This document shows, piece by piece, positions 1-64,000 of a stretch of 64,000 bases of DNA; the first letter of the stretch is position 1; each line of letters opens with the position of its first letter. Under the pieces are notes generated by a model that was not told the DNA's origin, ran no database searches, and saw only the letters and a list, made by a program, of their open reading frames with translations. Source of the DNA: a virus. Location of the stretch: positions 62,001 through 126,000 of IMG/VR virus record IMGVR_UViG_3300047462_000385, one strand, 5' to 3'. The position numbers and the translations under genes were made by a program.

Positions 1-303
1 AAGGTCCCTAAAGAGGGATATCTTGACCGTCTAAACAACTGTAAAAATTGGAAGGCACTTGCCCTCAAGGCTTGCGACCGCCTAGACAACCTACGTTCTT
101 TAATGATTCCTGGAACGACTCCCGAATTCCAGAAAAAGCAAGTTAAAGAAACCAAGGAAAAGTATTTTCCATTGTTTGATCAGATGATGCAAATTTGTCC
201 TCCGATGTATTTGTCAAATATCACTGTAGTAAGAGATGAAATAAGGCACCTGATTACTCGATATAGTACCATTATCGAGCTACAGGAGCCGACCGTAGGA
301 TAA
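1..303 (+). CDS. C-terminal part of a RelA/SpoT-type HD hydrolase (partial)
   Basis: The reading frame enters from the left edge and runs 100 codons to a TAA. Residues 26-34 of the visible part read DRLDNLRSL, which resembles the conserved segment of the HD (p)ppGpp hydrolase domain of SpoT/MESH1 proteins (ADRLxNxRT). The rest is helical and charged, as in the C-terminal part of small single-domain hydrolases. If correct, it would remove pyrophosphate from (p)ppGpp. The metal-binding HD motif lies outside the window, so the call rests on one motif. The next gene starts 10 bases downstream, suggesting one transcript. Confidence 0.55.
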   Translation, partial: KVPKEGYLDRLNNCKNWKALALKACDRLDNLRSLMIPGTTPEFQKKQVKETKEKYFPLFDQMMQICPPMYLSNITVVRDEIRHLITRYSTIIELQEPTVG

Positions 304-313
304 AGGAAATTAC

Positions 314-853
314 ATGACTTGTATTGTTGGGTTAGTAGACAAAGGCAACGTGTATATTGGTGGTGATAGTGCTGGAGTTAATGCAAGCGAGCTATCTATT
401 ACTCTTAGAGCGGACGAAAAGGTATTTATCAACGGTCCTTTCATTATGGGCTTTACAACCTCATTTCGTATGGGACAACTGTTGAGATACAAACTTAGCC
501 CGCCGAAACAGACGGTGCACATGGATGATATGAAATACATGGTCACTGACTTCATCGATACTGCCATTAAGTGTTTCGTTGAAAATGGGTATGGCACAGA
601 ATCCTCTGGCGGTTCCTTTTTAGTGGGGTATAAGGGTACACTCTATACTGTAGATAGTGATTTCCAAGTTGGCAAACCAATCAATCAATATGCCGCAGTT
701 GGATGTGGCTCTAATTTAGCTCTTGGTTCATTGTATACTACTGTAGGCAAGGACCCCAAGTACAGAATGAAGGTTGCTTTGGAGGCTGCCGCTCATTTTA
801 GTGCAGGTGTTGCAGCCCCATTCGTGTACATGAAGCAGCCCAAGGAAAAGTAA
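314..853 (+). CDS. Proteasome/HslV-like Ntn hydrolase
   Basis: This 179-residue protein begins Met-Thr-Cys, so removal of Met would expose an N-terminal Thr nucleophile. After Met removal an Asp sits at position 17 (GGDSAG) and a Lys at position 35 (DEKVF). These match the Thr1-Asp17-Lys33 arrangement of proteasome beta subunits and HslV. A GCGSNLALGS stretch near residue 136 and an AL-AA-HFSAGV helix near 160 also fit the fold. The length is close to HslV (about 175). No HslU-like unfoldase is next to it, so it may act alone or in self-assembled rings on small or unfolded proteins. A start codon with no long leader follows the upstream stop by 10 bases. Confidence 0.75.
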   Translation: MTCIVGLVDKGNVYIGGDSAGVNASELSITLRADEKVFINGPFIMGFTTSFRMGQLLRYKLSPPKQTVHMDDMKYMVTDFIDTAIKCFVENGYGTESSGGSFLVGYKGTLYTVDSDFQVGKPINQYAAVGCGSNLALGSLYTTVGKDPKYRMKVALEAAAHFSAGVAAPFVYMKQPKEK

Positions 854-873
854 CCGGCAAGATCCGTGCCAAC

Positions 874-902
874 TTGACATGGACGCTGCGAATGCCTATA
901 TT
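874..902 (+). promoter_or_regulatory. sigma70-like promoter upstream of ligA
   Basis: TTGACA at 874-879, a 17-base spacer and TATATT at 897-902 lie in the 128-base gap before the DNA ligase gene. A start about 7 bases after the -10 would give a leader of roughly 70 bases. It is the best match to the bacterial consensus in the window. Confidence 0.6.
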
Positions 903-981
903 TGATGGGCGAGGGAAGGTGTATCCGAAGCCCTGATTTTTACCTGGATTGCACTTACCCGCCTCTAAAAGGTGATAGAAA

Positions 982-2856
982 ATGACGAAGGATCGTATCA
1001 AAGAGCTAGAAAACAAGATTTTCCAAGCCCGCACTGATTATTACAACCATCAACCCTCTGTTTCGGATAAGGTATACGATGCCTGGGTAGATGAATTGCG
1101 AACTTTAGACCCTACCAGCAAGGCTGTCACTGCAATTGGTGCTCCTATCGTCCCTTCTGAATGGAAGAAAGCCAAGCATCAAATCCCCATGGGCTCATTG
1201 GATAAAGTCAATACACCTGCCGAGCTGTCCAAATGGGTTGAAGATACTTACCCTGATGGCAAACTTTTCGTTACTGAGAAGCTTGACGGTCTATCCATCG
1301 AGCTGATTTACGAAAAGGGTAGCCTCGTACAAGCCATTACTCGTGGTGATGGCGAGACTGGTGAAGACATTACAGTCAACGTTGTTAAGATGGGTGGTGT
1401 TCGGTCTCATCTGAAAGACAAGTTTACTGGTTCCTTGCGTGGCGAAATTATCATGACCAGGAGCAACCACAAGCAATACTTTGCTGACAAGGCTAATCCT
1501 CGTAATGCAGCCTCTGGTACCAGCAAGCGCTTGGATGGCGTAGGTGTTGATAAGCTCAACATCATGTTCTATCAGGTGCTAGGCGATGTAGACTTTGGTA
1601 ATGAGCAGTTGCAATTCGTATGGCTCGTCAATCAAGACCTCGATACCCCCAACTGGTGGGTAATGAAGAATGCTGATATGGTCAATAAGCATTGGCGAGA
1701 GTATCAAGATGACAAGCGTGACAAGTTGGATTACGATATCGACGGCTTGGTAATTCGTGTTGACAACATGGAGAAGCAACTTGCACTTGGTGACAAGGAT
1801 ATGCGACCCAAGGGAGCTATTGCTTTCAAGTTTGATAACGAAGCTCGCGAGTCAGTCATTCGTGATATCATTTGGCAAGTAGGTAACAGCGGACGTATTA
1901 CTCCGGTTGCTGTGGTTGATCCTGTGCAACTAGTGGGCGCGACAGTCACCCGAGCTAGCATCTACAATATGTCATACATTGAAGAGTTGAAGTTGGATAT
2001 CGGCGCAACTGTTTTGGTTGCCCGAGCCAATGATGTTATCCCTCGCATTGAAGAGTTGGTCAAGGGTACTGGCAAAGTTGCCAAGGCGCCTCACTTCTGC
2101 CCTGAATGTGGCGGTCTGACCAAGATGGATGGTGAGAATTTGATGTGTGGCAACACTAAACGTTGCCGTGCACAGGTCATTGGTCGTATCAAGAACTGGG
2201 TCAAAGAGCTTAATCTACTTGAGTGGGGCGATTCTTTGGTTGAGAAACTAGTGGATGCCAAGAAGGTTACTACAGTTGCTGACCTATACACCTTGAAGCT
2301 AACAGATATCTCTGAGCTAGATCGCTTGGGGGACAAGACCGCGCAGAAGTGTTTGGACATTCTATGGGCTAACAAAGAGATTGGTCTGGAAGTTTTGCTT
2401 GGAGCCCTTAGTATTCCGATGATTGGTCAAAGCACAATCAAGGCAATCATGAACGCGGGCTGTGATACACTAGAGAAGTTTGGGCAACTCAATGCCGAAG
2501 CCTTTGAACAAGTGCCGGGTGTTGGTCCGACCAAGGCAAAGTTCTTGGCAGATGGTTTGCGACACAATCAGAAATTGATTTTGGACTTACTTAACAATGG
2601 AGTAGAGGTCAAAGCCAAAATAATTGGTAATATGACTGGCAAGTCAGTCTGTTTCACTGGCGCTATGAAGAACAAGCGCCCACTCTTGGAGAAGATGGCG
2701 GCTGAGGCTGGTGCTGATGTTAAGAGTTCTGTGGGCAAAGGACTTACCTACTTGGTAATTGCTGACCCTAGCAGCACAAGTTCAAAGGCGCAAGCTGCAC
2801 GTAAGCTGGGCACTAACTTGATTTCGGAAGAAGAGTTTTTGGATTTGGTCAAGTAA
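982..2856 (+). CDS. ligA: NAD+-dependent DNA ligase LigA
   Basis: The 624-residue protein has the family layout. The N-terminal Ia segment carries YYNHQPSVSDKVYD near residue 20, and GSLDKV at 71-76 is the usual SLD motif. The adenylated lysine is Lys100 in EKLDG. An OB fold follows, then a four-Cys zinc finger near 373-398 (CPEC...CGNTKRC), helix-hairpin-helix repeats (LDRLGDKTAQ, VPGVGPTKAK) and a C-terminal BRCT domain starting near residue 550. It seals nicks in duplex DNA using NAD+ and releases AMP and nicotinamide. It is slightly shorter than bacterial LigA (about 670). A GGTGAT ribosome-binding site precedes the ATG. A phage ligase that needs NAD+ is notable beside the ADP-ribose genes downstream. 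Confidence 0.96.
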   Translation: MTKDRIKELENKIFQARTDYYNHQPSVSDKVYDAWVDELRTLDPTSKAVTAIGAPIVPSEWKKAKHQIPMGSLDKVNTPAELSKWVEDTYPDGKLFVTEKLDGLSIELIYEKGSLVQAITRGDGETGEDITVNVVKMGGVRSHLKDKFTGSLRGEIIMTRSNHKQYFADKANPRNAASGTSKRLDGVGVDKLNIMFYQVLGDVDFGNEQLQFVWLVNQDLDTPNWWVMKNADMVNKHWREYQDDKRDKLDYDIDGLVIRVDNMEKQLALGDKDMRPKGAIAFKFDNEARESVIRDIIWQVGNSGRITPVAVVDPVQLVGATVTRASIYNMSYIEELKLDIGATVLVARANDVIPRIEELVKGTGKVAKAPHFCPECGGLTKMDGENLMCGNTKRCRAQVIGRIKNWVKELNLLEWGDSLVEKLVDAKKVTTVADLYTLKLTDISELDRLGDKTAQKCLDILWANKEIGLEVLLGALSIPMIGQSTIKAIMNAGCDTLEKFGQLNAEAFEQVPGVGPTKAKFLADGLRHNQKLILDLLNNGVEVKAKIIGNMTGKSVCFTGAMKNKRPLLEKMAAEAGADVKSSVGKGLTYLVIADPSSTSSKAQAARKLGTNLISEEEFLDLVK

Positions 2857-2909
2857 CAAATAAGTAACTTTCTTGTAGTGATCTGCCGTTTTCAGCATAG
2901 AGTGTAAGC

Positions 2910-3716
2910 ATGAAGGACAAATATCTTTGGTACACAGACACTCATCTTGATAAGGTAGCGCCTTGGACGCTGATTAAATTTATTAGACACATTAAGAAAG
3001 AAAAGCCCAAAGGAATTTTTCTTACCGGAGATATCTCGAATGGCATCCTAACATGTTGGCATTTGAAGTTATTAGCCCGGTTTATCAAGTGTCCAATCTA
3101 TTTTGTACTTGGCAATCACGATTATCACTTCACTAGTATCTCTAAACAGCATAAAAAGATCCGAGCGCTGTGCAAAAAGTATCCTAATCTAGTTTGGTTA
3201 ACCGGCTCTGACGTTATTTCATTGACACCAGAGGTCGCAATCATTGGGACTGAGGGATGGTATGATGCCCAAATGGGCAACCCAAACTATCTTAGAGTCT
3301 CTTTTGATTGGTTTTTGACTGAAGATTTTAGGAAACTGCCCGATTTTAATGCTTGCATCGACCGTTTTCGCAGCCTTGCAGACCAAAGCTGTGAAATTTT
3401 AGCGGACAAGTTAGAGAAAGCTCTAGAGCAAGACTACAAAACCATCTACATTCTCACTCACTTTCCTCCTTGGAAGGAAGCAACTCGTGATGAAGGAACG
3501 TTGCTGGAACCATATTTCTTGCCTTATAATGTCAATTTGAGGCTGGGAAAGGCTATTGAGAAGGTTATGAGTGAGCGTAAGAAGAGAAATGTTACAGTTT
3601 TGGCAGGACACACTCATACAGATTGCTGGATTCACGTCTCTCGTAACATTGAATGCAAGGTTAATAACGCCAAGTACTATGATTCAGTAAGGAATGAAGA
3701 ACATATCTTTATTTAA
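2910..3716 (+). CDS. Calcineurin-like metallophosphoesterase
   Basis: The 268-residue protein carries the metal-binding series of the family in order: D-T-H at residues 10-12, GDIS near 43, GNHDYH near 73, an isolated THFPPW near 188, and GHTHTD near 233. The fold would hydrolyse a phosphomonoester or phosphodiester with two metal ions. The substrate cannot be told; nucleotides, RNA ends or proteins are all possible. It lies between ligA and a small zinc-ribbon gene on the same strand. Two other phosphoesterases of this superfamily lie at 14127 and 46163. Confidence 0.85.
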   Translation: MKDKYLWYTDTHLDKVAPWTLIKFIRHIKKEKPKGIFLTGDISNGILTCWHLKLLARFIKCPIYFVLGNHDYHFTSISKQHKKIRALCKKYPNLVWLTGSDVISLTPEVAIIGTEGWYDAQMGNPNYLRVSFDWFLTEDFRKLPDFNACIDRFRSLADQSCEILADKLEKALEQDYKTIYILTHFPPWKEATRDEGTLLEPYFLPYNVNLRLGKAIEKVMSERKKRNVTVLAGHTHTDCWIHVSRNIECKVNNAKYYDSVRNEEHIFI

Positions 3717-3758
3717 CCTGCTACTTACAATACATAAACCTAGACAAAGGACAACTTA

Positions 3759-4019
3759 ATGTGTTATTTATGTATGATGGGAATGGATTTAATAGATCTT
3801 GACTCTGGTTCAATGCATCAGAACGTTCAAAAATGTCAAGATGACAATGATTCTTGGGCATTTGGAGAGTCATTTGATTTTGATTTTATTAAAGACTTGG
3901 AACCAAAGAAGAATTCTGAAGGTTGTGTTTGTAAAAAATGCAAAGAGCTTTACCCATATGCTGAGCCTAATCAAAAAGATGGCTCTATGATTTGTTATTC
4001 TTGTAGAAAATACGGCTAA
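3759..4019 (+). CDS. Small acidic zinc-ribbon protein
   Basis: The 86-residue product has a C-terminal CVCKKC...CYSC arrangement (CxxC-x17-CxxC) typical of a treble-clef or zinc-ribbon knuckle, and an acidic Asp-rich middle. An N-terminal CYLC may add ligands. This frame was preferred over an overlapping one starting at 3799 because it keeps the paired cysteines and extends further. Function is unknown; such proteins often bind nucleic acid or regulate transcription. Confidence 0.65.
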   Translation: MCYLCMMGMDLIDLDSGSMHQNVQKCQDDNDSWAFGESFDFDFIKDLEPKKNSEGCVCKKCKELYPYAEPNQKDGSMICYSCRKYG

Positions 4020-4052
4020 GACTGCCGGTATATGTCGTCAGAGGATGTTTCC

Positions 4053-4652
4053 ATGACGATAAGTGATCCAAAATTTTTAATTAATGCTGGTGTTTATGAT
4101 AGGTGTGTTACCTTTGCCAAGGCTTCGGTCAATACGAGCGCTGACAAATATGCTAGACGCAATCAGTTTGATGTAGAAAAGATTGTCAAAGATATTCGAA
4201 ACGGCAAGATTGGTGAAGAGGGTGTCTACGAAAAGCTAGTAGCTACGCTTCCCAACTTATCTAAACCCGATCATAACATTTATGATAAGAGAGATAAGTC
4301 ATGGTCACCTGATTTGAGTGATACTGGCTCGTCTATTCGTGTTGCTGTCAAGTCCCAAGACATTGAATCTGCCCTCAGCTTCGGTGAGTCTTGGGTTTTT
4401 CAATTTGGTAATGGCGGAAAATATGATTGTGATACTGGAGTCTTTAAAGAAGTTGATCCAAATCACTATGTAGCGTTTGTTTCTTTGAATGTACCAAAAA
4501 GATTTGGTACAATCAGAGCTATTGTTAAAGTGCAATGGTTGCACGATAAGAAGCTTTTCAAAGAAATGAAGAAGCAGTCCTTGCGCGGAAACAAAGTCGC
4601 CGTATATTGCGACGACCTATTAAAGCATCCTAACGAATTATGGCAACTATAA
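4053..4652 (+). CDS. PD-(D/E)XK-like endonuclease candidate paired with Dam methylase
   Basis: The product is about 199 residues from the ATG at 4053, which has AGAGGA 9 bases upstream; an in-frame ATG at 4032 has no clear ribosome-binding site. KIGEEGVYEKL contains an N-terminal acidic helix like the GxxGE helix of many restriction-type nucleases. About 40 residues later SPDLSDTG and IRVAVKSQD have the spacing of a PD...xxK core, followed by SWVFQF. The second acidic position of the motif is not conserved (A-V-K). The gene overlaps the next gene, a Dam-type methylase, by 13 bases, an arrangement seen in type II restriction-modification pairs. The fold and activity are inferred, not shown. 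Confidence 0.5.
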   Translation: MTISDPKFLINAGVYDRCVTFAKASVNTSADKYARRNQFDVEKIVKDIRNGKIGEEGVYEKLVATLPNLSKPDHNIYDKRDKSWSPDLSDTGSSIRVAVKSQDIESALSFGESWVFQFGNGGKYDCDTGVFKEVDPNHYVAFVSLNVPKRFGTIRAIVKVQWLHDKKLFKEMKKQSLRGNKVAVYCDDLLKHPNELWQL

Positions 4653-5458
4653 CTCCCTTCCGATATCCTGGTTCCAAAAATAAGCTACTGCCGATACTGA
4701 TGGAACATATGGATAAGATGATGGAAGGTCAGAGTTCTTTTGCAGATGTGTTTGTGGGTGGGGGTTCGGTACTTCTAGAGGTTGCTCGTAAGTATCCTAA
4801 GGTTCAATTGTATGCCAATGACAAAGATTATTGGATGTATTGCTTCTGGAAGGTCGTGGCTGACACAGATACCAATAAATTGGACCAGCTGCTGAAGCTC
4901 ATGGAGGCTGTCCCGACGCTAGAACTATTTTATAAATTACGTGAAGAGGATACACGGGACGAAATTAAGTGTGCCTACAAGGCTATCTTCTTCAATCGAA
5001 CCACCTTTTCAGGTATCTTTTATAGCGGACCCATCGGTGGTAAAGATCAAAAATCGAAATATACAGTTGACTGTCGCTATAACTACAAGAAACTAAAGGC
5101 AAAAATACTGCACTGCCACAAATTATTAGCAGGGCGCACTACGGTTGACAATCAAGATGTGGCGACTTATCCTGTGCTGACTCAGATGAGCATGCCAGTC
5201 TACTTAGACCCGCCATATTTCGTCAAAGGAAACATCCTTTATCATGAGACTATGAAGCCCCAGGAGCATGAAAATCTGGCAAAGATTCTAGAAAACAGAA
5301 CCAATTGGGTTCTTTCTTACGATGACTGTTATGAGACGCGGCAGATGTATAAGTCAAAGCAAGTTATTGACCTAGCCGCCCGCTATTGCATCAATGGTAA
5401 GAAAGAAAATTGGAAACATAAGAATGAACTAATCATTCTTTCTACTATGGGGAGCTAA
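4640..5458 (+). CDS. dam: DNA adenine N6-methyltransferase (Dam/D12 class)
   Basis: The 272-residue length matches Dam (278). Motif I is FRYPGSKNKL at residues 7-16 (SAM binding, usually FxGGK), followed by FADVFVGGGSVLLE near 37 and YANDKD. The catalytic motif IV is LDPPYF near residue 190, and FYSGPIGG near 122 fits the target-recognition region. It would methylate adenine N6, possibly in GATC-like sites. The start codon lies inside the preceding endonuclease-like gene, suggesting coupled translation. It could protect phage DNA from host enzymes, or from the neighbour's product if that is a nuclease. Confidence 0.92.
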   Translation: MATITPFRYPGSKNKLLPILMEHMDKMMEGQSSFADVFVGGGSVLLEVARKYPKVQLYANDKDYWMYCFWKVVADTDTNKLDQLLKLMEAVPTLELFYKLREEDTRDEIKCAYKAIFFNRTTFSGIFYSGPIGGKDQKSKYTVDCRYNYKKLKAKILHCHKLLAGRTTVDNQDVATYPVLTQMSMPVYLDPPYFVKGNILYHETMKPQEHENLAKILENRTNWVLSYDDCYETRQMYKSKQVIDLAARYCINGKKENWKHKNELIILSTMGS

Positions 5459-5459
5459 G

Positions 5460-5801
5460 ATGAAGTATTTTTTGTTTAGCTTGATTATGATTTTGTCTGG
5501 ATGTGCGGAATACGTTATCGATCCATCCAATCCAAACATCGCATATCAATATGGTTGTACTACTATTTGCGATGATTATGGTTGCCGCGAATTATGTAAT
5601 GTACAATATTATGAAACTCCTGATGGAGTTGTTTATTGGGACACGCATTTCAGTGCTTGGATTGGACCACACGGTTATTGGTGGCATGGTAGTTATTATC
5701 GTGGAGGCTTTCCAAGATATCACGAATACTATCATCGTGGTTGGTATGGTCGTAGTGGTGGAGGATATCGAGGAAACTTTCATGGAGGGCATCATAGATG
5801 A
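5460..5801 (+). CDS. His/Gly/Tyr-rich lipoprotein
   Basis: The 113-residue product starts with a charged Met-Lys, a hydrophobic stretch and the lipobox LSGC at residues 12-15, so the mature protein should be an N-acylated lipoprotein beginning at Cys15. The C-terminal half is dominated by His, Tyr, Gly and Trp, and could bind metal or form a sticky surface. A Cys-rich segment (CTTICDDYGCRELC) lies after the signal. GGGGAG precedes the ATG. An equally long overlapping frame at 5503 lacks a signal or other recognisable feature and was not chosen. Phage lipoproteins can block superinfection, which is a guess here. Confidence 0.7.
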   Translation: MKYFLFSLIMILSGCAEYVIDPSNPNIAYQYGCTTICDDYGCRELCNVQYYETPDGVVYWDTHFSAWIGPHGYWWHGSYYRGGFPRYHEYYHRGWYGRSGGGYRGNFHGGHHR

Positions 5802-6451
5802 ATTTAGCAGAATCAACTCAGTCAAATTTGGTAAAGCTTTGTGAGAATCCTAAAATTTCTCAGCTGTTAGAAGAGGTTAAGAGTTGGGGGAAGGCAGCAG
5901 TCTTCGGTGGTGCGGTTAGAGATTGGTCTTTTGGTAATCAACCTCGTGACATTGATGTAGTAGTTGACTGTCCATCTCAGGCTTTAGATGCTTTGATTAA
6001 ATACAAAGCCAAAAAGAATCGTTTTGGCGGCTACAAGTTAACTCTTGACAAGGTTGAATTTGATATTTGGAATCTGGATTCTACTTGGGCATTTGGAAAT
6101 GATCCCAAATTCTCTAAAAAATTAGAGACCATTCCACAGACAGTCTTCTTGAATGTAGATGCTGTTGCTTATTGCCTAGATGATAAAGCAATTTTGGACA
6201 AAGGCTTTACTAAAGCAATGGAATCAAGGGTTCTTGATATTGTTTACGAGCCCAATCCATACCCGTATCTTTGTGTTTCTAAATCTTTGGTTGCATTGAA
6301 GAAGTATGATATGAAAGCCTCTCCACGATTGAGGAGTTTTATTCGCGATCAAGAGGGCAGAGGATACACGGCGAAGTCTTTTAATGTGTATCAAAAGGTT
6401 CAATATGGTGACACTGTATTGGATTATACTGACTGCATGAATCGAGTGTAA
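5798..6451 (+). CDS. Poly(A) polymerase/CCA-enzyme-type nucleotidyltransferase, head domain only
   Basis: The 217-residue protein has FGGAVRDW near residues 32-39 followed by RDIDVVVD near 45. These are the GG...RD and DxD motifs of class II poly(A)/CCA nucleotidyltransferases. VEFDIWNLDSTWAFG supplies the third acidic strand. The neck and tail RNA-binding domains of true CCA-adding enzymes are absent (those are over 350 residues), so this is a minimal version. It could extend RNA 3' ends or modify another nucleotide acceptor. It overlaps the lipoprotein stop by 4 bases. With the RNA ligases and Pnkp elsewhere in the window, an RNA-repair role is plausible. Confidence 0.75.
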   Translation: MNLAESTQSNLVKLCENPKISQLLEEVKSWGKAAVFGGAVRDWSFGNQPRDIDVVVDCPSQALDALIKYKAKKNRFGGYKLTLDKVEFDIWNLDSTWAFGNDPKFSKKLETIPQTVFLNVDAVAYCLDDKAILDKGFTKAMESRVLDIVYEPNPYPYLCVSKSLVALKKYDMKASPRLRSFIRDQEGRGYTAKSFNVYQKVQYGDTVLDYTDCMNRV

Positions 6452-6454
6452 TAA

Positions 6455-6826
6455 ATGTTGGATTTCATAATTGTTGTTGGTGCCATTTTTGGTCTAGCTT
6501 TCTTTATTAAAGAATCAGACGGTCCCTGGGGTTTGATGGCAAGAGCCCGTAATGAACTCTTTAAAAACCCTCATGTGGGTACATTCTTTTATAAATTACT
6601 GGATTGTTATTTCTGCCTTGGTTTCCATTGTGGTTGGTTCGTCTATTTATTGCACGAAAAAATATGGAGCCTCAATTTATTAATTTGCTGGGGTCTTGCT
6701 GGCGGCATGATCAGCCTTATAATGGACTTGATTTTGACGAGGCTCACGGCGCCACTGGCGTCAGAGCCCGAGCCTCCACTTGAGGCACCTCAACCACGTA
6801 AACGAACCAAGGTTAAAAATGGCTAA
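6455..6826 (+). CDS. DUF1360-like small membrane protein
   Basis: The 123-residue protein has an N-terminal hydrophobic segment (residues 3-18) and two more near 60-80 and 85-105. The motif CYFCLGFHCGW near residue 50 resembles the Cys-x-x-Cys-x-G-(F)W signature I know from the DUF1360 family of phage and Bacillus membrane proteins. The C-terminus is a proline- and charge-rich cytoplasmic tail. Its stop overlaps the PARP start by 8 bases. Function unknown. Confidence 0.7.
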   Translation: MLDFIIVVGAIFGLAFFIKESDGPWGLMARARNELFKNPHVGTFFYKLLDCYFCLGFHCGWFVYLLHEKIWSLNLLICWGLAGGMISLIMDLILTRLTAPLASEPEPPLEAPQPRKRTKVKNG

Positions 6827-8303
6827 GCCTGTTATCAGAGAAGATGAACTTCAAGTTTCCATCAAAGACGTTTTTAAGCGTTATACTCTAAATTTTACTG
6901 ACATCATCAATAACAATAACAAGTATTACAACTTGGAGTTGATTGAATCCAATGATGGTAAGTACTATATCTATACGCAGTATGGGCGTGTTGGTGTTTC
7001 TGGCGCCAAAGAGTATCGTGTCTGCGAAGATAAGGCTGATGCCGAAAAAGAAGCCGAGAAGATTATCAAGTCCAAAACCAAAAAGGGCTATGTTGAAGTC
7101 AAGTTGGTTAAGGCTGACGTTGGCTCTGATATGGGTAAATCTAAAGTAGACTCTACCGTTTCTGTGGAAGCTCTCAAACGATTGGGCGCAACTGTCACTG
7201 AGAAAGACGAATCGGCTAGTAAACTTCATGCGCAAGTGCAGGACTTAGTTCGTACTTGGTTCGGCGTTACACAAGAGTTCGTTGAATTGAACCTTGATAC
7301 CAACAAGTGTCCATTGGGTCAATTGTCGTTAACCCAAATTGATTTCGCCAAACAAATTCTGGATGAAGCTCGTAAGCAAATCCACGTCAAGAAGCCTGAC
7401 GTCAAGGAGTTGAATAAGCTTACCAGCCAATACTACTCTAACATTCCTCACGTCCTCCCTCGTAAGATTGATGCTGACGTATTACGTTTGGACGACGACG
7501 ATAAGCTCAATAAAGCTTTCGACATTCTCGACGTCTTTGCTGACGCAAAGAACGTTCAAGCAGTTATCTCCAAGAAGAGCGCAGTAGATTCGCAGTATGC
7601 GACTTTGAAAGCTGATTTGGAGTACGTTGATCCTTCCGATCCGGTGTTCAAGTGGATTGATAACATGCTACATGGTACCCGTGCAAGCAATCATGGTGGC
7701 TTGGGCAAACTAAAGACTCATAAAGTTTTCCGTGTTGCTCGTCACGATGAAGACAAGCATTGGATGGAAGCTTCCGAGAAGATTGCTAAGGAATGTGGCA
7801 AATACACTCCTTCTGAAGTATATGCTAAGTGGGTAAAAGAACGTATTGACATTACCAAAGAAATGGATGCCCTTTATAAGAAGGCAAACGTTCTTCCTGC
7901 ATGGCACGGTACTCGTCGTGCAAACATGATTGGTATCACAACCAAAGGTCTTTTGATTCGTCCTTCTGGCGTTATCCATGCTGGGTCTGCATTTGGGGAT
8001 GGAATCTACTGGGCAACCAATTCTACCAAGAGTATGAATTATTGTGATGTTAGAGGTAGCTACTGGGCTCAAGGAACAAATAAAACAGCATATCTCTTTT
8101 TAGCAGATGTGGCTTTTGGAAATCAAAAGATCACGCAACAGTCTCACTTCTATACCAAGAAGAATATTAACCCAGCACATAGTGTTTGGGCTAAAACAGG
8201 CGGGTCACTATATAATGAAGAATTGATTACATATACGCCAAGTGGACCAGAACAACAACATTGTATCCGCTATATTATAGAATTTGAAACGCAAGCCAAA
8301 TGA
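6819..8303 (+). CDS. Poly(ADP-ribose) polymerase with WGR, regulatory and catalytic domains
   Basis: From the ATG at 6819 (overlapping the upstream stop by 8 bases) the protein has 494 residues; a longer frame from 6780 adds 13 residues inside the previous gene and is less likely. Residues about 30-110 form a WGR domain (YYIYTQYGRVGVSG, with Tyr for the usual Trp). Residues about 135-260 fit the PARP helical regulatory domain (CPLGQLSLTQI is close to the PARP1/2 LGKLS segment). The catalytic ART domain has the full H-Y-E set: His363 in WHGTR, Tyr397 in GDGIYWA and Glu467 in YNEELITY. It should transfer ADP-ribose from NAD+, possibly as chains given the Glu, and the WGR suggests activation by nucleic-acid ends. 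No zinc fingers or BRCT are present, as in PARP2/3. Targets are unknown. Confidence 0.93.
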   Translation: MAKPVIREDELQVSIKDVFKRYTLNFTDIINNNNKYYNLELIESNDGKYYIYTQYGRVGVSGAKEYRVCEDKADAEKEAEKIIKSKTKKGYVEVKLVKADVGSDMGKSKVDSTVSVEALKRLGATVTEKDESASKLHAQVQDLVRTWFGVTQEFVELNLDTNKCPLGQLSLTQIDFAKQILDEARKQIHVKKPDVKELNKLTSQYYSNIPHVLPRKIDADVLRLDDDDKLNKAFDILDVFADAKNVQAVISKKSAVDSQYATLKADLEYVDPSDPVFKWIDNMLHGTRASNHGGLGKLKTHKVFRVARHDEDKHWMEASEKIAKECGKYTPSEVYAKWVKERIDITKEMDALYKKANVLPAWHGTRRANMIGITTKGLLIRPSGVIHAGSAFGDGIYWATNSTKSMNYCDVRGSYWAQGTNKTAYLFLADVAFGNQKITQQSHFYTKKNINPAHSVWAKTGGSLYNEELITYTPSGPEQQHCIRYIIEFETQAK

Positions 8304-9130
8304 TTACGGTAGATATCGTATTTTCTTTGACATCTTGTTATTGGTGAGGTATTTTCGTAAATCCAAGTTAATATCTTAGTTGCATTGGTTCCCGAGTATC
8401 GCAAGGAGTAGTTGGGGTTCTTTCGTTTCTTACTTCGCTTTATCGTTTTGATATGTCCATCTTCGGCGATATCAAGCGTATTAGATAGATAATGACGCAA
8501 TTTTTGAACGAAATCTAAACAATTAGAAGAATAGGAAAACTCGATACCACATGATTGATTTTTTCTGCGGTCGTCAATTCTGACACACCCATCGGTGCTC
8601 AACAGTCCCGAAACGAAGAACTGATACATATCTTGTGGTAAGTTAGGAAAAATCAATTTACTACTCTTGGGACTTTGTAGATGAAACTTATTGATTAGTT
8701 CTTGGCATAAATGTTTGGAGTTGATGACAAGGTTATAAGCTTTGGCTTTCTTTCTCTTAGTAATAGGAAAGTTGGTCCCTAATAAATGTCTGGCACTTTC
8801 TAAGATATCCATATCATTGCTAACAATCGTTGTAGCATATTTGTATCTTTTAGGATTGTAATGAACGCATCCATCACCGAATATCAACCCTAACACATAG
8901 CATTGAAGCGCGTCTAACTCGTCAAAATAGTTTCGTTCTTCTAACATCGCTTTTCGTCTCTGCGTTTCATATGCTGTTAGAATTGGAACATCAAATTGGT
9001 CAAGAATGAATTTCAGTTGCTTCTGCTGCAACTTCGTTTCTTTTTGCAATTTTTTGAGTGATACGCCAGCTTTGTAGTCTGCCACAATTTTTTGTTTTTC
9101 TTGCTCGGTGATAATTCGTTTTGGTCGCGA
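8270..9130 (-). CDS. LAGLIDADG homing endonuclease
   Basis: The start was placed at the second Met (MSRPKR), giving 286 residues; a longer frame begins at 9151. It has two LAGLIDADG-type helices, YVLGLIFGDGCV near residue 80 and FVSGLLSTDGCV near 180, so it is a monomeric two-motif enzyme. An N-terminal helix-turn-helix-like segment (SLKKLQKETKLQQKQL) may add DNA contacts. It would cut a long asymmetric site to copy itself into unoccupied alleles. It is antisense to its neighbours and its 3' end overlaps the last 34 bases of the PARP gene, which suggests insertion at that gene's end. Confidence 0.88.
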   Translation of the reverse strand, partial: SRPKRIITEQEKQKIVADYKAGVSLKKLQKETKLQQKQLKFILDQFDVPILTAYETQRRKAMLEERNYFDELDALQCYVLGLIFGDGCVHYNPKRYKYATTIVSNDMDILESARHLLGTNFPITKRKKAKAYNLVINSKHLCQELINKFHLQSPKSSKLIFPNLPQDMYQFFVSGLLSTDGCVRIDDRRKNQSCGIEFSYSSNCLDFVQKLRHYLSNTLDIAEDGHIKTIKRSKKRKNPNYSLRYSGTNATKILTWIYENTSPITRCQRKYDIYRNHLACVSNSII

Positions 9131-9201
9131 CATATAATGCTCCGTGATCATGTATGGTGATGGTATATCTATATCACCAAATTAGTAGATTTTGAGGAAA
9201 T

Positions 9202-9294
9202 ATGTTTAACAATCAAGAGTTTGTGTATTTTTTAGAACAACCCGATTATGGGCAGCCCAACAAAGAAATAAAACCGTTTCAATCATTGAGATGA
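9202..9294 (+). CDS. 30-residue ORF upstream of radical SAM gene
   Basis: ATG at 9202 follows a strong ribosome-binding site (GAGGAAAT). The frame runs 30 codons to a TGA at 9292-9294, five bases before the next start. The peptide has no recognisable feature and is rich in Gln, Phe and Pro. It may be a real micropeptide or a leader that couples translation to the radical SAM gene. The ribosome-binding site is the main support. Confidence 0.4.
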   Translation: MFNNQEFVYFLEQPDYGQPNKEIKPFQSLR

Positions 9295-9299
9295 AATAA

Positions 9300-10238
9300 A
9301 TGCAACAATTATGGAATAAAACCAGGTGTATTCCTAGCATAGATGAAAATGTTTTCAAATATGTCTTCGAAAAGGATAATGCTGTGGCGGAATCTGTCCT
9401 CTACAAATATCCAACTTTTGAAGCCAGAACAGTGGTTTGCTGTTCCACTCAAAGCGGTTGTCCAATTGGATGCCGATTCTGTGGTGCTGGTGACAGTTTC
9501 GTCCGCTCTTTAACAGCGGATGAGATTGTTTCGCAAACGGAACACCTGTTTGCCGATAAAGGCATTGACCCTACCAAGGTCCAGCGTATGCAAATCATGT
9601 TCATGAGCATGGGCGAGCCCATGCTCAATCTTAAGGAGCTGAATCCGGCAATTCGCAAGCTGCATTCATTGTATCCACAAGCCGCACTGCTGATTTCAAC
9701 TTCAGCTCCGCGTGTCGATTACCAACCAGTCATTGACATTTCCAAGGAAGTGGATAAGGTTGGTTTGCAGTTTTCCGTTCATGAAAGCACGGATGAAGCT
9801 CGCAATCAACTCATTCCGTTCCAAAAGAAATTAACTTTGGGAGAGATTGCTCGCCAAGGAACTCTGTGGGCAATGGAAGTTGGTCGCCAACCCTTCTTCA
9901 ACTACTGCGCTCATGAGAAAAACTCTTCGGCTGAAGATGCTGATAGACTCATGAAACTTTTTGATCCAAGCATTTGGCAAGCTACCATTTCAGTTATCTG
10001 CGAACGAGAGGAAACGGTTGCTGCTGCAAATGCACGTCAACGTGAATTAGCTGCTAATTTCCAGAGTCTATTATTGGAACGTGGTTTCTCTACGCGCATG
10101 TTTGATCCTGCTGGACAAGATGATGTCGGGAGTGGGTGCGGACAATTATGGATGACTCAATCTTGGATGAGAGATAATCCTCAGTTTGCAAGACCCTCAA
10201 TAGGTCGAGGATTACCAGTTATACATACTCCTAAATGA
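9300..10238 (+). CDS. RlmN/Cfr-type radical SAM RNA methyltransferase
   Basis: The 312-residue protein has the radical SAM motif CPIGCRFCG (C-x3-C-x2-C near residues 54-61), MSMGEPMLN near 101-109, and GSGCGQLW near the C-terminus. The last corresponds to the AACGQL motif that carries the methyl-transfer Cys of RlmN and Cfr. Known members methylate C2 (RlmN, also tRNA A37) or C8 (Cfr) of adenosine in 23S rRNA. The length is somewhat below RlmN (about 384) because the N-terminal accessory domain is reduced. Its stop overlaps the macrodomain start by ATGA. A phage copy could alter ribosomes or tRNAs; the target cannot be told from the sequence. Confidence 0.87.
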   Translation: MQQLWNKTRCIPSIDENVFKYVFEKDNAVAESVLYKYPTFEARTVVCCSTQSGCPIGCRFCGAGDSFVRSLTADEIVSQTEHLFADKGIDPTKVQRMQIMFMSMGEPMLNLKELNPAIRKLHSLYPQAALLISTSAPRVDYQPVIDISKEVDKVGLQFSVHESTDEARNQLIPFQKKLTLGEIARQGTLWAMEVGRQPFFNYCAHEKNSSAEDADRLMKLFDPSIWQATISVICEREETVAAANARQRELAANFQSLLLERGFSTRMFDPAGQDDVGSGCGQLWMTQSWMRDNPQFARPSIGRGLPVIHTPK

Positions 10239-10729
10239 CAGATAGACACATGATTGAAATTGTTACAGGTGACTTGCTAAATTCTAAAGAAAAATATATT
10301 GCACATCAATGCAATTGTTTGACACAGAATTCTGCTGGAACAGCCAAAGCTATTTTTGATAAGTTTCCTCATGCTAACACTTATGTCGCAAGGACTGAAC
10401 CAGATGCTCTTGGAACAATAAAAATATTGGGTGATGGTCAAGAGCAGCGATATGTCATCAACATGTTTGCTCAATACTATCCTGGCAAGCCCAAGTATCC
10501 CAAATCGACTTTGGATGGCATATTAGTTCGAGACAAATGTTTCCATAGGTGTTTGTTGCGAATTGCAGAGATTCCTGATTTGGAAAGCATCGCATTCCCA
10601 TGGAAAATTGGATGCAATCTTGGTGGTGGTATTTGGGAACACTATTTAGGCACGCTAACTAACTTCGCAAATTATCTTGAAGATAAGAATGTTCGTGTTG
10701 TAATTTATCGCAGAGAAGGTGATGAATGA
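10235..10729 (+). CDS. Macrodomain (ADP-ribose-binding/processing) protein
   Basis: The 164-residue single-domain protein has the macrodomain core: IVTGDLLNS, IAHQCNC near residues 22-28, AIFDKFPHANTY near 39, ALGTIKI near 58, VINMFAQY near 72 and IAFPWKIGCNLGGGIWE near 117. The Gly-rich loop and IAHxCN pattern resemble ALC1/Poa1-like and TARG1-like members, which remove ADP-ribose from Glu/Asp or hydrolyse ADP-ribose-1''-phosphate. It lies two genes downstream of PARP on the same strand and four bases overlap the radical SAM gene. It could reverse PARP marks or defuse host ADP-ribosyl toxins. Confidence 0.9.
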   Translation: MTDRHMIEIVTGDLLNSKEKYIAHQCNCLTQNSAGTAKAIFDKFPHANTYVARTEPDALGTIKILGDGQEQRYVINMFAQYYPGKPKYPKSTLDGILVRDKCFHRCLLRIAEIPDLESIAFPWKIGCNLGGGIWEHYLGTLTNFANYLEDKNVRVVIYRREGDE

Positions 10730-11085
10730 GTAATGTATCTTGGGAAGATCCTCCATATGGCGACAGAGACGCATATCAAAAATTATGCGAAACATCAACT
10801 CCATCAGATTTTTATTTCTTAGTTAAAGGCGAGAGTTCGTTTGTTGAATCTCCAGGTGATACTCCGGAAAATTTTGTTATGGTTTTCATAACACCAAAAT
10901 TGTATTTTCACAAAGAAAATAATATGTGGGATCAGTCTAACGATCTTTCTGAGTGTATGGAAAGTGTTTGGGACAATGATGGCGATAGATCTGTCGAAGA
11001 AATTAGGCAGGATATGTTGGCACGCGGGTTTGAAGAAAACGAAGCTTTTACAAAACTGATTAACAGGGAATACGATGGCTATTAA
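10726..11085 (+). CDS. Acidic hypothetical protein in the ADP-ribose cluster
   Basis: The 119-residue product is strongly acidic (many Glu/Asp) with two predicted strands (DFYFLVKGE, NFVMVFITPKLYF) and a C-terminal helical part. I do not recognise the family. It overlaps the macrodomain gene by ATGA and the NADAR gene by 11 bases, so it is almost certainly co-translated with both. It may be an accessory factor of the ADP-ribose module. Confidence 0.7.
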   Translation: MSNVSWEDPPYGDRDAYQKLCETSTPSDFYFLVKGESSFVESPGDTPENFVMVFITPKLYFHKENNMWDQSNDLSECMESVWDNDGDRSVEEIRQDMLARGFEENEAFTKLINREYDGY

Positions 11086-11518
11086 ATTTTATAAGACCAA
11101 TGAACCATATGGATTTCTGAATAACTTCAAGAAAGCCAGAATGTTTATAGTTGGTCCGGGTGGCGGGCGCTGGTGTGACAATGTTGAAACGGCTTATCAA
11201 GCTGCCAAAACTGTTATCCTAGAAGACGAAGAAATGATTTGGGCAGCTAAGACTCCTCGCGAAGCTCGTGATCTTGGACAGAAAATAAAACTTCGTGGTG
11301 ATTGGAACCATGTCAAAGATGATGTTATGTATCAGTGTGTTCTAGCTAAATTTCTACAACATGCAGACTTGCGCGCCGAACTAATGGCTACTGGCAATGA
11401 AGAGCTTATTGAAGATTCGCCCGTGGACTGGTACTGGGGATGTGGCAAAGATGGTACAGGCAAAAATATGCTTGGCAAGACTTTGATGAGGGTCCGTAAA
11501 GAATTACAGGGAGAGTAA
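11075..11518 (+). CDS. NADAR (YbiA/DUF1768) family protein
   Basis: The 147-residue protein matches the YbiA/NADAR pattern: YGFLNNF near residue 12, VETAYQAAK near 39, KTPREARDLGQ near 61, KFLQHADLRAELMATG near 91, and the C-terminal WGCGKDGTGKNMLGKTLM near 120. NADAR proteins are linked to NAD and ADP-ribose metabolism. Some remove ADP-ribose from guanine in DNA or RNA as antitoxins to DarT-like toxins, and YbiA affects riboflavin intermediates. With PARP and a macrodomain close by, ADP-ribose removal is the more likely job. It overlaps genes on both sides. Confidence 0.9.
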   Translation: MAIKFYKTNEPYGFLNNFKKARMFIVGPGGGRWCDNVETAYQAAKTVILEDEEMIWAAKTPREARDLGQKIKLRGDWNHVKDDVMYQCVLAKFLQHADLRAELMATGNEELIEDSPVDWYWGCGKDGTGKNMLGKTLMRVRKELQGE

Positions 11519-11694
11519 TGATTTATTTCTTGCTTTACCTTTTGATTGGATTATTTGTGGGACATGCTTTAACAAAATTCTTGCGTGTCTATTACGATTT
11601 TTGGTTTATGTTTTGGGCAGCCATAATTTGGCCAATATTTGCGGTTATAGCCATAATCGGATTCTCAGTTGATTGGCTAAATAAACACTTGTGA
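11518..11694 (+). CDS. Small two-span membrane protein
   Basis: ATG at 11518 shares its first base with the NADAR stop (TAATG). The 58-residue product is nearly all hydrophobic, with spans at about residues 2-19 and 28-50 and a short basic connector (KFLRVYYD). GGGAGAG precedes the start. No family recognised; a membrane partner of the preceding genes is possible. Confidence 0.6.
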   Translation: MIYFLLYLLIGLFVGHALTKFLRVYYDFWFMFWAAIIWPIFAVIAIIGFSVDWLNKHL

Positions 11695-11716
11695 TTATTT
11701 TTATAATTACTACCCC

Positions 11717-11745
11717 TTGCTTTTAATTTCAAAGAATTTACTATA
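11717..11745 (+). promoter_or_regulatory. Phage promoter of the TTGACA/AATTT type
   Basis: TTGCTT at 11717, AATTTC in the spacer and TACTAT at 11739-11744 (16-base spacer) match the pattern of the promoters at 30921, 36894 and 39682. The gene start follows at 11768, leaving a short leader with an AGGAG ribosome-binding site. Confidence 0.5.
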
Positions 11746-11767
11746 CAAAATACAGGAGATCTGAAAA

Positions 11768-12244
11768 ATGCAAACGTTGGAAGATATTGTTGATGATGTG
11801 CTCGAAGGTTTGGTACAGGATGAGGTTTTGTTCACTGCGCTGGATGTCAGCAATAAAGTGAAACTGGCGATGCCAAATGCGCGTCACCGTGAAGTTAGAG
11901 ACATGGTTCGTTCCAAATTTACTAGCCACATTGAGCCACATGGTTGGGCGCGAAGTCCCATTACTGTGACCTTGGCTGATGGTTCGCAGGTTGAAGCGTT
12001 ATTGTATCATCCATTGTCTGCCTCTTGGGATTTGGATACGGCATATGATGACCAAAAACGAACTCAAGTTTCGGCTAGAATTACAGTTCCAGTTCCTGCA
12101 AGTGTTGCTTCTGATGGAACTGTAAGTGTTAACCCTCCAGTTAGCATGACTGCTCCAACGGTTACTCCACCGGCTGTTATGCCAGCTAAGGACCTTTGGG
12201 ATCAAATGTTTAACTCTCAACCGTCTCTCTTTCCACGAAAATGA
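11768..12244 (+). CDS. Hypothetical protein with helical N-terminus and Pro/Thr/Val-rich tail
   Basis: The 158-residue product begins with an acidic amphipathic helix (DIVDDVLEGLVQDE), then a segment AMPNARHREVRDMVRS resembling a nucleic-acid-binding helix and an ITVTLADGSQVEALLYHPL strand pair. The C-terminal third is low complexity, rich in Pro, Val and Thr, ending in a short hydrophobic/aromatic peptide. Family not recognised. It follows its own promoter and overlaps the next gene by ATGA. Confidence 0.65.
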   Translation: MQTLEDIVDDVLEGLVQDEVLFTALDVSNKVKLAMPNARHREVRDMVRSKFTSHIEPHGWARSPITVTLADGSQVEALLYHPLSASWDLDTAYDDQKRTQVSARITVPVPASVASDGTVSVNPPVSMTAPTVTPPAVMPAKDLWDQMFNSQPSLFPRK

Positions 12245-12471
12245 GAGCCACATTCAAAGGAGAGATTGACTCCTTTAAAGTTAATGGTGGCGACGTTACT
12301 ATTGAATTCAAAACCAATGATGGCAGCGTAGAAACCAAAAACATTGCAGCTAAATCAGCTGCAATTGAGGGAACCCTTACAGTCAAAAAATTGGCTGCTC
12401 AAGGCGTTAGGATGGGTTCGAAAATCAAAATAGAAGTTACTTTTGCTGAATCTTTTGAAGGCGAAGAGTAA
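12241..12471 (+). CDS. Small beta-rich hypothetical protein
   Basis: The 76-residue product alternates short strands (VTIEFKTNDGSVETKN, TLTVKKL, KIKIEVTFAESF) and looks like a single small beta-barrel or sandwich. An ATGA overlap ties it to the preceding gene. No family recognised. Confidence 0.6.
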   Translation: MRATFKGEIDSFKVNGGDVTIEFKTNDGSVETKNIAAKSAAIEGTLTVKKLAAQGVRMGSKIKIEVTFAESFEGEE

Positions 12472-13071
12472 TTATTTTTTGACCGGAGGAATGTAAGTGT
12501 CTTCTTGCGGCGGAATATTCGATGGAACGAAAACAGGAGAAACTGTTTTTAGATCTTTTGGTTCTTCTGGTATCCCGCTTGGTCCAGTGATTAGCGGATT
12601 TTCCGTCATGTACTGTTCTAGTCTGCTAGCTAGCTCTTTAAGCAACTTTAGGCTTTTAACTTGAACTTGCTGCAACATTGATCCGGTCTGAGTATCTATT
12701 TCATTCTTCTGCATATGATGTTGGATTAGAAAATCTAGATTGTCTATGATTGAACGATGCGGGCGCTGCTTGACATATTGCACTAACTTGTCGGCGGCGA
12801 CATATGGATCTTTTACATCCAACTGTTTGGAGATATCGATCAAATCGTACCAAACTTGAAAGAAAGATTTCAAAAGGTTTTTGGGGAAATCTTTCTCTTT
12901 TAATGTCCTTAGATCTCCCTCCATCTCGTTAAGCATAACTCTAAACTTCATGTGCAAGTCATGATAGAATTGCTCTAGCTTTTCTCTTTGAAGACGAAAC
13001 TGTTCGTTTCTGTCTAAAGTAGAAGTATCAGCTAATTTCTTGATTCGGGCGAGCAGGATTTTACTGGACAT
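12472..13071 (-). CDS. Helical hypothetical protein with proline-rich tail
   Basis: This 199-residue antisense gene encodes long charged helices with coiled-coil character (residues 20-70 and 110-150), then a Pro-rich C-terminal tail from about 160. It is on the opposite strand from both neighbours and abuts the preceding gene's stop with no gap. Family not recognised; it could be structural or a DNA-associated protein. Confidence 0.6.
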   Translation of the reverse strand: MSSKILLARIKKLADTSTLDRNEQFRLQREKLEQFYHDLHMKFRVMLNEMEGDLRTLKEKDFPKNLLKSFFQVWYDLIDISKQLDVKDPYVAADKLVQYVKQRPHRSIIDNLDFLIQHHMQKNEIDTQTGSMLQQVQVKSLKLLKELASRLEQYMTENPLITGPSGIPEEPKDLKTVSPVFVPSNIPPQEDTYIPPVKK

Positions 13072-13080
13072 AGTAGTAAT

Positions 13081-13689
13081 ATGAAAATATTGACTTTACA
13101 ACAATTGTGGTCACATTGTCTATTCTGTCCCGTCTGTCAAGATATTACGAGATCCATCTATATTTCAGTTGGTCCCGATGAAGCTACAGAGCTACAATCC
13201 TTCAAAAAGGATAATCATATCCTGCACTTACATTGCCAACTTAATTTGGGTAATAGAAAGTTTTTCAACAAATATCAAATTAATTGTTTGGATAACAGTT
13301 TTACATTTGATATATCGGAACCTGAGCTGTCGGAGCGCAGTGTTACTCGCGCATCTTCAGCTTATTTTTATTTCATAATCAATAGCGATTGCCGCAAATG
13401 CAATTCGTCTTATTCGAATAGCGGCGATTTAGAATTTGATTTCTTAAACCATAAAATTACTAATGTTGGAATCGAGCGAGATAGCGTTTATCTTTTAAAT
13501 CAAAAAGATAAATTTCACATTACCACAATGTATCTCGATAAAGAGATGATTATTTCTCAGTGCTATCAAGATGATGATGGTGGCATTATAGATGATAATA
13601 AACCATTTACTCTTCCAATAATTTCTTTTGATTATTCAAAGCCACGTAAAGTAGTTAATAAAATCAAAACATTGTTAGTATTTAGTTGA
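13081..13689 (+). CDS. Hypothetical protein with two CxxC-type motifs
   Basis: The 202-residue product has CLFCPVC near residues 15-21 and CRKCNSSY near 103, possible zinc ligands, in an otherwise strand-rich protein. The divergent gene at 12472-13071 starts 9 bases upstream, so the two share a control region. No family recognised. Composition is AT-rich, with many Ile, Asn and Lys codons. Confidence 0.6.
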   Translation: MKILTLQQLWSHCLFCPVCQDITRSIYISVGPDEATELQSFKKDNHILHLHCQLNLGNRKFFNKYQINCLDNSFTFDISEPELSERSVTRASSAYFYFIINSDCRKCNSSYSNSGDLEFDFLNHKITNVGIERDSVYLLNQKDKFHITTMYLDKEMIISQCYQDDDGGIIDDNKPFTLPIISFDYSKPRKVVNKIKTLLVFS

Positions 13690-13696
13690 GGTTCAT

Positions 13697-13900
13697 ATGT
13701 CTACCTTTAAAGAAGCCAATCAAGTTCGTTTGCAACTTAAAATGCAACTTTCAGTACACTCTTGGTATAGTTCCAGCACAGTCATTTCTGATGATGATGG
13801 TTATGCTGTGGTAGTGCTAGTTAAACGGCTAGATAATAAAACAAGAAAAATTATACCGCCCGTTATTGATGGAATTAGTGTAAGAACAGAACAAGAATGA
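13697..13900 (+). CDS. Small hypothetical protein
   Basis: The 67-residue product has a helical start and a central strand pair (YAVVVLVKRLDN) and ends with a basic, then acidic segment. It follows the previous gene by 7 bases with a GAGGTTC ribosome-binding site and overlaps the next gene by ATGA. No family recognised. Confidence 0.55.
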   Translation: MSTFKEANQVRLQLKMQLSVHSWYSSSTVISDDDGYAVVVLVKRLDNKTRKIIPPVIDGISVRTEQE

Positions 13901-14121
13901 ATCCTAACATTCCAGAAAAATGCAATGGCTGTGGAAAGCCTATATTGTTAGAAAATTTGTATGTGGATGACGGCTGCCCATGCAATACTCCGCGTGGCGT
14001 CAATTTTAAGCAAGCACAGTGTTCAACCTGCAATACTGACAATTGTGTCAAACCTGGACACCGTTTGATGGCATTGTTTGGTGGTATTGTTGCGTATGTT
14101 AAGAATGATATGAAAAGGTAA
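13897..14121 (+). CDS. Cys-rich zinc-binding small protein
   Basis: The 74-residue product has CNGCG near residue 9, CPCN near 29, and CSTCNTDNC near 42: four or more paired cysteines consistent with one or two zinc knuckles. A weakly hydrophobic segment (LMALFGGIVAYV) follows. It overlaps the preceding gene by 4 bases and precedes a phosphoesterase by 5. Function unknown. Confidence 0.6.
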   Translation: MNPNIPEKCNGCGKPILLENLYVDDGCPCNTPRGVNFKQAQCSTCNTDNCVKPGHRLMALFGGIVAYVKNDMKR

Positions 14122-14126
14122 CGAAA

Positions 14127-14771
14127 ATGAAAATAGTATGTATTTCCGACACACATGAGCAAGAAGAGAAAATTCTTTTGCCGCCAGGCGATGTGCTTGT
14201 TCATGCTGGTGACATTACCTATCGTGGTGATATTGGCAAGCTATCCAAATTTTTGCGCTGGATGAGTGCCCAAAACTTCCAAAGTAAGATTATCATCTCT
14301 GGTAATCATGATTGGTGTTTCCAAAACAATAGCCGAAATATTGCGCTCAGATTGTGCGAAGAAAATGAAATCACCTATCTTCAAGACAGTGGTGTCAAGA
14401 TTGGTGGCATTAACTTTTGGGGAAGCCCTTGGCAGCCTTGGTTTCATAACTGGGCTTTCAATGCCATGAGGGGCAAGGATATTGCTCATCATTGGGCAAA
14501 GATTCCCGAGGATACCAATGTCCTGATTACACATGGTCCAGTTATGAATGTATTGGATGCAGCTCCACGTGGTGTTGCTGACGTAGAGCACGTGGGCTGT
14601 GAAGAGTTAGCAAAGCGTATTACAGAGTTGCCTAATCTAAAGGCTCATATCTGTGGACATATTCACTATGGATATGGCAAAATGCAACTTGCTAATGTGC
14701 AATTTGTTAATGCATCATGCTGTACCGAAGCATATGCTCCAACTAACCCTCCGATTACAATTGAGGTGTAA
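14127..14771 (+). CDS. Metallophosphoesterase of the MPPED-like group
   Basis: The 214-residue protein has the complete metal-site series: SDTH at residues 7-10, HAGDITYRG near 30, SGNHDW near 57, a THGP near 133 and CGHIHYGYG near 171. The CGHxHxGYG and WGSPWQPWF signatures resemble the MPPED1/239AB branch, which hydrolyses cyclic-nucleotide or other phosphodiesters in tested members. In a phage, cleavage of cyclic-nucleotide defence signals is one possibility, not shown here. Translation of the next small gene appears coupled. Confidence 0.85.
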   Translation: MKIVCISDTHEQEEKILLPPGDVLVHAGDITYRGDIGKLSKFLRWMSAQNFQSKIIISGNHDWCFQNNSRNIALRLCEENEITYLQDSGVKIGGINFWGSPWQPWFHNWAFNAMRGKDIAHHWAKIPEDTNVLITHGPVMNVLDAAPRGVADVEHVGCEELAKRITELPNLKAHICGHIHYGYGKMQLANVQFVNASCCTEAYAPTNPPITIEV

Positions 14772-14772
14772 T

Positions 14773-14922
14773 GTGTTTTTAACAAAATTTCAAATGGAAA
14801 GACTTACTACTGCAAGATTGTTGGCTTATAAGAATAAGCTGATTACTAAGTCCCACCCTTCGTGGCAGGAAGCTTATAAAAATATCAAAGAAGTATTGAC
14901 TACTAGAGAGCATGTAGAATGA
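14773..14922 (+). CDS. Small helical protein, GTG start
   Basis: A GTG at 14773 follows GAGGTG by a good spacing and lies one base after the preceding stop; an in-frame ATG at 14794 is the alternative. The 49-residue product is a basic amphipathic helix pair (RLLAYKNKLITK, WQEAYKNIKEVL). It overlaps the next ORF by ATGA. No family recognised. Confidence 0.5.
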   Translation: MFLTKFQMERLTTARLLAYKNKLITKSHPSWQEAYKNIKEVLTTREHVE

Positions 14923-15029
14923 AAGTCAAGCCGAAAGAAGTCTTACTTAATCTTCCAATTGTATTAATGTTCGATGACGGTACCAAAATTGCCGAATTTG
15001 CATCGAACATTAATACATTAATACATTGA
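14919..15029 (+). CDS. 36-residue ORF carrying a long inverted repeat
   Basis: This ATGA-overlapping ORF encodes 36 residues (MKVKPKEVLLNLPIVLMFDD...). Its 3' half contains a perfect 17-base inverted repeat. The next gene starts at a TTG overlapping this stop, in another frame. It may be the broken N-terminus of that gene, separated by a frameshift near the repeat, or a real micro-ORF. Confidence 0.4.
   Translation: MKVKPKEVLLNLPIVLMFDDGTKIAEFASNINTLIH
14960..15017. repeat. Perfect 17-bp inverted repeat with 24-base loop
   Basis: TGTATTAATGTTCGATG at 14960-14976 is the exact reverse complement of 15001-15017. No T-run follows, so it is not a typical terminator. It lies inside the 36-codon ORF just before a TTG-started gene, where it would fold in mRNA. 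Confidence 0.85.
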
Positions 15030-15382
15030 TTCATGGCAAAGTAAGAGTCAAAGTAGAAGAATTGGGCACGCTGGGCGGACAATTTGTCGGCATGTTCTAT
15101 CTACAACGTAATGGCGAATTTACAGAATTGAGTGAGCAGTTTATGCAAATGATTGAGCAAGAGCAACTAGGTATGCCTCCTCCTGAAGAAGGTGCAGACG
15201 ATGAGGAAGATAACCTAGATGAAGAGTTATCTTCCAAATATGATCCCTTCTATGGTGATGAGCTTCCATGTGAATGCGATCATCCATATTATCGCCACTT
15301 TGATAGTTATGATGAAATGGCTCCAGTGGGCTGCAAATACTGTGGCGTAGATGAATGTCCAGGATTTAGAGCGAAAAAATGA
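15026..15382 (+). CDS. Acidic protein with Cys/His cluster, TTG start
   Basis: The 118-residue frame begins at TTG, sharing TTGA with the upstream stop. It has an N-terminal strand region (VRVKVEELGTLGGQFVGMFYLQ), an acidic Asp/Glu linker at about 55-75 and a C-terminal CECDHPYYRH...CKYCGVDECPGF metal-binding-like cluster. That cluster resembles short zinc motifs seen in many phage and actinobacterial small proteins. No ATG is available in frame before residue 30, so the start is uncertain and a frameshifted fusion with the previous ORF is possible. Confidence 0.55.
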   Translation: MIHGKVRVKVEELGTLGGQFVGMFYLQRNGEFTELSEQFMQMIEQEQLGMPPPEEGADDEEDNLDEELSSKYDPFYGDELPCECDHPYYRHFDSYDEMAPVGCKYCGVDECPGFRAKK

Positions 15383-15756
15383 TTGGAGTGAAAATTAGAA
15401 GACGCTCACAATTTCCTAAATGTATTCGACACTTCAAAGAAGTTAGGGGAATTTGTATTGGTGAATGTGTAGAAAAATGTGAAATTAATAAGCATCATGC
15501 GGCACATGCACATTGCAATCATAATGATTATCCTGGTTGGATATGTTTGCGCCGTAAAACGCAATTAAGAGAAAAATTTACACTGCTACATGAGGTTGCA
15601 CATATTATTAGCTGTACTTCTAATAATATTCCATATCATGGTAAAAAATGGAGAGAAGTTGTTGTGGCAATTGGTGGCACATACCAATCATATAAGTCTT
15701 ACTGCAAACGATACATATACAAAGATTATTCACCAAGAAAACGAACTCCTAAATGA
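15379..15756 (+). CDS. SprT/WLM-like zinc metalloprotease
   Basis: The 125-residue protein has LLHEVAHII near residue 71 (HExxH) and, about 17 residues on, PYHGKKWREVV, where a third His and the following helix match SprT-like domains. An N-terminal Cys/His set (CIGECVEKC, HCNH) could bind a second zinc. SprT-type enzymes in cells degrade DNA-protein crosslinks; a small phage version could do likewise or cut a capsid or host protein. ATGA overlaps join it to genes on both sides. Confidence 0.7.
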   Translation: MIGVKIRRRSQFPKCIRHFKEVRGICIGECVEKCEINKHHAAHAHCNHNDYPGWICLRRKTQLREKFTLLHEVAHIISCTSNNIPYHGKKWREVVVAIGGTYQSYKSYCKRYIYKDYSPRKRTPK

Positions 15757-16223
15757 TAATAGCATTTACTGGACATCGACCTGACAAACTCGGCGGATAT
15801 AAGATTCCCAATCCAACTTATATTCGTGTTTGTAAGAAAATTGATGCCAAGCTCCGTGAACTAAAACCTGATAGAGTCATCTCTGGAATGGCTTTAGGTA
15901 TAGATCAATGGGCAGCTTTCATTGCTATTAAATTAAATATTCCCTTTACCGCAGCCGTGCCTTTTGAAAACCAAGATAATGCTTGGCCATTTCATTCACA
16001 ATACATTTACAGAATGTTATTGAGATTCGCAATTGAAAAAGTTGTTGTTTCTCCTGGCGGATATTCTGCGGCAAAAATGCAGATTCGCAATCAATGGATG
16101 GTGGACCATTGCGATATCTTAATCGCAATTTGGGACGGAACAGCAGGTGGTACTGCTAATTGTATCAATTATGCGAAATCTATTGGTAAGCAAATCATCT
16201 TTATCGACCCTAATGGAGAATAA
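15753..16223 (+). CDS. SLOG-superfamily (YpsA/DUF1273-like) nucleotide-binding protein
   Basis: The 156-residue Rossmann-like protein opens with FTGHRPDKLGGY (residues 5-16), then VISGMALGIDQWAA near 43, AAVPFENQ, and DILIAIWDGTAGGTANCINYA near 121. These are the hallmark strands of YpsA-type SLOG proteins, thought to bind nucleotide ligands such as NAD or ADP-ribose derivatives. The gene follows the SprT-like gene by ATGA overlap and directly abuts isocitrate lyase. It fits the ADP-ribose theme upstream, but its ligand is not known from the sequence. Confidence 0.82.
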   Translation: MIIAFTGHRPDKLGGYKIPNPTYIRVCKKIDAKLRELKPDRVISGMALGIDQWAAFIAIKLNIPFTAAVPFENQDNAWPFHSQYIYRMLLRFAIEKVVVSPGGYSAAKMQIRNQWMVDHCDILIAIWDGTAGGTANCINYAKSIGKQIIFIDPNGE

Positions 16224-17456
16224 ATGAGTGTCTATAAGCCTAATGAATTCCGTGTTTACTCTAAGCAAGATGTGGATAAATTAAGGGGTTCCTTTCAAAT
16301 CGAGTATACAATAGCAAAATTAGGTTGTGAAAGATTGTGGACTCTGTTTAATGTAGATCCATATGTAAAAGCTTTGGGAGCTTTAACTGGTAACCAGGCA
16401 GTTCAACAAGTAAAAGCTGGGCTCCATGCGATTTATCTTTCGGGCTGGCAAGTAGCGGCAGATGCTAATCTAGCTGGTCAAATGTATCCTGACCAATCTT
16501 TGTATCCTGCTAATAGCGTTCCAAGTGTTGTCAAAAAGATTAACTCAGCACTTCTTAGGGCTGATCAGATAGAGAGCGCGGAGGGATGTCCTCAAAGATA
16601 TTGGCTTGCTCCTATCGTAGCTGATGCCGAGGCAGGCTTTGGTGGACCTCTTAATTCTTTTGAATTAATGAAGGGTATGATTGAGGCGGGAGCTGCTGGC
16701 GTACATTTCGAGGATCAATTATCTTCTGAAAAGAAGTGCGGTCATATGGGCGGCAAGGTATTAGTCCCCATGAATCAATTTATAAAATCATTAGTCGCTG
16801 CTCGCCTAGCTGCCGATATCTGCGGTACCAGAACTATTATCATTGCCCGTACAGATGCCGATTCAGCCAAATTAATTACTACAGATGCTGACGAAAGAGA
16901 TCGTCCCTTCATTGTATCTTCTGAGCGTACCGACGAAGGTTTTTTCAAAATTAAGAATGGTGTAGAGTATTGTATTGCCCGAGGCTTGGCTTATGCGCCT
17001 TATGCGGATATGTTGTGGATGGAAACTTCTACGCCCGATATTGGTCAAGCTAAAGAGTTTGCAGATGAAATTCATAAAAATTTCCCAAACATGCCCTTGG
17101 CTTATAATTGCTCTCCTTCTTTCAATTGGAAAAAGAATTTATCAGAATCTCAAATTGCTTCTTTCCAAGATGAACTAGGAGCATTAGGATATAAATTCCA
17201 ATTCGTCACTTTGGCAGGATTTCATGCTCTAAATCATTCAATGTTTACTTTAGCGCAGGCATATAAGACAAGTGGCATGAGTGCCTACTCATCTTTGCAA
17301 GAAGCTGAATTCGAAAATGTCGCAGCGGGATATACAGCAGTAAAACACCAACGCGAGGTTGGTGCAAATTATTTTGACCAAATTTCCACTGTAATTTCTT
17401 CAGGCAGCTCTTCTACTTTAGCACTTCCTGACAGTACTGAAAAAGATCAGTTTTAA
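16224..17456 (+). CDS. aceA: Isocitrate lyase
   Basis: The 410-residue protein is nearly full length (E. coli 434). It has the catalytic signature KKCGHM at 170-175 with Cys172, ADAEAGFGG near 133, [11 protein letters not shown] just before the signature and the ARTDADSA metal/substrate segment near 208. YNCSPSFNW near 292 and [12 protein letters not shown] complete the active site. It would split isocitrate into glyoxylate and succinate. It starts on the base after the SLOG stop and is followed, after an HNH gene, by malate synthase, so both shunt enzymes are present. The gene appears intact. Confidence 0.96.
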
Positions 17457-17494
17457 TATCATCAACGTGCCTATCAATACTTCTGTATGATGGC

Positions 17495-17972
17495 ATGAAA
17501 AATACAAAAATATGTGGCGTCTGCAAAGAGGAAAAATCTGTTTCTGATTTTTTATTGTTTTAAGGATAATAGAAATAAGGGCGGTAAAGGTATTTATACT
17601 AAATATCTTTGTAAAAAATGCGACAAGAAAAATGGATTGAAGCAAAAAGAAAAGTCTCGTCGCAGGAAGAGACAGTTTTTATGGGAATATAAAAAATCTC
17701 ATCCGTGTGTAGACTGCGGTGAAAGTAATCCAATTTGTCTACAATTCGATCACGTGAGTGATATTAAGTTTATGAATGTAGGAATTTTGGCGAATGGTGG
17801 ACATTCTCTTCTACTACTTAAAAAAGAAATTGAAAAGTGCGTAATAAGGTGTGCCAGTTGTCATATGAAGAAGACTGCGAAAGACCAAAATTGGTATGAA
17901 GCAGAGCTTCGAATTGAAGGCTGTTCCATTGATGAATGGAATCAAAAATTTTCTAAAGCAGTTCTAAAATGA
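17495..17972 (+). pseudogene. HNH homing endonuclease with N-terminal frameshift
   Basis: ATG at 17495 opens a frame (CGVCKEEKSVSDF, a CxxC zinc half-site) that stops at 17561-17563. The remaining protein continues in another frame, open from before 17514, with CKKC, HPCVDCGESNPICLQFDHVSD and CASCHMKK. The two parts together match the full domain order of the gene at 22128, so a single-base change near the T-rich stretch at 17545-17560 has split the gene. Programmed frameshifting or internal initiation could still give a nuclease. It sits exactly between aceA and aceB and overlaps the aceB start by ATGA. Confidence 0.7.
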
Positions 17973-19540
17973 GAATAGAGATAGTTAATTTAGATAAATA
18001 TAAAGACACCATATTAACAGATGAAGCAATCTTTTTTGTGGTTGATTTGGTAAATAGGTTTGCGCCAAGAGTCAATGAGATATTATTTTCTCGCCAGGCA
18101 AGACAAGCCCTGTTGGATAGACATGATTTGCTCCCATACTTCTTACCAAATACCGCACACATCCGTGGTTCGGATTGGACTGTAGCTTCATTGCCTGCTG
18201 ACTTATTAGATAGGCGAGTAGAGATTACGGGACCAACCGAACGCAAAATGATCATCAATGCCCTTAATTCGGGCGCTAATGTGTTCATGGCTGACCTAGA
18301 AGACTCTAACTCTCCTACATGGGAAAACATGATGCAAGGTCAGGTTAACTTGATGGATGCCGTCCGTCGCACCATAACCTTCACATCAGACGCAGGTAAA
18401 GACTACAAACTCAATGAAAAAACTGCTGTCTTGATGGTCAGACCGCGTGGTTGGCATTTAGTCGAAAAGAACTTTATGTTAGACAATATGCCCATTCCAG
18501 CAGCTCTATTGGATTTTGGTTTATACTTTTTCCACAATGTTAAAGAATTGATGGAAAGAGGAACTGCTCCTTATTTTTACCTTCCTAAAATGGAAAGTTA
18601 TTTGGAAGCTCGTCTATGGAATGATATTTTTGTTTATTCTCAAAAGAAATTCAAAATTCCAAAAGGCACAATTAAAGCAACTTGTTTAATTGAAAACATC
18701 TATGCCGCATTTGAAATGAATGAATTTCTATGGGAATTAAAAGATCATTCAGCTGGCTTGAATTGCGGGCGTTGGGATTATCTTTTCAGCTTTATTAAAA
18801 AGTTTGCGAATAAACCGGAATTTATTCTACCCGATCGCGCTCAATTGACAATGGACAAAGGATTTCTTAATGCGTATGTCCAGCTCCTAATTCAGACTTG
18901 CCATAAGAGAAATGTCCATGCTATGGGCGGTATGGCTGCACAGATTCCAATTAAGGACGATCCAAAAGCCAATGAAGCTGCTATGGCTAAAGTAAAGGCT
19001 GACAAGCTACGCGAGGTCAAAGCTGGTCATGATGGAACGTGGGTAGCCCATCCTGGATTGGTTCCAGTAGCTCGTCAAATTTTTGACGAATACATGCCTC
19101 ACTCTAATCAAATTGGCAACATTCACTATTCAACAGTGACTGAACAAGATTTACTGGCTGTACCAGAAGGGACTTGTACTGAAGCTGGTTTACGTTATAA
19201 CATTCGCGTCGGCATCCGTTATTTGGCAGCATGGTTGTCCGGACAAGGCTGTGTCCCAATTTATAACTTAATGGAGGACGCTGCAACGGCAGAAATATCC
19301 CGCTCCCAGGTTTGGCAGTGGTTGCGACATAAGGTGGCAATAGTAACTGCCGATGAAGATAAACAAACACTAACTAAAGATTGGTTTCTAGAAATGGTTG
19401 ATGAGGAAATGATAACTCTTCAAAAAGAAACTAAGGATTTTGATAATGGATATAAAGCGCGTGATCTGTTTGTTTCATTATCTACAGCTGAACGATTCGA
19501 AGAATTTTTAACAACGGCAGCTTACCATTTCTTAAAATAA
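17969..19540 (+). CDS. aceB: Malate synthase A
   Basis: The 523-residue length matches malate synthase A (533). The family signature KDHSAGLNCGRWDYLF is present near residues 260-275, the catalytic Arg lies in VRPRGWHL near 157-163, and VFMADLEDSNSPTWENM near 105 is the conserved metal-site strand. Near the C-terminus, NLMEDAATAEISRSQVWQW holds the catalytic Asp. It condenses glyoxylate with acetyl-CoA to malate, completing the glyoxylate shunt started by isocitrate lyase. Its start overlaps the HNH gene by ATGA, consistent with that gene having inserted within an aceA-aceB pair. Confidence 0.96.
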   Translation: MRIEIVNLDKYKDTILTDEAIFFVVDLVNRFAPRVNEILFSRQARQALLDRHDLLPYFLPNTAHIRGSDWTVASLPADLLDRRVEITGPTERKMIINALNSGANVFMADLEDSNSPTWENMMQGQVNLMDAVRRTITFTSDAGKDYKLNEKTAVLMVRPRGWHLVEKNFMLDNMPIPAALLDFGLYFFHNVKELMERGTAPYFYLPKMESYLEARLWNDIFVYSQKKFKIPKGTIKATCLIENIYAAFEMNEFLWELKDHSAGLNCGRWDYLFSFIKKFANKPEFILPDRAQLTMDKGFLNAYVQLLIQTCHKRNVHAMGGMAAQIPIKDDPKANEAAMAKVKADKLREVKAGHDGTWVAHPGLVPVARQIFDEYMPHSNQIGNIHYSTVTEQDLLAVPEGTCTEAGLRYNIRVGIRYLAAWLSGQGCVPIYNLMEDAATAEISRSQVWQWLRHKVAIVTADEDKQTLTKDWFLEMVDEEMITLQKETKDFDNGYKARDLFVSLSTAERFEEFLTTAAYHFLK

Positions 19541-19546
19541 TCACGC

Positions 19547-19575
19547 TTGACACTCTAACTATAGTGGTTATATTA
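19547..19575 (+). promoter_or_regulatory. sigma70-like promoter for the tRNA cluster
   Basis: TTGACA at 19547-19552 and TATATT at 19569-19574 (16-base spacer) lie just upstream of the first tRNA gene at 19597, after the malate synthase stop. Placement and match support a start near 19580. Confidence 0.6.
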
Positions 19576-19596
19576 ATATTTTGGTATAGTCTTACT

Positions 19597-19683
19597 GGTC
19601 GTGTGGCGGAATAGGCAGACGCGGCAGTCTCAAAAACTGTTGGGAGCAATCCCGTGTGGGTTCGATTCCCACCATGACCACCA
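19597..19683 (+). tRNA. tRNA-Leu (anticodon CAA)
   Basis: Acceptor arms GGTCGTG and CATGACC pair (one G-T), with A discriminator and encoded CCA. The anticodon stem GCAGT/ACTGT holds loop CTCAAAA, giving CAA (codon UUG). A long variable arm (TGGGAGCAATCCC) and the leucine-like D-arm GGCGGAATAGGCAGACGCG are present. Confidence 0.92.
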
Positions 19684-19770
19684 TTAATTTTAAAATTGTC
19701 AGTCTTGACAATCATGTGCTGCCGACTTATCTTAGTGGGTGACATTCTCCGAGAAATCTGGGAATAAGAC

Positions 19771-19779
19771 GATATATAA
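19771..19779 (+). promoter_or_regulatory. GATATATAA motif before tRNA-Leu(CAG)
   Basis: GATATATAA lies 10 bases before the tRNA at 19789. The same core occurs at 21131, 26184, 32566, 35738 and 43810, near the starts of genes or tRNAs. It may be a phage promoter element. Confidence 0.35.
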
Positions 19780-19788
19780 AGGCATCAC

Positions 19789-19865
19789 GCTCAGGTGACG
19801 GAATTGGCATACGTACTACTCTCAGAAAGTAGGTTTTATGGGTTCGACTCCCATCTTGAGCACCA
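19789..19865 (+). tRNA. tRNA-Leu-like (anticodon CAG), short variable arm
   Basis: Acceptor GCTCAGG pairs with CTTGAGC (one G-T), followed by A and CCA. The anticodon stem CTACT/AGTAG holds CTCAGAA, anticodon CAG (codon CUG). The T-arm ATGGG/CCCAT is intact. The D-arm is leucine-like, but the variable region is only about 5 bases, unlike the neighbouring class II leucine tRNAs, so charging efficiency is uncertain. Confidence 0.8.
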
Positions 19866-19869
19866 AAAT

Positions 19870-19955
19870 GCTATCATGGCGGAACGGCAGACGCGGCAGG
19901 CTTAGAACCTGTTGGGAGTAATCCCGTGGGGGTTCAAGTCCCTCTGATAGCACCA
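19870..19955 (+). tRNA. tRNA-Leu (anticodon TAG)
   Basis: GCTATCA/TGATAGC acceptor pairs perfectly, with A discriminator and encoded CCA. The stem GCAGG/CCTGT holds loop CTTAGAA, anticodon TAG, reading CUA and other CUN codons. It has a long variable arm TGGGAGTAATCCC like the first leucine tRNA. Confidence 0.92.
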
Positions 19956-19960
19956 CTTAT

Positions 19961-20046
19961 GCTACTGTGGTGGAACGGCAGACACACAACGCTAAGAACG
20001 TTGCGCTCGTAAGGGCATGGGGGTTCAAGTCCCTCCAGTAGTACCA
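19961..20046 (+). tRNA. tRNA-Leu (anticodon AAG)
   Basis: GCTACTG pairs with CAGTAGT (terminal G-T), then A and CCA. The stem CAACG/CGTTG holds loop CTAAGAA, anticodon AAG (codon CUU, or CUN if A34 becomes inosine). A long variable arm (CGCTCGTAAGGGCA) is present. A34 in a leucine tRNA is uncommon in bacteria. Confidence 0.9.
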
Positions 20047-20054
20047 GATTCTAA

Positions 20055-20544
20055 ATGAGTAAGAACAATCAAAAATATTCCAAAGAACTATTAGAGCCAA
20101 TTGTTAAAAAAGTGTTTCTCTTACTAGCAGGTAATGAGAGAGCTTGGTTTAAAGATAAGTGGTGGCAGCAGTTCTCATTTGAAATCCAGATTTAAACTTT
20201 ATAACATAGATACCTCACATTTTACAGGTTTAGCTACTAACCAAGGCAAACCTCATAAAGGTGGATTTCCAAAATTATCGGCTGAAACTATTCTTGTTTT
20301 TGATAGACTGGGCGGTCGCAGAGATCATGGTTGGAAAATAAAACGAGCACTAGTAGAGTCTGGCGTTCCAGAACAGTGTGAATGTGGTTTGAAATCAGAA
20401 TGGAACGGTAAGAAATTAGTTCTTCAAGTTGATCATAAAAATGGTAATGGGCTTGATAATCGCAGAGAAAATCTTAGATTCCTTTGCCCTAACTGTCATT
20501 CACAAACAGATAATTTTTGTTCTAAAAATATGAAGGCTAAATAA
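20055..20544 (+). pseudogene. HNH endonuclease (DH-N-H type), N-terminus frameshifted
   Basis: ATG at 20055 begins a frame (KYSKELLEPIVKK) resembling the start of this HNH family, but the rest of the protein (MRELGLKISGGSSSHLKSR...) is in another frame starting at 20134. The latter, 136 residues, contains LVLQVDHKNGNGLDNRREN, LRFLCPNCHSQT and CECG, which form the HNH/zinc core. A shift near 20115-20133 therefore separates a DNA-binding start from the nuclease. The gene lies between the leucine tRNAs and the next tRNA group. The nuclease part might still be made from the ATG at 20134. Confidence 0.65.
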
Positions 20545-20733
20545 ATGTTATTCGGTGAAGAATGTGATTGTCATTGTCATGACGGCGACTTTGATGTTGC
20601 TCACATCATGCCTTGCTGCTATGAGTGCCCTACTTGTCACACAAATATTGATGTCGTGAATTATGAAACTCACGAGAAGAGATGTGGTGAAGAATATAAA
20701 GAATTACTCAGCAGCGTACTTGGAAAGAAGTGA
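20545..20733 (+). CDS. Small Cys/His-rich protein
   Basis: The 62-residue product has CDCHCHDGDFD, CCYECPTCH and HEKRC, giving up to nine Cys and several His in 50 residues; two zinc knuckles are likely. The ATG follows the HNH stop directly. Its 3' end overlaps the convergent gene at 20704. Function unknown. Confidence 0.6.
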   Translation: MLFGEECDCHCHDGDFDVAHIMPCCYECPTCHTNIDVVNYETHEKRCGEEYKELLSSVLGKK

Positions 20734-21111
20734 ATTGATTTCATCCAAAGCAGCTTTCTTGGATTTCTTATCTTTACCGCCGACATCAATCTTTGGATAC
20801 TTAGCTTTTACTTTTCTTGCTACTAAAGCTTGAAGACCCTTCAAAGAACCTTTGTACCACTCTGGAACAGAGCTGTATTGATGAACACGAGACAAAGCAT
20901 TACGTGCTTGATCGGCATTATTAATTGGGAAATGGTCTTTCTTGTCCTTGGCTTGTTCAGCTGGAACACAAACGTTGCCTCTATTACGAACTTCAGCCTT
21001 AGGATCTAGCTTCTTTTTCTCTTTCTTTGCAGCAGTTTTCTGCAAAGACTCCGAAGATAGCTCATCAAATTGAGTGGCTAAAGTTAATAATTGCTCGATT
21101 GTGTAGGACAT
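20704..21111 (-). CDS. Basic conserved-type phage protein
   Basis: The 135-residue antisense gene encodes a Lys-rich protein with a helical start, a basic stretch (KKEKKKLDPKAEVRNRG), and a C-terminal domain DHFPINNADQARNALSRVHQY...ALVARKVKAKYP. I recall that pattern from short proteins often fused to, or found near, phage structural or protease genes, but I cannot name a function. It overlaps the 3' end of the previous gene by 30 bases and lies inside the tRNA region. Confidence 0.65.
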   Translation of the reverse strand: MSYTIEQLLTLATQFDELSSESLQKTAAKKEKKKLDPKAEVRNRGNVCVPAEQAKDKKDHFPINNADQARNALSRVHQYSSVPEWYKGSLKGLQALVARKVKAKYPKIDVGGKDKKSKKAALDEINSLLSKYAAE

Positions 21112-21130
21112 TAAAAACCCCTTGAACTAG

Positions 21131-21139
21131 GATATATAG
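21131..21139 (+). promoter_or_regulatory. GATATATAG motif before the His/Glu tRNA group
   Basis: The motif lies about 40 bases upstream of the first tRNA-His and downstream of the divergent gene start at 21111. It is one of several identical cores in intergenic positions. Confidence 0.35.
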
Positions 21140-21178
21140 AAATATACTAATAATTAAGCAAGAATATTACCAGATTAT

Positions 21179-21255
21179 GGTGTCGTGAGGGAGCTGGTGA
21201 CCCCGGTTGGCTGTGAACCAATCTTCGACGGGATCGAAACCCGTACGACACCCCA
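21179..21255 (+). tRNA. tRNA-His (anticodon GTG), copy 1
   Basis: Acceptor GTGTCGT/ACGACAC pairs perfectly, with the extra G at -1 opposite a C discriminator, the histidine identity pair, and encoded CCA. The stem GTTGG/CCAAT holds loop CTGTGAA, anticodon GTG (CAU/CAC). Confidence 0.92.
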
Positions 21256-21266
21256 AGTAAGTTTAT

Positions 21267-21343
21267 GGTGTGCGTTTCCATTTGGTAATGGTCGGGTGTT
21301 GTGACCACTCGATAAGCGGGTTCGAATCCCGTCGCTCACCCCA
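21267..21343 (+). tRNA. tRNA-His (anticodon GTG), copy 2
   Basis: G-1 and C discriminator are again present. The acceptor GTGTGCG/CGCTCAC has one T-T mismatch at the fourth pair. The stem GGGTG/CACTC holds loop TTGTGAC with anticodon GTG. It differs from copy 1 throughout, so it is not a recent duplicate. Confidence 0.83.
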
Positions 21344-21352
21344 GTAAGTTAT

Positions 21353-21427
21353 GCTCCGTTCATCTAGTGGCTAGGATACTTGGTTTTCACCCAGGAAAAA
21401 GGGGATCGATACCCCTACGGAGTACCA
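21353..21427 (+). tRNA. tRNA-Glu (anticodon TTC), copy 1
   Basis: GCTCCGT/ACGGAGT acceptor (terminal G-T), A discriminator, CCA. The stem CTTGG/CCAGG holds TTTTCAC, anticodon TTC (GAA/GAG). T-arm GGGGATCGATACCCC is intact. Confidence 0.9.
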
Positions 21428-21429
21428 AC

Positions 21430-21504
21430 GGTCTGTTCGTCTAGCGGTTAGGACCCAGCCCTTTCAAGGCTGTCACACGAGTTCGATTCTCGTACAGATC
21501 ACCA
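21430..21504 (+). tRNA. tRNA-Glu (anticodon TTC), copy 2
   Basis: GGTCTGT/ACAGATC acceptor, A and CCA; the stem CAGCC/GGCTG holds CTTTCAA, anticodon TTC. It is separated from copy 1 by two bases, and its CCA is directly followed by the start codon of the next gene. Confidence 0.92.
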
Positions 21505-21702
21505 ATGAAAAAAGTATTAATTTTGTTAGCAGTTGCTTTTGTTATCGGATGTGCTTATAAAGTAGACATGAGTTCGGTTCCTAAGGGTGCAAAATTCTGT
21601 GGAAATGATGGTGAGTGTTCTCGTGGTGAGTATTGTGGATTTTACGGAGTTGATTCTCCTGCGGTTTGCAAACCAAAGCCACAAGAAATTAGATGGCATT
21701 AA
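21505..21702 (+). CDS. Small Cys-rich lipoprotein
   Basis: The 65-residue product has a Lys-Lys start, hydrophobic stretch and lipobox VIGC (residues 13-16), then a mature region with CGNDGECSRGEYCGF, whose cysteines could form disulfides. The ATG is the base immediately after the tRNA-Glu CCA end, so no ribosome-binding site exists outside the tRNA. After tRNA processing the message would be leaderless. An outer-membrane or periplasmic role, such as superinfection exclusion, is possible. Confidence 0.65.
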   Translation: MKKVLILLAVAFVIGCAYKVDMSSVPKGAKFCGNDGECSRGEYCGFYGVDSPAVCKPKPQEIRWH

Positions 21703-21733
21703 TCGGCTAATAAGCTGATATAATAGATACGAT

Positions 21734-21808
21734 GGTCCCTTCGTCTAGCGGCTAGGACGGCAGATTCTCAATCTGTTAACACGGGTTCGATTCCCGTAGG
21801 GATCACCA
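21734..21808 (+). tRNA. tRNA-Glu (anticodon CTC)
   Basis: GGTCCCT/AGGGATC acceptor with A and CCA. The stem GCAGA/TCTGT holds loop TTCTCAA, anticodon CTC (GAG). The sequence is close to tRNA-Glu copy 2, suggesting an origin by duplication with anticodon change. Confidence 0.9.
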
Positions 21809-21828
21809 AGAAACTTTGGTTTCTTTAT

Positions 21829-21905
21829 GTGCTCATAGCTCAACTGGACAGAGCGATCGGCTTCTACCCGATAGGTTGAGGGTTCAAATCCTTCTGGGCA
21901 TGCCA
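21829..21905 (+). tRNA. tRNA-Arg (anticodon TCT), copy 1
   Basis: GTGCTCA/TGGGCAT acceptor pairs with two wobble pairs, G discriminator, CCA. The stem ATCGG/CCGAT holds loop CTTCTAC, anticodon TCT (AGA/AGG). D-arm TAGCTCAACTGGACAGAGC is standard. Confidence 0.9.
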
Positions 21906-21922
21906 AGTAAGTTTTGTTTTAT

Positions 21923-21997
21923 GTCTCTGTAGTCTAATGGAAAGGCAGCTGCCTTCTAAGCAGTTTTATGTTGGTTCGAGTCCAATCAGAGATACCA
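21923..21997 (+). tRNA. tRNA-Arg (anticodon TCT), copy 2
   Basis: GTCTCTG/CAGAGAT acceptor, A discriminator, CCA; the stem GCTGC/GCAGT holds CTTCTAA, anticodon TCT. T-arm TTGGTTCGAGTCCAA is intact. The discriminator differs from copy 1. Confidence 0.88.
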
Positions 21998-22000
21998 AAT

Positions 22001-22086
22001 ACGCCCGTCGTAGCGGATCTACGTAAGAGTCTACGTAAGAGTCTACGAAACTCTTTATCTCGGTTCAACTCCGAGCGGGCGTGCCA
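22001..22086 (+). tRNA. tRNA-Arg (anticodon ACG) with 12-base internal duplication
   Basis: ACGCCCG/CGGGCGT acceptor is perfect, with G and CCA. The stem AGAGT/ACTCT holds loop CTACGAA, anticodon ACG. Between D-arm and anticodon arm the 12-base unit GTAAGAGTCTAC occurs twice in tandem; removing one copy restores normal spacing. The D-loop is also short, so the transcript may not be functional. Confidence 0.65.
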
Positions 22087-22092
22087 GAATTT

Positions 22093-22121
22093 GATACGAA
22101 ATGTATCAATAGTTTCGTATC
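22093..22121. repeat. 9-bp inverted repeat just before an HNH start codon
   Basis: GATACGAAA at 22093-22101 and TTTCGTATC at 22113-22121 are perfect complements with an 11-base loop, ending 6 bases before the HNH ATG. In mRNA it would form a hairpin beside the start, possibly limiting translation. Confidence 0.6.
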
Positions 22122-22127
22122 CTTTGT

Positions 22128-22565
22128 ATGAAGATTTGTACGAAGTGTAAAACAGATTATCCTACCCCATTAGAAGATCATTTCAATAAAAGAGCTGGCT
22201 CGAAAGACGGACTTCAGCATCGTTGCAAGAAATGTATAGCTGTTCTTCACAAAGAACATTACGAGTTACGTACAGATTATTACCTTGCGAAAGCAAAGAA
22301 ACGCAATTATAAAATTAGAGTAAGTAATTTGCAGTTCATGATTGATTACTTGAAAGAAAATCCATGTATTGATTGTGGAGAAACAGATCCGATAGTTTTA
22401 GAATTTGACCATCGTAGCGACAAGACTTATAATGTGAGCGAGATGCGAACGCTCAGCTTGGAGACAATAAAACAAGAAATTCAAAAATGTGACGTAAGGT
22501 GTGCCAACTGTCACAAAAAGAAAACAGCAAAGCAATTCAACTACTATAAAGGCATACGTTTGTAA
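22128..22565 (+). CDS. HNH homing endonuclease with zinc-ribbon N-terminus
   Basis: The intact 145-residue protein begins MKICTKCK, has a second HRCKKC half-site near residue 35, then PCIDCGETDPIVLEFDHRSDK near 77 and CDVRCANCHKKKTAK near 122: a zinc ribbon followed by the HNH nuclease core. It is closely similar in layout to the genes at 17495 and 31894. It sits between two tRNA-Arg(ACG) genes. No clear ribosome-binding site is seen, and a hairpin lies just upstream. Confidence 0.88.
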   Translation: MKICTKCKTDYPTPLEDHFNKRAGSKDGLQHRCKKCIAVLHKEHYELRTDYYLAKAKKRNYKIRVSNLQFMIDYLKENPCIDCGETDPIVLEFDHRSDKTYNVSEMRTLSLETIKQEIQKCDVRCANCHKKKTAKQFNYYKGIRL

Positions 22566-22569
22566 TTAT

Positions 22570-22648
<79 letters not shown>

Positions 22649-22830
22649 GGGCAGTCGTCGCTGTCATGCCGTTTCTTTTAAGGAAAGACGGGGCATGGAT
22701 CCCATTCGCAAGATGAGCGAATGAAGCATTTACATGCAGGAACCAGATATTCGGAATTTCATCATCGAGAAACGTTCGAGTCAAAGACCGCTCTTATTTT
22801 GAGATTGATCCCTTGACATAAGAGATGTAT
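22649..22830. other. Intergenic stretch with hairpins, no gene seen
   Basis: This 182-base gap holds a bulged hairpin (TGCCGTTTC...GAAAGACGGGGCA, about 22668-22697) and a short repeat ATTCGC/GCGAAT. No tRNA cloverleaf or convincing coding frame is seen. It could be a processing region or a decayed tRNA. Confidence 0.4.
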
Positions 22831-22905
22831 GTCCCTATAGTGAAAAGGATATCACGATCGTCTTCGAAACGATCAGTACAGGTTCGATTCCTGTTGGGGA
22901 TACCA
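22831..22905 (+). tRNA. tRNA-Arg (anticodon TCG)
   Basis: GTCCCTA/TGGGGAT acceptor (two wobbles), A, CCA. The stem ATCGT/ACGAT holds loop CTTCGAA, anticodon TCG (CGA/CGG). The D-arm is compact. It is the last tRNA and is followed by a terminator. Confidence 0.87.
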
Positions 22906-22907
22906 GA

Positions 22908-22930
22908 AGCTCCGAAAGGAGCTATTTTTA
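22908..22930 (+). terminator. Rho-independent terminator after the tRNA cluster
   Basis: AGCTCC-GAAA-GGAGCT is a perfect 6-bp stem with a stable GNRA-type loop, followed by ATTTTTAT. It would end the tRNA transcript before the gene at 22945. Confidence 0.8.
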
Positions 22931-22944
22931 TTTGTGGATTATAA

Positions 22945-23391
22945 ATGGATCGAGAATATCAAAAAGCTAAAAAGATAGATCGTTCTAATTGGAAATCTGG
23001 TCCATGGGATAATGAACCAGACTATGCTGAATGGACTACTGCTGTCGGATACCCTGCATGGTGTTCTCGTTTAAAAAGTGGAGCATGGTTTGGCGTTATA
23101 GAGGCTCCCTTACCTATTAAAGATTGTATCGGATTTTTTGGTCATGCCATGCGAGATAAATCAGATTTATTTGAGCATGATTTTGGAATGATTTGCCCGA
23201 CTGATCAAGAAGGTATTGGTGGATACACTACCAGCATGGAACACTGGGAAAGTCCAGGACTACCTACCAAAACTTCGTATCGAGGACCATACAAAACTTT
23301 AGAAGATTTAAAATCTATTTGTGAAGTCATTGCTAAGAACATTTCCGAAACACATCGTGAAGGTACGTACGTAAATTACTTTAATCTATAA
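22945..23391 (+). CDS. Hypothetical protein
   Basis: The 148-residue product is rich in Trp, Gly and Pro, with VGYPAWCSRLKSGAWFGVI and FFGHAMRDKSDLFEHDFGM as the most distinctive segments. It looks like a compact globular alpha/beta domain. I do not recognise the family. It follows the tRNA terminator and precedes the TyrRS gene by 6 bases. Confidence 0.65.
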   Translation: MDREYQKAKKIDRSNWKSGPWDNEPDYAEWTTAVGYPAWCSRLKSGAWFGVIEAPLPIKDCIGFFGHAMRDKSDLFEHDFGMICPTDQEGIGGYTTSMEHWESPGLPTKTSYRGPYKTLEDLKSICEVIAKNISETHREGTYVNYFNL

Positions 23392-23397
23392 AAAGAC

Positions 23398-24600
23398 ATG
23401 AAACTATTTGAAGATTTAGAGGCGCGTGGGCTGGTGAAACAGGCAACCAACACGGAAAAGATCCGTGAACTTCTCAATGAAAAGAAAGTTACTTTTTACA
23501 TTGGATTTGATCCCACTGCAAACAGTTTGCATGTAGGGCACTTATTACAGATGATTACTGCTAAACGCTTGGCGAATGCTGGTCACATACCAATCATGTT
23601 AATTGGTGGGGCTACCGCACAGATTGGTGATCCGAGTGGAAAGAGTAGCATGCGCCCCATGTTAGAAGAACATGTGGTAGAAGCGAACATCAAAAGCATT
23701 ACTCCGCAGATTAAAAAGATTGTGGGCGTAGATGACTGGCAGATCATCAACAACAAAAGATTCTTCCAGCACTTTACTTTCCTGAGCTTCATTCGAGAGT
23801 TTGGTCCGTTATTCTCAGTAAACAACATGCTGCGAGCCGATTGCTTCAAAAGCAGATTGGAGACTGGACTTTCATTTTTAGAATTCAATTACATGCTCAT
23901 GCAGGCGGTTGACTTCTTCCGTCTATTCGTTTGGAGAGATTGTATCCTTCAAATCGGTGGCGATGATCAGTGGTCCAACATTTTGGCTGGTATTGACTTG
24001 ATTCATAAAAAAGAAGGCAAGGAATCTTTCGGACTGACAATCCCCTTGCTAACTACTTCGGATGGAACCAAGATGGGGAAAACCGAAAAGGGAGCAGTGT
24101 GGCTATCGGAAGAAGGGCAGACGAGCATCTTCGACTTTTTTCAGTTCTGGCGTAACATTCCAGACGCAGAGGTTATGAAGTGCTTTAAGCAGCTGACCTT
24201 CTTGTCGCTGCAGGAAATTGCTACGATACCCTTTACTACTGTAGAGGAAATCAATGCGGCAAAGAAAAGATTGGCTTGCGAATTAACTACCATCGTACAT
24301 GGTAAAGATGCAACCGATATCACGCTTGAGGTGGTAGAGTCTCTCTTTGAAAAGAAAGATCCGTCTATCATGGAAGCCGCGCCTATCGATGACAATACTA
24401 ATGTTTTAGACTTGATTGTTAAATGTGAATTTGCTAAGTCTCGTACTGATGCAAGAAATCTAATTAACAATAAAGGTATTACTATTAATACTCAAGTTTT
24501 AGATAATCCAACACTTATTATTTCTAAATCACAATTTGGCAAAGAGATTATAGTGAAAAAGGGTAAAAAGAGTTTTAAGAGATTTATGATTGAGGAATAA
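23398..24600 (+). CDS. tyrS: Tyrosyl-tRNA synthetase
   Basis: The 400-residue protein carries class I motifs: HVGH at residues 45-48 (HIGH), KMGKT at 225-229 (KMSKS), and GFDPTANSLHVGH typical of TyrRS. LEFNYMLMQAVDFF and LQIGGDDQWSN provide the tyrosine pocket with Asp and Gln. The C-terminal S4-like RNA-binding domain starts near residue 335 (SRTDARNLINNKGITIN). It should charge tRNA-Tyr. No tRNA-Tyr gene is in the window, so it may serve the host tRNA or one encoded elsewhere. All core motifs are intact. Confidence 0.94.
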   Translation: MKLFEDLEARGLVKQATNTEKIRELLNEKKVTFYIGFDPTANSLHVGHLLQMITAKRLANAGHIPIMLIGGATAQIGDPSGKSSMRPMLEEHVVEANIKSITPQIKKIVGVDDWQIINNKRFFQHFTFLSFIREFGPLFSVNNMLRADCFKSRLETGLSFLEFNYMLMQAVDFFRLFVWRDCILQIGGDDQWSNILAGIDLIHKKEGKESFGLTIPLLTTSDGTKMGKTEKGAVWLSEEGQTSIFDFFQFWRNIPDAEVMKCFKQLTFLSLQEIATIPFTTVEEINAAKKRLACELTTIVHGKDATDITLEVVESLFEKKDPSIMEAAPIDDNTNVLDLIVKCEFAKSRTDARNLINNKGITINTQVLDNPTLIISKSQFGKEIIVKKGKKSFKRFMIEE

Positions 24601-24601
24601 T

Positions 24602-24910
24602 ATGTCAAGACCAGAATTTGTTACAGAAGAAGACATTGCTCGTTGGCAAGATGTTTTAGATAACGATGATCGCTTGCCCAAGCCATTACTTGCCTCAGCC
24701 ATTATAAAAGAAGTTTGTTTTGCTGGGCTATGGCTAGCGGAAGAGCTAGAAAATTCAAATTGTCCCGAAGACATAATTGTAAGAATTCAGTTTACTCATG
24801 GGCGACTTTCTTTCGGGCGCGATCCATGGAAAGCGGCGCAAACACTTTTGGATGGTTATAGAAAAGGTGAGTTGAGCTTTGAGTCTGATGAGGATGAGAA
24901 GCTGAATTAA
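24602..24910 (+). CDS. Hypothetical acidic helical protein
   Basis: From the ATG at 24602 (GAGGAAT just upstream) the product is 102 residues; an in-frame TTG at 24590 inside tyrS is less likely. It is helical, with an acidic end and the segment KPLLASAIIKEVCFAGLWLAEEL. Family not recognised. It follows tyrS by one base. Confidence 0.6.
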   Translation: MSRPEFVTEEDIARWQDVLDNDDRLPKPLLASAIIKEVCFAGLWLAEELENSNCPEDIIVRIQFTHGRLSFGRDPWKAAQTLLDGYRKGELSFESDEDEKLN

Positions 24911-24959
24911 GTTTCTGAAAATTTCCAGCTCCTACCGTATTTTAGTTTTTTTAGAGCGG

Positions 24960-24988
24960 TTGACACATGCGGCTAACGTGAGCAAATT
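24960..24988 (+). promoter_or_regulatory. Possible promoter upstream of MoxR gene 1
   Basis: TTGACA at 24960-24965 is exact, but the -10 at the expected spacing (CAAATT) is poor. It lies in the 111-base gap before the MoxR gene, the only plausible place for a local promoter. Confidence 0.35.
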
Positions 24989-25021
24989 GGTAAGTACATT
25001 CCACTAATTGGAGAAAACATA

Positions 25022-26164
25022 ATGCCGACACCAGCCCCGCAACAAATGACTACTTCAGATTTTAATCTGGAAAAATTAAATACTAAAGACTTGGCATCTC
25101 ATATTAAAGCTGCCATTGATGTAGGTAGTAACATCGCAATCTTCGGTCGAAGAGGAACTGGTAAAACTGAAATCTCTAAACAAGAGATTAAGAAAGCAGG
25201 ACTGCACGAAGTCTATATTAACTTGTCCGTTTTGGAAAGAGTAGACTTAGGTGGTTATCCAGATATCATGGGCAAGGTTATTTCTGAAGAAGATAATCGC
25301 AAAAGATTCGTCGATTTCTTGCTCCCTCATTTCTACAAGCCAATGTTCGATGGTGATGTAGATGTAGTTGCTCTGTTAGACGAAGTGGACAAGGCTGACC
25401 CAAGCCTATGGGCACCTTTGCTAGAGTTCACTCAATTCAAGTCCATCAACGGTCGTAAGCTTCCTAAGCTGAGAGCAAGTATCTTGACTGGTAACTTGAT
25501 CTCTGAAGGTGGCTCTCGTCCCAGCTTACCCCTATTAGATAGAGCAGAAAAATATTTGGTTGAAGCCGATGCAACCTCTTGGTTGGATTGGGCTGGTAAG
25601 TCAAATCATATTCACCCATCTGTTACTGCTTACATCAACGACCATCCTAAGGATTTGTTCGGTGCAGTAGATCCAGAAGATCGTTATGCCGATCCTTCTC
25701 CTCGTGGTTGGCAGAGAGCTTCCCAGCTTTTGTATGCTGGTGAGAAGCTTGGTTGGACCACCACCATGTTGAACAAGAAGGTTTGTGGTTGCGTTGGTAA
25801 AGATGCTGGTCTCAAGTACTCTAACTACTATGAATACTACCAAGAACTTCTTCCTATGATCGAAGCCATTTATCATGGCAAGGATGTTTCATCCAAGTAC
25901 AATGTGATGGAACCAGGCAAGCAATTAGTTGCTTGTATGATTACTTGCGCCCGTTTGGCAACTCACCTAGATGGTGCCAACGAGAACGAGCCGCCGCCAG
26001 CAGTTAGACACGTAGGTCGTTTCTTGCAAAAGGCTTCGTATGAAAACGTATTGGTGGCTGTTAGAAGCCAAATTCAAATCGATCGCTTGGTCAAGTTCAA
26101 TCTTGATGAGCACCCAGAATGGGAGCAGGTTCTTAATAGGATCAATAAGTCAGTAGATGAATGA
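25022..26164 (+). CDS. MoxR-type AAA+ ATPase
   Basis: The 380-residue protein has Walker A GRRGTGKT near residues 41-48, Walker B VVALLDEVDKA near 118, and the sensor segment ILTGNLISEGG near 157. The substrate-binding insert FTQFKSINGRKLPK is typical of MoxR/CobS-like proteins. These ATPases remodel or activate partners, commonly VWA-domain proteins, and the next gene encodes one. C-terminal residues 190-380 form the helical lid. A second homologue is at 35771. Confidence 0.9.
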   Translation: MPTPAPQQMTTSDFNLEKLNTKDLASHIKAAIDVGSNIAIFGRRGTGKTEISKQEIKKAGLHEVYINLSVLERVDLGGYPDIMGKVISEEDNRKRFVDFLLPHFYKPMFDGDVDVVALLDEVDKADPSLWAPLLEFTQFKSINGRKLPKLRASILTGNLISEGGSRPSLPLLDRAEKYLVEADATSWLDWAGKSNHIHPSVTAYINDHPKDLFGAVDPEDRYADPSPRGWQRASQLLYAGEKLGWTTTMLNKKVCGCVGKDAGLKYSNYYEYYQELLPMIEAIYHGKDVSSKYNVMEPGKQLVACMITCARLATHLDGANENEPPPAVRHVGRFLQKASYENVLVAVRSQIQIDRLVKFNLDEHPEWEQVLNRINKSVDE

Positions 26165-26165
26165 A

Positions 26166-26197
26166 AATACCTATTCCTCTTTAGATATATAGGTATT
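26166..26197. repeat. 9-bp hairpin containing GATATATAG before the VWA gene
   Basis: AATACCTAT at 26166 and ATAGGTATT at 26189-26197 are perfect complements with a 14-base loop. GATATATAG spans 26184-26192. The hairpin ends 9 bases before the ATG at 26207 and abuts its GGAG ribosome-binding site. Confidence 0.55.
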
Positions 26198-26206
26198 GGA
26201 GATATA

Positions 26207-27970
26207 ATGAAATTTTCCAGAATCATAGGCAAAGTTGATCCAAAGTTAGTACAACAGGCAGAAGACAAACTATCACAAGTTTTCCTTGAGCTTGGTACTA
26301 GATACAATAACGAGCATGTAGGTACTGGTATGGGTGGTGACCCGCTCATCTTCAGCCTGATGTATCCAGTAGAGCATGTATGTACTATGAACATGCCTAC
26401 TGCCGCAACTGATGGCAAGCGATACTACTGGAATCCAAAATTCGTTATTAAACAATCTAGAATTGGTTTGCGTATTGTTTGTGGTCACGAAGCGTGGCAC
26501 GCCATCTATATGCATCCACAAAGAAGAGGATCTAGAATTCCTAAGCTGTGGAACATCGCTGTTGACTTCATCGTCAATGGAACCGTGATGGACGATTTCA
26601 AAGCCAGAAAAATGGATCCAAAGGAAATGTTCACCAAGCATCTTGGCAAGTACATGACCTTGCAACAATATGCTGACATGTTCAAAGATCCTTTCTCCAA
26701 AATCAAAGGGTTCGAAGAACTAGAGCCAATGGGTCAAAGTGGGTCCTCAGACGTTGCACTTCCTGCACCTAACGAAGATAGAGAGTTAACTCCTAAAGAG
26801 TTAAAGGAATTGGAGCGTCGCGAGAAGAGTGTTAAATTCTTTTATGCCGATCCAGATCTATCTGATGATATGAAGCGACCCGAAGCTATTTACGATTACT
26901 TGTATAGCCTTCTCCCAAAGTGTCCAAAGTGTGGGCGTGTTGGTATTTATCAAATGCCAAACAAGAAAAAGGGTAAAGACAAGAATAAGGGCAAGGGCGA
27001 TAAGTCCGAAGACCAAGATAAGCAAGAGGGTCAAGACCAACAGCCGGGTCAAGATGGTGACAAAGACCAATCGCATGATCATGGAGACGGTCAGCCATGT
27101 AATTGCCCATCACACCAACATGGAGACGGTCAAGGTCAGCCGAGTGATGGTGATGCCCAAGGTCAGGGTCAAGGACAAGGCGGACAGGGACAGAACGATC
27201 CAAATGGTCAAGGACAAGGTAGTGGTGATTGTGACCACGGATGCGATGAGTGTGGTGGCGGCTTCGATGTTTTCGGATTTGGAAGCACACTAGACGATCA
27301 TATGGACACTGAAGAGTCCGAAGAGAAGCTTGCCAAAAGAATCTCTGATGCTATGGAATCTGCCAAGAAGATGGCTGGTTATGTACCAGCTGCCTTGGAA
27401 GACGAGCTTGGTAAATTAACGGCGCCAAAGGTGACCTGGCAGGATATTATCCGCACCAGATTGCTTAAGGCTAGAGCTGGTAACGGTCGTAACGACTGGA
27501 CCCGTTTCAGAAGCCGCCCAATGTTCACGGGCTTGTTAGTGCCTAAGAGAAAGAACTACTACGCTCACTTTGGCTGTTTGCTGGACACCAGCGGCTCTAT
27601 GAGCAAGGATGACATGGCTTTTGGTCTGTCCCAGCTTGCCTCCCTAGACGAGCGTTCTGAGGGCACTATCGTGCCAGCAGATGCCGATATCTATTGGGAC
27701 AAGGCAACCAAGGTCAAGAAAGCCAACTTTGAGGAACTATCTAAGGTTAAAATCTTTGGGCGTGGTGGAACCAAGTATGCAGCCTTCTTTGATGACTACG
27801 AGAAAAACATTGGTACTTGTGACTTCCTAATTGTCATTACTGACGGATTCTTGCTAGATACTGACCTTGCCGAGATGAAGCATCCTGGCAAAGACGTTAT
27901 CTGGTTGATTACCAGCGGCAGTTCTTTCAAGCCTCCATTCGGCAGAGCTTTTGATCTTCGTTCGAGTTAA
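26207..27970 (+). CDS. VWA-domain protein with metallopeptidase-like domain (DUF2201 type)
   Basis: The 587-residue protein begins with a domain carrying CGHEAWHAI (HExxH at 94-98), the zinc-site motif of putative metallopeptidases that precede VWA domains. A Gln/Gly/Asp-rich, low-complexity acidic linker follows (about residues 240-345), with two Cys pairs (CPKCG, CDHGCDECGGG) flanking it. The C-terminal VWA-like domain has LDTSGSMSK (MIDAS, near 461) and ITDGFLLD near 548. It is a typical MoxR partner, as in MoxR-VWA chaperone pairs and CobS/CobT. The two may remodel or unfold a phage or host protein. Confidence 0.88.
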   Translation: MKFSRIIGKVDPKLVQQAEDKLSQVFLELGTRYNNEHVGTGMGGDPLIFSLMYPVEHVCTMNMPTAATDGKRYYWNPKFVIKQSRIGLRIVCGHEAWHAIYMHPQRRGSRIPKLWNIAVDFIVNGTVMDDFKARKMDPKEMFTKHLGKYMTLQQYADMFKDPFSKIKGFEELEPMGQSGSSDVALPAPNEDRELTPKELKELERREKSVKFFYADPDLSDDMKRPEAIYDYLYSLLPKCPKCGRVGIYQMPNKKKGKDKNKGKGDKSEDQDKQEGQDQQPGQDGDKDQSHDHGDGQPCNCPSHQHGDGQGQPSDGDAQGQGQGQGGQGQNDPNGQGQGSGDCDHGCDECGGGFDVFGFGSTLDDHMDTEESEEKLAKRISDAMESAKKMAGYVPAALEDELGKLTAPKVTWQDIIRTRLLKARAGNGRNDWTRFRSRPMFTGLLVPKRKNYYAHFGCLLDTSGSMSKDDMAFGLSQLASLDERSEGTIVPADADIYWDKATKVKKANFEELSKVKIFGRGGTKYAAFFDDYEKNIGTCDFLIVITDGFLLDTDLAEMKHPGKDVIWLITSGSSFKPPFGRAFDLRSS

Positions 27971-27972
27971 TC

Positions 27973-28350
27973 ATGAGACGCGTAGATAAACCATGGGGAT
28001 ATGAGCTTATTTGGGCAGAAACTAAAGATTATGTGGGGAAAGTTCTGCACATCAATCAAGGTCATAAATTATCTCGCCAATATCATAATATCAAGGAAGA
28101 AACTTTCTTAGTACAAAGTGGTGAAATGGATCTAGAAATTGGTCCAGATGATCAAAGAACTGTTCTTCATATGAAGGCGGGCGATTCTTTTCATTGCCCA
28201 CCAAATACTATTCATCGTATGGTTGCTGCAACTGATGTTGATGTAGTAGAGGTTTCTACTCCACATTTGGATGATGTGGTCAGACTAGACGATGATTATG
28301 GGCGCCAAAATGCCCCGGATCACATAATTCTAAAATTTGACCTCCCTTGA
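27973..28350 (+). CDS. Cupin, mannose-6-phosphate isomerase/ManC-tail-like
   Basis: The 125-residue cupin begins VDKPWGYELIW, the characteristic opening of the isomerase domain of bifunctional ManC/type II phosphomannose isomerases, then GHKLSRQYHNIKEETFLVQSGEM and GDSFHCPPNTIHRM, the two cupin metal motifs. It would interconvert fructose-6-P and mannose-6-P, feeding GDP-mannose for the Gmd/Fcl pathway at 48.5-50.5 kb, although no mannose-1-P guanylyltransferase is present in the window. A general sugar-binding cupin is the alternative. Confidence 0.8.
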   Translation: MRRVDKPWGYELIWAETKDYVGKVLHINQGHKLSRQYHNIKEETFLVQSGEMDLEIGPDDQRTVLHMKAGDSFHCPPNTIHRMVAATDVDVVEVSTPHLDDVVRLDDDYGRQNAPDHIILKFDLP

Positions 28351-28375
28351 CGCCCTAATTTTCCGACTTATGTTG
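28347..28375 (+). promoter_or_regulatory. Phage promoter upstream of 28412
   Basis: TTGACG at 28347, CCCTAATTTT spacer and TATGTT at 28369-28374 (16-base spacer) resemble the promoters at 36894 and 39682. It begins within the last codons of the cupin gene, with the next start at 28412. Confidence 0.5.
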
Positions 28376-28411
28376 TAGCCTGTAACCGACTACTAACGCG
28401 GCATTCTGTGT

Positions 28412-28864
28412 ATGAGTGCTCGTAATTTATTCAAAGTGGCGGAAAAACTAGAGAAAAAGTATCTTGCATCTGAAGCACAAATGCAAGAAGGCTTTGGTAC
28501 AGGTTTAGATGACGTGTCTAAGGTTACCAATTCATTCAGATTATTAACTGAGTTAGTTACCATGATTCAGAGATTCAAGGATAGATTGAAGACATACCCT
28601 GTTGCTGAAGTGCCAGCCACTAATATACTTACAGGTTATAATGCAATCCGTACTATGATGCAAAGAGCCTGGAATCCATCAATTCAAGGATACGACTTAG
28701 ATAACACTAAAATTGTTAATATAAAAAGATTCTTAAGTTCTGTATTGGAAGATGTGGGACAGGTTATTCCGGTCCTAAAGAGCATTGCTCCAGATCAATC
28801 GGGCAAACTAGATCAGTATCTAAATTCTTTAAATTCAAATATTTCACAAATCAAAGCAGGGTGA
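28412..28864 (+). CDS. Helical hypothetical protein
   Basis: The 150-residue product is almost wholly helical, with an acidic/polar first half and a C-terminal helix rich in Leu/Asn/Ser. No recognised family. It follows a promoter and ends three bases before a short gap leading to a tiny membrane ORF. Confidence 0.6.
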   Translation: MSARNLFKVAEKLEKKYLASEAQMQEGFGTGLDDVSKVTNSFRLLTELVTMIQRFKDRLKTYPVAEVPATNILTGYNAIRTMMQRAWNPSIQGYDLDNTKIVNIKRFLSSVLEDVGQVIPVLKSIAPDQSGKLDQYLNSLNSNISQIKAG

Positions 28865-28874
28865 TGTGGATACA

Positions 28875-28943
28875 ATGAGCTACATAATTCTTGGAGTTAT
28901 TCTTGCAGTAGCTCTTTATTATAATTTACGTAAAGACGATTAA
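28875..28943 (+). CDS. 22-residue single-span membrane peptide
   Basis: ATG at 28875 encodes one hydrophobic span (YIILGVILAVALYY) with a basic/acidic tail. Its place between two genes and typical micropeptide composition support it; the ribosome-binding site is only moderate. Confidence 0.35.
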   Translation: MSYIILGVILAVALYYNLRKDD

Positions 28944-28960
28944 CAATTTAGGAAAGTAAA

Positions 28961-29443
28961 ATGGATATCGTAACAAAAGTTGCCCTAGCTGGTGGCTTGT
29001 TTGCAGTATTTACTTTTGTTCACTTCTTTGTGGACTGGGTTTTGCAAACGCACGCTGAAGCTATGGCGAAACATAACAACCCTTGGGTTCGAGCACGCCA
29101 CTGCCTCATCTATACGATTGGCTTCGTTCCTATGATGGTGTTGCTTCATTTTCAGGCTTGGGAGTGGGTTGTTGGATTAAACATTCTGTTCTGGTCTCAC
29201 TTTGTCGAAGATACTTATATTCCAGTGTATCTTTGGGCAAGATACATTCGCAGACCACCTGAGATGGTGATGCCAACGAAACAGACCGGACTAGATGGTT
29301 ATGTTACCATTTTGCCGCCCGATCCTAAAAAAGGATTTGTAGAATTCATTTCGACGCCACTTGGTAAGATTCTTATGATTGCAATCGATCAAATCATTCA
29401 CTTGGCATTTTTGTTCCCTTTAGTATGTATGGCATTGAATTAA
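28961..29443 (+). CDS. DUF3307-like integral membrane protein
   Basis: The 160-residue protein has spans at about 7-27, 47-64, 67-85 and 138-156. HFFVDWVLQTH near residue 21 and FWSHFVEDTYIP near 80 resemble the conserved polar positions of DUF3307 phage/plasmid membrane proteins. An AGGAAAG site precedes the ATG. Function unknown. Confidence 0.65.
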   Translation: MDIVTKVALAGGLFAVFTFVHFFVDWVLQTHAEAMAKHNNPWVRARHCLIYTIGFVPMMVLLHFQAWEWVVGLNILFWSHFVEDTYIPVYLWARYIRRPPEMVMPTKQTGLDGYVTILPPDPKKGFVEFISTPLGKILMIAIDQIIHLAFLFPLVCMALN

Positions 29444-29444
29444 C

Positions 29445-29843
29445 ATGAACTGGGAAGAATTTAGAGATCTCATCGTTGATAATCTATCAGAAGATCTTTT
29501 AGATAAAAAGTATAGGGCTATACGTGGCAGGTCAGAGCATTTGCCGCATTCATTTGGTCACTGCTATGTTGCAAGTGAAGCTGCCTATTATTTGCTTGGT
29601 GGCAAAGAAGAGGGATGGAAAGCTCATTATGTCAAGCATATGGGATGCTCTCATTGGTTTTTAAAACACAAGTCTGGGTTCATTTTAGACTTGACCGCTG
29701 ACCAATTCAAATTTCCTATCGATTATAGTAAGGGTCGTGGTACTGGGTTTCTAACCAAAGAACCAAGTAAAAGAGCCAAGTTATTGATGAAAAGGATTGC
29801 CATTTCTCCTACTTGGAAAATGTTTAAACTAATGACCCTGTAA
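29445..29843 (+). CDS. YunG-like, possible Cys-His-Asp hydrolase fold
   Basis: The 132-residue product has GHCYVASEAAYYLLGG near residue 38, GCSHWFLKH near 67 and ILDLTADQF near 79. The spacing of Cys, His and Asp resembles the papain-like core seen in the YunG family of uncharacterised proteins. Activity is inferred only. It is one base from the upstream gene stop. Confidence 0.55.
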   Translation: MNWEEFRDLIVDNLSEDLLDKKYRAIRGRSEHLPHSFGHCYVASEAAYYLLGGKEEGWKAHYVKHMGCSHWFLKHKSGFILDLTADQFKFPIDYSKGRGTGFLTKEPSKRAKLLMKRIAISPTWKMFKLMTL

Positions 29844-29873
29844 AGACATATACTATCTTGATATAGATTGTAT

Positions 29874-30911
29874 ATGGTCAAGTCTTTTAATCAAATTAAT
29901 CCAAGGTTTAGACAATTGACAGATCTTCTATTCTTTTCTGATAGAATGGATTTAGATCTAAATAATTATAGGGCTATGTTAAGAGAAAAGCCCGAGAATT
30001 TTGCATATGCTTGGGACCGTTTCTTGAAGTGTTCCGAAATTTTCTGGGAAAACGGCGAAGAGTTTTGGTTCAATAGACTATCTTTCCTACTATCTTTGAA
30101 TGATAGGGCGCTAACCAAACGTCTAGATGAGTATCTAGAAACGAGAGCTTTTAATGCTTTCCGCGACAAACCAGAGGTTAATGTCAAGTATGACATTGAA
30201 TACCTTCAGTTTGTGGAGTATTGTAAAGTCAAGCATGCTCGACACGAGAGCCTTGCTACCATTAAAAATTCTTTAATGGAGATGCCGTCTCATATTAATG
30301 TAGACAAGCTTGTCTCTATTGTTCGTGACTTCACTCCATTTATCTTCAAAGACCTTGATGAATATGCCGGGGCAGTGGCTCAAAAAATTACCAAGTCAGC
30401 TCGTAGCTTCGAGTTATTGCTGGCACTAGAAGAGCGTGGGCTACATTTTGATAGACAGCCCATTGTTTGCCTTGTAAAAGAAATTGTGACGGTTCGCAAA
30501 CAAAACGATAAGAACCGTCGCGCCTTTTTTGCTATTCTTAATGATCCTAAGATGATGGTGCTATTGAAGAATGACTATGATTCAGTATTCAAAGATAGAC
30601 TTCGCGATCTATTAAGAACTTGTGATCATTGCCTTTTAGAAGAAAATCATCTTCGTAATTTCAAAAATGTAATTACATTGGATCCTTCGTTTGCTGATGA
30701 GTTGGCGATCATGTATGCTAATAAACTATACATGCGTACTACTGGTCATAAGAAAGCCAATGCAGATAGATTGATTAGACTTATGAAGATGATTCCGCAG
30801 GTAGTTCCTAAAAAGATTTTAGCTTACTTATCCTCTAAGAATAATATGACGGATATCAAATATATTTTAGTTTCTTTCCCCGAATTGAAAAAATTAGCCG
30901 CCTTCGTTTGA
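29874..30911 (+). CDS. Alpha-helical (solenoid-like) hypothetical protein
   Basis: From the ATG at 29874 the product has 345 residues (an in-frame TTG at 29868 adds two). It is helical throughout, with repeated helix pairs and Leu/Lys-rich spacing (SARSFELLLALEERGLHF, LRNFKNVITLDPSFADEL). The C-terminal end FPELKKLAAF resembles that of the gene at 34713. Overall layout matches the helical protein at 34713, so both may be paralogues. No enzyme motifs are seen. Confidence 0.6.
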   Translation: MVKSFNQINPRFRQLTDLLFFSDRMDLDLNNYRAMLREKPENFAYAWDRFLKCSEIFWENGEEFWFNRLSFLLSLNDRALTKRLDEYLETRAFNAFRDKPEVNVKYDIEYLQFVEYCKVKHARHESLATIKNSLMEMPSHINVDKLVSIVRDFTPFIFKDLDEYAGAVAQKITKSARSFELLLALEERGLHFDRQPIVCLVKEIVTVRKQNDKNRRAFFAILNDPKMMVLLKNDYDSVFKDRLRDLLRTCDHCLLEENHLRNFKNVITLDPSFADELAIMYANKLYMRTTGHKKANADRLIRLMKMIPQVVPKKILAYLSSKNNMTDIKYILVSFPELKKLAAFV

Positions 30912-30920
30912 TGGCGAGCC

Positions 30921-30949
30921 TTGACATACAATTTTTAAGAATTACTTTG
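30921..30949 (+). promoter_or_regulatory. Phage promoter upstream of Fe-S carrier 1
   Basis: TTGACA at 30921-30926, AATTT in the spacer and TACTTT at 30943-30948 with a 16-base spacer. The predicted start lies only about 6 bases before the ATG at 30961, so the message would have almost no leader. Confidence 0.55.
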
Positions 30950-30960
30950 CCTGAGGTAAA

Positions 30961-31287
30961 ATGATCCACATTACTGATAAAGCTATTAGCAAAATCAAAG
31001 AAATCTCTGAAGCCGAAGGTGTTGGACACCTTACTGTCAGACTCAAGGTAGTTGGTGGTGGTTGCGCAGGATTTACGCAAGATATGCACTTTGATGATAT
31101 TGGCGCAAAAGAATTAGATGAAGTTATAGAGATGGACGGCGTTACCATCCTAGTAGACCCTATGTCTATGCAGTATATGGATGAAACCACTCTAGATTTT
31201 GTAGAGAGTCAGTTTGGTACAGGATTCAAGTTTTTGAACCCCAACGTCAAAAGTAGCTGCGGCTGTGGGAGTTCTGTAAGTTTTTAA
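30961..31287 (+). CDS. A-type Fe-S cluster carrier (IscA/ErpA/HesB family), copy 1
   Basis: The 108-residue protein has GGGCAGFTQDMHF near residue 35 and a C-terminal SSCGCGSSVSF, giving the three conserved cysteines of the family (C-x~60-C-G-C). FLNPNVKSSCGCG is close to the ErpA/IscA consensus. It would carry or donate Fe-S clusters to client proteins, which here could include the radical SAM enzyme at 9300. Intact, with its own promoter. Confidence 0.93.
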   Translation: MIHITDKAISKIKEISEAEGVGHLTVRLKVVGGGCAGFTQDMHFDDIGAKELDEVIEMDGVTILVDPMSMQYMDETTLDFVESQFGTGFKFLNPNVKSSCGCGSSVSF

Positions 31288-31295
31288 GGTGTAAG

Positions 31296-31885
31296 ATGAG
31301 TAAGCATCCTGTAATTGATATTATCGTAAAAAAGAGTCCACATCTAGGCTGGATGGCAGACCGCACAGTATTGTTGGTTCGCCACGGCTCTAATGCCTAT
31401 GGTACCAACACAGCTAGCAGTGACGAGGACTTCAAGGGTGTTGCCATTCCTACTAAGGAATACTTCTTCGGCTCAAAACGCTTCGAACAGGCAGAGCTAA
31501 AAGCTCCTGACCCTGACGCGGTAATCTATGATATCCGTAAATTCTTTAGCCTGGCTGCTGACTGTAACCCAAACCCCTTAAAATTATTGAAATCTCTAAT
31601 GCTGAAGGCATTGGACACTGTTGTGTTCGAGCTAAGGTTAGAGGCGGCGGGTGTGCTGGGTTTAGTTATGACATGGATTTTGATGATCAAGTCACTGATT
31701 CTGATGAGGTAATTGAAGTTACTGATTATTATGGGACTGTTAAGATTATTATTTGATGTGATATCTTATCAGTATTTAGATGACTCTACTATTGATTGGA
31801 TTGATAGTATGATAGGTGGCGTCTTCAAGTTTATTAATCCAAAAGCGACTGGGTCGTGTGGGCGCGGAAACAGCGTTTCATTTTA
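31296..31885 (+). pseudogene. RlaP 5' fragment fused to decayed A-type Fe-S carrier
   Basis: The first about 94 codons (MSKHPVIDIIVKKSPHLGW...LAADCNPN) are nearly the same as the start of the intact RlaP gene at 32598, including HGSNAYGTNTASSDEDFKG. From about 31580 the sequence switches to an Fe-S carrier gene read in another frame (RGGGCAGFSYDMDFDD). That part stops near 31755 and resumes in a third frame to end FKFINPKATGSCGRGNSVSF at 31885. The final CGCG has become CGRG. This is a deletion-fusion remnant of neighbouring RlaP and Fe-S carrier genes, with at least two frame breaks. Confidence 0.8.
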
Positions 31886-31893
31886 AGAGTAAT

Positions 31894-32550
31894 TTACCAT
31901 AGTTCTTTTTTAGTTTTTTGTCTATGACAAAGGGCACAAAGAACTTGGCATTTACTAATTTCATTTTTTATTTTTTGTTGCGAATTGCCTAACATCAAGC
32001 TGACTGATTTTTCTTTATCAGCAATGTGATCAAATTCCATTTGCCATGACTGGTACTGAATATTGCAAACGGCACATGGTTGATTTTTGGCAAGTTTGAT
32101 AATTTCTCGATTCCTATCATAACAAGGATATAGTTTCTTCTTTTCTATTTCTTGTAATCTTTGGTAGGTTCTATTTTTATGACAGAGGACGCAAACCAAT
32201 TCACATTTGGTAATTTCTTCTTTAATCTTCTCCAAAGAAAAAGTTTCGTGAACCATTTTTGATACAGCCATGATCTTATCTGATAAGTGGTCAAAGTCCA
32301 TACAGAATGGTTCATACTTTTTGCCACAATCTTTGCAAGGATAATCTTTTAGTTTATCCACTTCTTGAGCAAGGTATTTTCTTTTAGAAAGATTGTTTTG
32401 GTAAATTCTGTCTTTGTTTCGCAAGTAATGACTTTGCTGATATTTCTTTTGGCACGTTTTACATTTATTGCTATGACCATCAGGCACACAACTCTTTTTG
32501 TGAAAATCACCTAGCTTTTTGTTTTCTTTGCACGTATTACACTGTTTCAT
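31894..32550 (-). CDS. HNH endonuclease with duplicated HNH domain
   Basis: From the ATG at 32550 the protein has 218 residues (a longer frame starts at 32577). It has an N-terminal zinc ribbon (CNTCKENKKLGDF, CKTC), then two similar HNH units: PCKDCGKKYEPFCMDFDHLSD...CELVCVLCHKNRT and PCAVCNIQYQSWQMEFDHIAD...CQVLCALCHRQKT. The repeat suggests internal duplication of the nuclease domain, unlike the single-domain copies at 17495 and 22128. It lies antisense between the chimeric pseudogene and the intact RlaP gene. Confidence 0.85.
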   Translation of the reverse strand: MKQCNTCKENKKLGDFHKKSCVPDGHSNKCKTCQKKYQQSHYLRNKDRIYQNNLSKRKYLAQEVDKLKDYPCKDCGKKYEPFCMDFDHLSDKIMAVSKMVHETFSLEKIKEEITKCELVCVLCHKNRTYQRLQEIEKKKLYPCYDRNREIIKLAKNQPCAVCNIQYQSWQMEFDHIADKEKSVSLMLGNSQQKIKNEISKCQVLCALCHRQKTKKELW

Positions 32551-32565
32551 GATTGCAACCCTAGC

Positions 32566-32574
32566 GATATATAG
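32566..32574 (+). promoter_or_regulatory. GATATATAG motif upstream of RlaP
   Basis: The motif sits in the loop of a partial hairpin (AACCC...GGGTT, 32557-32582), 24 bases before the RlaP ATG and 16 bases upstream of the divergent HNH start. Confidence 0.4.
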
Positions 32575-32597
32575 CATGGGTTAGAATTGATAGAATA

Positions 32598-33752
32598 ATG
32601 CAAAATCATCCCGTTTTAGATACTATTGTGAAAAATTCTCCACATTTATCGTGGATTACTAAAGGCACCTGCCTCTTAGTGAGGCATGGTAGCCATGCAT
32701 ATGGAACTAATGTCGCTACCTCTGATGAGGATTTTAAAGGTGTTTGTATTCCTACCAAAGAATATTTTTTTGGTTATACCAAAAGATTTGAACAAGCAGA
32801 GTTAAAAGCACCAGATCCGGATGCAGTAATTTACGATATACGAAAATTTTTTAACTTGGCAGCAGATAGCAATCCAAATATTGTAGAGGTTCTACATACA
32901 GATCCTAGCGACCACTTCGTCGTTGATTCCATTGGTGAAGTTATTCTGGAACATAAAGATGACTTCCTATCAAAGAAAATCAAGCATACCTTCCTTGGCT
33001 ACTCTGTTTCACAGCTAAAGAGAATTAAGACCCACAAACGATGGATTATGACTCCTCCGGTCGATGAGCCGACACGAACTGGCTTTGGATTACCGGAAAC
33101 CACTCTAATTGATGCGGGTCAGCTTGCAGCTGCTAGCGCGGAGATCCAGAAGGAGTTAGACCGATTCCAGTTCGATTTTATGGAAGGACTCGAAGAATCT
33201 CAGAAGATTGGTATCCGAACTACAGTCACCGAAATGTTAGCAGAGCTGAAGATTACTGCCGATCAGCACTGGATGAGTGCGGCTCGTAAGATTGGTCTCG
33301 ATGACAATTTCATTGAACTCATGCAGCGCGAGCGTATGTATACCAACGCTAAGCGTGAGTGGGATCAGTATCAAAACTGGAAGAAGACTCGTAACCCAAC
33401 CCGCTCTGCCTTAGAAGAGAAATATGGCTATGACACCAAGCATGCCTATCATTTGGTTCGATTGATTCGTATGTGTCGTGAGGTTCTGACCACTGGAAAA
33501 GTAGTCGTCAAACGTCCCGACCGCGAGGAACTACTATCCATTCGTAATGGTGCTTGGAGTTATGATCAGTTAATTGAATTTGCTGAGAGAGAAGATAAAG
33601 AACTCAACTCATTATACAACAGCACTAATGTTCTACCTAAGACTCCTGACAAAGAGAAGCTAGATAAGCTGTGCATTGAACTGGTAGAGAAATCTCTATC
33701 GAAGTACTCTTGGTATAACGTACAAAAAATGATTAATCGATTAGTAGGGTAA
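32598..33752 (+). CDS. RlaP-like RNA-repair nucleotidyltransferase
   Basis: The 384-residue protein carries HGSHAYGTNVATSDEDFKGV near residue 32, the GS...D-x-D nucleotidyltransferase core of the RlaP/YcgL-type (PF10127) branch of the polymerase beta superfamily. A Lys/Arg-rich helical region follows (QLKRIKTHKRWIMTPP near 150), then a helical C-terminal half. This family is usually found next to RNA ligases and is thought to modify RNA termini; this window encodes three RNA ligases and Pnkp. A truncated copy lies at 31296. Confidence 0.85.
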   Translation: MQNHPVLDTIVKNSPHLSWITKGTCLLVRHGSHAYGTNVATSDEDFKGVCIPTKEYFFGYTKRFEQAELKAPDPDAVIYDIRKFFNLAADSNPNIVEVLHTDPSDHFVVDSIGEVILEHKDDFLSKKIKHTFLGYSVSQLKRIKTHKRWIMTPPVDEPTRTGFGLPETTLIDAGQLAAASAEIQKELDRFQFDFMEGLEESQKIGIRTTVTEMLAELKITADQHWMSAARKIGLDDNFIELMQRERMYTNAKREWDQYQNWKKTRNPTRSALEEKYGYDTKHAYHLVRLIRMCREVLTTGKVVVKRPDREELLSIRNGAWSYDQLIEFAEREDKELNSLYNSTNVLPKTPDKEKLDKLCIELVEKSLSKYSWYNVQKMINRLVG

Positions 33753-33753
33753 C

Positions 33754-34116
33754 ATGTTGGAACATATTATTGAAATAGTTTTCGGAGTCGGCGCTGCCAT
33801 CTTAATGTGGGATGTTTTCATCTCAGACTCTCTTTCGGATAGATGGAAATCTTTTCGCAAACGCAAGAGTGACATTTCTGATTCTGATAAGATTGCCAGA
33901 GTCAAACTCACATCAGATAGCGCTAAGGACATTGAAAAGTTCATAACCGACAATGCCCACAACCTATCTGATGAGATGGTCCAAAAGTTAGTAGAGCGTA
34001 TTGAGTTTCTTCATGCTGACAAAGCAATCTTTGAAGATAATTTGAAGACTCGTATCGATGCCATTCCAAATATGGTGGCAGCTCAGGAAGAAGCCCCTAA
34101 GAAGGCAAAAAGATAA
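33754..34116 (+). CDS. Membrane-anchored helical protein
   Basis: The 120-residue product has one N-terminal span (residues 4-24), a basic stop-transfer segment (RWKSFRKRKSD) and a charged helical cytoplasmic part ending in KKAKR. No recognised family. It lies one base after RlaP and 18 before Fe-S carrier 2. Confidence 0.6.
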   Translation: MLEHIIEIVFGVGAAILMWDVFISDSLSDRWKSFRKRKSDISDSDKIARVKLTSDSAKDIEKFITDNAHNLSDEMVQKLVERIEFLHADKAIFEDNLKTRIDAIPNMVAAQEEAPKKAKR

Positions 34117-34134
34117 TAAAGTTGCATTAATAAG

Positions 34135-34476
34135 ATGGAAGTAGAGAAGTACCAAGTCTTTGTTTCAGCCCTAGCTGCTGAACAAATTACTAAGCAACTT
34201 GTTGCCCGAGGAACTCCTAATGCATGTGTAAGGTTAGGTGTTAAGGGTGGAGGCTGCTCTGGCTTCTCATATGTTTTACAATATGAGGATGCTTCTAAAT
34301 CTAAAGATTTAGTTTTTGAAGTAGAAGGCATTCACTTAATAGTGGATCGCAAAAGCATTCTGTATTTGGATGGCTGTACATTAGATTGGGAACAATCTCT
34401 AATGAATCAGGGATTTAAGTTCTTGAATCCTAATGTTAAAAGCCAGTGTGGATGTGGACACTCTTTTAGCGTATAA
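34135..34476 (+). CDS. A-type Fe-S cluster carrier (IscA/ErpA/HesB family), copy 2
   Basis: The 113-residue product has KGGGCSGFSYVLQYED near residue 39 and FLNPNVKSQCGCGHSFSV at the end, so all three cluster cysteines are present. It is a clear paralogue of copy 1 but diverged, particularly in the N-terminal third. Two intact A-type carriers in one phage region are unusual, and a third, decayed copy lies at 31580. Confidence 0.92.
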   Translation: MEVEKYQVFVSALAAEQITKQLVARGTPNACVRLGVKGGGCSGFSYVLQYEDASKSKDLVFEVEGIHLIVDRKSILYLDGCTLDWEQSLMNQGFKFLNPNVKSQCGCGHSFSV

Positions 34477-34484
34477 GGAATGAT

Positions 34485-34709
34485 ATGATTCATGGGATCT
34501 ATTTGAAGAGCAGACCGAAAGCAGCGTGGCACTTGGTATCATTGGCTATCTCTCAGGAAGCTGCCAATCATGATTTGACCGAGTTTCTCAAACAAGCAAA
34601 AAAGGAAGGCAATGACCAAGCAGAAGTTGCTGTTCAAGTGTATGATTCTCCATTCTTCATTCCAGAAATATTGCACGATATAAAAGAGCAAAAAGTACTA
34701 TATAATTAA
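34485..34709 (+). CDS. Small hypothetical protein
   Basis: The 74-residue product resembles a small helical domain (AWHLVSLAISQEAANHDLTEFLKQAKKEG), with a C-terminal strand AVQVYDSPFFIPE. No family recognised. It is closely spaced between Fe-S carrier 2 and the helical protein gene. Confidence 0.5.
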   Translation: MIHGIYLKSRPKAAWHLVSLAISQEAANHDLTEFLKQAKKEGNDQAEVAVQVYDSPFFIPEILHDIKEQKVLYN

Positions 34710-34712
34710 ATT

Positions 34713-35720
34713 ATGACTGATTTAGAAGAACGAACTCAATTAGAAATTGAATTTGCTGAGAAATTAGATTTTGTAATCCATCAATTAATATATTATAATT
34801 TCTCAGACGAAGATATAGTTGTTTTTACTGAAACGGTAAAAACTTTTATGGCTTATGTTGATCTAAAACAATTTATTATTGATGTTCTATATGATAAGGT
34901 CTGCGAGGCATCGAAGATCATTAAGCCCCACGATATGTCTCGTTTTCTATCTTACAGAAAATTAATCAGAGTTATTTTAGATTTGGGCGACAATGAATTG
35001 ATTGAACAGCTTGAGACTCATTTAGCCAAACACAATCATCCAGATCACTTTTTTGTATTTTTGGAAGAAAAAATTGCTAGAGGTATCAATACAGATAGCT
35101 CTGAGACAATTTTTATTGAACTTATCTATTTGAACCGAGAGGCTCAGATAAAAGTCATAAATAAGTTTCTTCGGCTTATTGATAAGGATCCAAGTTACTT
35201 TCTTAAAAAATTATTGGTTACTAAACTAGACAGGTCCTGGAATTTCTCAGTTAAGCGCTATATTTCTGAAGTTATAGCAAATGAGCCCGAGACTCTAGAA
35301 AATCATATAATTCCAACCCTTATACAACATTACGATAATGGACTAGAACATTATTTATCTATTATTGTTGAGATTATTTCAATAACCGATAAGTTTACTC
35401 GTTCCCTCATAGATGATAATAAGTGGAAATGTCAGGCAGCTTTGTGGTCACAGATTATTAATGGACTTACCTTCAATACAAAATTAGTAAAACACTTTTG
35501 TCTTTATTTAAAGGATCATTATCCAGATAAAGTGGAAGAATTTGAAGATTCCTTTTTAGATAATGCCGACCCAGATCATATTGTAAAATATGCGATAGAA
35601 GTTTCCTTTAGTAAAAAGAGGAAGATTTTACGAAAATTAATTGAACTTAAGAGTGAAAAATGGTTGGTAGAATTCATTAAAAATTTTCCAGAGTACAAAT
35701 CTTTATTGCCTTTGCTGTAA
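34713..35720 (+). CDS. Alpha-helical repeat protein
   Basis: The 335-residue product is helical throughout, with many paired amphipathic helices and no catalytic motif seen. Ends in EFIKNFPEYKSLLPL, similar to the C-terminus of the protein at 29874. These two genes and the one at 43825 may form a phage-specific family of helical scaffold or adaptor proteins. The ATG follows an AT-rich stretch without a clear ribosome-binding site. Confidence 0.6.
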   Translation: MTDLEERTQLEIEFAEKLDFVIHQLIYYNFSDEDIVVFTETVKTFMAYVDLKQFIIDVLYDKVCEASKIIKPHDMSRFLSYRKLIRVILDLGDNELIEQLETHLAKHNHPDHFFVFLEEKIARGINTDSSETIFIELIYLNREAQIKVINKFLRLIDKDPSYFLKKLLVTKLDRSWNFSVKRYISEVIANEPETLENHIIPTLIQHYDNGLEHYLSIIVEIISITDKFTRSLIDDNKWKCQAALWSQIINGLTFNTKLVKHFCLYLKDHYPDKVEEFEDSFLDNADPDHIVKYAIEVSFSKKRKILRKLIELKSEKWLVEFIKNFPEYKSLLPLL

Positions 35721-35735
35721 TGTGTGATTGGGGCT

Positions 35736-35760
35736 GAGATATATAGTCATATGATATCTC
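35736..35760. repeat. 7-bp hairpin containing GATATATAG before MoxR gene 2
   Basis: GAGATAT and ATATCTC form the stem with an 11-base loop, and GATATATAG overlaps the left arm (35738-35746). The ATG of the MoxR gene follows 10 bases after it. It matches the layout at 26166. Confidence 0.5.
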
Positions 35761-35770
35761 AGAGAAAAGC

Positions 35771-36883
35771 ATGACCAATTCACTCAACTTGCCGGAAATA
35801 GACCAAGAGCAGGCGTTCAATCTTAGTAAGTTTTCTATCAGGGCACAACAAAATTTATTCCTCTTCGGAAGAAGGGGCGTTGGTAAAACTCATATAGTAA
35901 TTCAGGCAGCACAAGAGTGCAAGATGAAAGTCAATTACATTAACTTAAGTGTAATTGAACGACCCGACTTAGCCGGATACCCTAATATAAATGCTCCTGG
36001 TGAAGTTATTACATTCAAATCACCATCCTTTTTGCCGCGATTAGAGAAGGGAAAAGAACCCGATAGTGTTATTCTTTTCGATGAAGTAGATAAGGCGCCA
36101 TCAGAAGTTACGGCACCATTACTTGAAATTTTGCAATTCAAATCTATTAACGGGATTCCTATCAACGCTGCCTCTTGCATTCTAACTGGAAATCTTTCCA
36201 ATGAAGGAGCATACTCCAATCAGATTAGCAGTGCGTTATTGGATAGAGGATCCAAGTATATCCTATCTTTTAATTTTGAAAGGTGGGTAGATTGGGCGAA
36301 AGCCAATCAGGTTCATGATTTGATTTTGGGGTTCTTAAGAAGTGATCCCTCTTTTGCTTGTGGAAGCATTGAAGACTCTTGCTATGCCAGCCCTTCTCCA
36401 AGAGGTTGGATTCAAGCCTCTGATGCTTTGATTAAGGCTAAAGACCTAAAGATTGTTGATATAGAGACCGTCACTCAAATCATTTCCGGCTTTGTTGGAA
36501 ATGAGGCGGGGCTAAGATTCAAAATTTGGTATGAGCATTATCGTAAATTTGAACCATTTATTCATTCCCTAATTGAATCTGGAACGATGAAGTTTGACTT
36601 CCAGTCATTAGCTCCAAGTGAGAAGGTTGTTTTCGTAGTTTCTGCTTGCTATTTTGCCAAGCAAAAAGTTTTTTCAGAAGCTGCAAAATCTAAGAATAGG
36701 TTTGTATATCTAGAACACTTATGTAAATTTCTTACAGACTATAGTGTGGAGCACGAGGTTCAAGTCATGGGATTTTATAATTCCTTTGATTTTGATATGA
36801 TAACCAAGCATAAATTATATTCTTGTAAAGCTTTCTTCGAACACTTCAATAAGCTTAATGAAAACGTTACGCTAAAGAAGTGA
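35771..36883 (+). CDS. MoxR-type AAA+ ATPase, second copy
   Basis: The 370-residue protein has Walker A GRRGVGKT near residue 38, Walker B VILFDEVDKA near 105, QFKSINGIP insert and ILTGNLSNEGAYSN near 145, giving the same organisation as the gene at 25022, with clear divergence. No VWA partner follows it; it may share the partner at 26207 or form mixed rings. Ends 10 bases before a phage-type promoter. Confidence 0.9.
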   Translation: MTNSLNLPEIDQEQAFNLSKFSIRAQQNLFLFGRRGVGKTHIVIQAAQECKMKVNYINLSVIERPDLAGYPNINAPGEVITFKSPSFLPRLEKGKEPDSVILFDEVDKAPSEVTAPLLEILQFKSINGIPINAASCILTGNLSNEGAYSNQISSALLDRGSKYILSFNFERWVDWAKANQVHDLILGFLRSDPSFACGSIEDSCYASPSPRGWIQASDALIKAKDLKIVDIETVTQIISGFVGNEAGLRFKIWYEHYRKFEPFIHSLIESGTMKFDFQSLAPSEKVVFVVSACYFAKQKVFSEAAKSKNRFVYLEHLCKFLTDYSVEHEVQVMGFYNSFDFDMITKHKLYSCKAFFEHFNKLNENVTLKK

Positions 36884-36893
36884 TGCCCCGTCC

Positions 36894-36921
36894 TTGACAC
36901 CCAATTTGTAAGATTTACTTT
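36894..36921 (+). promoter_or_regulatory. Phage promoter upstream of thioredoxin
   Basis: TTGACA at 36894-36899, CCCAATTTG spacer and TACTTT at 36916-36921. The spacer sequence closely matches that of the promoter at 39682 (CCCAATTTC). Confidence 0.6.
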
Positions 36922-36947
36922 ACCCACACATAATAAGCGAGGCATCC

Positions 36948-37268
36948 ATGAGCGATGTAGTATACGTTGACGAGAATAATTTTGAAACTGAAGTCCTAAA
37001 GTCGGAAATGCCCGTATTAGTTGATTTTAGTGCGACATGGTGCGGACCATGCCAAAGGCAAATGCCTATTGTAGAAAAGTTTGCAACTGAGAACCTGAAT
37101 AAGGTTAAAGTCTGTAAGATTGATGTTGATGAATCTCCAGCCATTGCATCTAAGTTTGGCATTAAGGGAGTTCCTACAATGTTAGTCTTCCAACATGGTG
37201 AGAAGAAGGCTTCTCAAGTTGGATTAACTACATTAGATACTTTGAGGAAGATAGCTTTTGGTGCGTAA
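36948..37268 (+). CDS. Thioredoxin
   Basis: The 106-residue protein has the active site WCGPC near residues 29-33, preceded by VLVDFSATW, with the cis-proline in GVPTMLVF near 74. Its length and motif order match bacterial thioredoxin. It would reduce disulfides, possibly for a phage ribonucleotide reductase or as a processivity factor. It follows its own promoter and precedes a terminator. Confidence 0.94.
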   Translation: MSDVVYVDENNFETEVLKSEMPVLVDFSATWCGPCQRQMPIVEKFATENLNKVKVCKIDVDESPAIASKFGIKGVPTMLVFQHGEKKASQVGLTTLDTLRKIAFGA

Positions 37269-37294
37269 GTAATTATCGTACTACTTGTAATTCT

Positions 37295-37319
37295 AAGCCA
37301 GCTATATGCTGGCTTTTTT
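37295..37319 (+). terminator. Rho-independent terminator after thioredoxin
   Basis: AAGCCAGC and GCTGGCTT form a perfect 8-bp stem with a 5-base loop, followed by TTTT. It would isolate the thioredoxin transcript. Confidence 0.85.
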
Positions 37320-37332
37320 ATTGGGTGACATT

Positions 37333-37605
37333 ATGTTATTTGAAACTTTGATATTGCTAATATTGGCAGGGACCACTACAATTTTTATTGGCATCCCTTT
37401 ATTTAAAATGATACGTGATCTCCGCCCCAAAAGAAAAGATGCCCTAACAGAGGCTAAGCAAAGAGTAGAGCAAGCTCGCCTAGCGCTTGAAGCAGCTCGC
37501 TTGAACAAGGAAGCTGAGAAGACCAGCAAAGAAGCTGATAAAATTTATGAAGCATTGTATGAAGAAGCTTTAGAAGTATTTAGGCGAAGCGGCAGAGCAC
37601 CTTGA
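37333..37605 (+). CDS. Single-span membrane protein with coiled coil
   Basis: The ATG at 37333 was chosen over one at 37306 that lies within the terminator hairpin; GGGTGAC is upstream. The 90-residue product has an N-terminal span (about residues 3-23) and a long charged coiled-coil tail (EAKQRVEQARLALEAARLNK). Function unknown; topology suggests an inner-membrane protein with cytoplasmic helix. Confidence 0.6.
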   Translation: MLFETLILLILAGTTTIFIGIPLFKMIRDLRPKRKDALTEAKQRVEQARLALEAARLNKEAEKTSKEADKIYEALYEEALEVFRRSGRAP

Positions 37606-37646
37606 AAAAGGTATCATCTGCGCTTCTTTTCACACAGGATAAGTCG

Positions 37647-37961
37647 ATGAAAGTTCTGACTAGAAAGCACTGTATCTTTATGGCTAAGTTGGCTATATGG
37701 GGTCATTTTGATAAAGAGAAAACACTTAATTGGATTAAGTCAGATTATCCAAATCACGGTGATGTTTTAGTAGATGACATAGTAAATGCGGTTTATGCTT
37801 TGCCCGAAGATGAGTTGTTAGCTCAGTTTAAATGCATGGATGATTCTATTAGTGCAGCCAAAGATGGTAACGGAATAAATAAAGATGATAAAGGCATAGA
37901 TGATGCAGATCGTGTCGTTATAGCCGCAATGAAAGTTATTTCCAAGGATATAAAGCTATGA
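37647..37961 (+). CDS. Hypothetical acidic protein
   Basis: From the ATG at 37647 (AGGATAAG upstream) the product is 104 residues; an in-frame TTG at 37602 overlapping the preceding stop is the alternative. It resembles a helical alpha domain with an acidic Asp-rich loop (NGINKDDKGIDDADR) that might bind calcium. It overlaps Pnkp by ATGA. Confidence 0.55.
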   Translation: MKVLTRKHCIFMAKLAIWGHFDKEKTLNWIKSDYPNHGDVLVDDIVNAVYALPEDELLAQFKCMDDSISAAKDGNGINKDDKGIDDADRVVIAAMKVISKDIKL

Positions 37962-38947
37962 TTAGAGTAGAAATGTTGGTGGGATTGCCTGCTTCAGGAA
38001 AGTCCACGTATGCAAAGCAATTAGTTTCCAAAGATCCAAACAACTGGGTTCGCGTCAACAATGACGACCTTCGTGCTATGATGAATGGATCTGTCTGGTC
38101 AGCGGACTATGAAAAGATGATTACGGATGCTCGTAACTATTTGATCCGAGACGCTCTCAAGCGTGGTAAGAACGTTGTTATCGACAACCTAAATCTTAAT
38201 CGTCGTCACTTCGATGATGTTTGCAAGATCGCTAAGTCGGTCAACTCTGACATTCAAGTGTTCGAGAAGGCTTTTTACATTGAATTGGATGAAGCAATCG
38301 CTCGCGATTCAAAGCGTGAAGGTAAGGCTAAGGTCGGGGAAGAAGTAATTCGCAAATGGTGGAAGGACTCGGGCGGAAAGCAGTTCAAGTTCTATCACCC
38401 ACGTGTAGAAATCTTTACTGAACACAGAGGCAACAATGTTGCAGTGGAAGCTCCTGCTCATGTACTGGGCGCTCCAGAAGCGATCATCTGTGACTTGGAT
38501 GGTACGCTAGCTTTGATTCATGGTCGAAGCCCATACGATGCCTCTGACTGTGATATTAAGGATCTTCCAAATGTTCCAGTTATCGAGACCATTAAAGCTC
38601 ACCATGCAGCAGGTCGAAAGATCATTTTCTGCTCCGGGCGTGAAGATAAATATCGACCAGAGACAATTCGCTTTATTGAAAAGCACTGCACATATGAGTA
38701 TGATAAGTGGGCAAGCAATCCAGATGTATTGGGTGCAGAAATGGTCACAGCACCAATCCCATACCAACTCTTCATGCGCAAGACTGATGATTTCCGTAAG
38801 GACGCCATCATCAAGGAAGAGATTTACCAAGGTCAAATCGAAGGTAAGTATAATGTGCTTTGCGTATTAGACGATCGAAATTCTGTTGTCCAGTTCTGGC
38901 GTGAAAAGGGCTTGACTTGCTTCCAAGTGGCGCCCGGTAATTTTTGA
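37958..38947 (+). CDS. pnkp: Polynucleotide 5'-kinase/3'-phosphatase (T4 Pnkp-like)
   Basis: The 329-residue protein has an N-terminal kinase with P-loop GLPASGKST at about residues 9-17 and a C-terminal phosphatase with CDLDGTLALIHGRSPYD near 175 (HAD DxDGT motif), the same order as T4 Pnkp (301 residues). It would phosphorylate 5'-OH and remove 3'-phosphate or 2',3'-cyclic phosphate from cleaved RNA. With the three RNA ligases downstream it would repair tRNAs cut by host defence nucleases. Confidence 0.95.
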   Translation: MIRVEMLVGLPASGKSTYAKQLVSKDPNNWVRVNNDDLRAMMNGSVWSADYEKMITDARNYLIRDALKRGKNVVIDNLNLNRRHFDDVCKIAKSVNSDIQVFEKAFYIELDEAIARDSKREGKAKVGEEVIRKWWKDSGGKQFKFYHPRVEIFTEHRGNNVAVEAPAHVLGAPEAIICDLDGTLALIHGRSPYDASDCDIKDLPNVPVIETIKAHHAAGRKIIFCSGREDKYRPETIRFIEKHCTYEYDKWASNPDVLGAEMVTAPIPYQLFMRKTDDFRKDAIIKEEIYQGQIEGKYNVLCVLDDRNSVVQFWREKGLTCFQVAPGNF

Positions 38948-38955
38948 GGGGTATT

Positions 38956-39423
38956 ATGTCTAAAAAACTTAAATGTGGTCAGACCTATGATAAACACAAA
39001 TCTCTATTAAAAGACGAGAGTAAAGGAATTTATATTTATACTCGACTTCATGGAACTAGACACTCTCACTCGATCAATGTGGAAGTGCCATACAACGAAG
39101 TCTTCATTAAGGAGATAAAACTCCTTGATGGGTCTTGGATGAAAAAAGATAAAGTATGGCGTACACCCAATGATTTTGATACAAAAGAAAAGGTTTGTGG
39201 ACTAGTAGATAGATTGTTTGGAACTTCTTTAAAAGACAAATTGTTAGCTCATAAAAAAGCTACCGATGCTGGTATCTCACGTGCCAATGAAAAAGACGCA
39301 GAAGAATTTAAAAATTTCTTTGCCAAATTTCATACAAAAGTGAAAATAGAATCAAATAATGGTTCTGAAAGCGCCTCACAATTATCGGTGACTAATGAAA
39401 AGACTGATAATACTAAAAGTTGA
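38956..39423 (+). CDS. Hypothetical Lys-rich protein
   Basis: From the ATG at 38956 the product is 155 residues (a TTG-started form adds four). It is Lys- and Asp-rich and strand/helix mixed, with IYIYTRLHGTRHSHSINVEVP near residue 25 and a polar Ser/Asn/Glu tail. No recognised family. It overlaps the next gene by 29 bases. Confidence 0.55.
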   Translation: MSKKLKCGQTYDKHKSLLKDESKGIYIYTRLHGTRHSHSINVEVPYNEVFIKEIKLLDGSWMKKDKVWRTPNDFDTKEKVCGLVDRLFGTSLKDKLLAHKKATDAGISRANEKDAEEFKNFFAKFHTKVKIESNNGSESASQLSVTNEKTDNTKS

Positions 39424-39664
39424 ATGGCTGAAGAAATCAGAGGGACAAGCTAGGCATCAAGAAGTATTTGATGACGCTATTAAGCAATTCAAAGAACAGC
39501 TAAACTCCTTCTTTGAAACCAAGACTGTCAAGATTCTAAAAGAATATCCAGAGAGCAAAGAAGTTCTTATTGAGTTCCCAGAAATAGTCTGGGAGAAACT
39601 CAATAAGGGACTGATTGATGCCGAAGTGGTGTCTATCATTGATTCTCATGTGGAGGGCGTCTAA
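39395..39664 (+). CDS. Small helical hypothetical protein
   Basis: The 89-residue frame starts inside the previous gene (29-base overlap), which is long but compatible with translational coupling. It is a charged helical protein (EVFDDAIKQFKEQLNSFF). No family recognised; the start is uncertain. Confidence 0.5.
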   Translation: MKRLIILKVEWLKKSEGQARHQEVFDDAIKQFKEQLNSFFETKTVKILKEYPESKEVLIEFPEIVWEKLNKGLIDAEVVSIIDSHVEGV

Positions 39665-39681
39665 ATTATAAAATTAACGGC

Positions 39682-39709
39682 TTGACACCCAATTTCCAAT
39701 GATTATGCT
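39682..39709 (+). promoter_or_regulatory. Phage promoter upstream of RNA ligase 1
   Basis: TTGACA at 39682-39687, CCCAATTTC spacer and TATGCT at 39704-39709 with a 16-base spacer. The predicted start is about 5 bases before the ATG at 39721, giving an almost leaderless message. Confidence 0.6.
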
Positions 39710-39720
39710 ACAGGTGTACC

Positions 39721-40476
39721 ATGAAACTGCCCAGAACTCTACACATTGAAGGATCCCGTCTCGCCGAGGGACAGACCGATCCCGACGCAATACAATTTAG
39801 TAAATTGTGTGGGGAGTTCCTGGTTATCGAGGAGAAGGTAGATGGCAGCGGTGTCTCCATCAGCCTAGACACCCACTGGGACCTCCAGATTGACCATCGT
39901 GGCAGCCCCGCCACCGGCAAGGAGTACCGATTACTCCACGAATGGGCAGAAAACCATTGGGAAGACCTATTAGACCTATTGGGCGAGCGTTATGTGCTAT
40001 TTGGTGAATGGATGTACCATAAACATACCATTTTCTATGATAAGCTTCCGGCATACTTCCTAGAGTCAGACGTCTATGATAAAGATAAGGGAATTTGGTT
40101 ATCTACCAGCGCTCGTAATAGCTTGCTGTCCAAACACAAGTATATTCAACGAGTTCCAGTAATATCTGCCTTTAAGCCATCCGCTATGTGGCAAATCACG
40201 GGCTTGGTTGGACGGTCTAAGTATCAGTCAGCATTTTGGCAAAACAAGTTGCAAGATAAGTGTAATATGTATGGGTTTCCTTTCATCAAGGTATTATCGG
40301 AGACTGATGAGTCTGGAATGATGGAAGGTTTATACATTAAACATGAAGATGATTTTCAAGTACTTAATAGATACAAATATGTTAGGTATGATTTTCTTCA
40401 GAAGATTTTGAATTCAGGTAGTCATTTAATAGATAGGGTTCCTGTCTATAACAATTTGGAGGAAGCGAAATATTAA
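39721..40476 (+). CDS. T4 Rnl2-type RNA ligase 1
   Basis: The 251-residue protein has the adenylation motif EEKVDGSG near residues 39-46, YVLFGEWMYHKHTIFYDKLP near 97, MEGLYIKHED near 200 and RYKYVRYDF, which match motifs I, III/IIIa, IV and V of Rnl2-like ligases (PF09414). It would seal RNA nicks or breaks using ATP. It follows its own promoter. Two other ligases lie at 41170 and 45175. Confidence 0.88.
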   Translation: MKLPRTLHIEGSRLAEGQTDPDAIQFSKLCGEFLVIEEKVDGSGVSISLDTHWDLQIDHRGSPATGKEYRLLHEWAENHWEDLLDLLGERYVLFGEWMYHKHTIFYDKLPAYFLESDVYDKDKGIWLSTSARNSLLSKHKYIQRVPVISAFKPSAMWQITGLVGRSKYQSAFWQNKLQDKCNMYGFPFIKVLSETDESGMMEGLYIKHEDDFQVLNRYKYVRYDFLQKILNSGSHLIDRVPVYNNLEEAKY

Positions 40477-40477
40477 C

Positions 40478-40717
40478 ATGATGGTATTTGGCGTTTGCTT
40501 ATTAATCGCGATATATCTTCTATGGGTGCTTTTGATTAAGGGAGCGCTTTGGAAGTTAACATTAGGTGTCTTTGGTTGGTTGGGGATGTACTGGTTTCTC
40601 AGTTCTGTTCCCATGTTGCATCATTGCCCTTTAACATTTTCAGGACAATCATTTAGTTGGGCGTCTATTATTCCAACGGTTGTAGTGCTGTTGGCATTGG
40701 CTCACACAAGGGAATAA
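40478..40717 (+). CDS. Small integral membrane protein
   Basis: The 79-residue product is mostly hydrophobic, with spans near 2-25, 27-45 and 59-75. It begins one base after the ligase stop. No recognised family. Confidence 0.6.
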   Translation: MMVFGVCLLIAIYLLWVLLIKGALWKLTLGVFGWLGMYWFLSSVPMLHHCPLTFSGQSFSWASIIPTVVVLLALAHTRE

Positions 40718-40718
40718 C

Positions 40719-41159
40719 ATGAATAAGTATTTTACGGATAATGGTTTTTTGTCAGAAGAAGGTAAAAAACTTGTTGAAGATTTTAATTTTGGTTTAGCTG
40801 TCACTTTTATGCAGGAGGCTGTAAAAAGTATGTCAGAGAACGAGCTTCGTACACTTGGCGCTAATCTAGGTAAGATAATTGGAGATCTCATTTCTGATAC
40901 ACTTTTGGCTAGAGTTCTTTTGAAGAACGAACTAGACGCTATGACAGATGAGCACTTCACTGCTTACATGAAAGCCAAATACGGTAAGAATTGGATGCTC
41001 ATAAGCATTACTGATGAAGAGTTCGGTAGAGTTAAGAAAATGGATTCGATGTCTGATGCGGCAATCGACCAAGCTTTGAAAGAAGGAGCCGAAGCTCGTG
41101 AACAATATCTGAAGAATACTCCTTCATTTCATATTGACCCAGGTTTAAGATTTAAGTAA
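40719..41159 (+). CDS. Hypothetical helical protein
   Basis: The 146-residue protein is a charged helical domain (SENELRTLGANLGKIIGDLISDTL). No family recognised. It is tightly linked, with one base to the membrane protein upstream and 10 to the RNA ligase downstream. Confidence 0.6.
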   Translation: MNKYFTDNGFLSEEGKKLVEDFNFGLAVTFMQEAVKSMSENELRTLGANLGKIIGDLISDTLLARVLLKNELDAMTDEHFTAYMKAKYGKNWMLISITDEEFGRVKKMDSMSDAAIDQALKEGAEAREQYLKNTPSFHIDPGLRFK

Positions 41160-41169
41160 TAGGTGTGTT

Positions 41170-42399
41170 ATGTTGTTGGTGCAAAAGTTTTTAGAAAACA
41201 AGACGTTTGGTGATTTAGTAAAAGAGCACGGCGTTTATGCGTCCTTTTCCAAGTCTGGACACAAGTTTTCTTTGAACTATGATCAGATTGAAGCTAAGGA
41301 ATCTGATCCATTAGCACAAGAATGCCGTGGATTAGTCTTATCTTGTGAAGATGGACGCCCAGTTTTTGGCGAAATGAAAGATGGAAAAATCATCAGAGAT
41401 AACATGATCCCAGGCAAGACCACTGTTCTTGCTTATCCAATGAAGCGCTTCTTCAATCATGGTCAAGGTTCCGCAGCTAATATCGATTGGTCTGATCCAA
41501 AGTTGGCTGTTTTGGAAAAGTTAGATGGAACCTTATGCATCGTCTATTGGGATCCATTCAAGGACCCTACGGGTGTGAATGGGTGGTGCGTAGCTACTCG
41601 TTCAGTGCCAGAAGCTGACTTGATAATGGATAACGGACTGTTCACTTTCCGAACTTTGTTCGAGAAGGCATTAGAAGAGACTTGCAAGTTTACCTTCAAC
41701 GATCTTTCTTCTTATTTGGACAAGTCATATACTTATTGCTTTGAGTTAACTACCCTATACAATCGTATCGTGGTCGCTTACCCAAACAACAGAATAACTT
41801 TGTTGGCTGCTCGCAATATGAAGACTATGCAAGAAGAAAATCCGGCAGGTCTTGGACTGGTGTCCGTTATTGGAGTTCCAGTTGTTCAGGCACATACGTA
41901 CACGTCTGTGAACGAACTTGTTGATTGGGTTTCTTCATTGAATCCAATGGAGCACGAAGGTGTAGTGGTTCGAGACTCGAAGTTCAACCGAATTAAGGTC
42001 AAGAACGCAGCCTACGTTGCAGCGTCCAAAAATAGGGAGTCTTTAGCTACTTCTCCCCGAAATTGTTTGGAGCTTATCTTGTTGGGTAAAGATGATGATG
42101 CAGCATCTTTTTTGCCACAAGAAATACAAGCAAATCTTGTTTCTTTGAAAGAGAAATTTGTGATATGGCTGAAAACCCAAGAAGATTTAGTCCAAGTGAT
42201 CTCAAATGAAGCAAAATCCATTGCGCCCGACAAGAAGACGTTTGCTTTGACGGTGCAAAAATATCAGCCAGCTTTACCATCGGCACTGTTTGCTATTTAT
42301 GATGATAAAGCAGGTTCGATAAAAAACTTCATTGAGAAAAATCGTAAAGACGGAACGTGGTCAAATAGTTTTCTTGATAAGATTTTATCAGTTATTTGA
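41170..42399 (+). CDS. T4 Rnl1-type RNA ligase 2
   Basis: The 409-residue protein has motif I LEKLDGTLC near residue 117, YCFELTTLYNRIVV near 192 (motif IIIa), HEGVVVRD near 264 (motif IV) and RIKVKNAAYV near 277 (motif V), the pattern and size of T4 RnlA (374). A C-terminal helical domain follows. It would join RNA 3'-OH and 5'-P ends, as in anticodon-loop repair. Its last 8 bases overlap the convergent GIY-YIG gene. Confidence 0.9.
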   Translation: MLLVQKFLENKTFGDLVKEHGVYASFSKSGHKFSLNYDQIEAKESDPLAQECRGLVLSCEDGRPVFGEMKDGKIIRDNMIPGKTTVLAYPMKRFFNHGQGSAANIDWSDPKLAVLEKLDGTLCIVYWDPFKDPTGVNGWCVATRSVPEADLIMDNGLFTFRTLFEKALEETCKFTFNDLSSYLDKSYTYCFELTTLYNRIVVAYPNNRITLLAARNMKTMQEENPAGLGLVSVIGVPVVQAHTYTSVNELVDWVSSLNPMEHEGVVVRDSKFNRIKVKNAAYVAASKNRESLATSPRNCLELILLGKDDDAASFLPQEIQANLVSLKEKFVIWLKTQEDLVQVISNEAKSIAPDKKTFALTVQKYQPALPSALFAIYDDKAGSIKNFIEKNRKDGTWSNSFLDKILSVI

Positions 42400-43180
42400 C
42401 GTGTTTCCATCTGCGACCAGAGAGTATTTGAGAGAGATTTTTGTAAGTGATATTGAATTGTAGTGCCAATTTTTTCTTGGTTTCTACCGATTTATTACTC
42501 ATAGCAAATAGCTCTCTCATTTCTCTTACTTGATCCTCTGTAAACTGCGCCCTTGAATTTTTAGAACCAATGCTAGTGGTATGTCCTTTCTTACTTTTAC
42601 TTATATTTTCTTTACTAATTTGTTGCCTAATTATGGGTTTGGTTCGTTCGACCATTGGGACGTGCTTCCAGCTTCTACCTTGTAAAACCTGGTAGATACA
42701 GGCTTGAGATACTCGATACTGTTCAGCAGTCCTAATAACAAATAGTGGATCATCAGTTATAGAATAGTTTTGTCTGATTGATAAGACTATCTCTTCGTTA
42801 AGAGAGGCAAATTTGTTGAGGCTTCCTTTGCGTTCCTCACTATAACGCTTTTTAGTTTCTGGGCTATGTTTTCTTCCTTTACTGCCGCTTTCACCGCCTC
42901 GACTATCGTTATAACCAAAATCGTGATCCCAAGAGCGAAAATATTCAATCCAAAAAACTTCTGCCTCGAAAGCATCTAAAGAATTATCAAATTCTTCTAA
43001 AATTGTGAAAATAAAATTGTCGGAACCACACTTCTTCATAGCGTTGTAAAGATGTTTGTTTAGCATCGGTCTATATCCAAATTTGAAGTGCTCTCTACGC
43101 CTTCTCTTTGAATTGGACGTATAACCAACATACAATTTATTATCGAGTTTATTTTGCAGAACATAGATAAAATAGGGCAT
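42392..43180 (-). CDS. GIY-YIG homing endonuclease
   Basis: The 262-residue protein starts FIYVLQNKLDNKLYVGYT (GIY-YIG module, residues 4-21) with Arg-rich RRRREH and a catalytic Glu in FEAEVFWIEYF. NUMOD3-like GRKHSPETKKR near residue 102 and two helix-turn-helix-like repeats ending SWKHV and RWKHV complete the DNA-binding tail. It lies antisense to the RNA ligase and overlaps its last 8 bases. Confidence 0.9.
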   Translation of the reverse strand: MPYFIYVLQNKLDNKLYVGYTSNSKRRRREHFKFGYRPMLNKHLYNAMKKCGSDNFIFTILEEFDNSLDAFEAEVFWIEYFRSWDHDFGYNDSRGGESGSKGRKHSPETKKRYSEERKGSLNKFASLNEEIVLSIRQNYSITDDPLFVIRTAEQYRVSQACIYQVLQGRSWKHVPMVERTKPIIRQQISKENISKSKKGHTTSIGSKNSRAQFTEDQVREMRELFAMSNKSVETKKKLALQFNITYKNLSQILSGRRWKHVK

Positions 43181-43249
43181 AATTTCATATCAGATTATGC
43201 CTACAATAAAGTACGAGACTAAAATGAACTGAGCATTTTGATTTAAACC

Positions 43250-43801
43250 ATGCGTACAATTATTTTCATATCAGGATTTATGGTTCCCAAATGGCTTGCC
43301 AAAAGCAGGTTTGTGTGGAACGATTCTCTGTGGAAATATTATCGTCGTATTTATCTTCCTAGCAAAACTCCATTGTCTGACTCTATGGTTGATAGGGAGT
43401 TAGATAAGCTTTGTCATTTAGTTAATTTGTTTCCAGATGCTATTCTGGCGGGGCACTCGCTTGGTGCCTGGTGGGCAGCTAATCTAGCTTGCAGCCCCAA
43501 TGCAAATATTAGTAAGCTAGTCTTTTGGACACCACTAGGTGACACTACCGACTATCCTATTTTCAACGCGACAAAGCGACATTATCCTCCACGTAAAACG
43601 CCCAATCCTAACCTTATTGGTCCCCACAAAGCCCTAACTTTTGAGGGCAAGTATGATTTTATCGTTCCACCTAAAGACCACTCACACTGTTTAAACCAAC
43701 ATTTTAAAGGAATGTCTTATCATTTGAAAGGCGGACATTTTTATCAATCTAATCATAAAGCTGGCTTACTCTTTATGAAAGACTGGATTGGATTAGAATA
43801 A
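43250..43801 (+). CDS. Alpha/beta hydrolase
   Basis: The 183-residue protein has the nucleophile elbow AGHSLGAWW near residues 67-75, an oxyanion strand IIFISGF at the start, EGKYDFIVPP near 141 with the catalytic Asp, and GGHFYQS near 162 with the His. It resembles small RBBP9/YdeN-like hydrolases. The substrate is unknown. Confidence 0.85.
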   Translation: MRTIIFISGFMVPKWLAKSRFVWNDSLWKYYRRIYLPSKTPLSDSMVDRELDKLCHLVNLFPDAILAGHSLGAWWAANLACSPNANISKLVFWTPLGDTTDYPIFNATKRHYPPRKTPNPNLIGPHKALTFEGKYDFIVPPKDHSHCLNQHFKGMSYHLKGGHFYQSNHKAGLLFMKDWIGLE

Positions 43802-43813
43802 TAGCCCCTGATA

Positions 43814-43821
43814 TATAAATA
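43814..43821 (+). promoter_or_regulatory. TATAAATA late-promoter-like motif
   Basis: TATAAATA, overlapping GATATATAA at 43810, is identical to the T4 late promoter core and lies 3 bases before the ATG at 43825. If used as in T4, the start would fall at the start codon, so the message would be leaderless, or the site may not be a promoter. Confidence 0.35.
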
Positions 43822-43824
43822 GGT

Positions 43825-44538
43825 ATGAGTAAATACTTATTTGAAAGGGACTATAGTGCTGATTCTTTAAGATGGGCGCAGAAATGTGAAAAGATTACTG
43901 CCCATAACAATTTAGATGAAGTATTGGACAAGGTTCAAGAAGAAATCATAAGAAACAATGATTCAGCCCTGGCTTATTTTTTTGCATTTGAATATGGCTT
44001 CAAACCTCATCGAATGCAGAAAGTAATCTTAGATAATAAGAATGCCAAGTATGCTCTATTGTTTGCCCAAAACATTCGCAATTGTGATGTCAAAGCATTG
44101 CGGCATGTTGTAGTTGAGTCTAAAAAGACAAAGTATATTTGTAGATTTGCTTGTTTTGTGAAGAATGCGGATCGTAAACCACTCGAATCTATCATTCTTA
44201 AATCTAAGAATGTCAAATATGCTCACATGTTTCTAAAGCATGTTAGGGGATCTAGCGTCAACAAATTTAAAGATATTATAATCTCGTCCAAGAAACCAAG
44301 ATATTTATTTGAACTCGCCAAGCATTTGACTAATCCAAAAGATATTGAACAGATAGAAAATCTTATTATTGAATCAGGTTCATTCACTTACATGAAGTTA
44401 TTTGCTGAAAAGATCAAGCTAGCTAATGTAGAAAAAATAGAGCAAGTAGTTTTGGATTCTGATAATATAAATGAGATCAAAAAATTTGCAAAATATGTTA
44501 GGCGTTCTAAGATGAAGAAGTTCTTTTTAGTTCTTTAA
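43825..44538 (+). CDS. Helical-repeat protein (about 30-residue repeats)
   Basis: The 237-residue protein is made of about six repeats, each ending with a V/I-I-x-(S/D)-x-K/N pattern (KVILDNKNAKYALLFA, VVVESKKTKYICRFA, IILKSKNVKYAHMF, IIISSKKPRYLFEL, LIIESGSFTYMKLF). This produces a right- or left-handed helical solenoid of a type seen in large phages and giant viruses. It probably binds a protein or nucleic acid. Its end overlaps the convergent protease gene by 12 bases. Confidence 0.7.
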   Translation: MSKYLFERDYSADSLRWAQKCEKITAHNNLDEVLDKVQEEIIRNNDSALAYFFAFEYGFKPHRMQKVILDNKNAKYALLFAQNIRNCDVKALRHVVVESKKTKYICRFACFVKNADRKPLESIILKSKNVKYAHMFLKHVRGSSVNKFKDIIISSKKPRYLFELAKHLTNPKDIEQIENLIIESGSFTYMKLFAEKIKLANVEKIEQVVLDSDNINEIKKFAKYVRRSKMKKFFLVL

Positions 44539-45126
44539 CTTGTTAGCGTCGCAATGATATAATGAGCAAAACTGTTCCAAATCTAACGAAGTAATGTGGT
44601 CGGCACTCACCAGTACATTTGGATACATAACTGAATTCATACCAGCTATTCCGTGGGTGTGCTGTAGACCGAGTGCATGCCCCAGTTCATGTATAATTAC
44701 CGTTTGAAATTCATCGTCGTCATCCTTTAATCTGTCAGACACTAATGCGATGTATGGGATAACTCCGTGTTTGTTGCAATACCCAACTGTAGAATTCTCA
44801 TTGGCGCCGTCTAAAACGATAATTTCTGGAAAGTCAGAGGTTTCTTTAAGCACTACAATGCCATTTATTAAATCCATCTTTTCAGATGTAGGCAAAGTAA
44901 CAACATTAATTTCAGCAATATGATGAGTTGCTTGAGTCCATGCGATTGCTGCATTAGTAATCATAGCCACTTCATCTTGATTAAAATTTCTTTCTATGTA
45001 TAAAGTCTTATGAACCACATTAGGATAGGTTGGATCGTAAATTTCTACTACGAAATTAAAAAGTATACCTAGACTTAAAATACTTACAATATGGGTGAAA
45101 ATTAGAAGAAGATTTTGAATTTTCAT
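44527..45126 (-). CDS. Matrixin-like secreted zinc metalloprotease
   Basis: From the ATG at 45126 the protein has 199 residues. It has an N-terminal hydrophobic signal or anchor (LLLIFTHIVSILSLGILFNFVV), the zinc motif HELGHALGLQHT near 145-156 (HExxHxxGxxH) and a Met-turn SVMYPN about 10 residues later. These mark the metzincin family, close to matrixins. A longer frame from 45207 overlaps the divergent ligase start and is unlikely. The enzyme may act in the periplasm or envelope, for example on a receptor or host exclusion protein. Confidence 0.85.
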   Translation of the reverse strand: MKIQNLLLIFTHIVSILSLGILFNFVVEIYDPTYPNVVHKTLYIERNFNQDEVAMITNAAIAWTQATHHIAEINVVTLPTSEKMDLINGIVVLKETSDFPEIIVLDGANENSTVGYCNKHGVIPYIALVSDRLKDDDDEFQTVIIHELGHALGLQHTHGIAGMNSVMYPNVLVSADHITSLDLEQFCSLYHCDANKLKN

Positions 45127-45174
45127 GCTATCCTGTATACTATATCCGCTATTATTGGCAGTAAGGAATGAATC

Positions 45175-45849
45175 ATGGATTCTCCAAAATATAATCGAAC
45201 GCCGCATTTTCCGTGGTCACCTGGGTGTACCAACGATGACAAAATAGCTGCGTCTGTAGACAGCCTTCTCAATGTACAAATTGTAATTACCGAGAAAATA
45301 GATGGCAGCAACACTTCCCTAGAATCTGGTGGCTGTTTTGCCAGAACTCACTCAGGACCTCCTAGCCACACCTCTTTTGATGGATTGAAGGCGCTTCATG
45401 CTTCTCTTAAATACAGCATTCCTGAAGGTATACAACTGTTTGGGGAATGGTGCTTTGCTTTACACTCTATTGCTTATCAAGAGCTTCCTGGCTATTTCCT
45501 TTTGTTTAATGTGCGTGATTTGGAACCATATGATGAGGAAAAGCCTCTATGGCAAAGCTGGGAAGAAGTTGAGCTTTGGGCAGAGGAGCTTGGTGTTCCT
45601 ACCGTCCCAGTCTTATTCAAAGGAATAGTCCATTCGGAAAAGGAATTGAAAGAATTAGTCGAATCTTTTATGATTCAACCTTCCTTATGCGGTGGTATAA
45701 GGGAGGGCGTAGTGGTCAGGGTCGCAAGTCATTTTAGTGATGAGGATTTCTCCAAATCGGTTATGAAGTGTGTTAGAGCTAATCATGTACAAACTTCAGA
45801 TCATTGGAAAGACCAGGAAATCATTAAGAATAAACTCAAGCCATCTTGA
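45175..45849 (+). CDS. Rnl2-like RNA ligase 3
   Basis: The 224-residue protein has motif I TEKIDGSNTS near residues 39-48, LFGEWCFALHSIAYQELPGY near 85 and GIREGVVVRVAS near 175. It is shorter than the ligase at 39721 but has the same motif spacing, with a C-terminal KxxRANH segment (motif V). It starts 49 bases from the divergent protease gene, so the two share a control region. It is the third RNA ligase in the window. Confidence 0.87.
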   Translation: MDSPKYNRTPHFPWSPGCTNDDKIAASVDSLLNVQIVITEKIDGSNTSLESGGCFARTHSGPPSHTSFDGLKALHASLKYSIPEGIQLFGEWCFALHSIAYQELPGYFLLFNVRDLEPYDEEKPLWQSWEEVELWAEELGVPTVPVLFKGIVHSEKELKELVESFMIQPSLCGGIREGVVVRVASHFSDEDFSKSVMKCVRANHVQTSDHWKDQEIIKNKLKPS

Positions 45850-45918
45850 CTACCGGACGCCTCGTGCTTATTATGTGAATATTGAGATATTGAGGCGAGG
45901 GGGAACAAGGATAATAAA

Positions 45919-46173
45919 ATGGGAATGCGTAGATTTCATTTTGAAAGACTGGAAGATGCGTCTGGAGTAAGTGGTTGTGGAGTTGTTGCTGAGGGTTGTG
46001 TATTCTCCGATGGCAAAGTTGCCTTGGAATGGTTTGGAGCGCATTCAAGCACCAACCTATACAACAGTCTCGCAGACGTTCAATTTATTCATGGACATGA
46101 GGGTAGAACCAAAATTGTGTTCGATGATCCTGACCCATCAAAGAAAGAAGAATTAAAGAGGAATGGGAATTAA
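45919..46173 (+). CDS. Small conserved-type protein
   Basis: The 84-residue product has GVVAEGCVFSDGKVALEW near residue 21 and VQFIHGHEGRTKIVFDD near 53. This arrangement recalls a short domain widespread in phages and plasmids whose role is unknown to me. GGGAATAAAATG gives a weak site. It overlaps the PPP phosphatase start by 11 bases. Confidence 0.6.
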   Translation: MGMRRFHFERLEDASGVSGCGVVAEGCVFSDGKVALEWFGAHSSTNLYNSLADVQFIHGHEGRTKIVFDDPDPSKKEELKRNGN

Positions 46174-46888
46174 GAGAACTATTATAGTTGGAGACATCCA
46201 CGGCTGTGTGGATGAGTTTGATGAGCTAATTAAGAAGCTTAACTATGACAAAGAGTCAGATAGGCTCATTTTGTTAGGTGACTTGATTGATCGTGGTCCT
46301 GATTCTGTTGGCATGGTTAAACGTGCTAGAGAAATGAATTTGGAATGTGTTATGGGCAACCATGAATACAACTTCATGAAGTGGTACAAAAGCTTTGGCT
46401 CTCAGAACGCAGTTTATGATCGACACCCTCACTACACACAATTCTCAGATGAGGATGTGAATTATATTGCTCGTATGTCTTCTTACATTGTATTGGAAGA
46501 ATTTAATACTATTGTGGTTCATGCTGGACTAAGAGCAGGCATCAAATTACAAGATCAAAAGAAAGATGATCTGTACTACATTAGGTACATGGATCATGAT
46601 AACAAATTTATTAGCTTGAAGAAAATTAGCAAGCTTGGAATAGAAGCAACGGGCGCGCACTTTTGGACTGAGTTCTGGGATGGTCCAGAATCAGTAGTGT
46701 ATGGGCACAACGTACATTCATATGAAGATCCGCTTATTGAAGAGGTGGTACCGGGTGTGATGTGTTATGGTTTGGATACTGGCGGCTGCTTTGGCGGCAG
46801 GCTAACAGCCTTAATCTTAGAGACTAAGGAAATTGTTCAGGTTCAAGCAAAGCGGACATACTACAAGTCAGACTTCGAAATAAAATGA
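46163..46888 (+). CDS. PPP-family phosphatase (lambda-PP/ApaH-like)
   Basis: The 241-residue protein has the three PPP hallmarks GDIHGC near residue 11, GDLIDRGPDS near 38 and GNHEYNF near 64, then VVHAGL near 113 and a late YGHNVHS near 180. Lambda phosphatase is 221 residues and removes phosphate from proteins; ApaH-like members cut dinucleoside polyphosphates or NAD-capped RNA. Sequence alone does not choose between them. The next gene overlaps by 4 bases. Confidence 0.9.
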   Translation: MGIKRTIIVGDIHGCVDEFDELIKKLNYDKESDRLILLGDLIDRGPDSVGMVKRAREMNLECVMGNHEYNFMKWYKSFGSQNAVYDRHPHYTQFSDEDVNYIARMSSYIVLEEFNTIVVHAGLRAGIKLQDQKKDDLYYIRYMDHDNKFISLKKISKLGIEATGAHFWTEFWDGPESVVYGHNVHSYEDPLIEEVVPGVMCYGLDTGGCFGGRLTALILETKEIVQVQAKRTYYKSDFEIK

Positions 46889-47238
46889 AATATTCAGACG
46901 CCCAACTAATCAGTCTAGCAAAAGCAAATCCTAAAGAGTTAGTACGAATTTTAACCAGCCCCAATGCCGACATGAGATTGTTGGCTTCTGGGGCTGAAAT
47001 TTTAGGAGGCGAAGTAACTGATGAAATGTTGGTCGTCCCTGTATTTAGACAGCTTCTCAAACATGTGAACGCCATTGTTAGAGAAGGTGCTGCTATTGGA
47101 GTTTCTACTTTTTATTTGGATAGAAAGCCGCCTCAAGATATATTGGATAGATTAAAGGCATTGGCTACCAATGATCCTTCACCAACTCTAAGAGAGTATG
47201 CTAAGGGTGTGGTAGCAGATTTTGAGATAATCAAATGA
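46885..47238 (+). CDS. HEAT-repeat-like small protein
   Basis: The 117-residue product reads as three HEAT-like helix pairs (PNADMRLLASGAEILG, VNAIVREGAAIGVSTFY, PSPTLREYAKGVVADF). It sits between the phosphatase and macrodomain 2 with ATGA overlaps on both sides and may serve as an adaptor. Confidence 0.6.
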   Translation: MKYSDAQLISLAKANPKELVRILTSPNADMRLLASGAEILGGEVTDEMLVVPVFRQLLKHVNAIVREGAAIGVSTFYLDRKPPQDILDRLKALATNDPSPTLREYAKGVVADFEIIK

Positions 47239-47750
47239 AAGAAATTAAGAAAGATCTTTTCGAGTGTATCGCTGATGATGGTGTAGATGCTATTTGTGTC
47301 ACTACCAATGGAAACTATACTGTTGGCGGATTAGCTTGCATGGGTGGTGGATGTGCTGGTGTAGCTGCAAGACGTTGGCCAGAAGTTCCTAAAAGATTAG
47401 GAAAGCTACTTAAGCAGTATCATAATAACATTCCTTTTGTTATTGGCGCTGTTGATGCTCAAGGAAATCATTTAGATATGACACCAAAGATGATTAAGGA
47501 TCATAAATATAAGTGTTTAATCTTTAGCTTCCCAACTATTAATAATTTGGGAAAGGAATCCAATATTCAATTAATTAAACAATCTGCAACGATTATGGCG
47601 GACTACGCCGAACAATTTGATCTTAAGCAAATAATCCTGCCGAGACCTGGCGTAGGGATCGGGGGATTGACTTGGGCGGAAGTGAAGCCAGTTATTGCTC
47701 CAATCTTGGGCGATAGATTTACCATTGTTTCGTTTGATCATGAGGAATGA
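47235..47750 (+). CDS. Second macrodomain protein
   Basis: The 171-residue protein has AICVTTNGNYTVGGLACMGGGCAGVA near 20-45, the first macrodomain loop, AARRWPEVPKRLG and RPGVGIGGLTWAEVKPVI near 147, closely matching the GxGLGGLxW...V loop of phage and plasmid macrodomains. It is diverged from the one at 10235. It would bind or hydrolyse ADP-ribose or related nucleotides. It overlaps the HEAT-like gene by ATGA. Confidence 0.85.
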   Translation: MKEIKKDLFECIADDGVDAICVTTNGNYTVGGLACMGGGCAGVAARRWPEVPKRLGKLLKQYHNNIPFVIGAVDAQGNHLDMTPKMIKDHKYKCLIFSFPTINNLGKESNIQLIKQSATIMADYAEQFDLKQIILPRPGVGIGGLTWAEVKPVIAPILGDRFTIVSFDHEE

Positions 47751-47751
47751 T

Positions 47752-47922
47752 ATGAATAAAAGAAAAGCAATATGGTTTATTAGCGAAGCAGCATTATTTG
47801 CTATGTGGGTAGTATTTGGTTGGGGCTTATCTGGAAGCTGGATAATCGGAATTGTGGCAGCAGTAGTTCTAACTGCAGTTCAGTATGCTACTGATAAAGC
47901 CTTTAATGTTGTTCATTATTAA
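47752..47922 (+). CDS. Small two-span membrane protein
   Basis: The ATG at 47752 has GAGGAATG upstream. The 56-residue product has two hydrophobic segments (AIWFISEAALFAMWVVFGWGL, WIIGIVAAVVLTAV) and ends in a His-rich tail. A longer frame from 47695 overlaps the macrodomain and is unlikely. Confidence 0.55.
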   Translation: MNKRKAIWFISEAALFAMWVVFGWGLSGSWIIGIVAAVVLTAVQYATDKAFNVVHY

Positions 47923-47931
47923 GAGCGAATT

Positions 47932-48411
47932 ATGCCGACCGAGAAAATCAAACAACGAATAGAACATCTAGAATTAGATTTAGCCAAACATAATGCGGTG
48001 AAAGATAAGTTTCCTGACACTACTGTTAATTGGATGGGAGAATTTTCTTCCAAAACAGTTAATCAAAACTACACTGATTTTGAATTCGAAACTTGGAATA
48101 AAATGTTGTATGTGAGCCCTTATTTTAATTTAGAATTCACTCACAATAATAAATCAGAAACAGTAAAGATTTTCTCTACGCCACGCCGTAATAAACTAGT
48201 TTATGTTGATCATACTTTTGAGGCGGGAAATTACAGGAGAATTATTAGATTTTCCAAAATGATGGCTAATTTCAAACAGCGTAATTTTAGTGAGAAGATG
48301 TTTAATACGTGTAGAACAGAAATTATGAATTTTATCAAAGAGCACCCTGGCATATCTTTAGATAAAAAGTATATGGAACCCAGATTACAAAAACTTTTGT
48401 TATTTGTATAA
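47932..48411 (+). CDS. Hypothetical protein
   Basis: The 159-residue product is mixed alpha/beta with charged helices at both ends and aromatic-rich middle strands (YVSPYFNLEF). The C-terminus (EPRLQKLLLF) resembles the ends of the helical proteins at 29874 and 34713. No recognised family. It follows the membrane gene by 9 bases. Confidence 0.5.
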   Translation: MPTEKIKQRIEHLELDLAKHNAVKDKFPDTTVNWMGEFSSKTVNQNYTDFEFETWNKMLYVSPYFNLEFTHNNKSETVKIFSTPRRNKLVYVDHTFEAGNYRRIIRFSKMMANFKQRNFSEKMFNTCRTEIMNFIKEHPGISLDKKYMEPRLQKLLLFV

Positions 48412-48419
48412 AGGAAGAT

Positions 48420-48587
48420 ATGAAATTACTTAGATGCAAATACTGTCGTGGCGAAGTGGAAATAGTTGGCAATGATCGTGCCATTAATAAAAAAGTAAAG
48501 TGTAATCAGTGTGGCTTTACCAATGCTGATGCTACTGATAAAAAAGAGCCTGAAGTCGTAATAATTAAGAAACGTCCTGCGCAATAA
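48420..48587 (+). CDS. Small zinc-ribbon protein
   Basis: ATG at 48420 follows AAGGAAG. The 55-residue product has CKYC and CNQCGF, a two-CxxC zinc ribbon, and a basic C-terminal tail. Its 3' end overlaps the convergent Fcl gene by 23 bases. It is not obvious from length alone, but the motif and ribosome-binding site support it. Confidence 0.6.
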   Translation: MKLLRCKYCRGEVEIVGNDRAINKKVKCNQCGFTNADATDKKEPEVVIIKKRPAQ

Positions 48588-49506
48588 CCCGGTCTCTATT
48601 ATCTCGATACCATTGAATGACACGAAGTAGTCCGTCTTTAAAGTCTGTCTTTGCTGCCCAGCCAAGCATTTCTTTAGCGCGGGAAACATCTAACATTCTC
48701 TTAGGCTGCCCATCTGACACCTCATTCGTGAAGACGATTTCTCCTTGAAATCCAGTCAGATGCCCGACCAAATGAGCCAGATCTTTAATAGAAATATCCT
48801 TGCCAACTCCAAGATTAATTGGTAAATCGGTATCGAGTCCGTCGTTTACGGCTTTTAAAATGGCTTCAGAGCAGTCGCCAGCGTACAAGAATTCTCTGGT
48901 AGCTTCACCAGTTCCCCAGCATTTAACAACTCCGCTATCATTGCGGATCGCCTCTTCAAATTTACGAATAAGTGCCGGAATAACATGACTGTAAGTTGGA
49001 TCGAATGTGTCATACTCTCCATACATATTTACAGGAATAAGGTGAGCGCCTTTCATGCCGTATTGTTGGCGATAAGTTTGCCCTAACATCATTAGCGTTC
49101 TTTTGGCTTGACCATATGGGAAGTTTGTTTCCTCTGCTGCACCATTCCAAATGTTTTCCTCTTTGAATGGGGCTGGACAAAATTTTGGATAAGCACATAC
49201 TGAACCCAAAGTATAAACTGTCTCTATTTTTAAAATACGGGCAACTTCATAAACATTGAGACCCATTTGAGTATTATCTCTTAAAAAGTCAGCTGGATTG
49301 ATGCGGTTACCAAGGATACCCGCACATTTGGCAGCCATATGTAAAATTACATCTGGACCAGACTGCACTACAGCATGATTAAGTGCGTAGAAGTCTAGTA
49401 CATTTACTTCTTTGCTTGAAGGTGCCCAAACCTCATGCTGCTCTTTTAATTTTGGTACTACGTGCTTTCCAAGAAAACCAGTGCCACCCGTGACCAAGAT
49501 TTTCAT
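48565..49506 (-). CDS. fcl: GDP-L-fucose synthase
   Basis: The 313-residue short-chain dehydrogenase has the NAD(P) motif [10 protein letters not shown] near residue 6 and the catalytic triad as Ser in GSVCAYP and Tyr-x3-Lys in YGQAKR. Its length and [11 protein letters not shown] segment match Fcl/WcaG. It converts GDP-4-keto-6-deoxymannose to GDP-L-fucose. The next gene upstream, gmd, overlaps by ATGA, so the pair is translated together. Confidence 0.93.
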
Positions 49507-50504
49507 TTGTTGTCCTTTAAGATCTTTTCTTGACGAGCCAGTTCCATATCAGAAGCAATCATCTCATCGACGAGCTGTTCAAAGGTATACTTTGGCTGCC
49601 ATCCTAATTTAGTTTTTAATTTGGTAGGATCCCCGCACAAAGCATCAACTTCGGCTGGTCTCAAATATCTTGCGTCAAATTCTACATATTTAGAATAATC
49701 CAAATCAAGCTTGTTGAAGACCATTTCAGCAAACTCGCGCACTGAATGCATCTCGCCACTGGCTACCACATAATCATCTGGCTCTGGCGCTGTGATAATT
49801 TTAAACATTGCATCAGCCACATCGGCGGCGTGAGACCAGTCTCGCTTAGCTTCCAAATTTCCTAAATAGAGCTTGTCTTGTAAACCAAGCTTGATTCTGG
49901 TCGCTGCCATAGTAATTTTACGGGTAACGAAGGTCTCTCCGCGCCTGCCAGATTCATGATTGAAAGAAATAGCATTACAGGCATGCATTCCATAAGATTC
50001 GCGGTAATTGGTGGTTGCCCAAAAGCCTGCCACTTTGGCGACTCCGTATGGAGAGCGAGGATGAAATGGTGTGGTCTCGCTTTGGGGTGGAGGAGTGGAA
50101 CCAAACATTTCAGAGCTTGATGCCGTTAAAAATTTGGTTTGAGGGCTGTGCTTATGAATAGCTTCAAGCGCTCTTATTACGCCAGTTCCGGTAACATCCA
50201 TCGTATACTCTGGAATATCAAAGCTAACACGCACGTGACTTTGAGCTGCAAGATTAAAAAATAAATCAGGCTTCACCTCAGCAACTAAACTAGATAAAGA
50301 AGAGAAGTCAGACAAATCACCATAAACCAATTTTAGTTTACTATCAGCATGTGGATCTTCATATACATGATTTAATCTTTCTGTATTAAATGAAGAGCTG
50401 CGTCTTTTAAGACCGTATATCTGATATCCCTTTTCTAAGAGTAATTCACATAAATATGATCCAGTTTGTCCAGTAATTCCAGTAATGCAAGCCGTAGGTG
50501 CCAT
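49503..50504 (-). CDS. gmd: GDP-mannose 4,6-dehydratase
   Basis: The 333-residue protein starts with the [10 protein letters not shown] nucleotide-binding motif, has [15 protein letters not shown] typical of Gmd, then the catalytic region with SSSEMFG and YGVAKV, and [19 protein letters not shown], a very strong Gmd signature. It converts GDP-mannose to GDP-4-keto-6-deoxymannose, the branch point for fucose and for perosamine or related amino sugars. All residues expected are present. Confidence 0.96.
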
Positions 50505-50524
50505 TTAATATTCCTTTATCTTGA

Positions 50525-51442
50525 TTATATCAAATCATCAAAATACTTGATCGTTTCAACTATTCCATTATCTAGAGACCAGAAATTATTCCACCCTCTG
50601 GCTTTTAATTTTTCGGCACTTAATTGAGTGTACAGTAATTCTCCAACAATAGGCGCTGTATGAACAATTTTAGAGGATGTCGGAATATATTGAACTATCT
50701 TTTGAGCAACATCATTCACACTGTATTGTAAATTAGAGCTGACATTAAAAGTACCATTCAGTTCTTGCTCTAATGCTAACATATTCGCCTGAACTACATC
50801 TTGCACATAAACAAAGTCTCTGGTCTGCTTTCCATCTCCAAAGATGGTCAAATCTTCGTCCGCAAGCGCTCTTTGGATGAAAATAGCGATGACGCCAGCT
50901 TCACCCTTGCTATCTTGACGGGGACCAAAAACATTGCTGTATCTTAATACCGTATATTGTAGACCATATAGTTTTTGAAAAATTTCCAAATACTTCTCTA
51001 CTGTTTGTTTTGCTAAGCCATAAGGCGACTCCGGATATGCCAGGGATTGTTCGGTAAATGGTAAAATTTCATGGGGCGAATAGATGGCTCCGCCCGTGGA
51101 AGAAAAGATGACTCGTTTTACATTAGCGCGCGCGCAATTTTCAAGGATGTTGAGGCTGCCAACTACATTGGCTAGAGCGTCTTCAGCCGGTTCTTTGATG
51201 GAATGTCTTAGATTAATTTGTGCAGCTAAATGAAAAACATAATCAAATTTGAATTTATCGAAAATATAATTTAGAGGATTGATGACGTTTTGCTGGTAAA
51301 AGGTAGCTCTAGGATTAAGATTCTTGATATTTCCAGTAACAAGATTGTCTATAATTACTACCTGATGACCCTTATCAATGAGAGAGTCAACAATATGACT
51401 ACCAATGAATCCCGCTCCACCAGTAACTAAACAAATACTCAT
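50525..51442 (-). CDS. NAD-dependent sugar epimerase (GalE/WbpP-like)
   Basis: The 305-residue protein has TGGAGFIGSHIVDSL at the start, SSTGGAIY with catalytic Ser, and YGLAKQ with Tyr and Lys. VLRYSNVFGPRQD and TIFGDGKQTRDFVYVQDV follow, as in UDP-hexose 4-epimerases. The substrate, UDP-glucose, UDP-GlcNAc or a GDP sugar, cannot be decided. It is in the same orientation as gmd and fcl and probably in the same transcript. A GATATATA motif lies upstream on the minus strand, near 51476-51485. Confidence 0.88.
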   Translation of the reverse strand: MSICLVTGGAGFIGSHIVDSLIDKGHQVVIIDNLVTGNIKNLNPRATFYQQNVINPLNYIFDKFKFDYVFHLAAQINLRHSIKEPAEDALANVVGSLNILENCARANVKRVIFSSTGGAIYSPHEILPFTEQSLAYPESPYGLAKQTVEKYLEIFQKLYGLQYTVLRYSNVFGPRQDSKGEAGVIAIFIQRALADEDLTIFGDGKQTRDFVYVQDVVQANMLALEQELNGTFNVSSNLQYSVNDVAQKIVQYIPTSSKIVHTAPIVGELLYTQLSAEKLKARGWNNFWSLDNGIVETIKYFDDLI

Positions 51443-51510
51443 TTAATGCCTCAATTTCAATAGCTTGCTATCTATGTATATATCCACATTTTCGATGTAA
51501 AGGACATAAC

Positions 51511-51771
51511 ATGAAAGTTACCATAGGCAACCTAATTGACCAATTGACCATTGTAAATATTAGAATTTGGATGGCAGAAGATATTAAACGTGATCCAAAT
51601 GCTACTGATAAACAAATTGCTGATGCAACTCGCCTTACTAATGTAGCAAATCAACAAAGAAATGATTTAATACAGGAGATTGATGAATGTCTAAATGATA
51701 TGGTAAAGAATGGAACCGTTCAAAAGCTATATGGTCAGGGAAAAAATAAGATGTATGGCAAGGAAAAATAA
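51511..51771 (+). CDS. Small helical protein in the glycan block
   Basis: The 86-residue product has NLIDQLTIVNIRIWMAED near residue 7, a pattern I associate with small proteins encoded near sugar-modification genes, but I cannot name the family firmly. It overlaps the next start by one base and is divergent from the epimerase gene. Confidence 0.5.
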   Translation: MKVTIGNLIDQLTIVNIRIWMAEDIKRDPNATDKQIADATRLTNVANQQRNDLIQEIDECLNDMVKNGTVQKLYGQGKNKMYGKEK

Positions 51772-52988
51772 TGAAAGAATTGTTTTCTTTGGGCGAGCTA
51801 TATGTTTCTGACTTCTTAAAAGCAGAGGATTCTCCTCGTGCTGATAAGGTAGAAATGAAACTTTTGCTCGATGATAACGGGGCTGTTCGCCTAGAAAAAC
51901 AGGCTCCTAAAGAGGCAATGTATGGCAGATATTGGTATCGCTCTGGCATCAATGCTACCATGACCAATGAACTTAAAGGCATTGTCGAGTCCATTACTGG
52001 CGTAATAAGTTTGCAAAATAATGATCTTTGGATAGATATTGCCTGTAATGATGGTACGCTTCTTAGTTTTATTCTGCCAAATGTTGTCAAAGTGGGAATT
52101 GATCCAGCCGATGATACCTACAAGGCAGAGTCAGAAAAACGTGCCGATCTAATTATTCAAGACTATTTTAGTGCTGACGTTTTTAAACAATCAAAATTTG
52201 GTGATAAAAAAGCCAAGGTAATCACCTCTATTGCTATGTTCTATGATTTAGAACATCCGGATGCTTTTATTGAAGATATTTATGACGTATTGGATTGCGA
52301 TGGTCTTTGGGTAATGCAACTAAGCTATACTCCTCTTATGTTGCAGCAGCTCGCTTTCGACAACATTTGCCACGAACATATTTACTATTACTCGTTATTT
52401 AATTTAAAATCTTTACTAGAAAAGCATGGTTTTAAAATAATGGACTGTCAATTGAATGATATAAACGGCGGTTCATTTCGTGTTTACATTATGAAGCAAG
52501 GCTCCAATCCTAAACATTTTGCGACACAGCCATATCGTGATGTTTGTGAATTTAGAGTTAATTCACTTCTTGCGTTTGAAGATACTTTGCACCTAGACTC
52601 TATTTTAACTTGGAAGCATTTTTATGATAGAATTAATGCGCTCCGCGAACAAACGGTTGATTTTGTCAAATCTGAAAAAGCCAAAGGTAAAACTATATGG
52701 GCGTATGGTGCCTCGACTAAGGGCAATACACTGCTCCAATATTTTGGATTAGATCATACTGTAATTGATGGTGTGGCAGAACGTAGTCCATACAAATTTG
52801 GCTTGCATACTGTCGGAACCAATATTCCGATTTATTCGGAAGAAGATATGCGAAAAAATAAACCAGACTATTTACTGGTATTACCGTGGCATTTTATTAA
52901 TGAATTTGTGGCGCGCGAAATAGATTTTTTGAGGGCAGGTGGTAAATTCATTGTACCATGTCCTCAGTTTGAAATTATTGGAATATAA
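51771..52988 (+). CDS. Sugar C-methyltransferase
   Basis: The 405-residue protein matches the layout of NDP-hexose C-methyltransferases of the TylC3 type: a short N-terminal domain, a SAM domain with IACNDGTLLSF near residue 87, NICHEHIYYYSLFNLKSLLEKHGF near 196 and a C-terminal domain GKTIWAYGASTKGNTLLQY. The N-terminal zinc-binding Cys cluster usual for the family appears lost. It would add a methyl to an NDP-keto-deoxy sugar, consistent with the nearby Gmd and aminotransferase. Confidence 0.85.
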   Translation: MKELFSLGELYVSDFLKAEDSPRADKVEMKLLLDDNGAVRLEKQAPKEAMYGRYWYRSGINATMTNELKGIVESITGVISLQNNDLWIDIACNDGTLLSFILPNVVKVGIDPADDTYKAESEKRADLIIQDYFSADVFKQSKFGDKKAKVITSIAMFYDLEHPDAFIEDIYDVLDCDGLWVMQLSYTPLMLQQLAFDNICHEHIYYYSLFNLKSLLEKHGFKIMDCQLNDINGGSFRVYIMKQGSNPKHFATQPYRDVCEFRVNSLLAFEDTLHLDSILTWKHFYDRINALREQTVDFVKSEKAKGKTIWAYGASTKGNTLLQYFGLDHTVIDGVAERSPYKFGLHTVGTNIPIYSEEDMRKNKPDYLLVLPWHFINEFVAREIDFLRAGGKFIVPCPQFEIIGI

Positions 52989-52998
52989 GGAAAAACAC

Positions 52999-53637
52999 AT
53001 GGGCGGATCACAGGCATGGCAAGAGAGTTTTGTTTGGAATATGTTAAGCTTTAAGCGAGATGGAACCTATTTGGATATTGGCAGCAATGATGCTAAGAAT
53101 CTAAATAATTCTTGGCTTCTAGAACACCTATATAATTGGAAAGGTATTTGTGTAGAAATAGGTCCACAATATGCAGAACAATATAAGGAAAGAACATGTC
53201 ACTTTGTAAATGAGGATGCAACTAAAGTTAATTATAAAGAAGTATTTCAATCTTTAGGATATCCGTCTAGAATAGATTATCTTTCATTAGATTGTGATGA
53301 TAGCAGTGTAGATGCACTTAAACAATTACCGCTAGCTGATTACAGATTCACTACTATTACTATAGAGCATGATGCTTATAGAATTGGTGACGCTGCTAGA
53401 ATTGCGGAGCGCGCTATTTTGGACAGCTATGGCTATGTACGAGTATTTCCTGACGTATGTGCGCCACTTGGTTGTGGTATGGGTCCCAATCTTCCATTTG
53501 AAGATTGGTGGATAGATCCTGCCGCTTTTGATATGAACAAAATAAACAGCATATCTGCAGCAAATCAATATCCTGATGAAATAGTTGAGATGTTGAAAAA
53601 GAGGGCTGACACTTATCTTTTACCAGAATTTAGATAA
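52999..53637 (+). CDS. FkbM-like methyltransferase
   Basis: From the ATG at 52999 (AAGGAAAAA upstream) the product is 212 residues; a longer frame from 52939 overlaps the previous gene. YLDIGSNDAKNLNNSWLLE near 24 and WKGICVEIGPQ near 46 match the SAM-binding part of FkbM-type enzymes. IDYLSLDCDDSSVDAL follows. It may methylate a sugar hydroxyl. It overlaps the convergent aminotransferase gene by 25 bases. Confidence 0.75.
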   Translation: MGGSQAWQESFVWNMLSFKRDGTYLDIGSNDAKNLNNSWLLEHLYNWKGICVEIGPQYAEQYKERTCHFVNEDATKVNYKEVFQSLGYPSRIDYLSLDCDDSSVDALKQLPLADYRFTTITIEHDAYRIGDAARIAERAILDSYGYVRVFPDVCAPLGCGMGPNLPFEDWWIDPAAFDMNKINSISAANQYPDEIVEMLKKRADTYLLPEFR

Positions 53638-54725
53638 TCGTTAACAGATTTTAATATATAGTCCTGTTCATCCGATTTTAATTCTGGATAACTTGGAAGA
53701 AGAAAACACTCTTTGTTAAGAAGAACGGCATTAGTCGAATCTTCTTGTTGTATGCAATCCATGTCACTAATATATTTGTGTGCATGCATAGGGTAAAACA
53801 TTGGTCTAATTTCAATGCTGCGTTGTTTGAAAAATGACTCAGCCACTTCATAGCTTGTTTGCCCCGGCACTCTAACGCCAAAATGCCAATTAGCATTTTT
53901 TGTATTATCTGCATTCTTTTGAATAAAAATGTCTGAGCGGTCTTGAAATTCGGTGCGATATCTATCAAATATCTTGTGTTTCAGGTCTAAGATAGTTGGT
54001 AAAATTTCAAGCTGTCCATACAAAATAGCCGCTTGAATATTGGTCATGCGGTAGTTATAACCCAACTCATCGTGAATGAATCGTTTAGCAGATTGTCCTT
54101 GACCTTGCACACACTTTGCAAAAAGACATACATCTTCATCGTTAGTAATGAAGGCGCCACCTTCACCACTAGTTATGTTTTTATTTCCAAAAAAAGAAAT
54201 GCTAGAAGCATAAGAGGCAGTGCCGGTAAAGACATTTTCATAAGTTCCTAAAAATCCTTCACAATTATCTTCAACAAATAATGTATTAGGATATTTTCTT
54301 TTTAATTTAGGCACATTAATAATATTTCCAATATTATGTACTATTAGGACTGCAGCATTTGGATGAGCGATAATGGATTTATCTAGTTCATCTAGATTGT
54401 AATTCCAAGTGTTGAGGTCGGCATCCACAGTGAAGATTTTGTAATCTCTATCAAATAAAAAGGCATTCCAAGCTGCCACATAGACGTTGTTTGGAACTAT
54501 AATTTCATTCTTATTTTGTTTGGTTGCTAAACACTTAGCCACTAGATGGCAGGCACTAGTGCCATTATTTAATAAAATAACATAAGGCGCATTAAGCAGC
54601 TCCTGTAACGCTTCTTGTGCTAGTTGTATGTATTTTCCTTGCGAAGAAATCCAGGTAGAATCCAGGGCTTCATGTGCATATGCTAAAGAAGATTTTGGCA
54701 AGTATGGCTTATAAATTGGAATCAT
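53613..54725 (-). CDS. DegT/DnrJ/EryC1 sugar aminotransferase
   Basis: The 370-residue protein has NNGTSACHLVAKCL near residue 53, VEDNCEGFLG near 151 and the PLP lysine in SFFGNKNITSGEGGAF near 175, matching PerA/ArnB-type aminotransferases. GDP-4-keto-6-deoxymannose from Gmd is a likely substrate, giving GDP-perosamine, but other keto-sugars are possible. It overlaps the acyltransferase gene by 4 bases. Confidence 0.9.
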   Translation of the reverse strand: MIPIYKPYLPKSSLAYAHEALDSTWISSQGKYIQLAQEALQELLNAPYVILLNNGTSACHLVAKCLATKQNKNEIIVPNNVYVAAWNAFLFDRDYKIFTVDADLNTWNYNLDELDKSIIAHPNAAVLIVHNIGNIINVPKLKRKYPNTLFVEDNCEGFLGTYENVFTGTASYASSISFFGNKNITSGEGGAFITNDEDVCLFAKCVQGQGQSAKRFIHDELGYNYRMTNIQAAILYGQLEILPTILDLKHKIFDRYRTEFQDRSDIFIQKNADNTKNANWHFGVRVPGQTSYEVAESFFKQRSIEIRPMFYPMHAHKYISDMDCIQQEDSTNAVLLNKECFLLPSYPELKSDEQDYILKSVNDYLNSGKR

Positions 54726-55339
54726 GTCTTTAATTTCTTAGCAGGTATACCTACATAAGTTCCACTTTCTGCAATATCTTTTACCACACATGCGCCCGCA
54801 CCAATAGTTACATCGCTACAGATCGCAATATCTTCAACGGTTGAAGAGTTGGTGCCTAGATACACTCTGTTACCAGTCTTCACATGACCACTAACGTGAA
54901 CACCTGGGGCGGTAGTAAAAAAATCTCCAGTAACAGTATCGTGACCAATAGTTGTGGCTAAATTGAGCTGTGAGAATGCCCCCAATTGTATATCACATGT
55001 TAATAGACAGTTGGCACAAATAACTGAACCAGAGCCAATACTAATATTGGGATCCATTAAAATAGCTCGGGGATGAATAAGTGTTTTGAAGACACTATCT
55101 CCATGGTGGTCAATAATTTTTTTTACAATAATTTCGCGGATACGCGGATTACCAACAGCAACTACAGCTAAATGTTTGTTGGGATCAAAATAATTCTCGT
55201 CCTCTACTTTTACTCCACAATAGTCTTTGCCTGCCTGCACATCGATAAAAGCGTCTACCTCACAGCCGCACTGATTAGCGAGCCAAAAGACTTCTCTAGC
55301 AAAACCGCCTGCACCAAATATACAAATAGTCTTAACCAT
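54722..55339 (-). CDS. NeuD/PglD-type sugar N-acyltransferase
   Basis: The 205-residue protein starts with a Rossmann-like FGAGGFAREVFWLA and continues with left-handed beta-helix hexapeptides (IGSGSVICANCLL, GAFSQLNLATTIGHDTVTGDF, VTIGAGACVVKDI), ending SGTYVGIPAKKL. This is the PglD/NeuD layout, which N-acetylates amino sugars. With the aminotransferase it would make an N-acyl amino sugar such as N-acetylperosamine. Confidence 0.9.
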   Translation of the reverse strand: MVKTICIFGAGGFAREVFWLANQCGCEVDAFIDVQAGKDYCGVKVEDENYFDPNKHLAVVAVGNPRIREIIVKKIIDHHGDSVFKTLIHPRAILMDPNISIGSGSVICANCLLTCDIQLGAFSQLNLATTIGHDTVTGDFFTTAPGVHVSGHVKTGNRVYLGTNSSTVEDIAICSDVTIGAGACVVKDIAESGTYVGIPAKKLKT

Positions 55340-55348
55340 AAGAATTCC

Positions 55349-56248
55349 TTAAATTCTACTTAAGGTATCCGCCAAGGTGCGCTCTAGCCCTGCCTTCTTT
55401 TGTTCTACGGTAAGGTTGTCACAAATGAAGCTGTTAACTGGACCATGAGCCATTATTGAGCTTACGATAGTAGATCCACAAAATTCAACCCTAGGAACTG
55501 GCTTATTGCCCCAGCAATTTGCAGCAACTGTGATGCCGCTACTTACTCCGATGAACAAATCACATTGAGCATGTAACAGTGCAGTTTGTCTAACTGTAAA
55601 TTGTGATCCAGAAACAACGCCTATGTCATCTGCAAACTTTGTATGATCAACTTTGCTAGCAAAAATGAAGTTGCATTTGCCAAATTTGCTTCGACATTGG
55701 TGAATTATATTTCTAGTTGAATCTTCAAATAATTGAAAATTGCCAGCCGATCTTAACTCGGTTTCCAGCATAACTGTTTTTGCGTGAGGCAAACTGGCAT
55801 AAAAATCTTTAGCCATTTCTCTTTCTTCATCAGAAAATCCTAAATATGAATGCCATTCCCACGAAGGATCGGCTCCACAAACCATTCTAGGTATGTTTGA
55901 ATAGTTTACACTATCTAATTTTGGATTAGGTAACACTGCCCATGGGGCTGGATAATAGCCTGCATCTAAGTCTTTTGTTTGCTCGAAATCTGTCATTTTT
56001 TCTGGAAGAAGATGCCCGTCCCTATCGATTATATCTCTAAACCAAATTGGAGGTTGTTGTCTAATTTCAGAAATTGCATCATTGAATTTAAGCATGTCTA
56101 CATAAGTAGCTTTTTCAGGAGCTAAATTGGCAAACCATACGATATCTTTATCTGGCCACAACACATCTTTATATTTTAAAACAGCTGTACAGAGTCCAAT
56201 ATCACCATGCTGTTCACCACAAAAAATACCAATTTTTCCCTTGCTCAT
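55349..56248 (-). CDS. GT9/heptosyltransferase-like glycosyltransferase
   Basis: The 299-residue protein resembles GT-B enzymes of family 9, with IGIFCGEQHGDIGL near residue 6 and a C-terminal DLFIGVSSGITVAANCWGNKPV near 245, the nucleotide-sugar site pattern of that family. The acceptor and donor cannot be told. The gene is divergent from the glycosyltransferase at 56283. Confidence 0.7.
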   Translation of the reverse strand: MSKGKIGIFCGEQHGDIGLCTAVLKYKDVLWPDKDIVWFANLAPEKATYVDMLKFNDAISEIRQQPPIWFRDIIDRDGHLLPEKMTDFEQTKDLDAGYYPAPWAVLPNPKLDSVNYSNIPRMVCGADPSWEWHSYLGFSDEEREMAKDFYASLPHAKTVMLETELRSAGNFQLFEDSTRNIIHQCRSKFGKCNFIFASKVDHTKFADDIGVVSGSQFTVRQTALLHAQCDLFIGVSSGITVAANCWGNKPVPRVEFCGSTIVSSIMAHGPVNSFICDNLTVEQKKAGLERTLADTLSRI

Positions 56249-56282
56249 TTATGCCTCACCATATCAATATAACCTTATTAGT

Positions 56283-57095
56283 ATGATGAAGAAGATAGTA
56301 AGCTACTCGCTGTACAATAACCGTCCGAAAGATTGCATCAACGCAATTATTAACTGCCTTTTAATTCCACAAATTTATCCCGGCTGGGTTGCCAGATTTT
56401 ACATTGATGATACTGTACCACCAAGCATAGAACAACTTCTTAGAACATTTGAACATGTTGAAGTTGTAGTTATGCCGCATCATCGTGGAAGTGAGGCTAT
56501 GCTATGGAGATTCTTGCCAGCTTCTGAATACGACACAGTTATGATCTCTAGAGATGCAGACTCTTGGGTTTCTGTCAGAGAGAAAGTGTGTGTTGATCAG
56601 TGGCTCGAAGGTGATAGAAGTTTCCATATCATCAGAGATCATTGCTATCACAGCCAAAAAATAATGGGCGGCATGTGGGGCGTTCGAAATTATATGCTTC
56701 CAGAGATGAAAGATTTGGTGGAAGAATTCTGCAAAACCGGCACATATGATCAGGGATTTTTAGCTGAAAAGATCTATCCAAATGTTACGCATAATTTACT
56801 AGTTCATTTTGGAAATCCTCAATATAATAATCAGGGACAACTATTAGTTAATGGTTATTTTGGTGAGGACGGTCATCGTGCCCCCATACCTTCCTATCAA
56901 GAGTGGGATGAACCAGTTCCAGGTCTTTCTTTTAGAGAGGCTAATTCAATGAATGCTTTCCATTGTGCTCACTGCAGACAAACCCATCCAGTTCTTATTG
57001 GAGGAATTACAGAACACATTCCGCCGCGAGCCCTAGAAGTAGTAAGAAACTACGCTCGCGAAAAGGGAATTGTTTTGGATGCCCCAGGGATTTAA
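56283..57095 (+). CDS. Glycosyltransferase-like protein
   Basis: The ATG at 56283 (adjacent ATGATG) gives 271 residues; an upstream in-frame Met at 56127 would overlap the divergent GT9-like gene. VSYSLYNNRPKD near the start, SRDADSWVSVREK near residue 95 (a DxD motif) and HCYHSQKIMGGMWGVRN near 120 suggest a GT-A fold. Family assignment is uncertain. A short gap separates it from the next gene. Confidence 0.65.
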   Translation: MMKKIVSYSLYNNRPKDCINAIINCLLIPQIYPGWVARFYIDDTVPPSIEQLLRTFEHVEVVVMPHHRGSEAMLWRFLPASEYDTVMISRDADSWVSVREKVCVDQWLEGDRSFHIIRDHCYHSQKIMGGMWGVRNYMLPEMKDLVEEFCKTGTYDQGFLAEKIYPNVTHNLLVHFGNPQYNNQGQLLVNGYFGEDGHRAPIPSYQEWDEPVPGLSFREANSMNAFHCAHCRQTHPVLIGGITEHIPPRALEVVRNYAREKGIVLDAPGI

Positions 57096-57106
57096 AGGAG
57101 ATATTT

Positions 57107-57684
57107 ATGCAAATACCAGACGGGCAACTCAGCAATGTTGAAAGAGACTATCTATTTAATTTGGTCGTTTCTTTAAAGCCAAATTTAGTTATAGAAAGTG
57201 GAACTTGGCAGGGTGGCGGAAGCACTTTATTTTTAGTAAAAGCTCTATTTGAAAATAAAGCAGGGCAACTTCACACCTATGAAACTTATACTCCATACTG
57301 GGAGTGTGCAAATAATTTTTATGAGCAGTCAGTATACAAACCATACATTTCATTATTTAACGAAGATTTTATCAATGCTACTAAGAGATACAACTTTGAA
57401 GATAATAGTGTTGTAATATTTTTAGATGGGGAGATGAAACATGGGATGCAAAGCTGCCATTTCCTGCAGAACTGTATCCAGATATTTCTGAAAACTTACA
57501 ATCATTTAAAATCTTAGAGGCAAAAGTAAAGCCTGGAACTAATGTTCTATTGCATGATTGGACCGTTGATGGCGGGCGCGGAACATTTGTCAAGCAATAT
57601 CTGGAAAAGAAAAGCTTTGACGGCTGGGAAATTGTTGATGTTATTAATGCTACTACCGGATTAGCCCATTTATTGAAGAAATAA
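57107..57684 (+). pseudogene. SAM methyltransferase-like gene with a frameshift
   Basis: The ATG at 57107 (AAGGAG upstream) encodes NVERDYLFNLVVSLK and VIESGTWQGGGSTLFL (a CmcI/FkbM-like SAM site) in one frame, to a stop at 57515-57517. The rest of the protein (DETWDAKLPFPAELYPDISE, VLLHDWTVDGGRGTF) continues in another frame to 57684. The break is near 57415-57430, in T-rich then G-rich sequence. It is a disrupted gene, a sequencing error or a -1 frameshift site (A-TTT-TTA-G). Confidence 0.7.
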
Positions 57685-57687
57685 ATA

Positions 57688-58464
57688 TCAATAGAAATAA
57701 TTTAAGAACAGATCCATTCTTAATTTGTGTCCAGCAGCGAAAGTTGGATTTTCTGCATTGTTCCATTGTGAGCCCGCCATATAGTGATAAAATCCATCGG
57801 CAACCCAACCTGCACTTAAACCGTGTGATCTGCAAATTGCTAAATCATTCGAAAAATATTCTGCAATTGGTTGCCCTGTCAGTATAGCAATCATGTACGA
57901 AATTTGATGATTGTTCAAAAATTTTACTGCTGATTCATGGGACTTGATAAAATCTTTAGTTTTTCCACCACAATCTAATCCAGGAGCTAATCCAAAATCT
58001 AATTCATGAGGGTTTGCAAGACGCTTCATATTAACCATTGTTAAAGCTGGATAAAAATAATTAACTCCTTTGCCATCCATAATTCTAAATTCACTAGTAC
58101 TTGCTACAATGTTCTCTCCAATAATGTCAGAAACTACAACATCACAAATTGGAAATACGTCCGTATGAAGGAGAACAATTATTTCGCAGCCATTTTGTGG
58201 GGCGTACTCATGGACTGCCCAATTCAATGTTGCAGCATATCCCTCCGAAGGATTTTGTACTCTATGAATATGTTGAGGTACCCTTACACATTTTATATTG
58301 TTATATGAACAAATCATATTAATATTTTGTTCTGATTGAACATCCATGGCATCATTAAATAAAATAAACTCAAAATCTTCCTTCATATATTTTTTGAATT
58401 GCCTGTGTGCAATATCAATTGGAAATTTTTCATTTACGGCAAAAGAAAATAAAGAGATTTTCAT
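57688..58464 (-). CDS. Glycosyltransferase-like protein
   Basis: The 258-residue product has a Rossmann-like beginning (ISLFSFAVNEKFPID), EIIVLLHTDVFPICD near residue 92 (DxD-like) and ELDFGLAPGLDCGG near 150. It resembles GT-A-fold glycosyltransferases in a broad sense, but no family motif is decisive. It is transcribed with the minus-strand gene run that ends here. Confidence 0.6.
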   Translation of the reverse strand: MKISLFSFAVNEKFPIDIAHRQFKKYMKEDFEFILFNDAMDVQSEQNINMICSYNNIKCVRVPQHIHRVQNPSEGYAATLNWAVHEYAPQNGCEIIVLLHTDVFPICDVVVSDIIGENIVASTSEFRIMDGKGVNYFYPALTMVNMKRLANPHELDFGLAPGLDCGGKTKDFIKSHESAVKFLNNHQISYMIAILTGQPIAEYFSNDLAICRSHGLSAGWVADGFYHYMAGSQWNNAENPTFAAGHKLRMDLFLNYFY

Positions 58465-58478
58465 ATTAGTTCCATTAA

Positions 58479-59549
58479 TTAGGTTTTATTTTTAATACTG
58501 TCAAGTATTTTTTTCCATTCAGAATATGCGTATTCTTTTTTTGCAATATTAGCAAATGACATATCATTACTAATTTCACGTGCGTTGACTGTTCTTAATA
58601 AATGATCTAGATGGGCAGGCGAATCATAATACTGAATATATTTCAAAAAACCTTTTGGATCATAATAGTCTGAAGTGTCTAACCACTTTTCTAAAATGGC
58701 AGGATTGCGAAGACTGTTGGGATTATTAATATCATCTGGCTCTTGTTTTTTGTTTATTTTATAGAATGTTAATTCTTCTAATGCTTTACCTTGATGGTAA
58801 ATCTCTTTACAATATTGTTTAGATGGAAAAAATTGTGGAACGTTTGCAGTATACTGTTCATGCATTGATGACGTGGAATTTGCATATGGGATATGAATTA
58901 CTCCCTTATAACTATATAAATTTTCCCAAGTATATCTCCAATTAGAATCTCTTATTGAAGAAAGAGGAATAGCTAAATCGCCAGAGACTGATATTTCAGT
59001 TCTATTAGCTATTATATATTTATCTTTTGTTCCTGTATATTTTAGATTCGTGTAAGTTCCCCAATGAGGAATAAATGTTCCCTTAATACCAGTATGATAT
59101 TCTGTATACCACTGATCGCCTCTATTACTACATACCCAATATAATGTTCCATCAGCAGTTTTTCTAGCCATAAAATCTTCTAATCTTTTTACTAGATGTG
59201 GGTTATCAAAAGTATTGGGATGCTGATATCTAATGCAGTTGATTACAATAATGGGCTTGTTCCATCTTTCATAAAGCATTGCAAATTCTGCTGGATAACA
59301 AGCAATAAAAGCGTCGTATTTTTTGAACTCTTCTTTATAAGTTTCATAAAAAATATCACAAACTTCTTCTGAGCAAACACCAGAACATGTGAGAGCACTG
59401 GTGCCTAGCCTAATTGTATTTTTTGGTTTATTCAAAACCCAGTTGTGCCCAGATAGCGTCCAGTCATCCGTCTCATGCCCAAAATCTTTAAAGATATGAG
59501 CAAGGTCGGCAATTACTGAAACGTGTTGATCTATATTAAAAAATCTCAT
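58479..59549 (-). CDS. Glycosyltransferase-like protein (GT-B type)
   Basis: The 356-residue product has YDAFIACYPAEFAMLYERW near residue 75, IIVINCIRYQHPNTFDN near 100 and a C-terminal half with SPAHLDHLLRT. The overall size and alternating strands and helices fit GT-B enzymes; no precise family. It overlaps the methyltransferase start by ATGA. Confidence 0.55.
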   Translation of the reverse strand: MRFFNIDQHVSVIADLAHIFKDFGHETDDWTLSGHNWVLNKPKNTIRLGTSALTCSGVCSEEVCDIFYETYKEEFKKYDAFIACYPAEFAMLYERWNKPIIVINCIRYQHPNTFDNPHLVKRLEDFMARKTADGTLYWVCSNRGDQWYTEYHTGIKGTFIPHWGTYTNLKYTGTKDKYIIANRTEISVSGDLAIPLSSIRDSNWRYTWENLYSYKGVIHIPYANSTSSMHEQYTANVPQFFPSKQYCKEIYHQGKALEELTFYKINKKQEPDDINNPNSLRNPAILEKWLDTSDYYDPKGFLKYIQYYDSPAHLDHLLRTVNAREISNDMSFANIAKKEYAYSEWKKILDSIKNKT

Positions 59550-60139
59550 ACTTCCTTTATCATGATGTGCAGAACGTTTTCTTTTTCATCAATTTCATCC
59601 CAAAAAATTCTATCAACTTTAGGGTTGCTCATAATGAATTTTTCTAACTTGTCTTTATTATATTTATTATGATACAAATCTTCCTCGACCCAATAATCTA
59701 TTTTATCATCTGCATTATCTGGTTTAATAAACCAACCAATTAAAACTTCCTTTTTAGCAGCTCTGATGAATTCATTAATAGTTTTTTCATAATAGGAAAG
59801 GTGTTCTATAACTCCACGACAATATACACATTCATAAGAGCTGTCTTTCAGTGGCAAGTTTACTTCAAGCTCAGCCTCTACCATCTTGATACCAAGATTT
59901 TTGTTCTTGTCAACTAAGTATGTACAGCTATCTAATCCAGTATAATCCACATCATACTGATCATTTTTATATCCAAAATATTCTGTCGCAAGTCCACAAC
60001 CACAATCAATAATTGATTTGTAACCTGTGGCAGCAACATATTTTCTACAAAATAGTTTTGTTGGTTGATCAAAATCTCCAATCCAACCCTCAAAGTCAGA
60101 CATTCTATTTACTACATTTTTATTCCACCAAGTTGTCAT
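59546..60139 (-). CDS. SAM-dependent methyltransferase
   Basis: The 197-residue protein has SIIDCGCGLATEYFG near residue 42 (motif I), DYTGLDSCTYLVDK and YECVYCRGVIEHL near 102 (motif IV/V). This is a class I methyltransferase or a decayed homologue (CGCGLA in place of GCGxG). It overlaps both neighbouring genes by ATGA. Confidence 0.75.
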   Translation of the reverse strand: MTTWWNKNVVNRMSDFEGWIGDFDQPTKLFCRKYVAATGYKSIIDCGCGLATEYFGYKNDQYDVDYTGLDSCTYLVDKNKNLGIKMVEAELEVNLPLKDSSYECVYCRGVIEHLSYYEKTINEFIRAAKKEVLIGWFIKPDNADDKIDYWVEEDLYHNKYNKDKLEKFIMSNPKVDRIFWDEIDEKENVLHIMIKEV

Positions 60140-60804
60140 ACTGCCGCCTTCTCTTGTTCTTTTTGCTCTAGGTGTAGTTCACAATCAGTTTTCTTTTGGA
60201 AATGTATTCCTATTTGAGCTTTTCTTTCTAGATAGTACATTTTCATTTTGAAATTTTCTGGAAGGAAAGGTATTACTGTATTATATAGTGTATAAGGTGA
60301 AAACCAATATTTATGATCAGGATGAACCATCTCTAATGCATATTCATCATCACAAAATATTTGAGCAACACTCATATTAGGTACAGTAATTAAATATTCT
60401 TTAGATTTAACTGAAAATATGTCTTTAAGAAAAGAATTAACATTTGGAACGTGTTCTATTACTTCTGGAACTAAAACTATATCATATTCCTCTTTTACAT
60501 CCTCATATGATGTAAAATAGGTTCCAGGACATGCCTCTAAAAGTTTTTTGGTAGTTTCAACATCAATATCTAATCCGTGCAAGACGGTAGTGGGAGCGGG
60601 TGACTCGTCGCTATTTTGATATATTTTTGATAGATAAATATGAAGATTAGATTCGGGATCATACACCATCGAATCGGCGCAACCTATATGTAGAACCCTC
60701 TTTCCAAGACATGTTTTTGCGAAGAATTCAAATCTCCACTCTCTAATATTAGAAATATTTATTTTTTGATTATAGAAGTTGCTGGTTTTCTCGTATATCG
60801 TCAT
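60136..60804 (-). CDS. SAM-dependent methyltransferase
   Basis: The ATG at 60804 gives an ATGA overlap with the upstream gene and a 222-residue product; an ATG at 60816 is four codons earlier. RVLHIGCADSMVYD near residue 35, LHGLDIDVETTKK and IVLVPEVIEHVPN are the SAM motifs. A large-phage glycan or protein target is likely but unknown. Confidence 0.75.
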   Translation of the reverse strand: MTIYEKTSNFYNQKINISNIREWRFEFFAKTCLGKRVLHIGCADSMVYDPESNLHIYLSKIYQNSDESPAPTTVLHGLDIDVETTKKLLEACPGTYFTSYEDVKEEYDIVLVPEVIEHVPNVNSFLKDIFSVKSKEYLITVPNMSVAQIFCDDEYALEMVHPDHKYWFSPYTLYNTVIPFLPENFKMKMYYLERKAQIGIHFQKKTDCELHLEQKEQEKAAV

Positions 60805-61514
60805 AATTTTGTCCATTGGGAAGGCAACAAATCTCTCGTATCATGTGGCAAATTCGGTCCAAACCATCTTTGAGGTGCAATTACAATTTTAGAGGGATTC
60901 TTATTTAAGTAAGCTCCCCACCAAGAAAAACTGCTATTAGCTATAATTGTGTGTTCACAGCTCAACATCAATGCCAAATCTTCTACTGGTGACTTGCCTT
61001 CTGAAAATGTAATGTTATCACCTTGAAAATTTGCTTTACACCAAGCCATATCATCAGAAAATATAATATAATTCTTAGTTGCTGTCATTTGCATAGCTTT
61101 TGAGTAATAATCCATACCCAACTGAACATACTCCTGTTTAAGATTTAAGTAATCACCACGCCTAATATGTACTGCAGTATGATCCCATTGAATAGGTCCA
61201 CCTACTTTAGGAGTTAGTAAATTTTGTATTATATCTTGAGACCTAATAAAATACTTTTCGGATTGAAAAAATCCTTCCAAATTTAAGTTGGGTCGATAAG
61301 GAATCGGGGTGTACACGAAACCCGATTCTTTATATGTCTCTAAATTAGGAATGTTGTTGGAAAAACAACGAGTTAAGCTAAAATAGGAAGAATATTCCCA
61401 TTCTGGGAACATATATTCTTCATTATTTTCAACAGCCAACGATATTGTTGTAGCTATTTGAAATAATTGGTTTCCCAACCTTCCCATATTTCCTAAGTTT
61501 TTGAACGAAATCAT
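60801..61514 (-). CDS. GT11 alpha-1,2-fucosyltransferase
   Basis: The 237-residue protein has the GT11 signature GRLGNQLFQIAT near residues 11-22, VHIRRGDYLNL near 115 (the GDP-fucose site HxRRGD), and HTIIANSSFSWWGAYLN near 188. These are the three GT11 motifs. It would transfer fucose from GDP-L-fucose, made by Gmd and Fcl in this window, to a galactose, giving an H-antigen-like unit. It overlaps both neighbours by ATGA. Confidence 0.92.
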   Translation of the reverse strand: MISFKNLGNMGRLGNQLFQIATTISLAVENNEEYMFPEWEYSSYFSLTRCFSNNIPNLETYKESGFVYTPIPYRPNLNLEGFFQSEKYFIRSQDIIQNLLTPKVGGPIQWDHTAVHIRRGDYLNLKQEYVQLGMDYYSKAMQMTATKNYIIFSDDMAWCKANFQGDNITFSEGKSPVEDLALMLSCEHTIIANSSFSWWGAYLNKNPSKIVIAPQRWFGPNLPHDTRDLLPSQWTKL

Positions 61515-63916
61515 CCGCGTATATCCTGGTGATTTTTATCTAAGAGCAAGATTTTAGGATGAAAGTTATTGGAACCCCACTGTCTTCGATAATACTCTAT
61601 ATTTGATTGAGGGTAGTGATAACTTGGAGACAATACTATATCTGGTTCATTGTCCAAGAAATACCTATTGATAGCCGTTTCATCATGCCAAACTGGAGTT
61701 ATTCCATTGGCTAAGTCTTTGTCAATCATCTCACTACACCAGCGGGATAAGTTTAGATAACTGTCGCGTTGTCCACCACTGAAACCACCACCGAAGTAGT
61801 ATTTGTAACGTTTAGGATATTCAACTGGCACGTAAAGAGATGATTGTGGATTATGCTCATATGGACCTTGAGAGCTAAAGTATCCGCAGTGTCTTACTCC
61901 AACCAAGTTGCCAAGAATTTCGGTAGATATGTTGTCAACAAACAAACAGTCTACGTCCACGTAGTATAAGAAATCTTGTTTGCTAAATTGGCTAGCGTAA
62001 TTTGTAAAATGCTTGAATCTATCCATGCTGGCATGTGGGAAAGGCTTATGATCAATATGTATTTGTACTACATTTCTATTGGTTTCAATTTGATTATTAG
62101 TATCACTAAATACATAGTAAGTAACTTGGAATCTATCATTTAAGAAATACTTATCTGCCGAAGAGATGAGTCCTTGAATAAATTTTTGATACTTATTGGT
62201 TGCAATAAGCAACAATCCAACCGCAATCTTTGGTGGTGGTGGTCTCTCTGTTTTGGCGTACTTCGGCATGTTCCTAATGTACGAATCCAGACTTTGTTGC
62301 AATTGACGACTGACTTTATGATCGTTAATTGGATTATCAAGATTGTAAACGTATAGAATATCAGACAAGAATTGAGAATGATCTCCAGACATTTCTAGCA
62401 TTGGGAACATGATAGCAAAGTCCCAAGTCATTTGGAAGAAATTGCCATTCTGCTGCAAGTCTTCTTTGTTGATCTTCTTGAATAGCCATGCATAGAAAGT
62501 TCTTAAGTGAGAAGCTCCCCAAGTTGTATGTCTGAATGCTCCAGTATTTACGATGTGAGGCGGATAAGGTGCAGCCACACCAGTGCTACCATCCGTACTA
62601 TTCTTATATTGTCCGTAAGTCATCCAAATGTCGCGGCTAGAATAAATCTGTTTTAGACGATTCAACACATTGTCATCTGGAAACCAATCATCACCATCTA
62701 GTGTAAGAATGATTTCATCGTCATCACAGCTATGAATCATATTATACAAATTTGCTAGTGCGCCGATACGGTTCACATTTTTAATTAGTGTAACCTTGTC
62801 GGCGCGAGGTGAAGCATTAACTGCCTCACTTACTTTAGTAAAAGTATCATCACTGGAACAGTCGTCAGTAAATATAATTCTAAATTGATCATAGTTTTGA
62901 CTTAATGCAGAATTAATATTTTGAACACACCATTTACTATTATTATAACTTGGAATTACAATTACGAATTTCTTAATTGGACTATCCCAATTTGGAACTC
63001 CATTCGATGCTGGTGTGGGTGGTGGAATTGTTGATGTACTTGGGGCGGCGCCGTTATCCCAAATCCAATTTGCACCATCTCTCTTCCAAATTCCAACAAT
63101 TGCGCCCGCCTGACTAATCTGTCTGTTATGTGGCAAAGTGTCATTAATATTTGGAATTTGAGCGAGTCTTGGCGCATGATTATTGCCGCTAAAAGCAGGA
63201 TGAGAAAACATTATCGGAGGAGGCGCCATTGGAGGAGGAGTATAAGTACTTTGTACCGCTGGCTTAGCAAATTGAATTGGGCTGCTATTTTTAACTGCAA
63301 ACCAAATTCTTCTTCTTAAAATACTAGTATCTCCAGTATTTTGAACTTGCCAATCATATGTAAAATTACCAGCATTGAACTTAGCATTATCGACACGTTT
63401 GAAGTTCATACTGCATTCGGTTAACACTCTTTCAATTGCTGCCGCTGTTGGTCTTGAACTAACACCATTAACTGACAAATCAAAAATGTTTTTATTTTCA
63501 GAAGAAATAATACATTTATTTGGATCATCTGAGTCACAGACAGCTGTTTCCAATATCAAGTGAGTTGTAGATGCACATACTGCCCTCAAATGAGCTTCAT
63601 AGTCTCTTACGTGACAAAGCAATCCCAAATCTAAAATAACATCAAATTTCTTATTAGGAAAAGGCCAATCTCTATCCAAATCGGCTTTGATTGTTTTTAA
63701 TCCGGGGAATTTCTTTCCAGCTGTTTGTAAATGTTCTTGTCTAGCATCTAATGCTAAAACATCTGCTCCCAAGCGATACAAGGCTCCAATAATATCGCCT
63801 TGACCACAACCTAAATCTAATACTTTTTTGAAGTACCAAAACTTATGTCCGCCATAAAATTCAAGGATTCCCTTAATACGCTTCTGATTCCACTCTAGGT
63901 ATTTTCCGTCAAACAA
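61511..63916 (-). CDS. Methyltransferase-GT2-GT6 fusion glycosyltransferase
   Basis: The 801-residue protein has three parts. Residues about 1-215 form a SAM methyltransferase (VLDLGCGQGDIIG near 32). A Pro-rich linker leads to a GT2 domain at about 320-560 (VIVIPSYNNSKWCVQNINSA, TLDGDDWFPDD). Residues 563-801 match GT6, the ABO/alpha-1,3-galactosyltransferase family: DVD at 654-656, YYFGGGFSGGQ near 707, PVWHDE with Glu746, and LSPSYHYP. DVD, like vertebrate enzymes, replaces the NxN of most bacterial members. It would add Gal or GalNAc in alpha-1,3 linkage to a fucosylated acceptor, plus a second sugar and a methyl group. Confidence 0.9.
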   Translation of the reverse strand: MFDGKYLEWNQKRIKGILEFYGGHKFWYFKKVLDLGCGQGDIIGALYRLGADVLALDARQEHLQTAGKKFPGLKTIKADLDRDWPFPNKKFDVILDLGLLCHVRDYEAHLRAVCASTTHLILETAVCDSDDPNKCIISSENKNIFDLSVNGVSSRPTAAAIERVLTECSMNFKRVDNAKFNAGNFTYDWQVQNTGDTSILRRRIWFAVKNSSPIQFAKPAVQSTYTPPPMAPPPIMFSHPAFSGNNHAPRLAQIPNINDTLPHNRQISQAGAIVGIWKRDGANWIWDNGAAPSTSTIPPPTPASNGVPNWDSPIKKFVIVIPSYNNSKWCVQNINSALSQNYDQFRIIFTDDCSSDDTFTKVSEAVNASPRADKVTLIKNVNRIGALANLYNMIHSCDDDEIILTLDGDDWFPDDNVLNRLKQIYSSRDIWMTYGQYKNSTDGSTGVAAPYPPHIVNTGAFRHTTWGASHLRTFYAWLFKKINKEDLQQNGNFFQMTWDFAIMFPMLEMSGDHSQFLSDILYVYNLDNPINDHKVSRQLQQSLDSYIRNMPKYAKTERPPPPKIAVGLLLIATNKYQKFIQGLISSADKYFLNDRFQVTYYVFSDTNNQIETNRNVVQIHIDHKPFPHASMDRFKHFTNYASQFSKQDFLYYVDVDCLFVDNISTEILGNLVGVRHCGYFSSQGPYEHNPQSSLYVPVEYPKRYKYYFGGGFSGGQRDSYLNLSRWCSEMIDKDLANGITPVWHDETAINRYFLDNEPDIVLSPSYHYPQSNIEYYRRQWGSNNFHPKILLLDKNHQDIRG

Positions 63917-63958
63917 AACTGACCTCTTCCATTCTTAATCAGACTACCACTATATATT

Positions 63959-64000
63959 ATGAATTATTGGCGGATTTGGGCAACGGAATGTAATATGGTT
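63959..64000 (+). CDS. Possible start of a partial gene at the right edge
   Basis: An ATG at 63959 opens a frame that is still open at the window end (14 codons). It follows a TATATATT stretch but has no clear ribosome-binding site. Too short to name. Confidence 0.2.
   Translation, partial: MNYWRIWATECNMV

Follow-up and report, generated by a model that had tools for sequence, protein, structure and literature searches.

Isocitrate lyase and malate synthase genes in the genome of an uncultured jumbo tailed phage

The window is a stretch of 64,000 nucleotides, bases 62001–126000 of the 130,362-base IMG/VR record IMGVR_UViG_3300047462_000385. It carries genes for both enzymes of the glyoxylate shunt, isocitrate lyase (ICL) and malate synthase A, within a run of co-directional genes (Table 1).

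Table 1. Features in and around the aceA–aceB region, in window positions
Feature	Position	Strand	Remarks
Calcineurin-like phosphoesterase	14127..14771	+	PF00149, E 3.5e-13; upstream conserved neighbour; 49% identical to the gene in the same position in L012
118-aa ORF, no known function	15026..15382	+	opens the tight gene run 15026–19540; 54% identical over 52 aa to an L009 ORF
SprT-like ORF, 125 aa	15379..15756	+	PF10263, E 4e-5, just below the gathering cut-off; 4-bp overlap with the SLOG gene
SLOG/YpsA-like protein, 156 aa	15753..16223	+	PF06908, E 4e-14; stop codon abuts the aceA ATG
aceA, isocitrate lyase (ICL)	16224..17456	+	410 aa, ATG start, full length
HNH-like ORF, 152 aa	17514..17972	+	GTG start; between aceA and aceB; final 4 bases overlap the aceB start
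aceB, malate synthase A	17969..19540	+	523 aa, full length
Four tRNA-Leu genes (CAA, CAG, TAG, AAG anticodons)	19597..20046	+	just downstream of aceB; ARAGORN, Rfam

The assignment of both enzymes was made against the NCBI equivalog cut-offs. AceA scores 709.3 bits with the isocitrate lyase profile NF011645 (cut-off 562), its residues 10–410 aligning with positions 28–428 of 430, and 554.6 bits with TIGR01346 (cut-off 275.9). The Pfam domain PF00463 is found, and residues 10–410 match solved ICL structures, the top one being 6lrp (E 2.8e-186). The catalytic motif KKCGHM is present, and the remaining active-site segments inspected are also unbroken. The protein is an ICL and not a methylisocitrate lyase; the catalytic KKCGH loop and the metal- and substrate-binding segments are kept, and prpB models score far under their cut-offs. 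AceB reaches 768.3 bits with the malate synthase A model TIGR01344 (cut-off 594.5), with positions 1–510 of 511 aligned. It has the N-terminal, TIM-barrel and C-terminal domains (PF20656, PF01274 and PF20659) and a full-length match to the solved malate synthase 3cux (E 3.9e-198), and the AGLNCGRWDYLF and MEDAATAEISR segments are unbroken. An earlier note on this DNA had described a near-full-length isocitrate lyase with KKCGHM and a near-full-length malate synthase with AGLNCGRWDYLF. Both descriptions are right, as are the positions given; the profile scores of the two enzymes lie far over their cut-offs and exclude chance.

Both genes are under strong purifying selection among related phages, with dN far under dS. 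Set against the 252-kb record UViG_3300033402_000292, aceA has a dN of 0.14 and a dS of about 2.5, close to saturation, while aceB has a dN of 0.19 with saturated dS. Despite these near-saturated synonymous sites, AceA and AceB are 73–81% identical between the window phage and this relative.

The 118-aa ORF overlaps the SprT-like gene, which in turn overlaps the SLOG/YpsA-like gene. The last of these also lies upstream of aceA in L009 (70%) and in the 327-kb record L012 (58%), and the SLOG–aceA neighbourhood is present in three record lineages. In the 252-kb relative the SLOG–aceA junction is as in the window phage, and aceA and aceB overlap (TAATG). The overlap is recorded for the relatives L009 and L010, with no HNH-like ORF in between. 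In the window phage there is a gap of 512 bases between the two genes, and in it lies the HNH-like ORF, which the earlier note passed over. This contains a zinc/HNH-like pattern read by eye (CVDCG...FDHV...CASCH), and a Pfam search with it gave zero matches. Over 93 aa it shares 45% identity with an ORF located elsewhere in the 252-kb relative, and that ORF in turn is 57% identical to another ORF of the window phage. From its sequence it is probably a free-standing homing endonuclease. Because it resembles ORFs elsewhere in the relative, insertion of such an endonuclease into the aceA–aceB pair is the simplest reading, and the insertion may have weakened the coupling of aceB to aceA. The bacterial-type aceBA order, with aceB upstream and adjacent, is absent from the window phage and its close relatives, all of which run aceA–aceB. 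Sigma-70-type promoters and terminators around the locus show no excess over shuffles; a sigma-70-like site at 19547–19574 matches at 11 of 12 positions, although shuffles contain sites of this kind just as often as the region does. The tRNA-Leu genes belong to a cluster of 13 tRNAs (19597–22905) interleaved with HNH-like ORFs, in which His, Glu and Arg tRNAs are repeated (ARAGORN). An Rfam search of the window found tRNAs and nothing else. A tyrosyl-tRNA synthetase-like protein is encoded at 23398–24600 (60% in the relative).

The phage origin of the locus is borne out by an overlapping record. From base 15832 to its end (114.5 kb) the 130-kb record is 100% identical to the 204,190-base record UViG_3300049215_000529, in opposite orientation, with one stretch inside that overlap at 99.98% identity. 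The rest of the 204-kb record encodes a large terminase subunit (phrog_675, 7e-55) and a portal protein (phrog_16240, 1.6e-51); a head-maturation-protease domain, a phage-type DNA polymerase III alpha, SbcC/SbcD-like proteins and a topoisomerase are also found on that record. Searches of the 130-kb record with Pfam Terminase_6N and T4 Gp23 gave no match, and the structural genes fall outside the 130 kb and belong to another type than those searched. The 252-kb record is colinear over much of its length (152 of 258 predicted proteins matched). The earlier note had proposed to look for capsid and terminase genes in the flanking genome, and held that a chromosomal or chimeric contig without structural genes would overturn its reading. 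The flanking sequence has supplied terminase, portal and head protease. Other records show the locus in synteny, and this, together with the 100% overlap of two records, rules out a chimeric or chromosomal origin. Thus aceA and aceB lie on a genome with viral hallmark genes and not on a host flank, as is required of auxiliary metabolic genes. Among deposited phages the nearest terminases share only about 25% identity with that of the window phage, so that within the phage collection searched the lineage stands without close relatives.

Where do the genes come from? One clade of the ICL tree (support 99) unites the window phage, its 252- and 80-kb relatives and the 327-kb record, and with a 157-kb record added the support is 98/99. 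The 327-kb record shares the SLOG–aceA neighbourhood and has a terminase that is 73% identical, but aceB is missing; either it has been lost in that phage, or else aceB was gained separately. The 157-kb record (L077/G017) has a divergent aceA with aceB 5.4 kb away, both grouping with the genes of the window, and a terminase search of this record found none. Its ICL (L266 12182–13444) has altered active-site segments (including DMDNGFST; MYPDQSLYP is replaced) with KKCGH intact, a pattern of residues that possibly reflects a changed activity.

The malate synthase of the window nests within the Myxococcota (support 97/86 and 99/98), apart from the remaining viral malate synthases, which cluster with one another (99/97); a single clade for all of them is disfavoured, although not formally rejected (AU p = 0.062). 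Myxococcota such as Sorangium and uncultured Polyangiaceae have ICL about 70–72% and malate synthase 60–64% identical to the proteins of the window phage, and on bacterial contigs the order is usually aceB–aceA, unlike the window phage. A single ICL clade of the viruses carrying the pair was rejected (p = 0.0002). A 361-kb record belongs to the same lineage by its terminase (74% identical), yet its ICL groups with those of other phages (100/99) and lies in a different genomic neighbourhood, which suggests repeated capture. Forcing this ICL into the window clade gives p = 0.097 and is not formally rejected, but the bootstrap places it elsewhere. On balance we lean, by a small measure, towards the view that large phages have repeatedly acquired the shunt, or ICL alone, as a module that is widespread among them, the aceB of the window coming from a Myxococcota-like donor apart from that of other phages, and the 361-kb relative having taken an ICL of another clade into another place in its genome. 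If this is true, diverting isocitrate would be a strategy on which large phages in general have converged, and not an oddity.

How common are these genes in viruses? A single-protein query found 31 viral contigs with relatives of ICL. An alignment query found 536 viral stretches with ICL and a separate scan 33 with malate synthase. The last two counts come from differing search patterns, and all three take in fragments as well as some contigs of bacterial or proviral origin, such as L020 and L018, which adjoin Brevibacillus. ICL is present in the same locus at 30 of the 33 viral malate synthase loci. Most viral pairs are ordered aceB–aceA, and the window lineage aceA–aceB. Among 25 larger ICL-bearing records analysed (G000, G001 and OQ984149 among them) 20 have a phage terminase; eight of these also have malate synthase (G001, G002, G018, G019, G021, G022, G027 and G028), and 12 are without it. 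Neither citrate synthase nor aconitase was found on any of the 25. The aceA matches in two sets of 'phage' records, AGRM/AFYI (500-kb Salmonella records) and OR84/OR85 (unannotated pieces of 1–5 kb), look bacterial-chromosomal and were not counted as phage.

The earlier note knew of no described phage with the whole shunt, and in this it was wrong. The complete 179-kb T4-like environmental genome TARA_ERS478052_N000008 has an aceBA operon, described by Nishimura et al. (2017; PMC5332604) as, to their knowledge, the first in any complete viral genome. In Pacific Ocean viromes aceA and aceB gene families had already been found by Hurwitz et al. (2013; PMC4053976), who proposed that these genes power the glyoxylate shunt while a cell is infected. 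Studies of an Antarctic ice shelf (PMC10721903) and of Tibetan lake sediment (PMC12783922) likewise list viral isocitrate lyase. Like the window phage, TARA_ERS478052_N000008 has both shunt enzymes on a large tailed-phage genome together with nucleotide-sugar and LPS genes (its Gmd and WcaG). By its description it is marine, with adjacent aceB–aceA and T4-like structural genes, whereas in the window phage aceA and aceB are split by the HNH-like ORF, there is no Gp23-type capsid match, and the terminase is of the phrog_675 type. The Pacific virome genes are likewise ICL and malate synthase A of the viral fraction, known by detection of gene families in viromes. A further annotated genome, that of phage C48C1 (OQ984149, Kyanoviridae, 156 kb), has an ICL that is 55% identical and labelled hypothetical protein; unlike the window phage it has no malate synthase, and its ICL falls in a distant clade. 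This gene (L049 11980–13233, OQ984149 CDS0055) could be re-annotated. What is new here is a separate, unusually well-supported lineage and its context, the pair itself having been known since 2017. The value of the lineage lies in how clean its genomic evidence is, with structural genes, synteny, the HNH insertion and an aceB that was gained or lost.

The glyoxylate shunt is a carbon-sparing detour of central metabolism. ICL cleaves isocitrate to succinate and glyoxylate, and malate synthase joins glyoxylate with acetyl-CoA to give malate; the shunt thereby yields C4 acids and spares carbon for the synthesis of nucleotides and amino acids. Auxiliary metabolic genes mostly touch single steps. 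When a phage has both committed steps of a carbon-conserving pathway, strongly selected and seemingly gained on more than one occasion, the implication is that the partitioning of isocitrate limits phage yield in some hosts.

We hold with good confidence that aceA and aceB serve an uncultured jumbo tailed phage as functional auxiliary metabolic genes, ending a short co-directional run that was later broken by the HNH-like ORF. In the infected cell the phage ICL would cleave isocitrate made by the host, and the phage malate synthase would condense the resulting glyoxylate with acetyl-CoA, so skipping the two CO2-losing steps of the TCA cycle. Virion production would gain C4 acids (oxaloacetate leading to aspartate, pyrimidines and gluconeogenic carbon) and respiratory electrons. 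Since neither citrate synthase nor aconitase was found on the 25 records of the phage and its relatives, the shunt must draw on the TCA cycle of the host, and would rely on those two host enzymes. Its effect would be greatest in cells living on carbon that yields acetyl-CoA, or short of carbon. The likeliest main benefit is a net supply of C4 acids and saved carbon for nucleotides and amino acids during takeover. The host could conceivably live on acetate or fatty acids, as the earlier note suggested, though this has no support.

In the light of the many phages with ICL alone, the benefit may come mainly from the ICL step. In such phages either a complete shunt must depend on malate synthase of the host, or the ICL has another purpose. 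In a stronger form, ICL would be the selected step, providing succinate as a source of electrons and glyoxylate for glycine and one-carbon units for purines, with aceB an accessory that clears excess toxic glyoxylate where the host lacks the enzyme. The predominance of ICL in the viral census (536 stretches against 33, with differing search patterns), the 12 terminase-bearing records with ICL and without malate synthase, and the 327-kb relative that keeps the SLOG–aceA neighbourhood without aceB are all consistent with this. Yet aceB in the window lineage is itself strongly purified by selection and overlaps aceA in a relative, and the proximity of ICL at 30 of 33 viral malate synthase loci indicates that the pair stays together in many phages. 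We therefore regard this form as unlikely. The contrast between phages with ICL only and those with the pair renders the metabolic question testable.

Less probable still is that the enzymes aid the host through a long, slow or lysogenic or pseudolysogenic infection rather than serving lytic virion output. The argument was itself made for the aceBA virus (PMC5332604), and the window phage, like that virus, pairs the shunt with nucleotide-sugar and glycosyltransferase genes. But no integrase was noticed, though without a dedicated search, and NAD salvage, tRNAs, RNA ligase, a polymerase of its own and DNA ligase are in keeping with a large phage that is lytic and seizes control of its cell. That the genes are functionless cargo recently captured from a host, or that the assembly is chimeric, is very improbable, for although the branching of the malate synthase within Myxococcota means capture from bacteria at some time, the two overlapping records agree at 100%, the locus recurs in records from other samples, the proteins have stayed 73–81% identical while synonymous sites are near saturation, and the chimera is already refuted by synteny.

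Other genes of this phage deserve mention. The window has nucleotide-sugar genes at 48565–51442, by eye epimerase/dehydratase genes, and in the same region an 801-aa fusion of methyltransferase, GT2 and family-6 glycosyltransferase domains (61511–63916). A complete NAD+-dependent DNA ligase with adenylation, OB, HhH and BRCT domains (982–2856) is 85% identical in the relative. At 6780–8303 a protein has WGR, PARP regulatory and PARP catalytic domains in the order of DNA-dependent PARP1-type enzymes, with a 74% identical homologue in the 252-kb relative. Upstream of the window, at bases 46799–49323 of the record (L005 6799–9323), a nicotinamide phosphoribosyltransferase and a nucleotidyltransferase–NUDIX fusion form an NAD+ salvage pair. 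Together with the PARP and the NAD-dependent ligase, this pair suggests heavy use of NAD+ or counter-defence.
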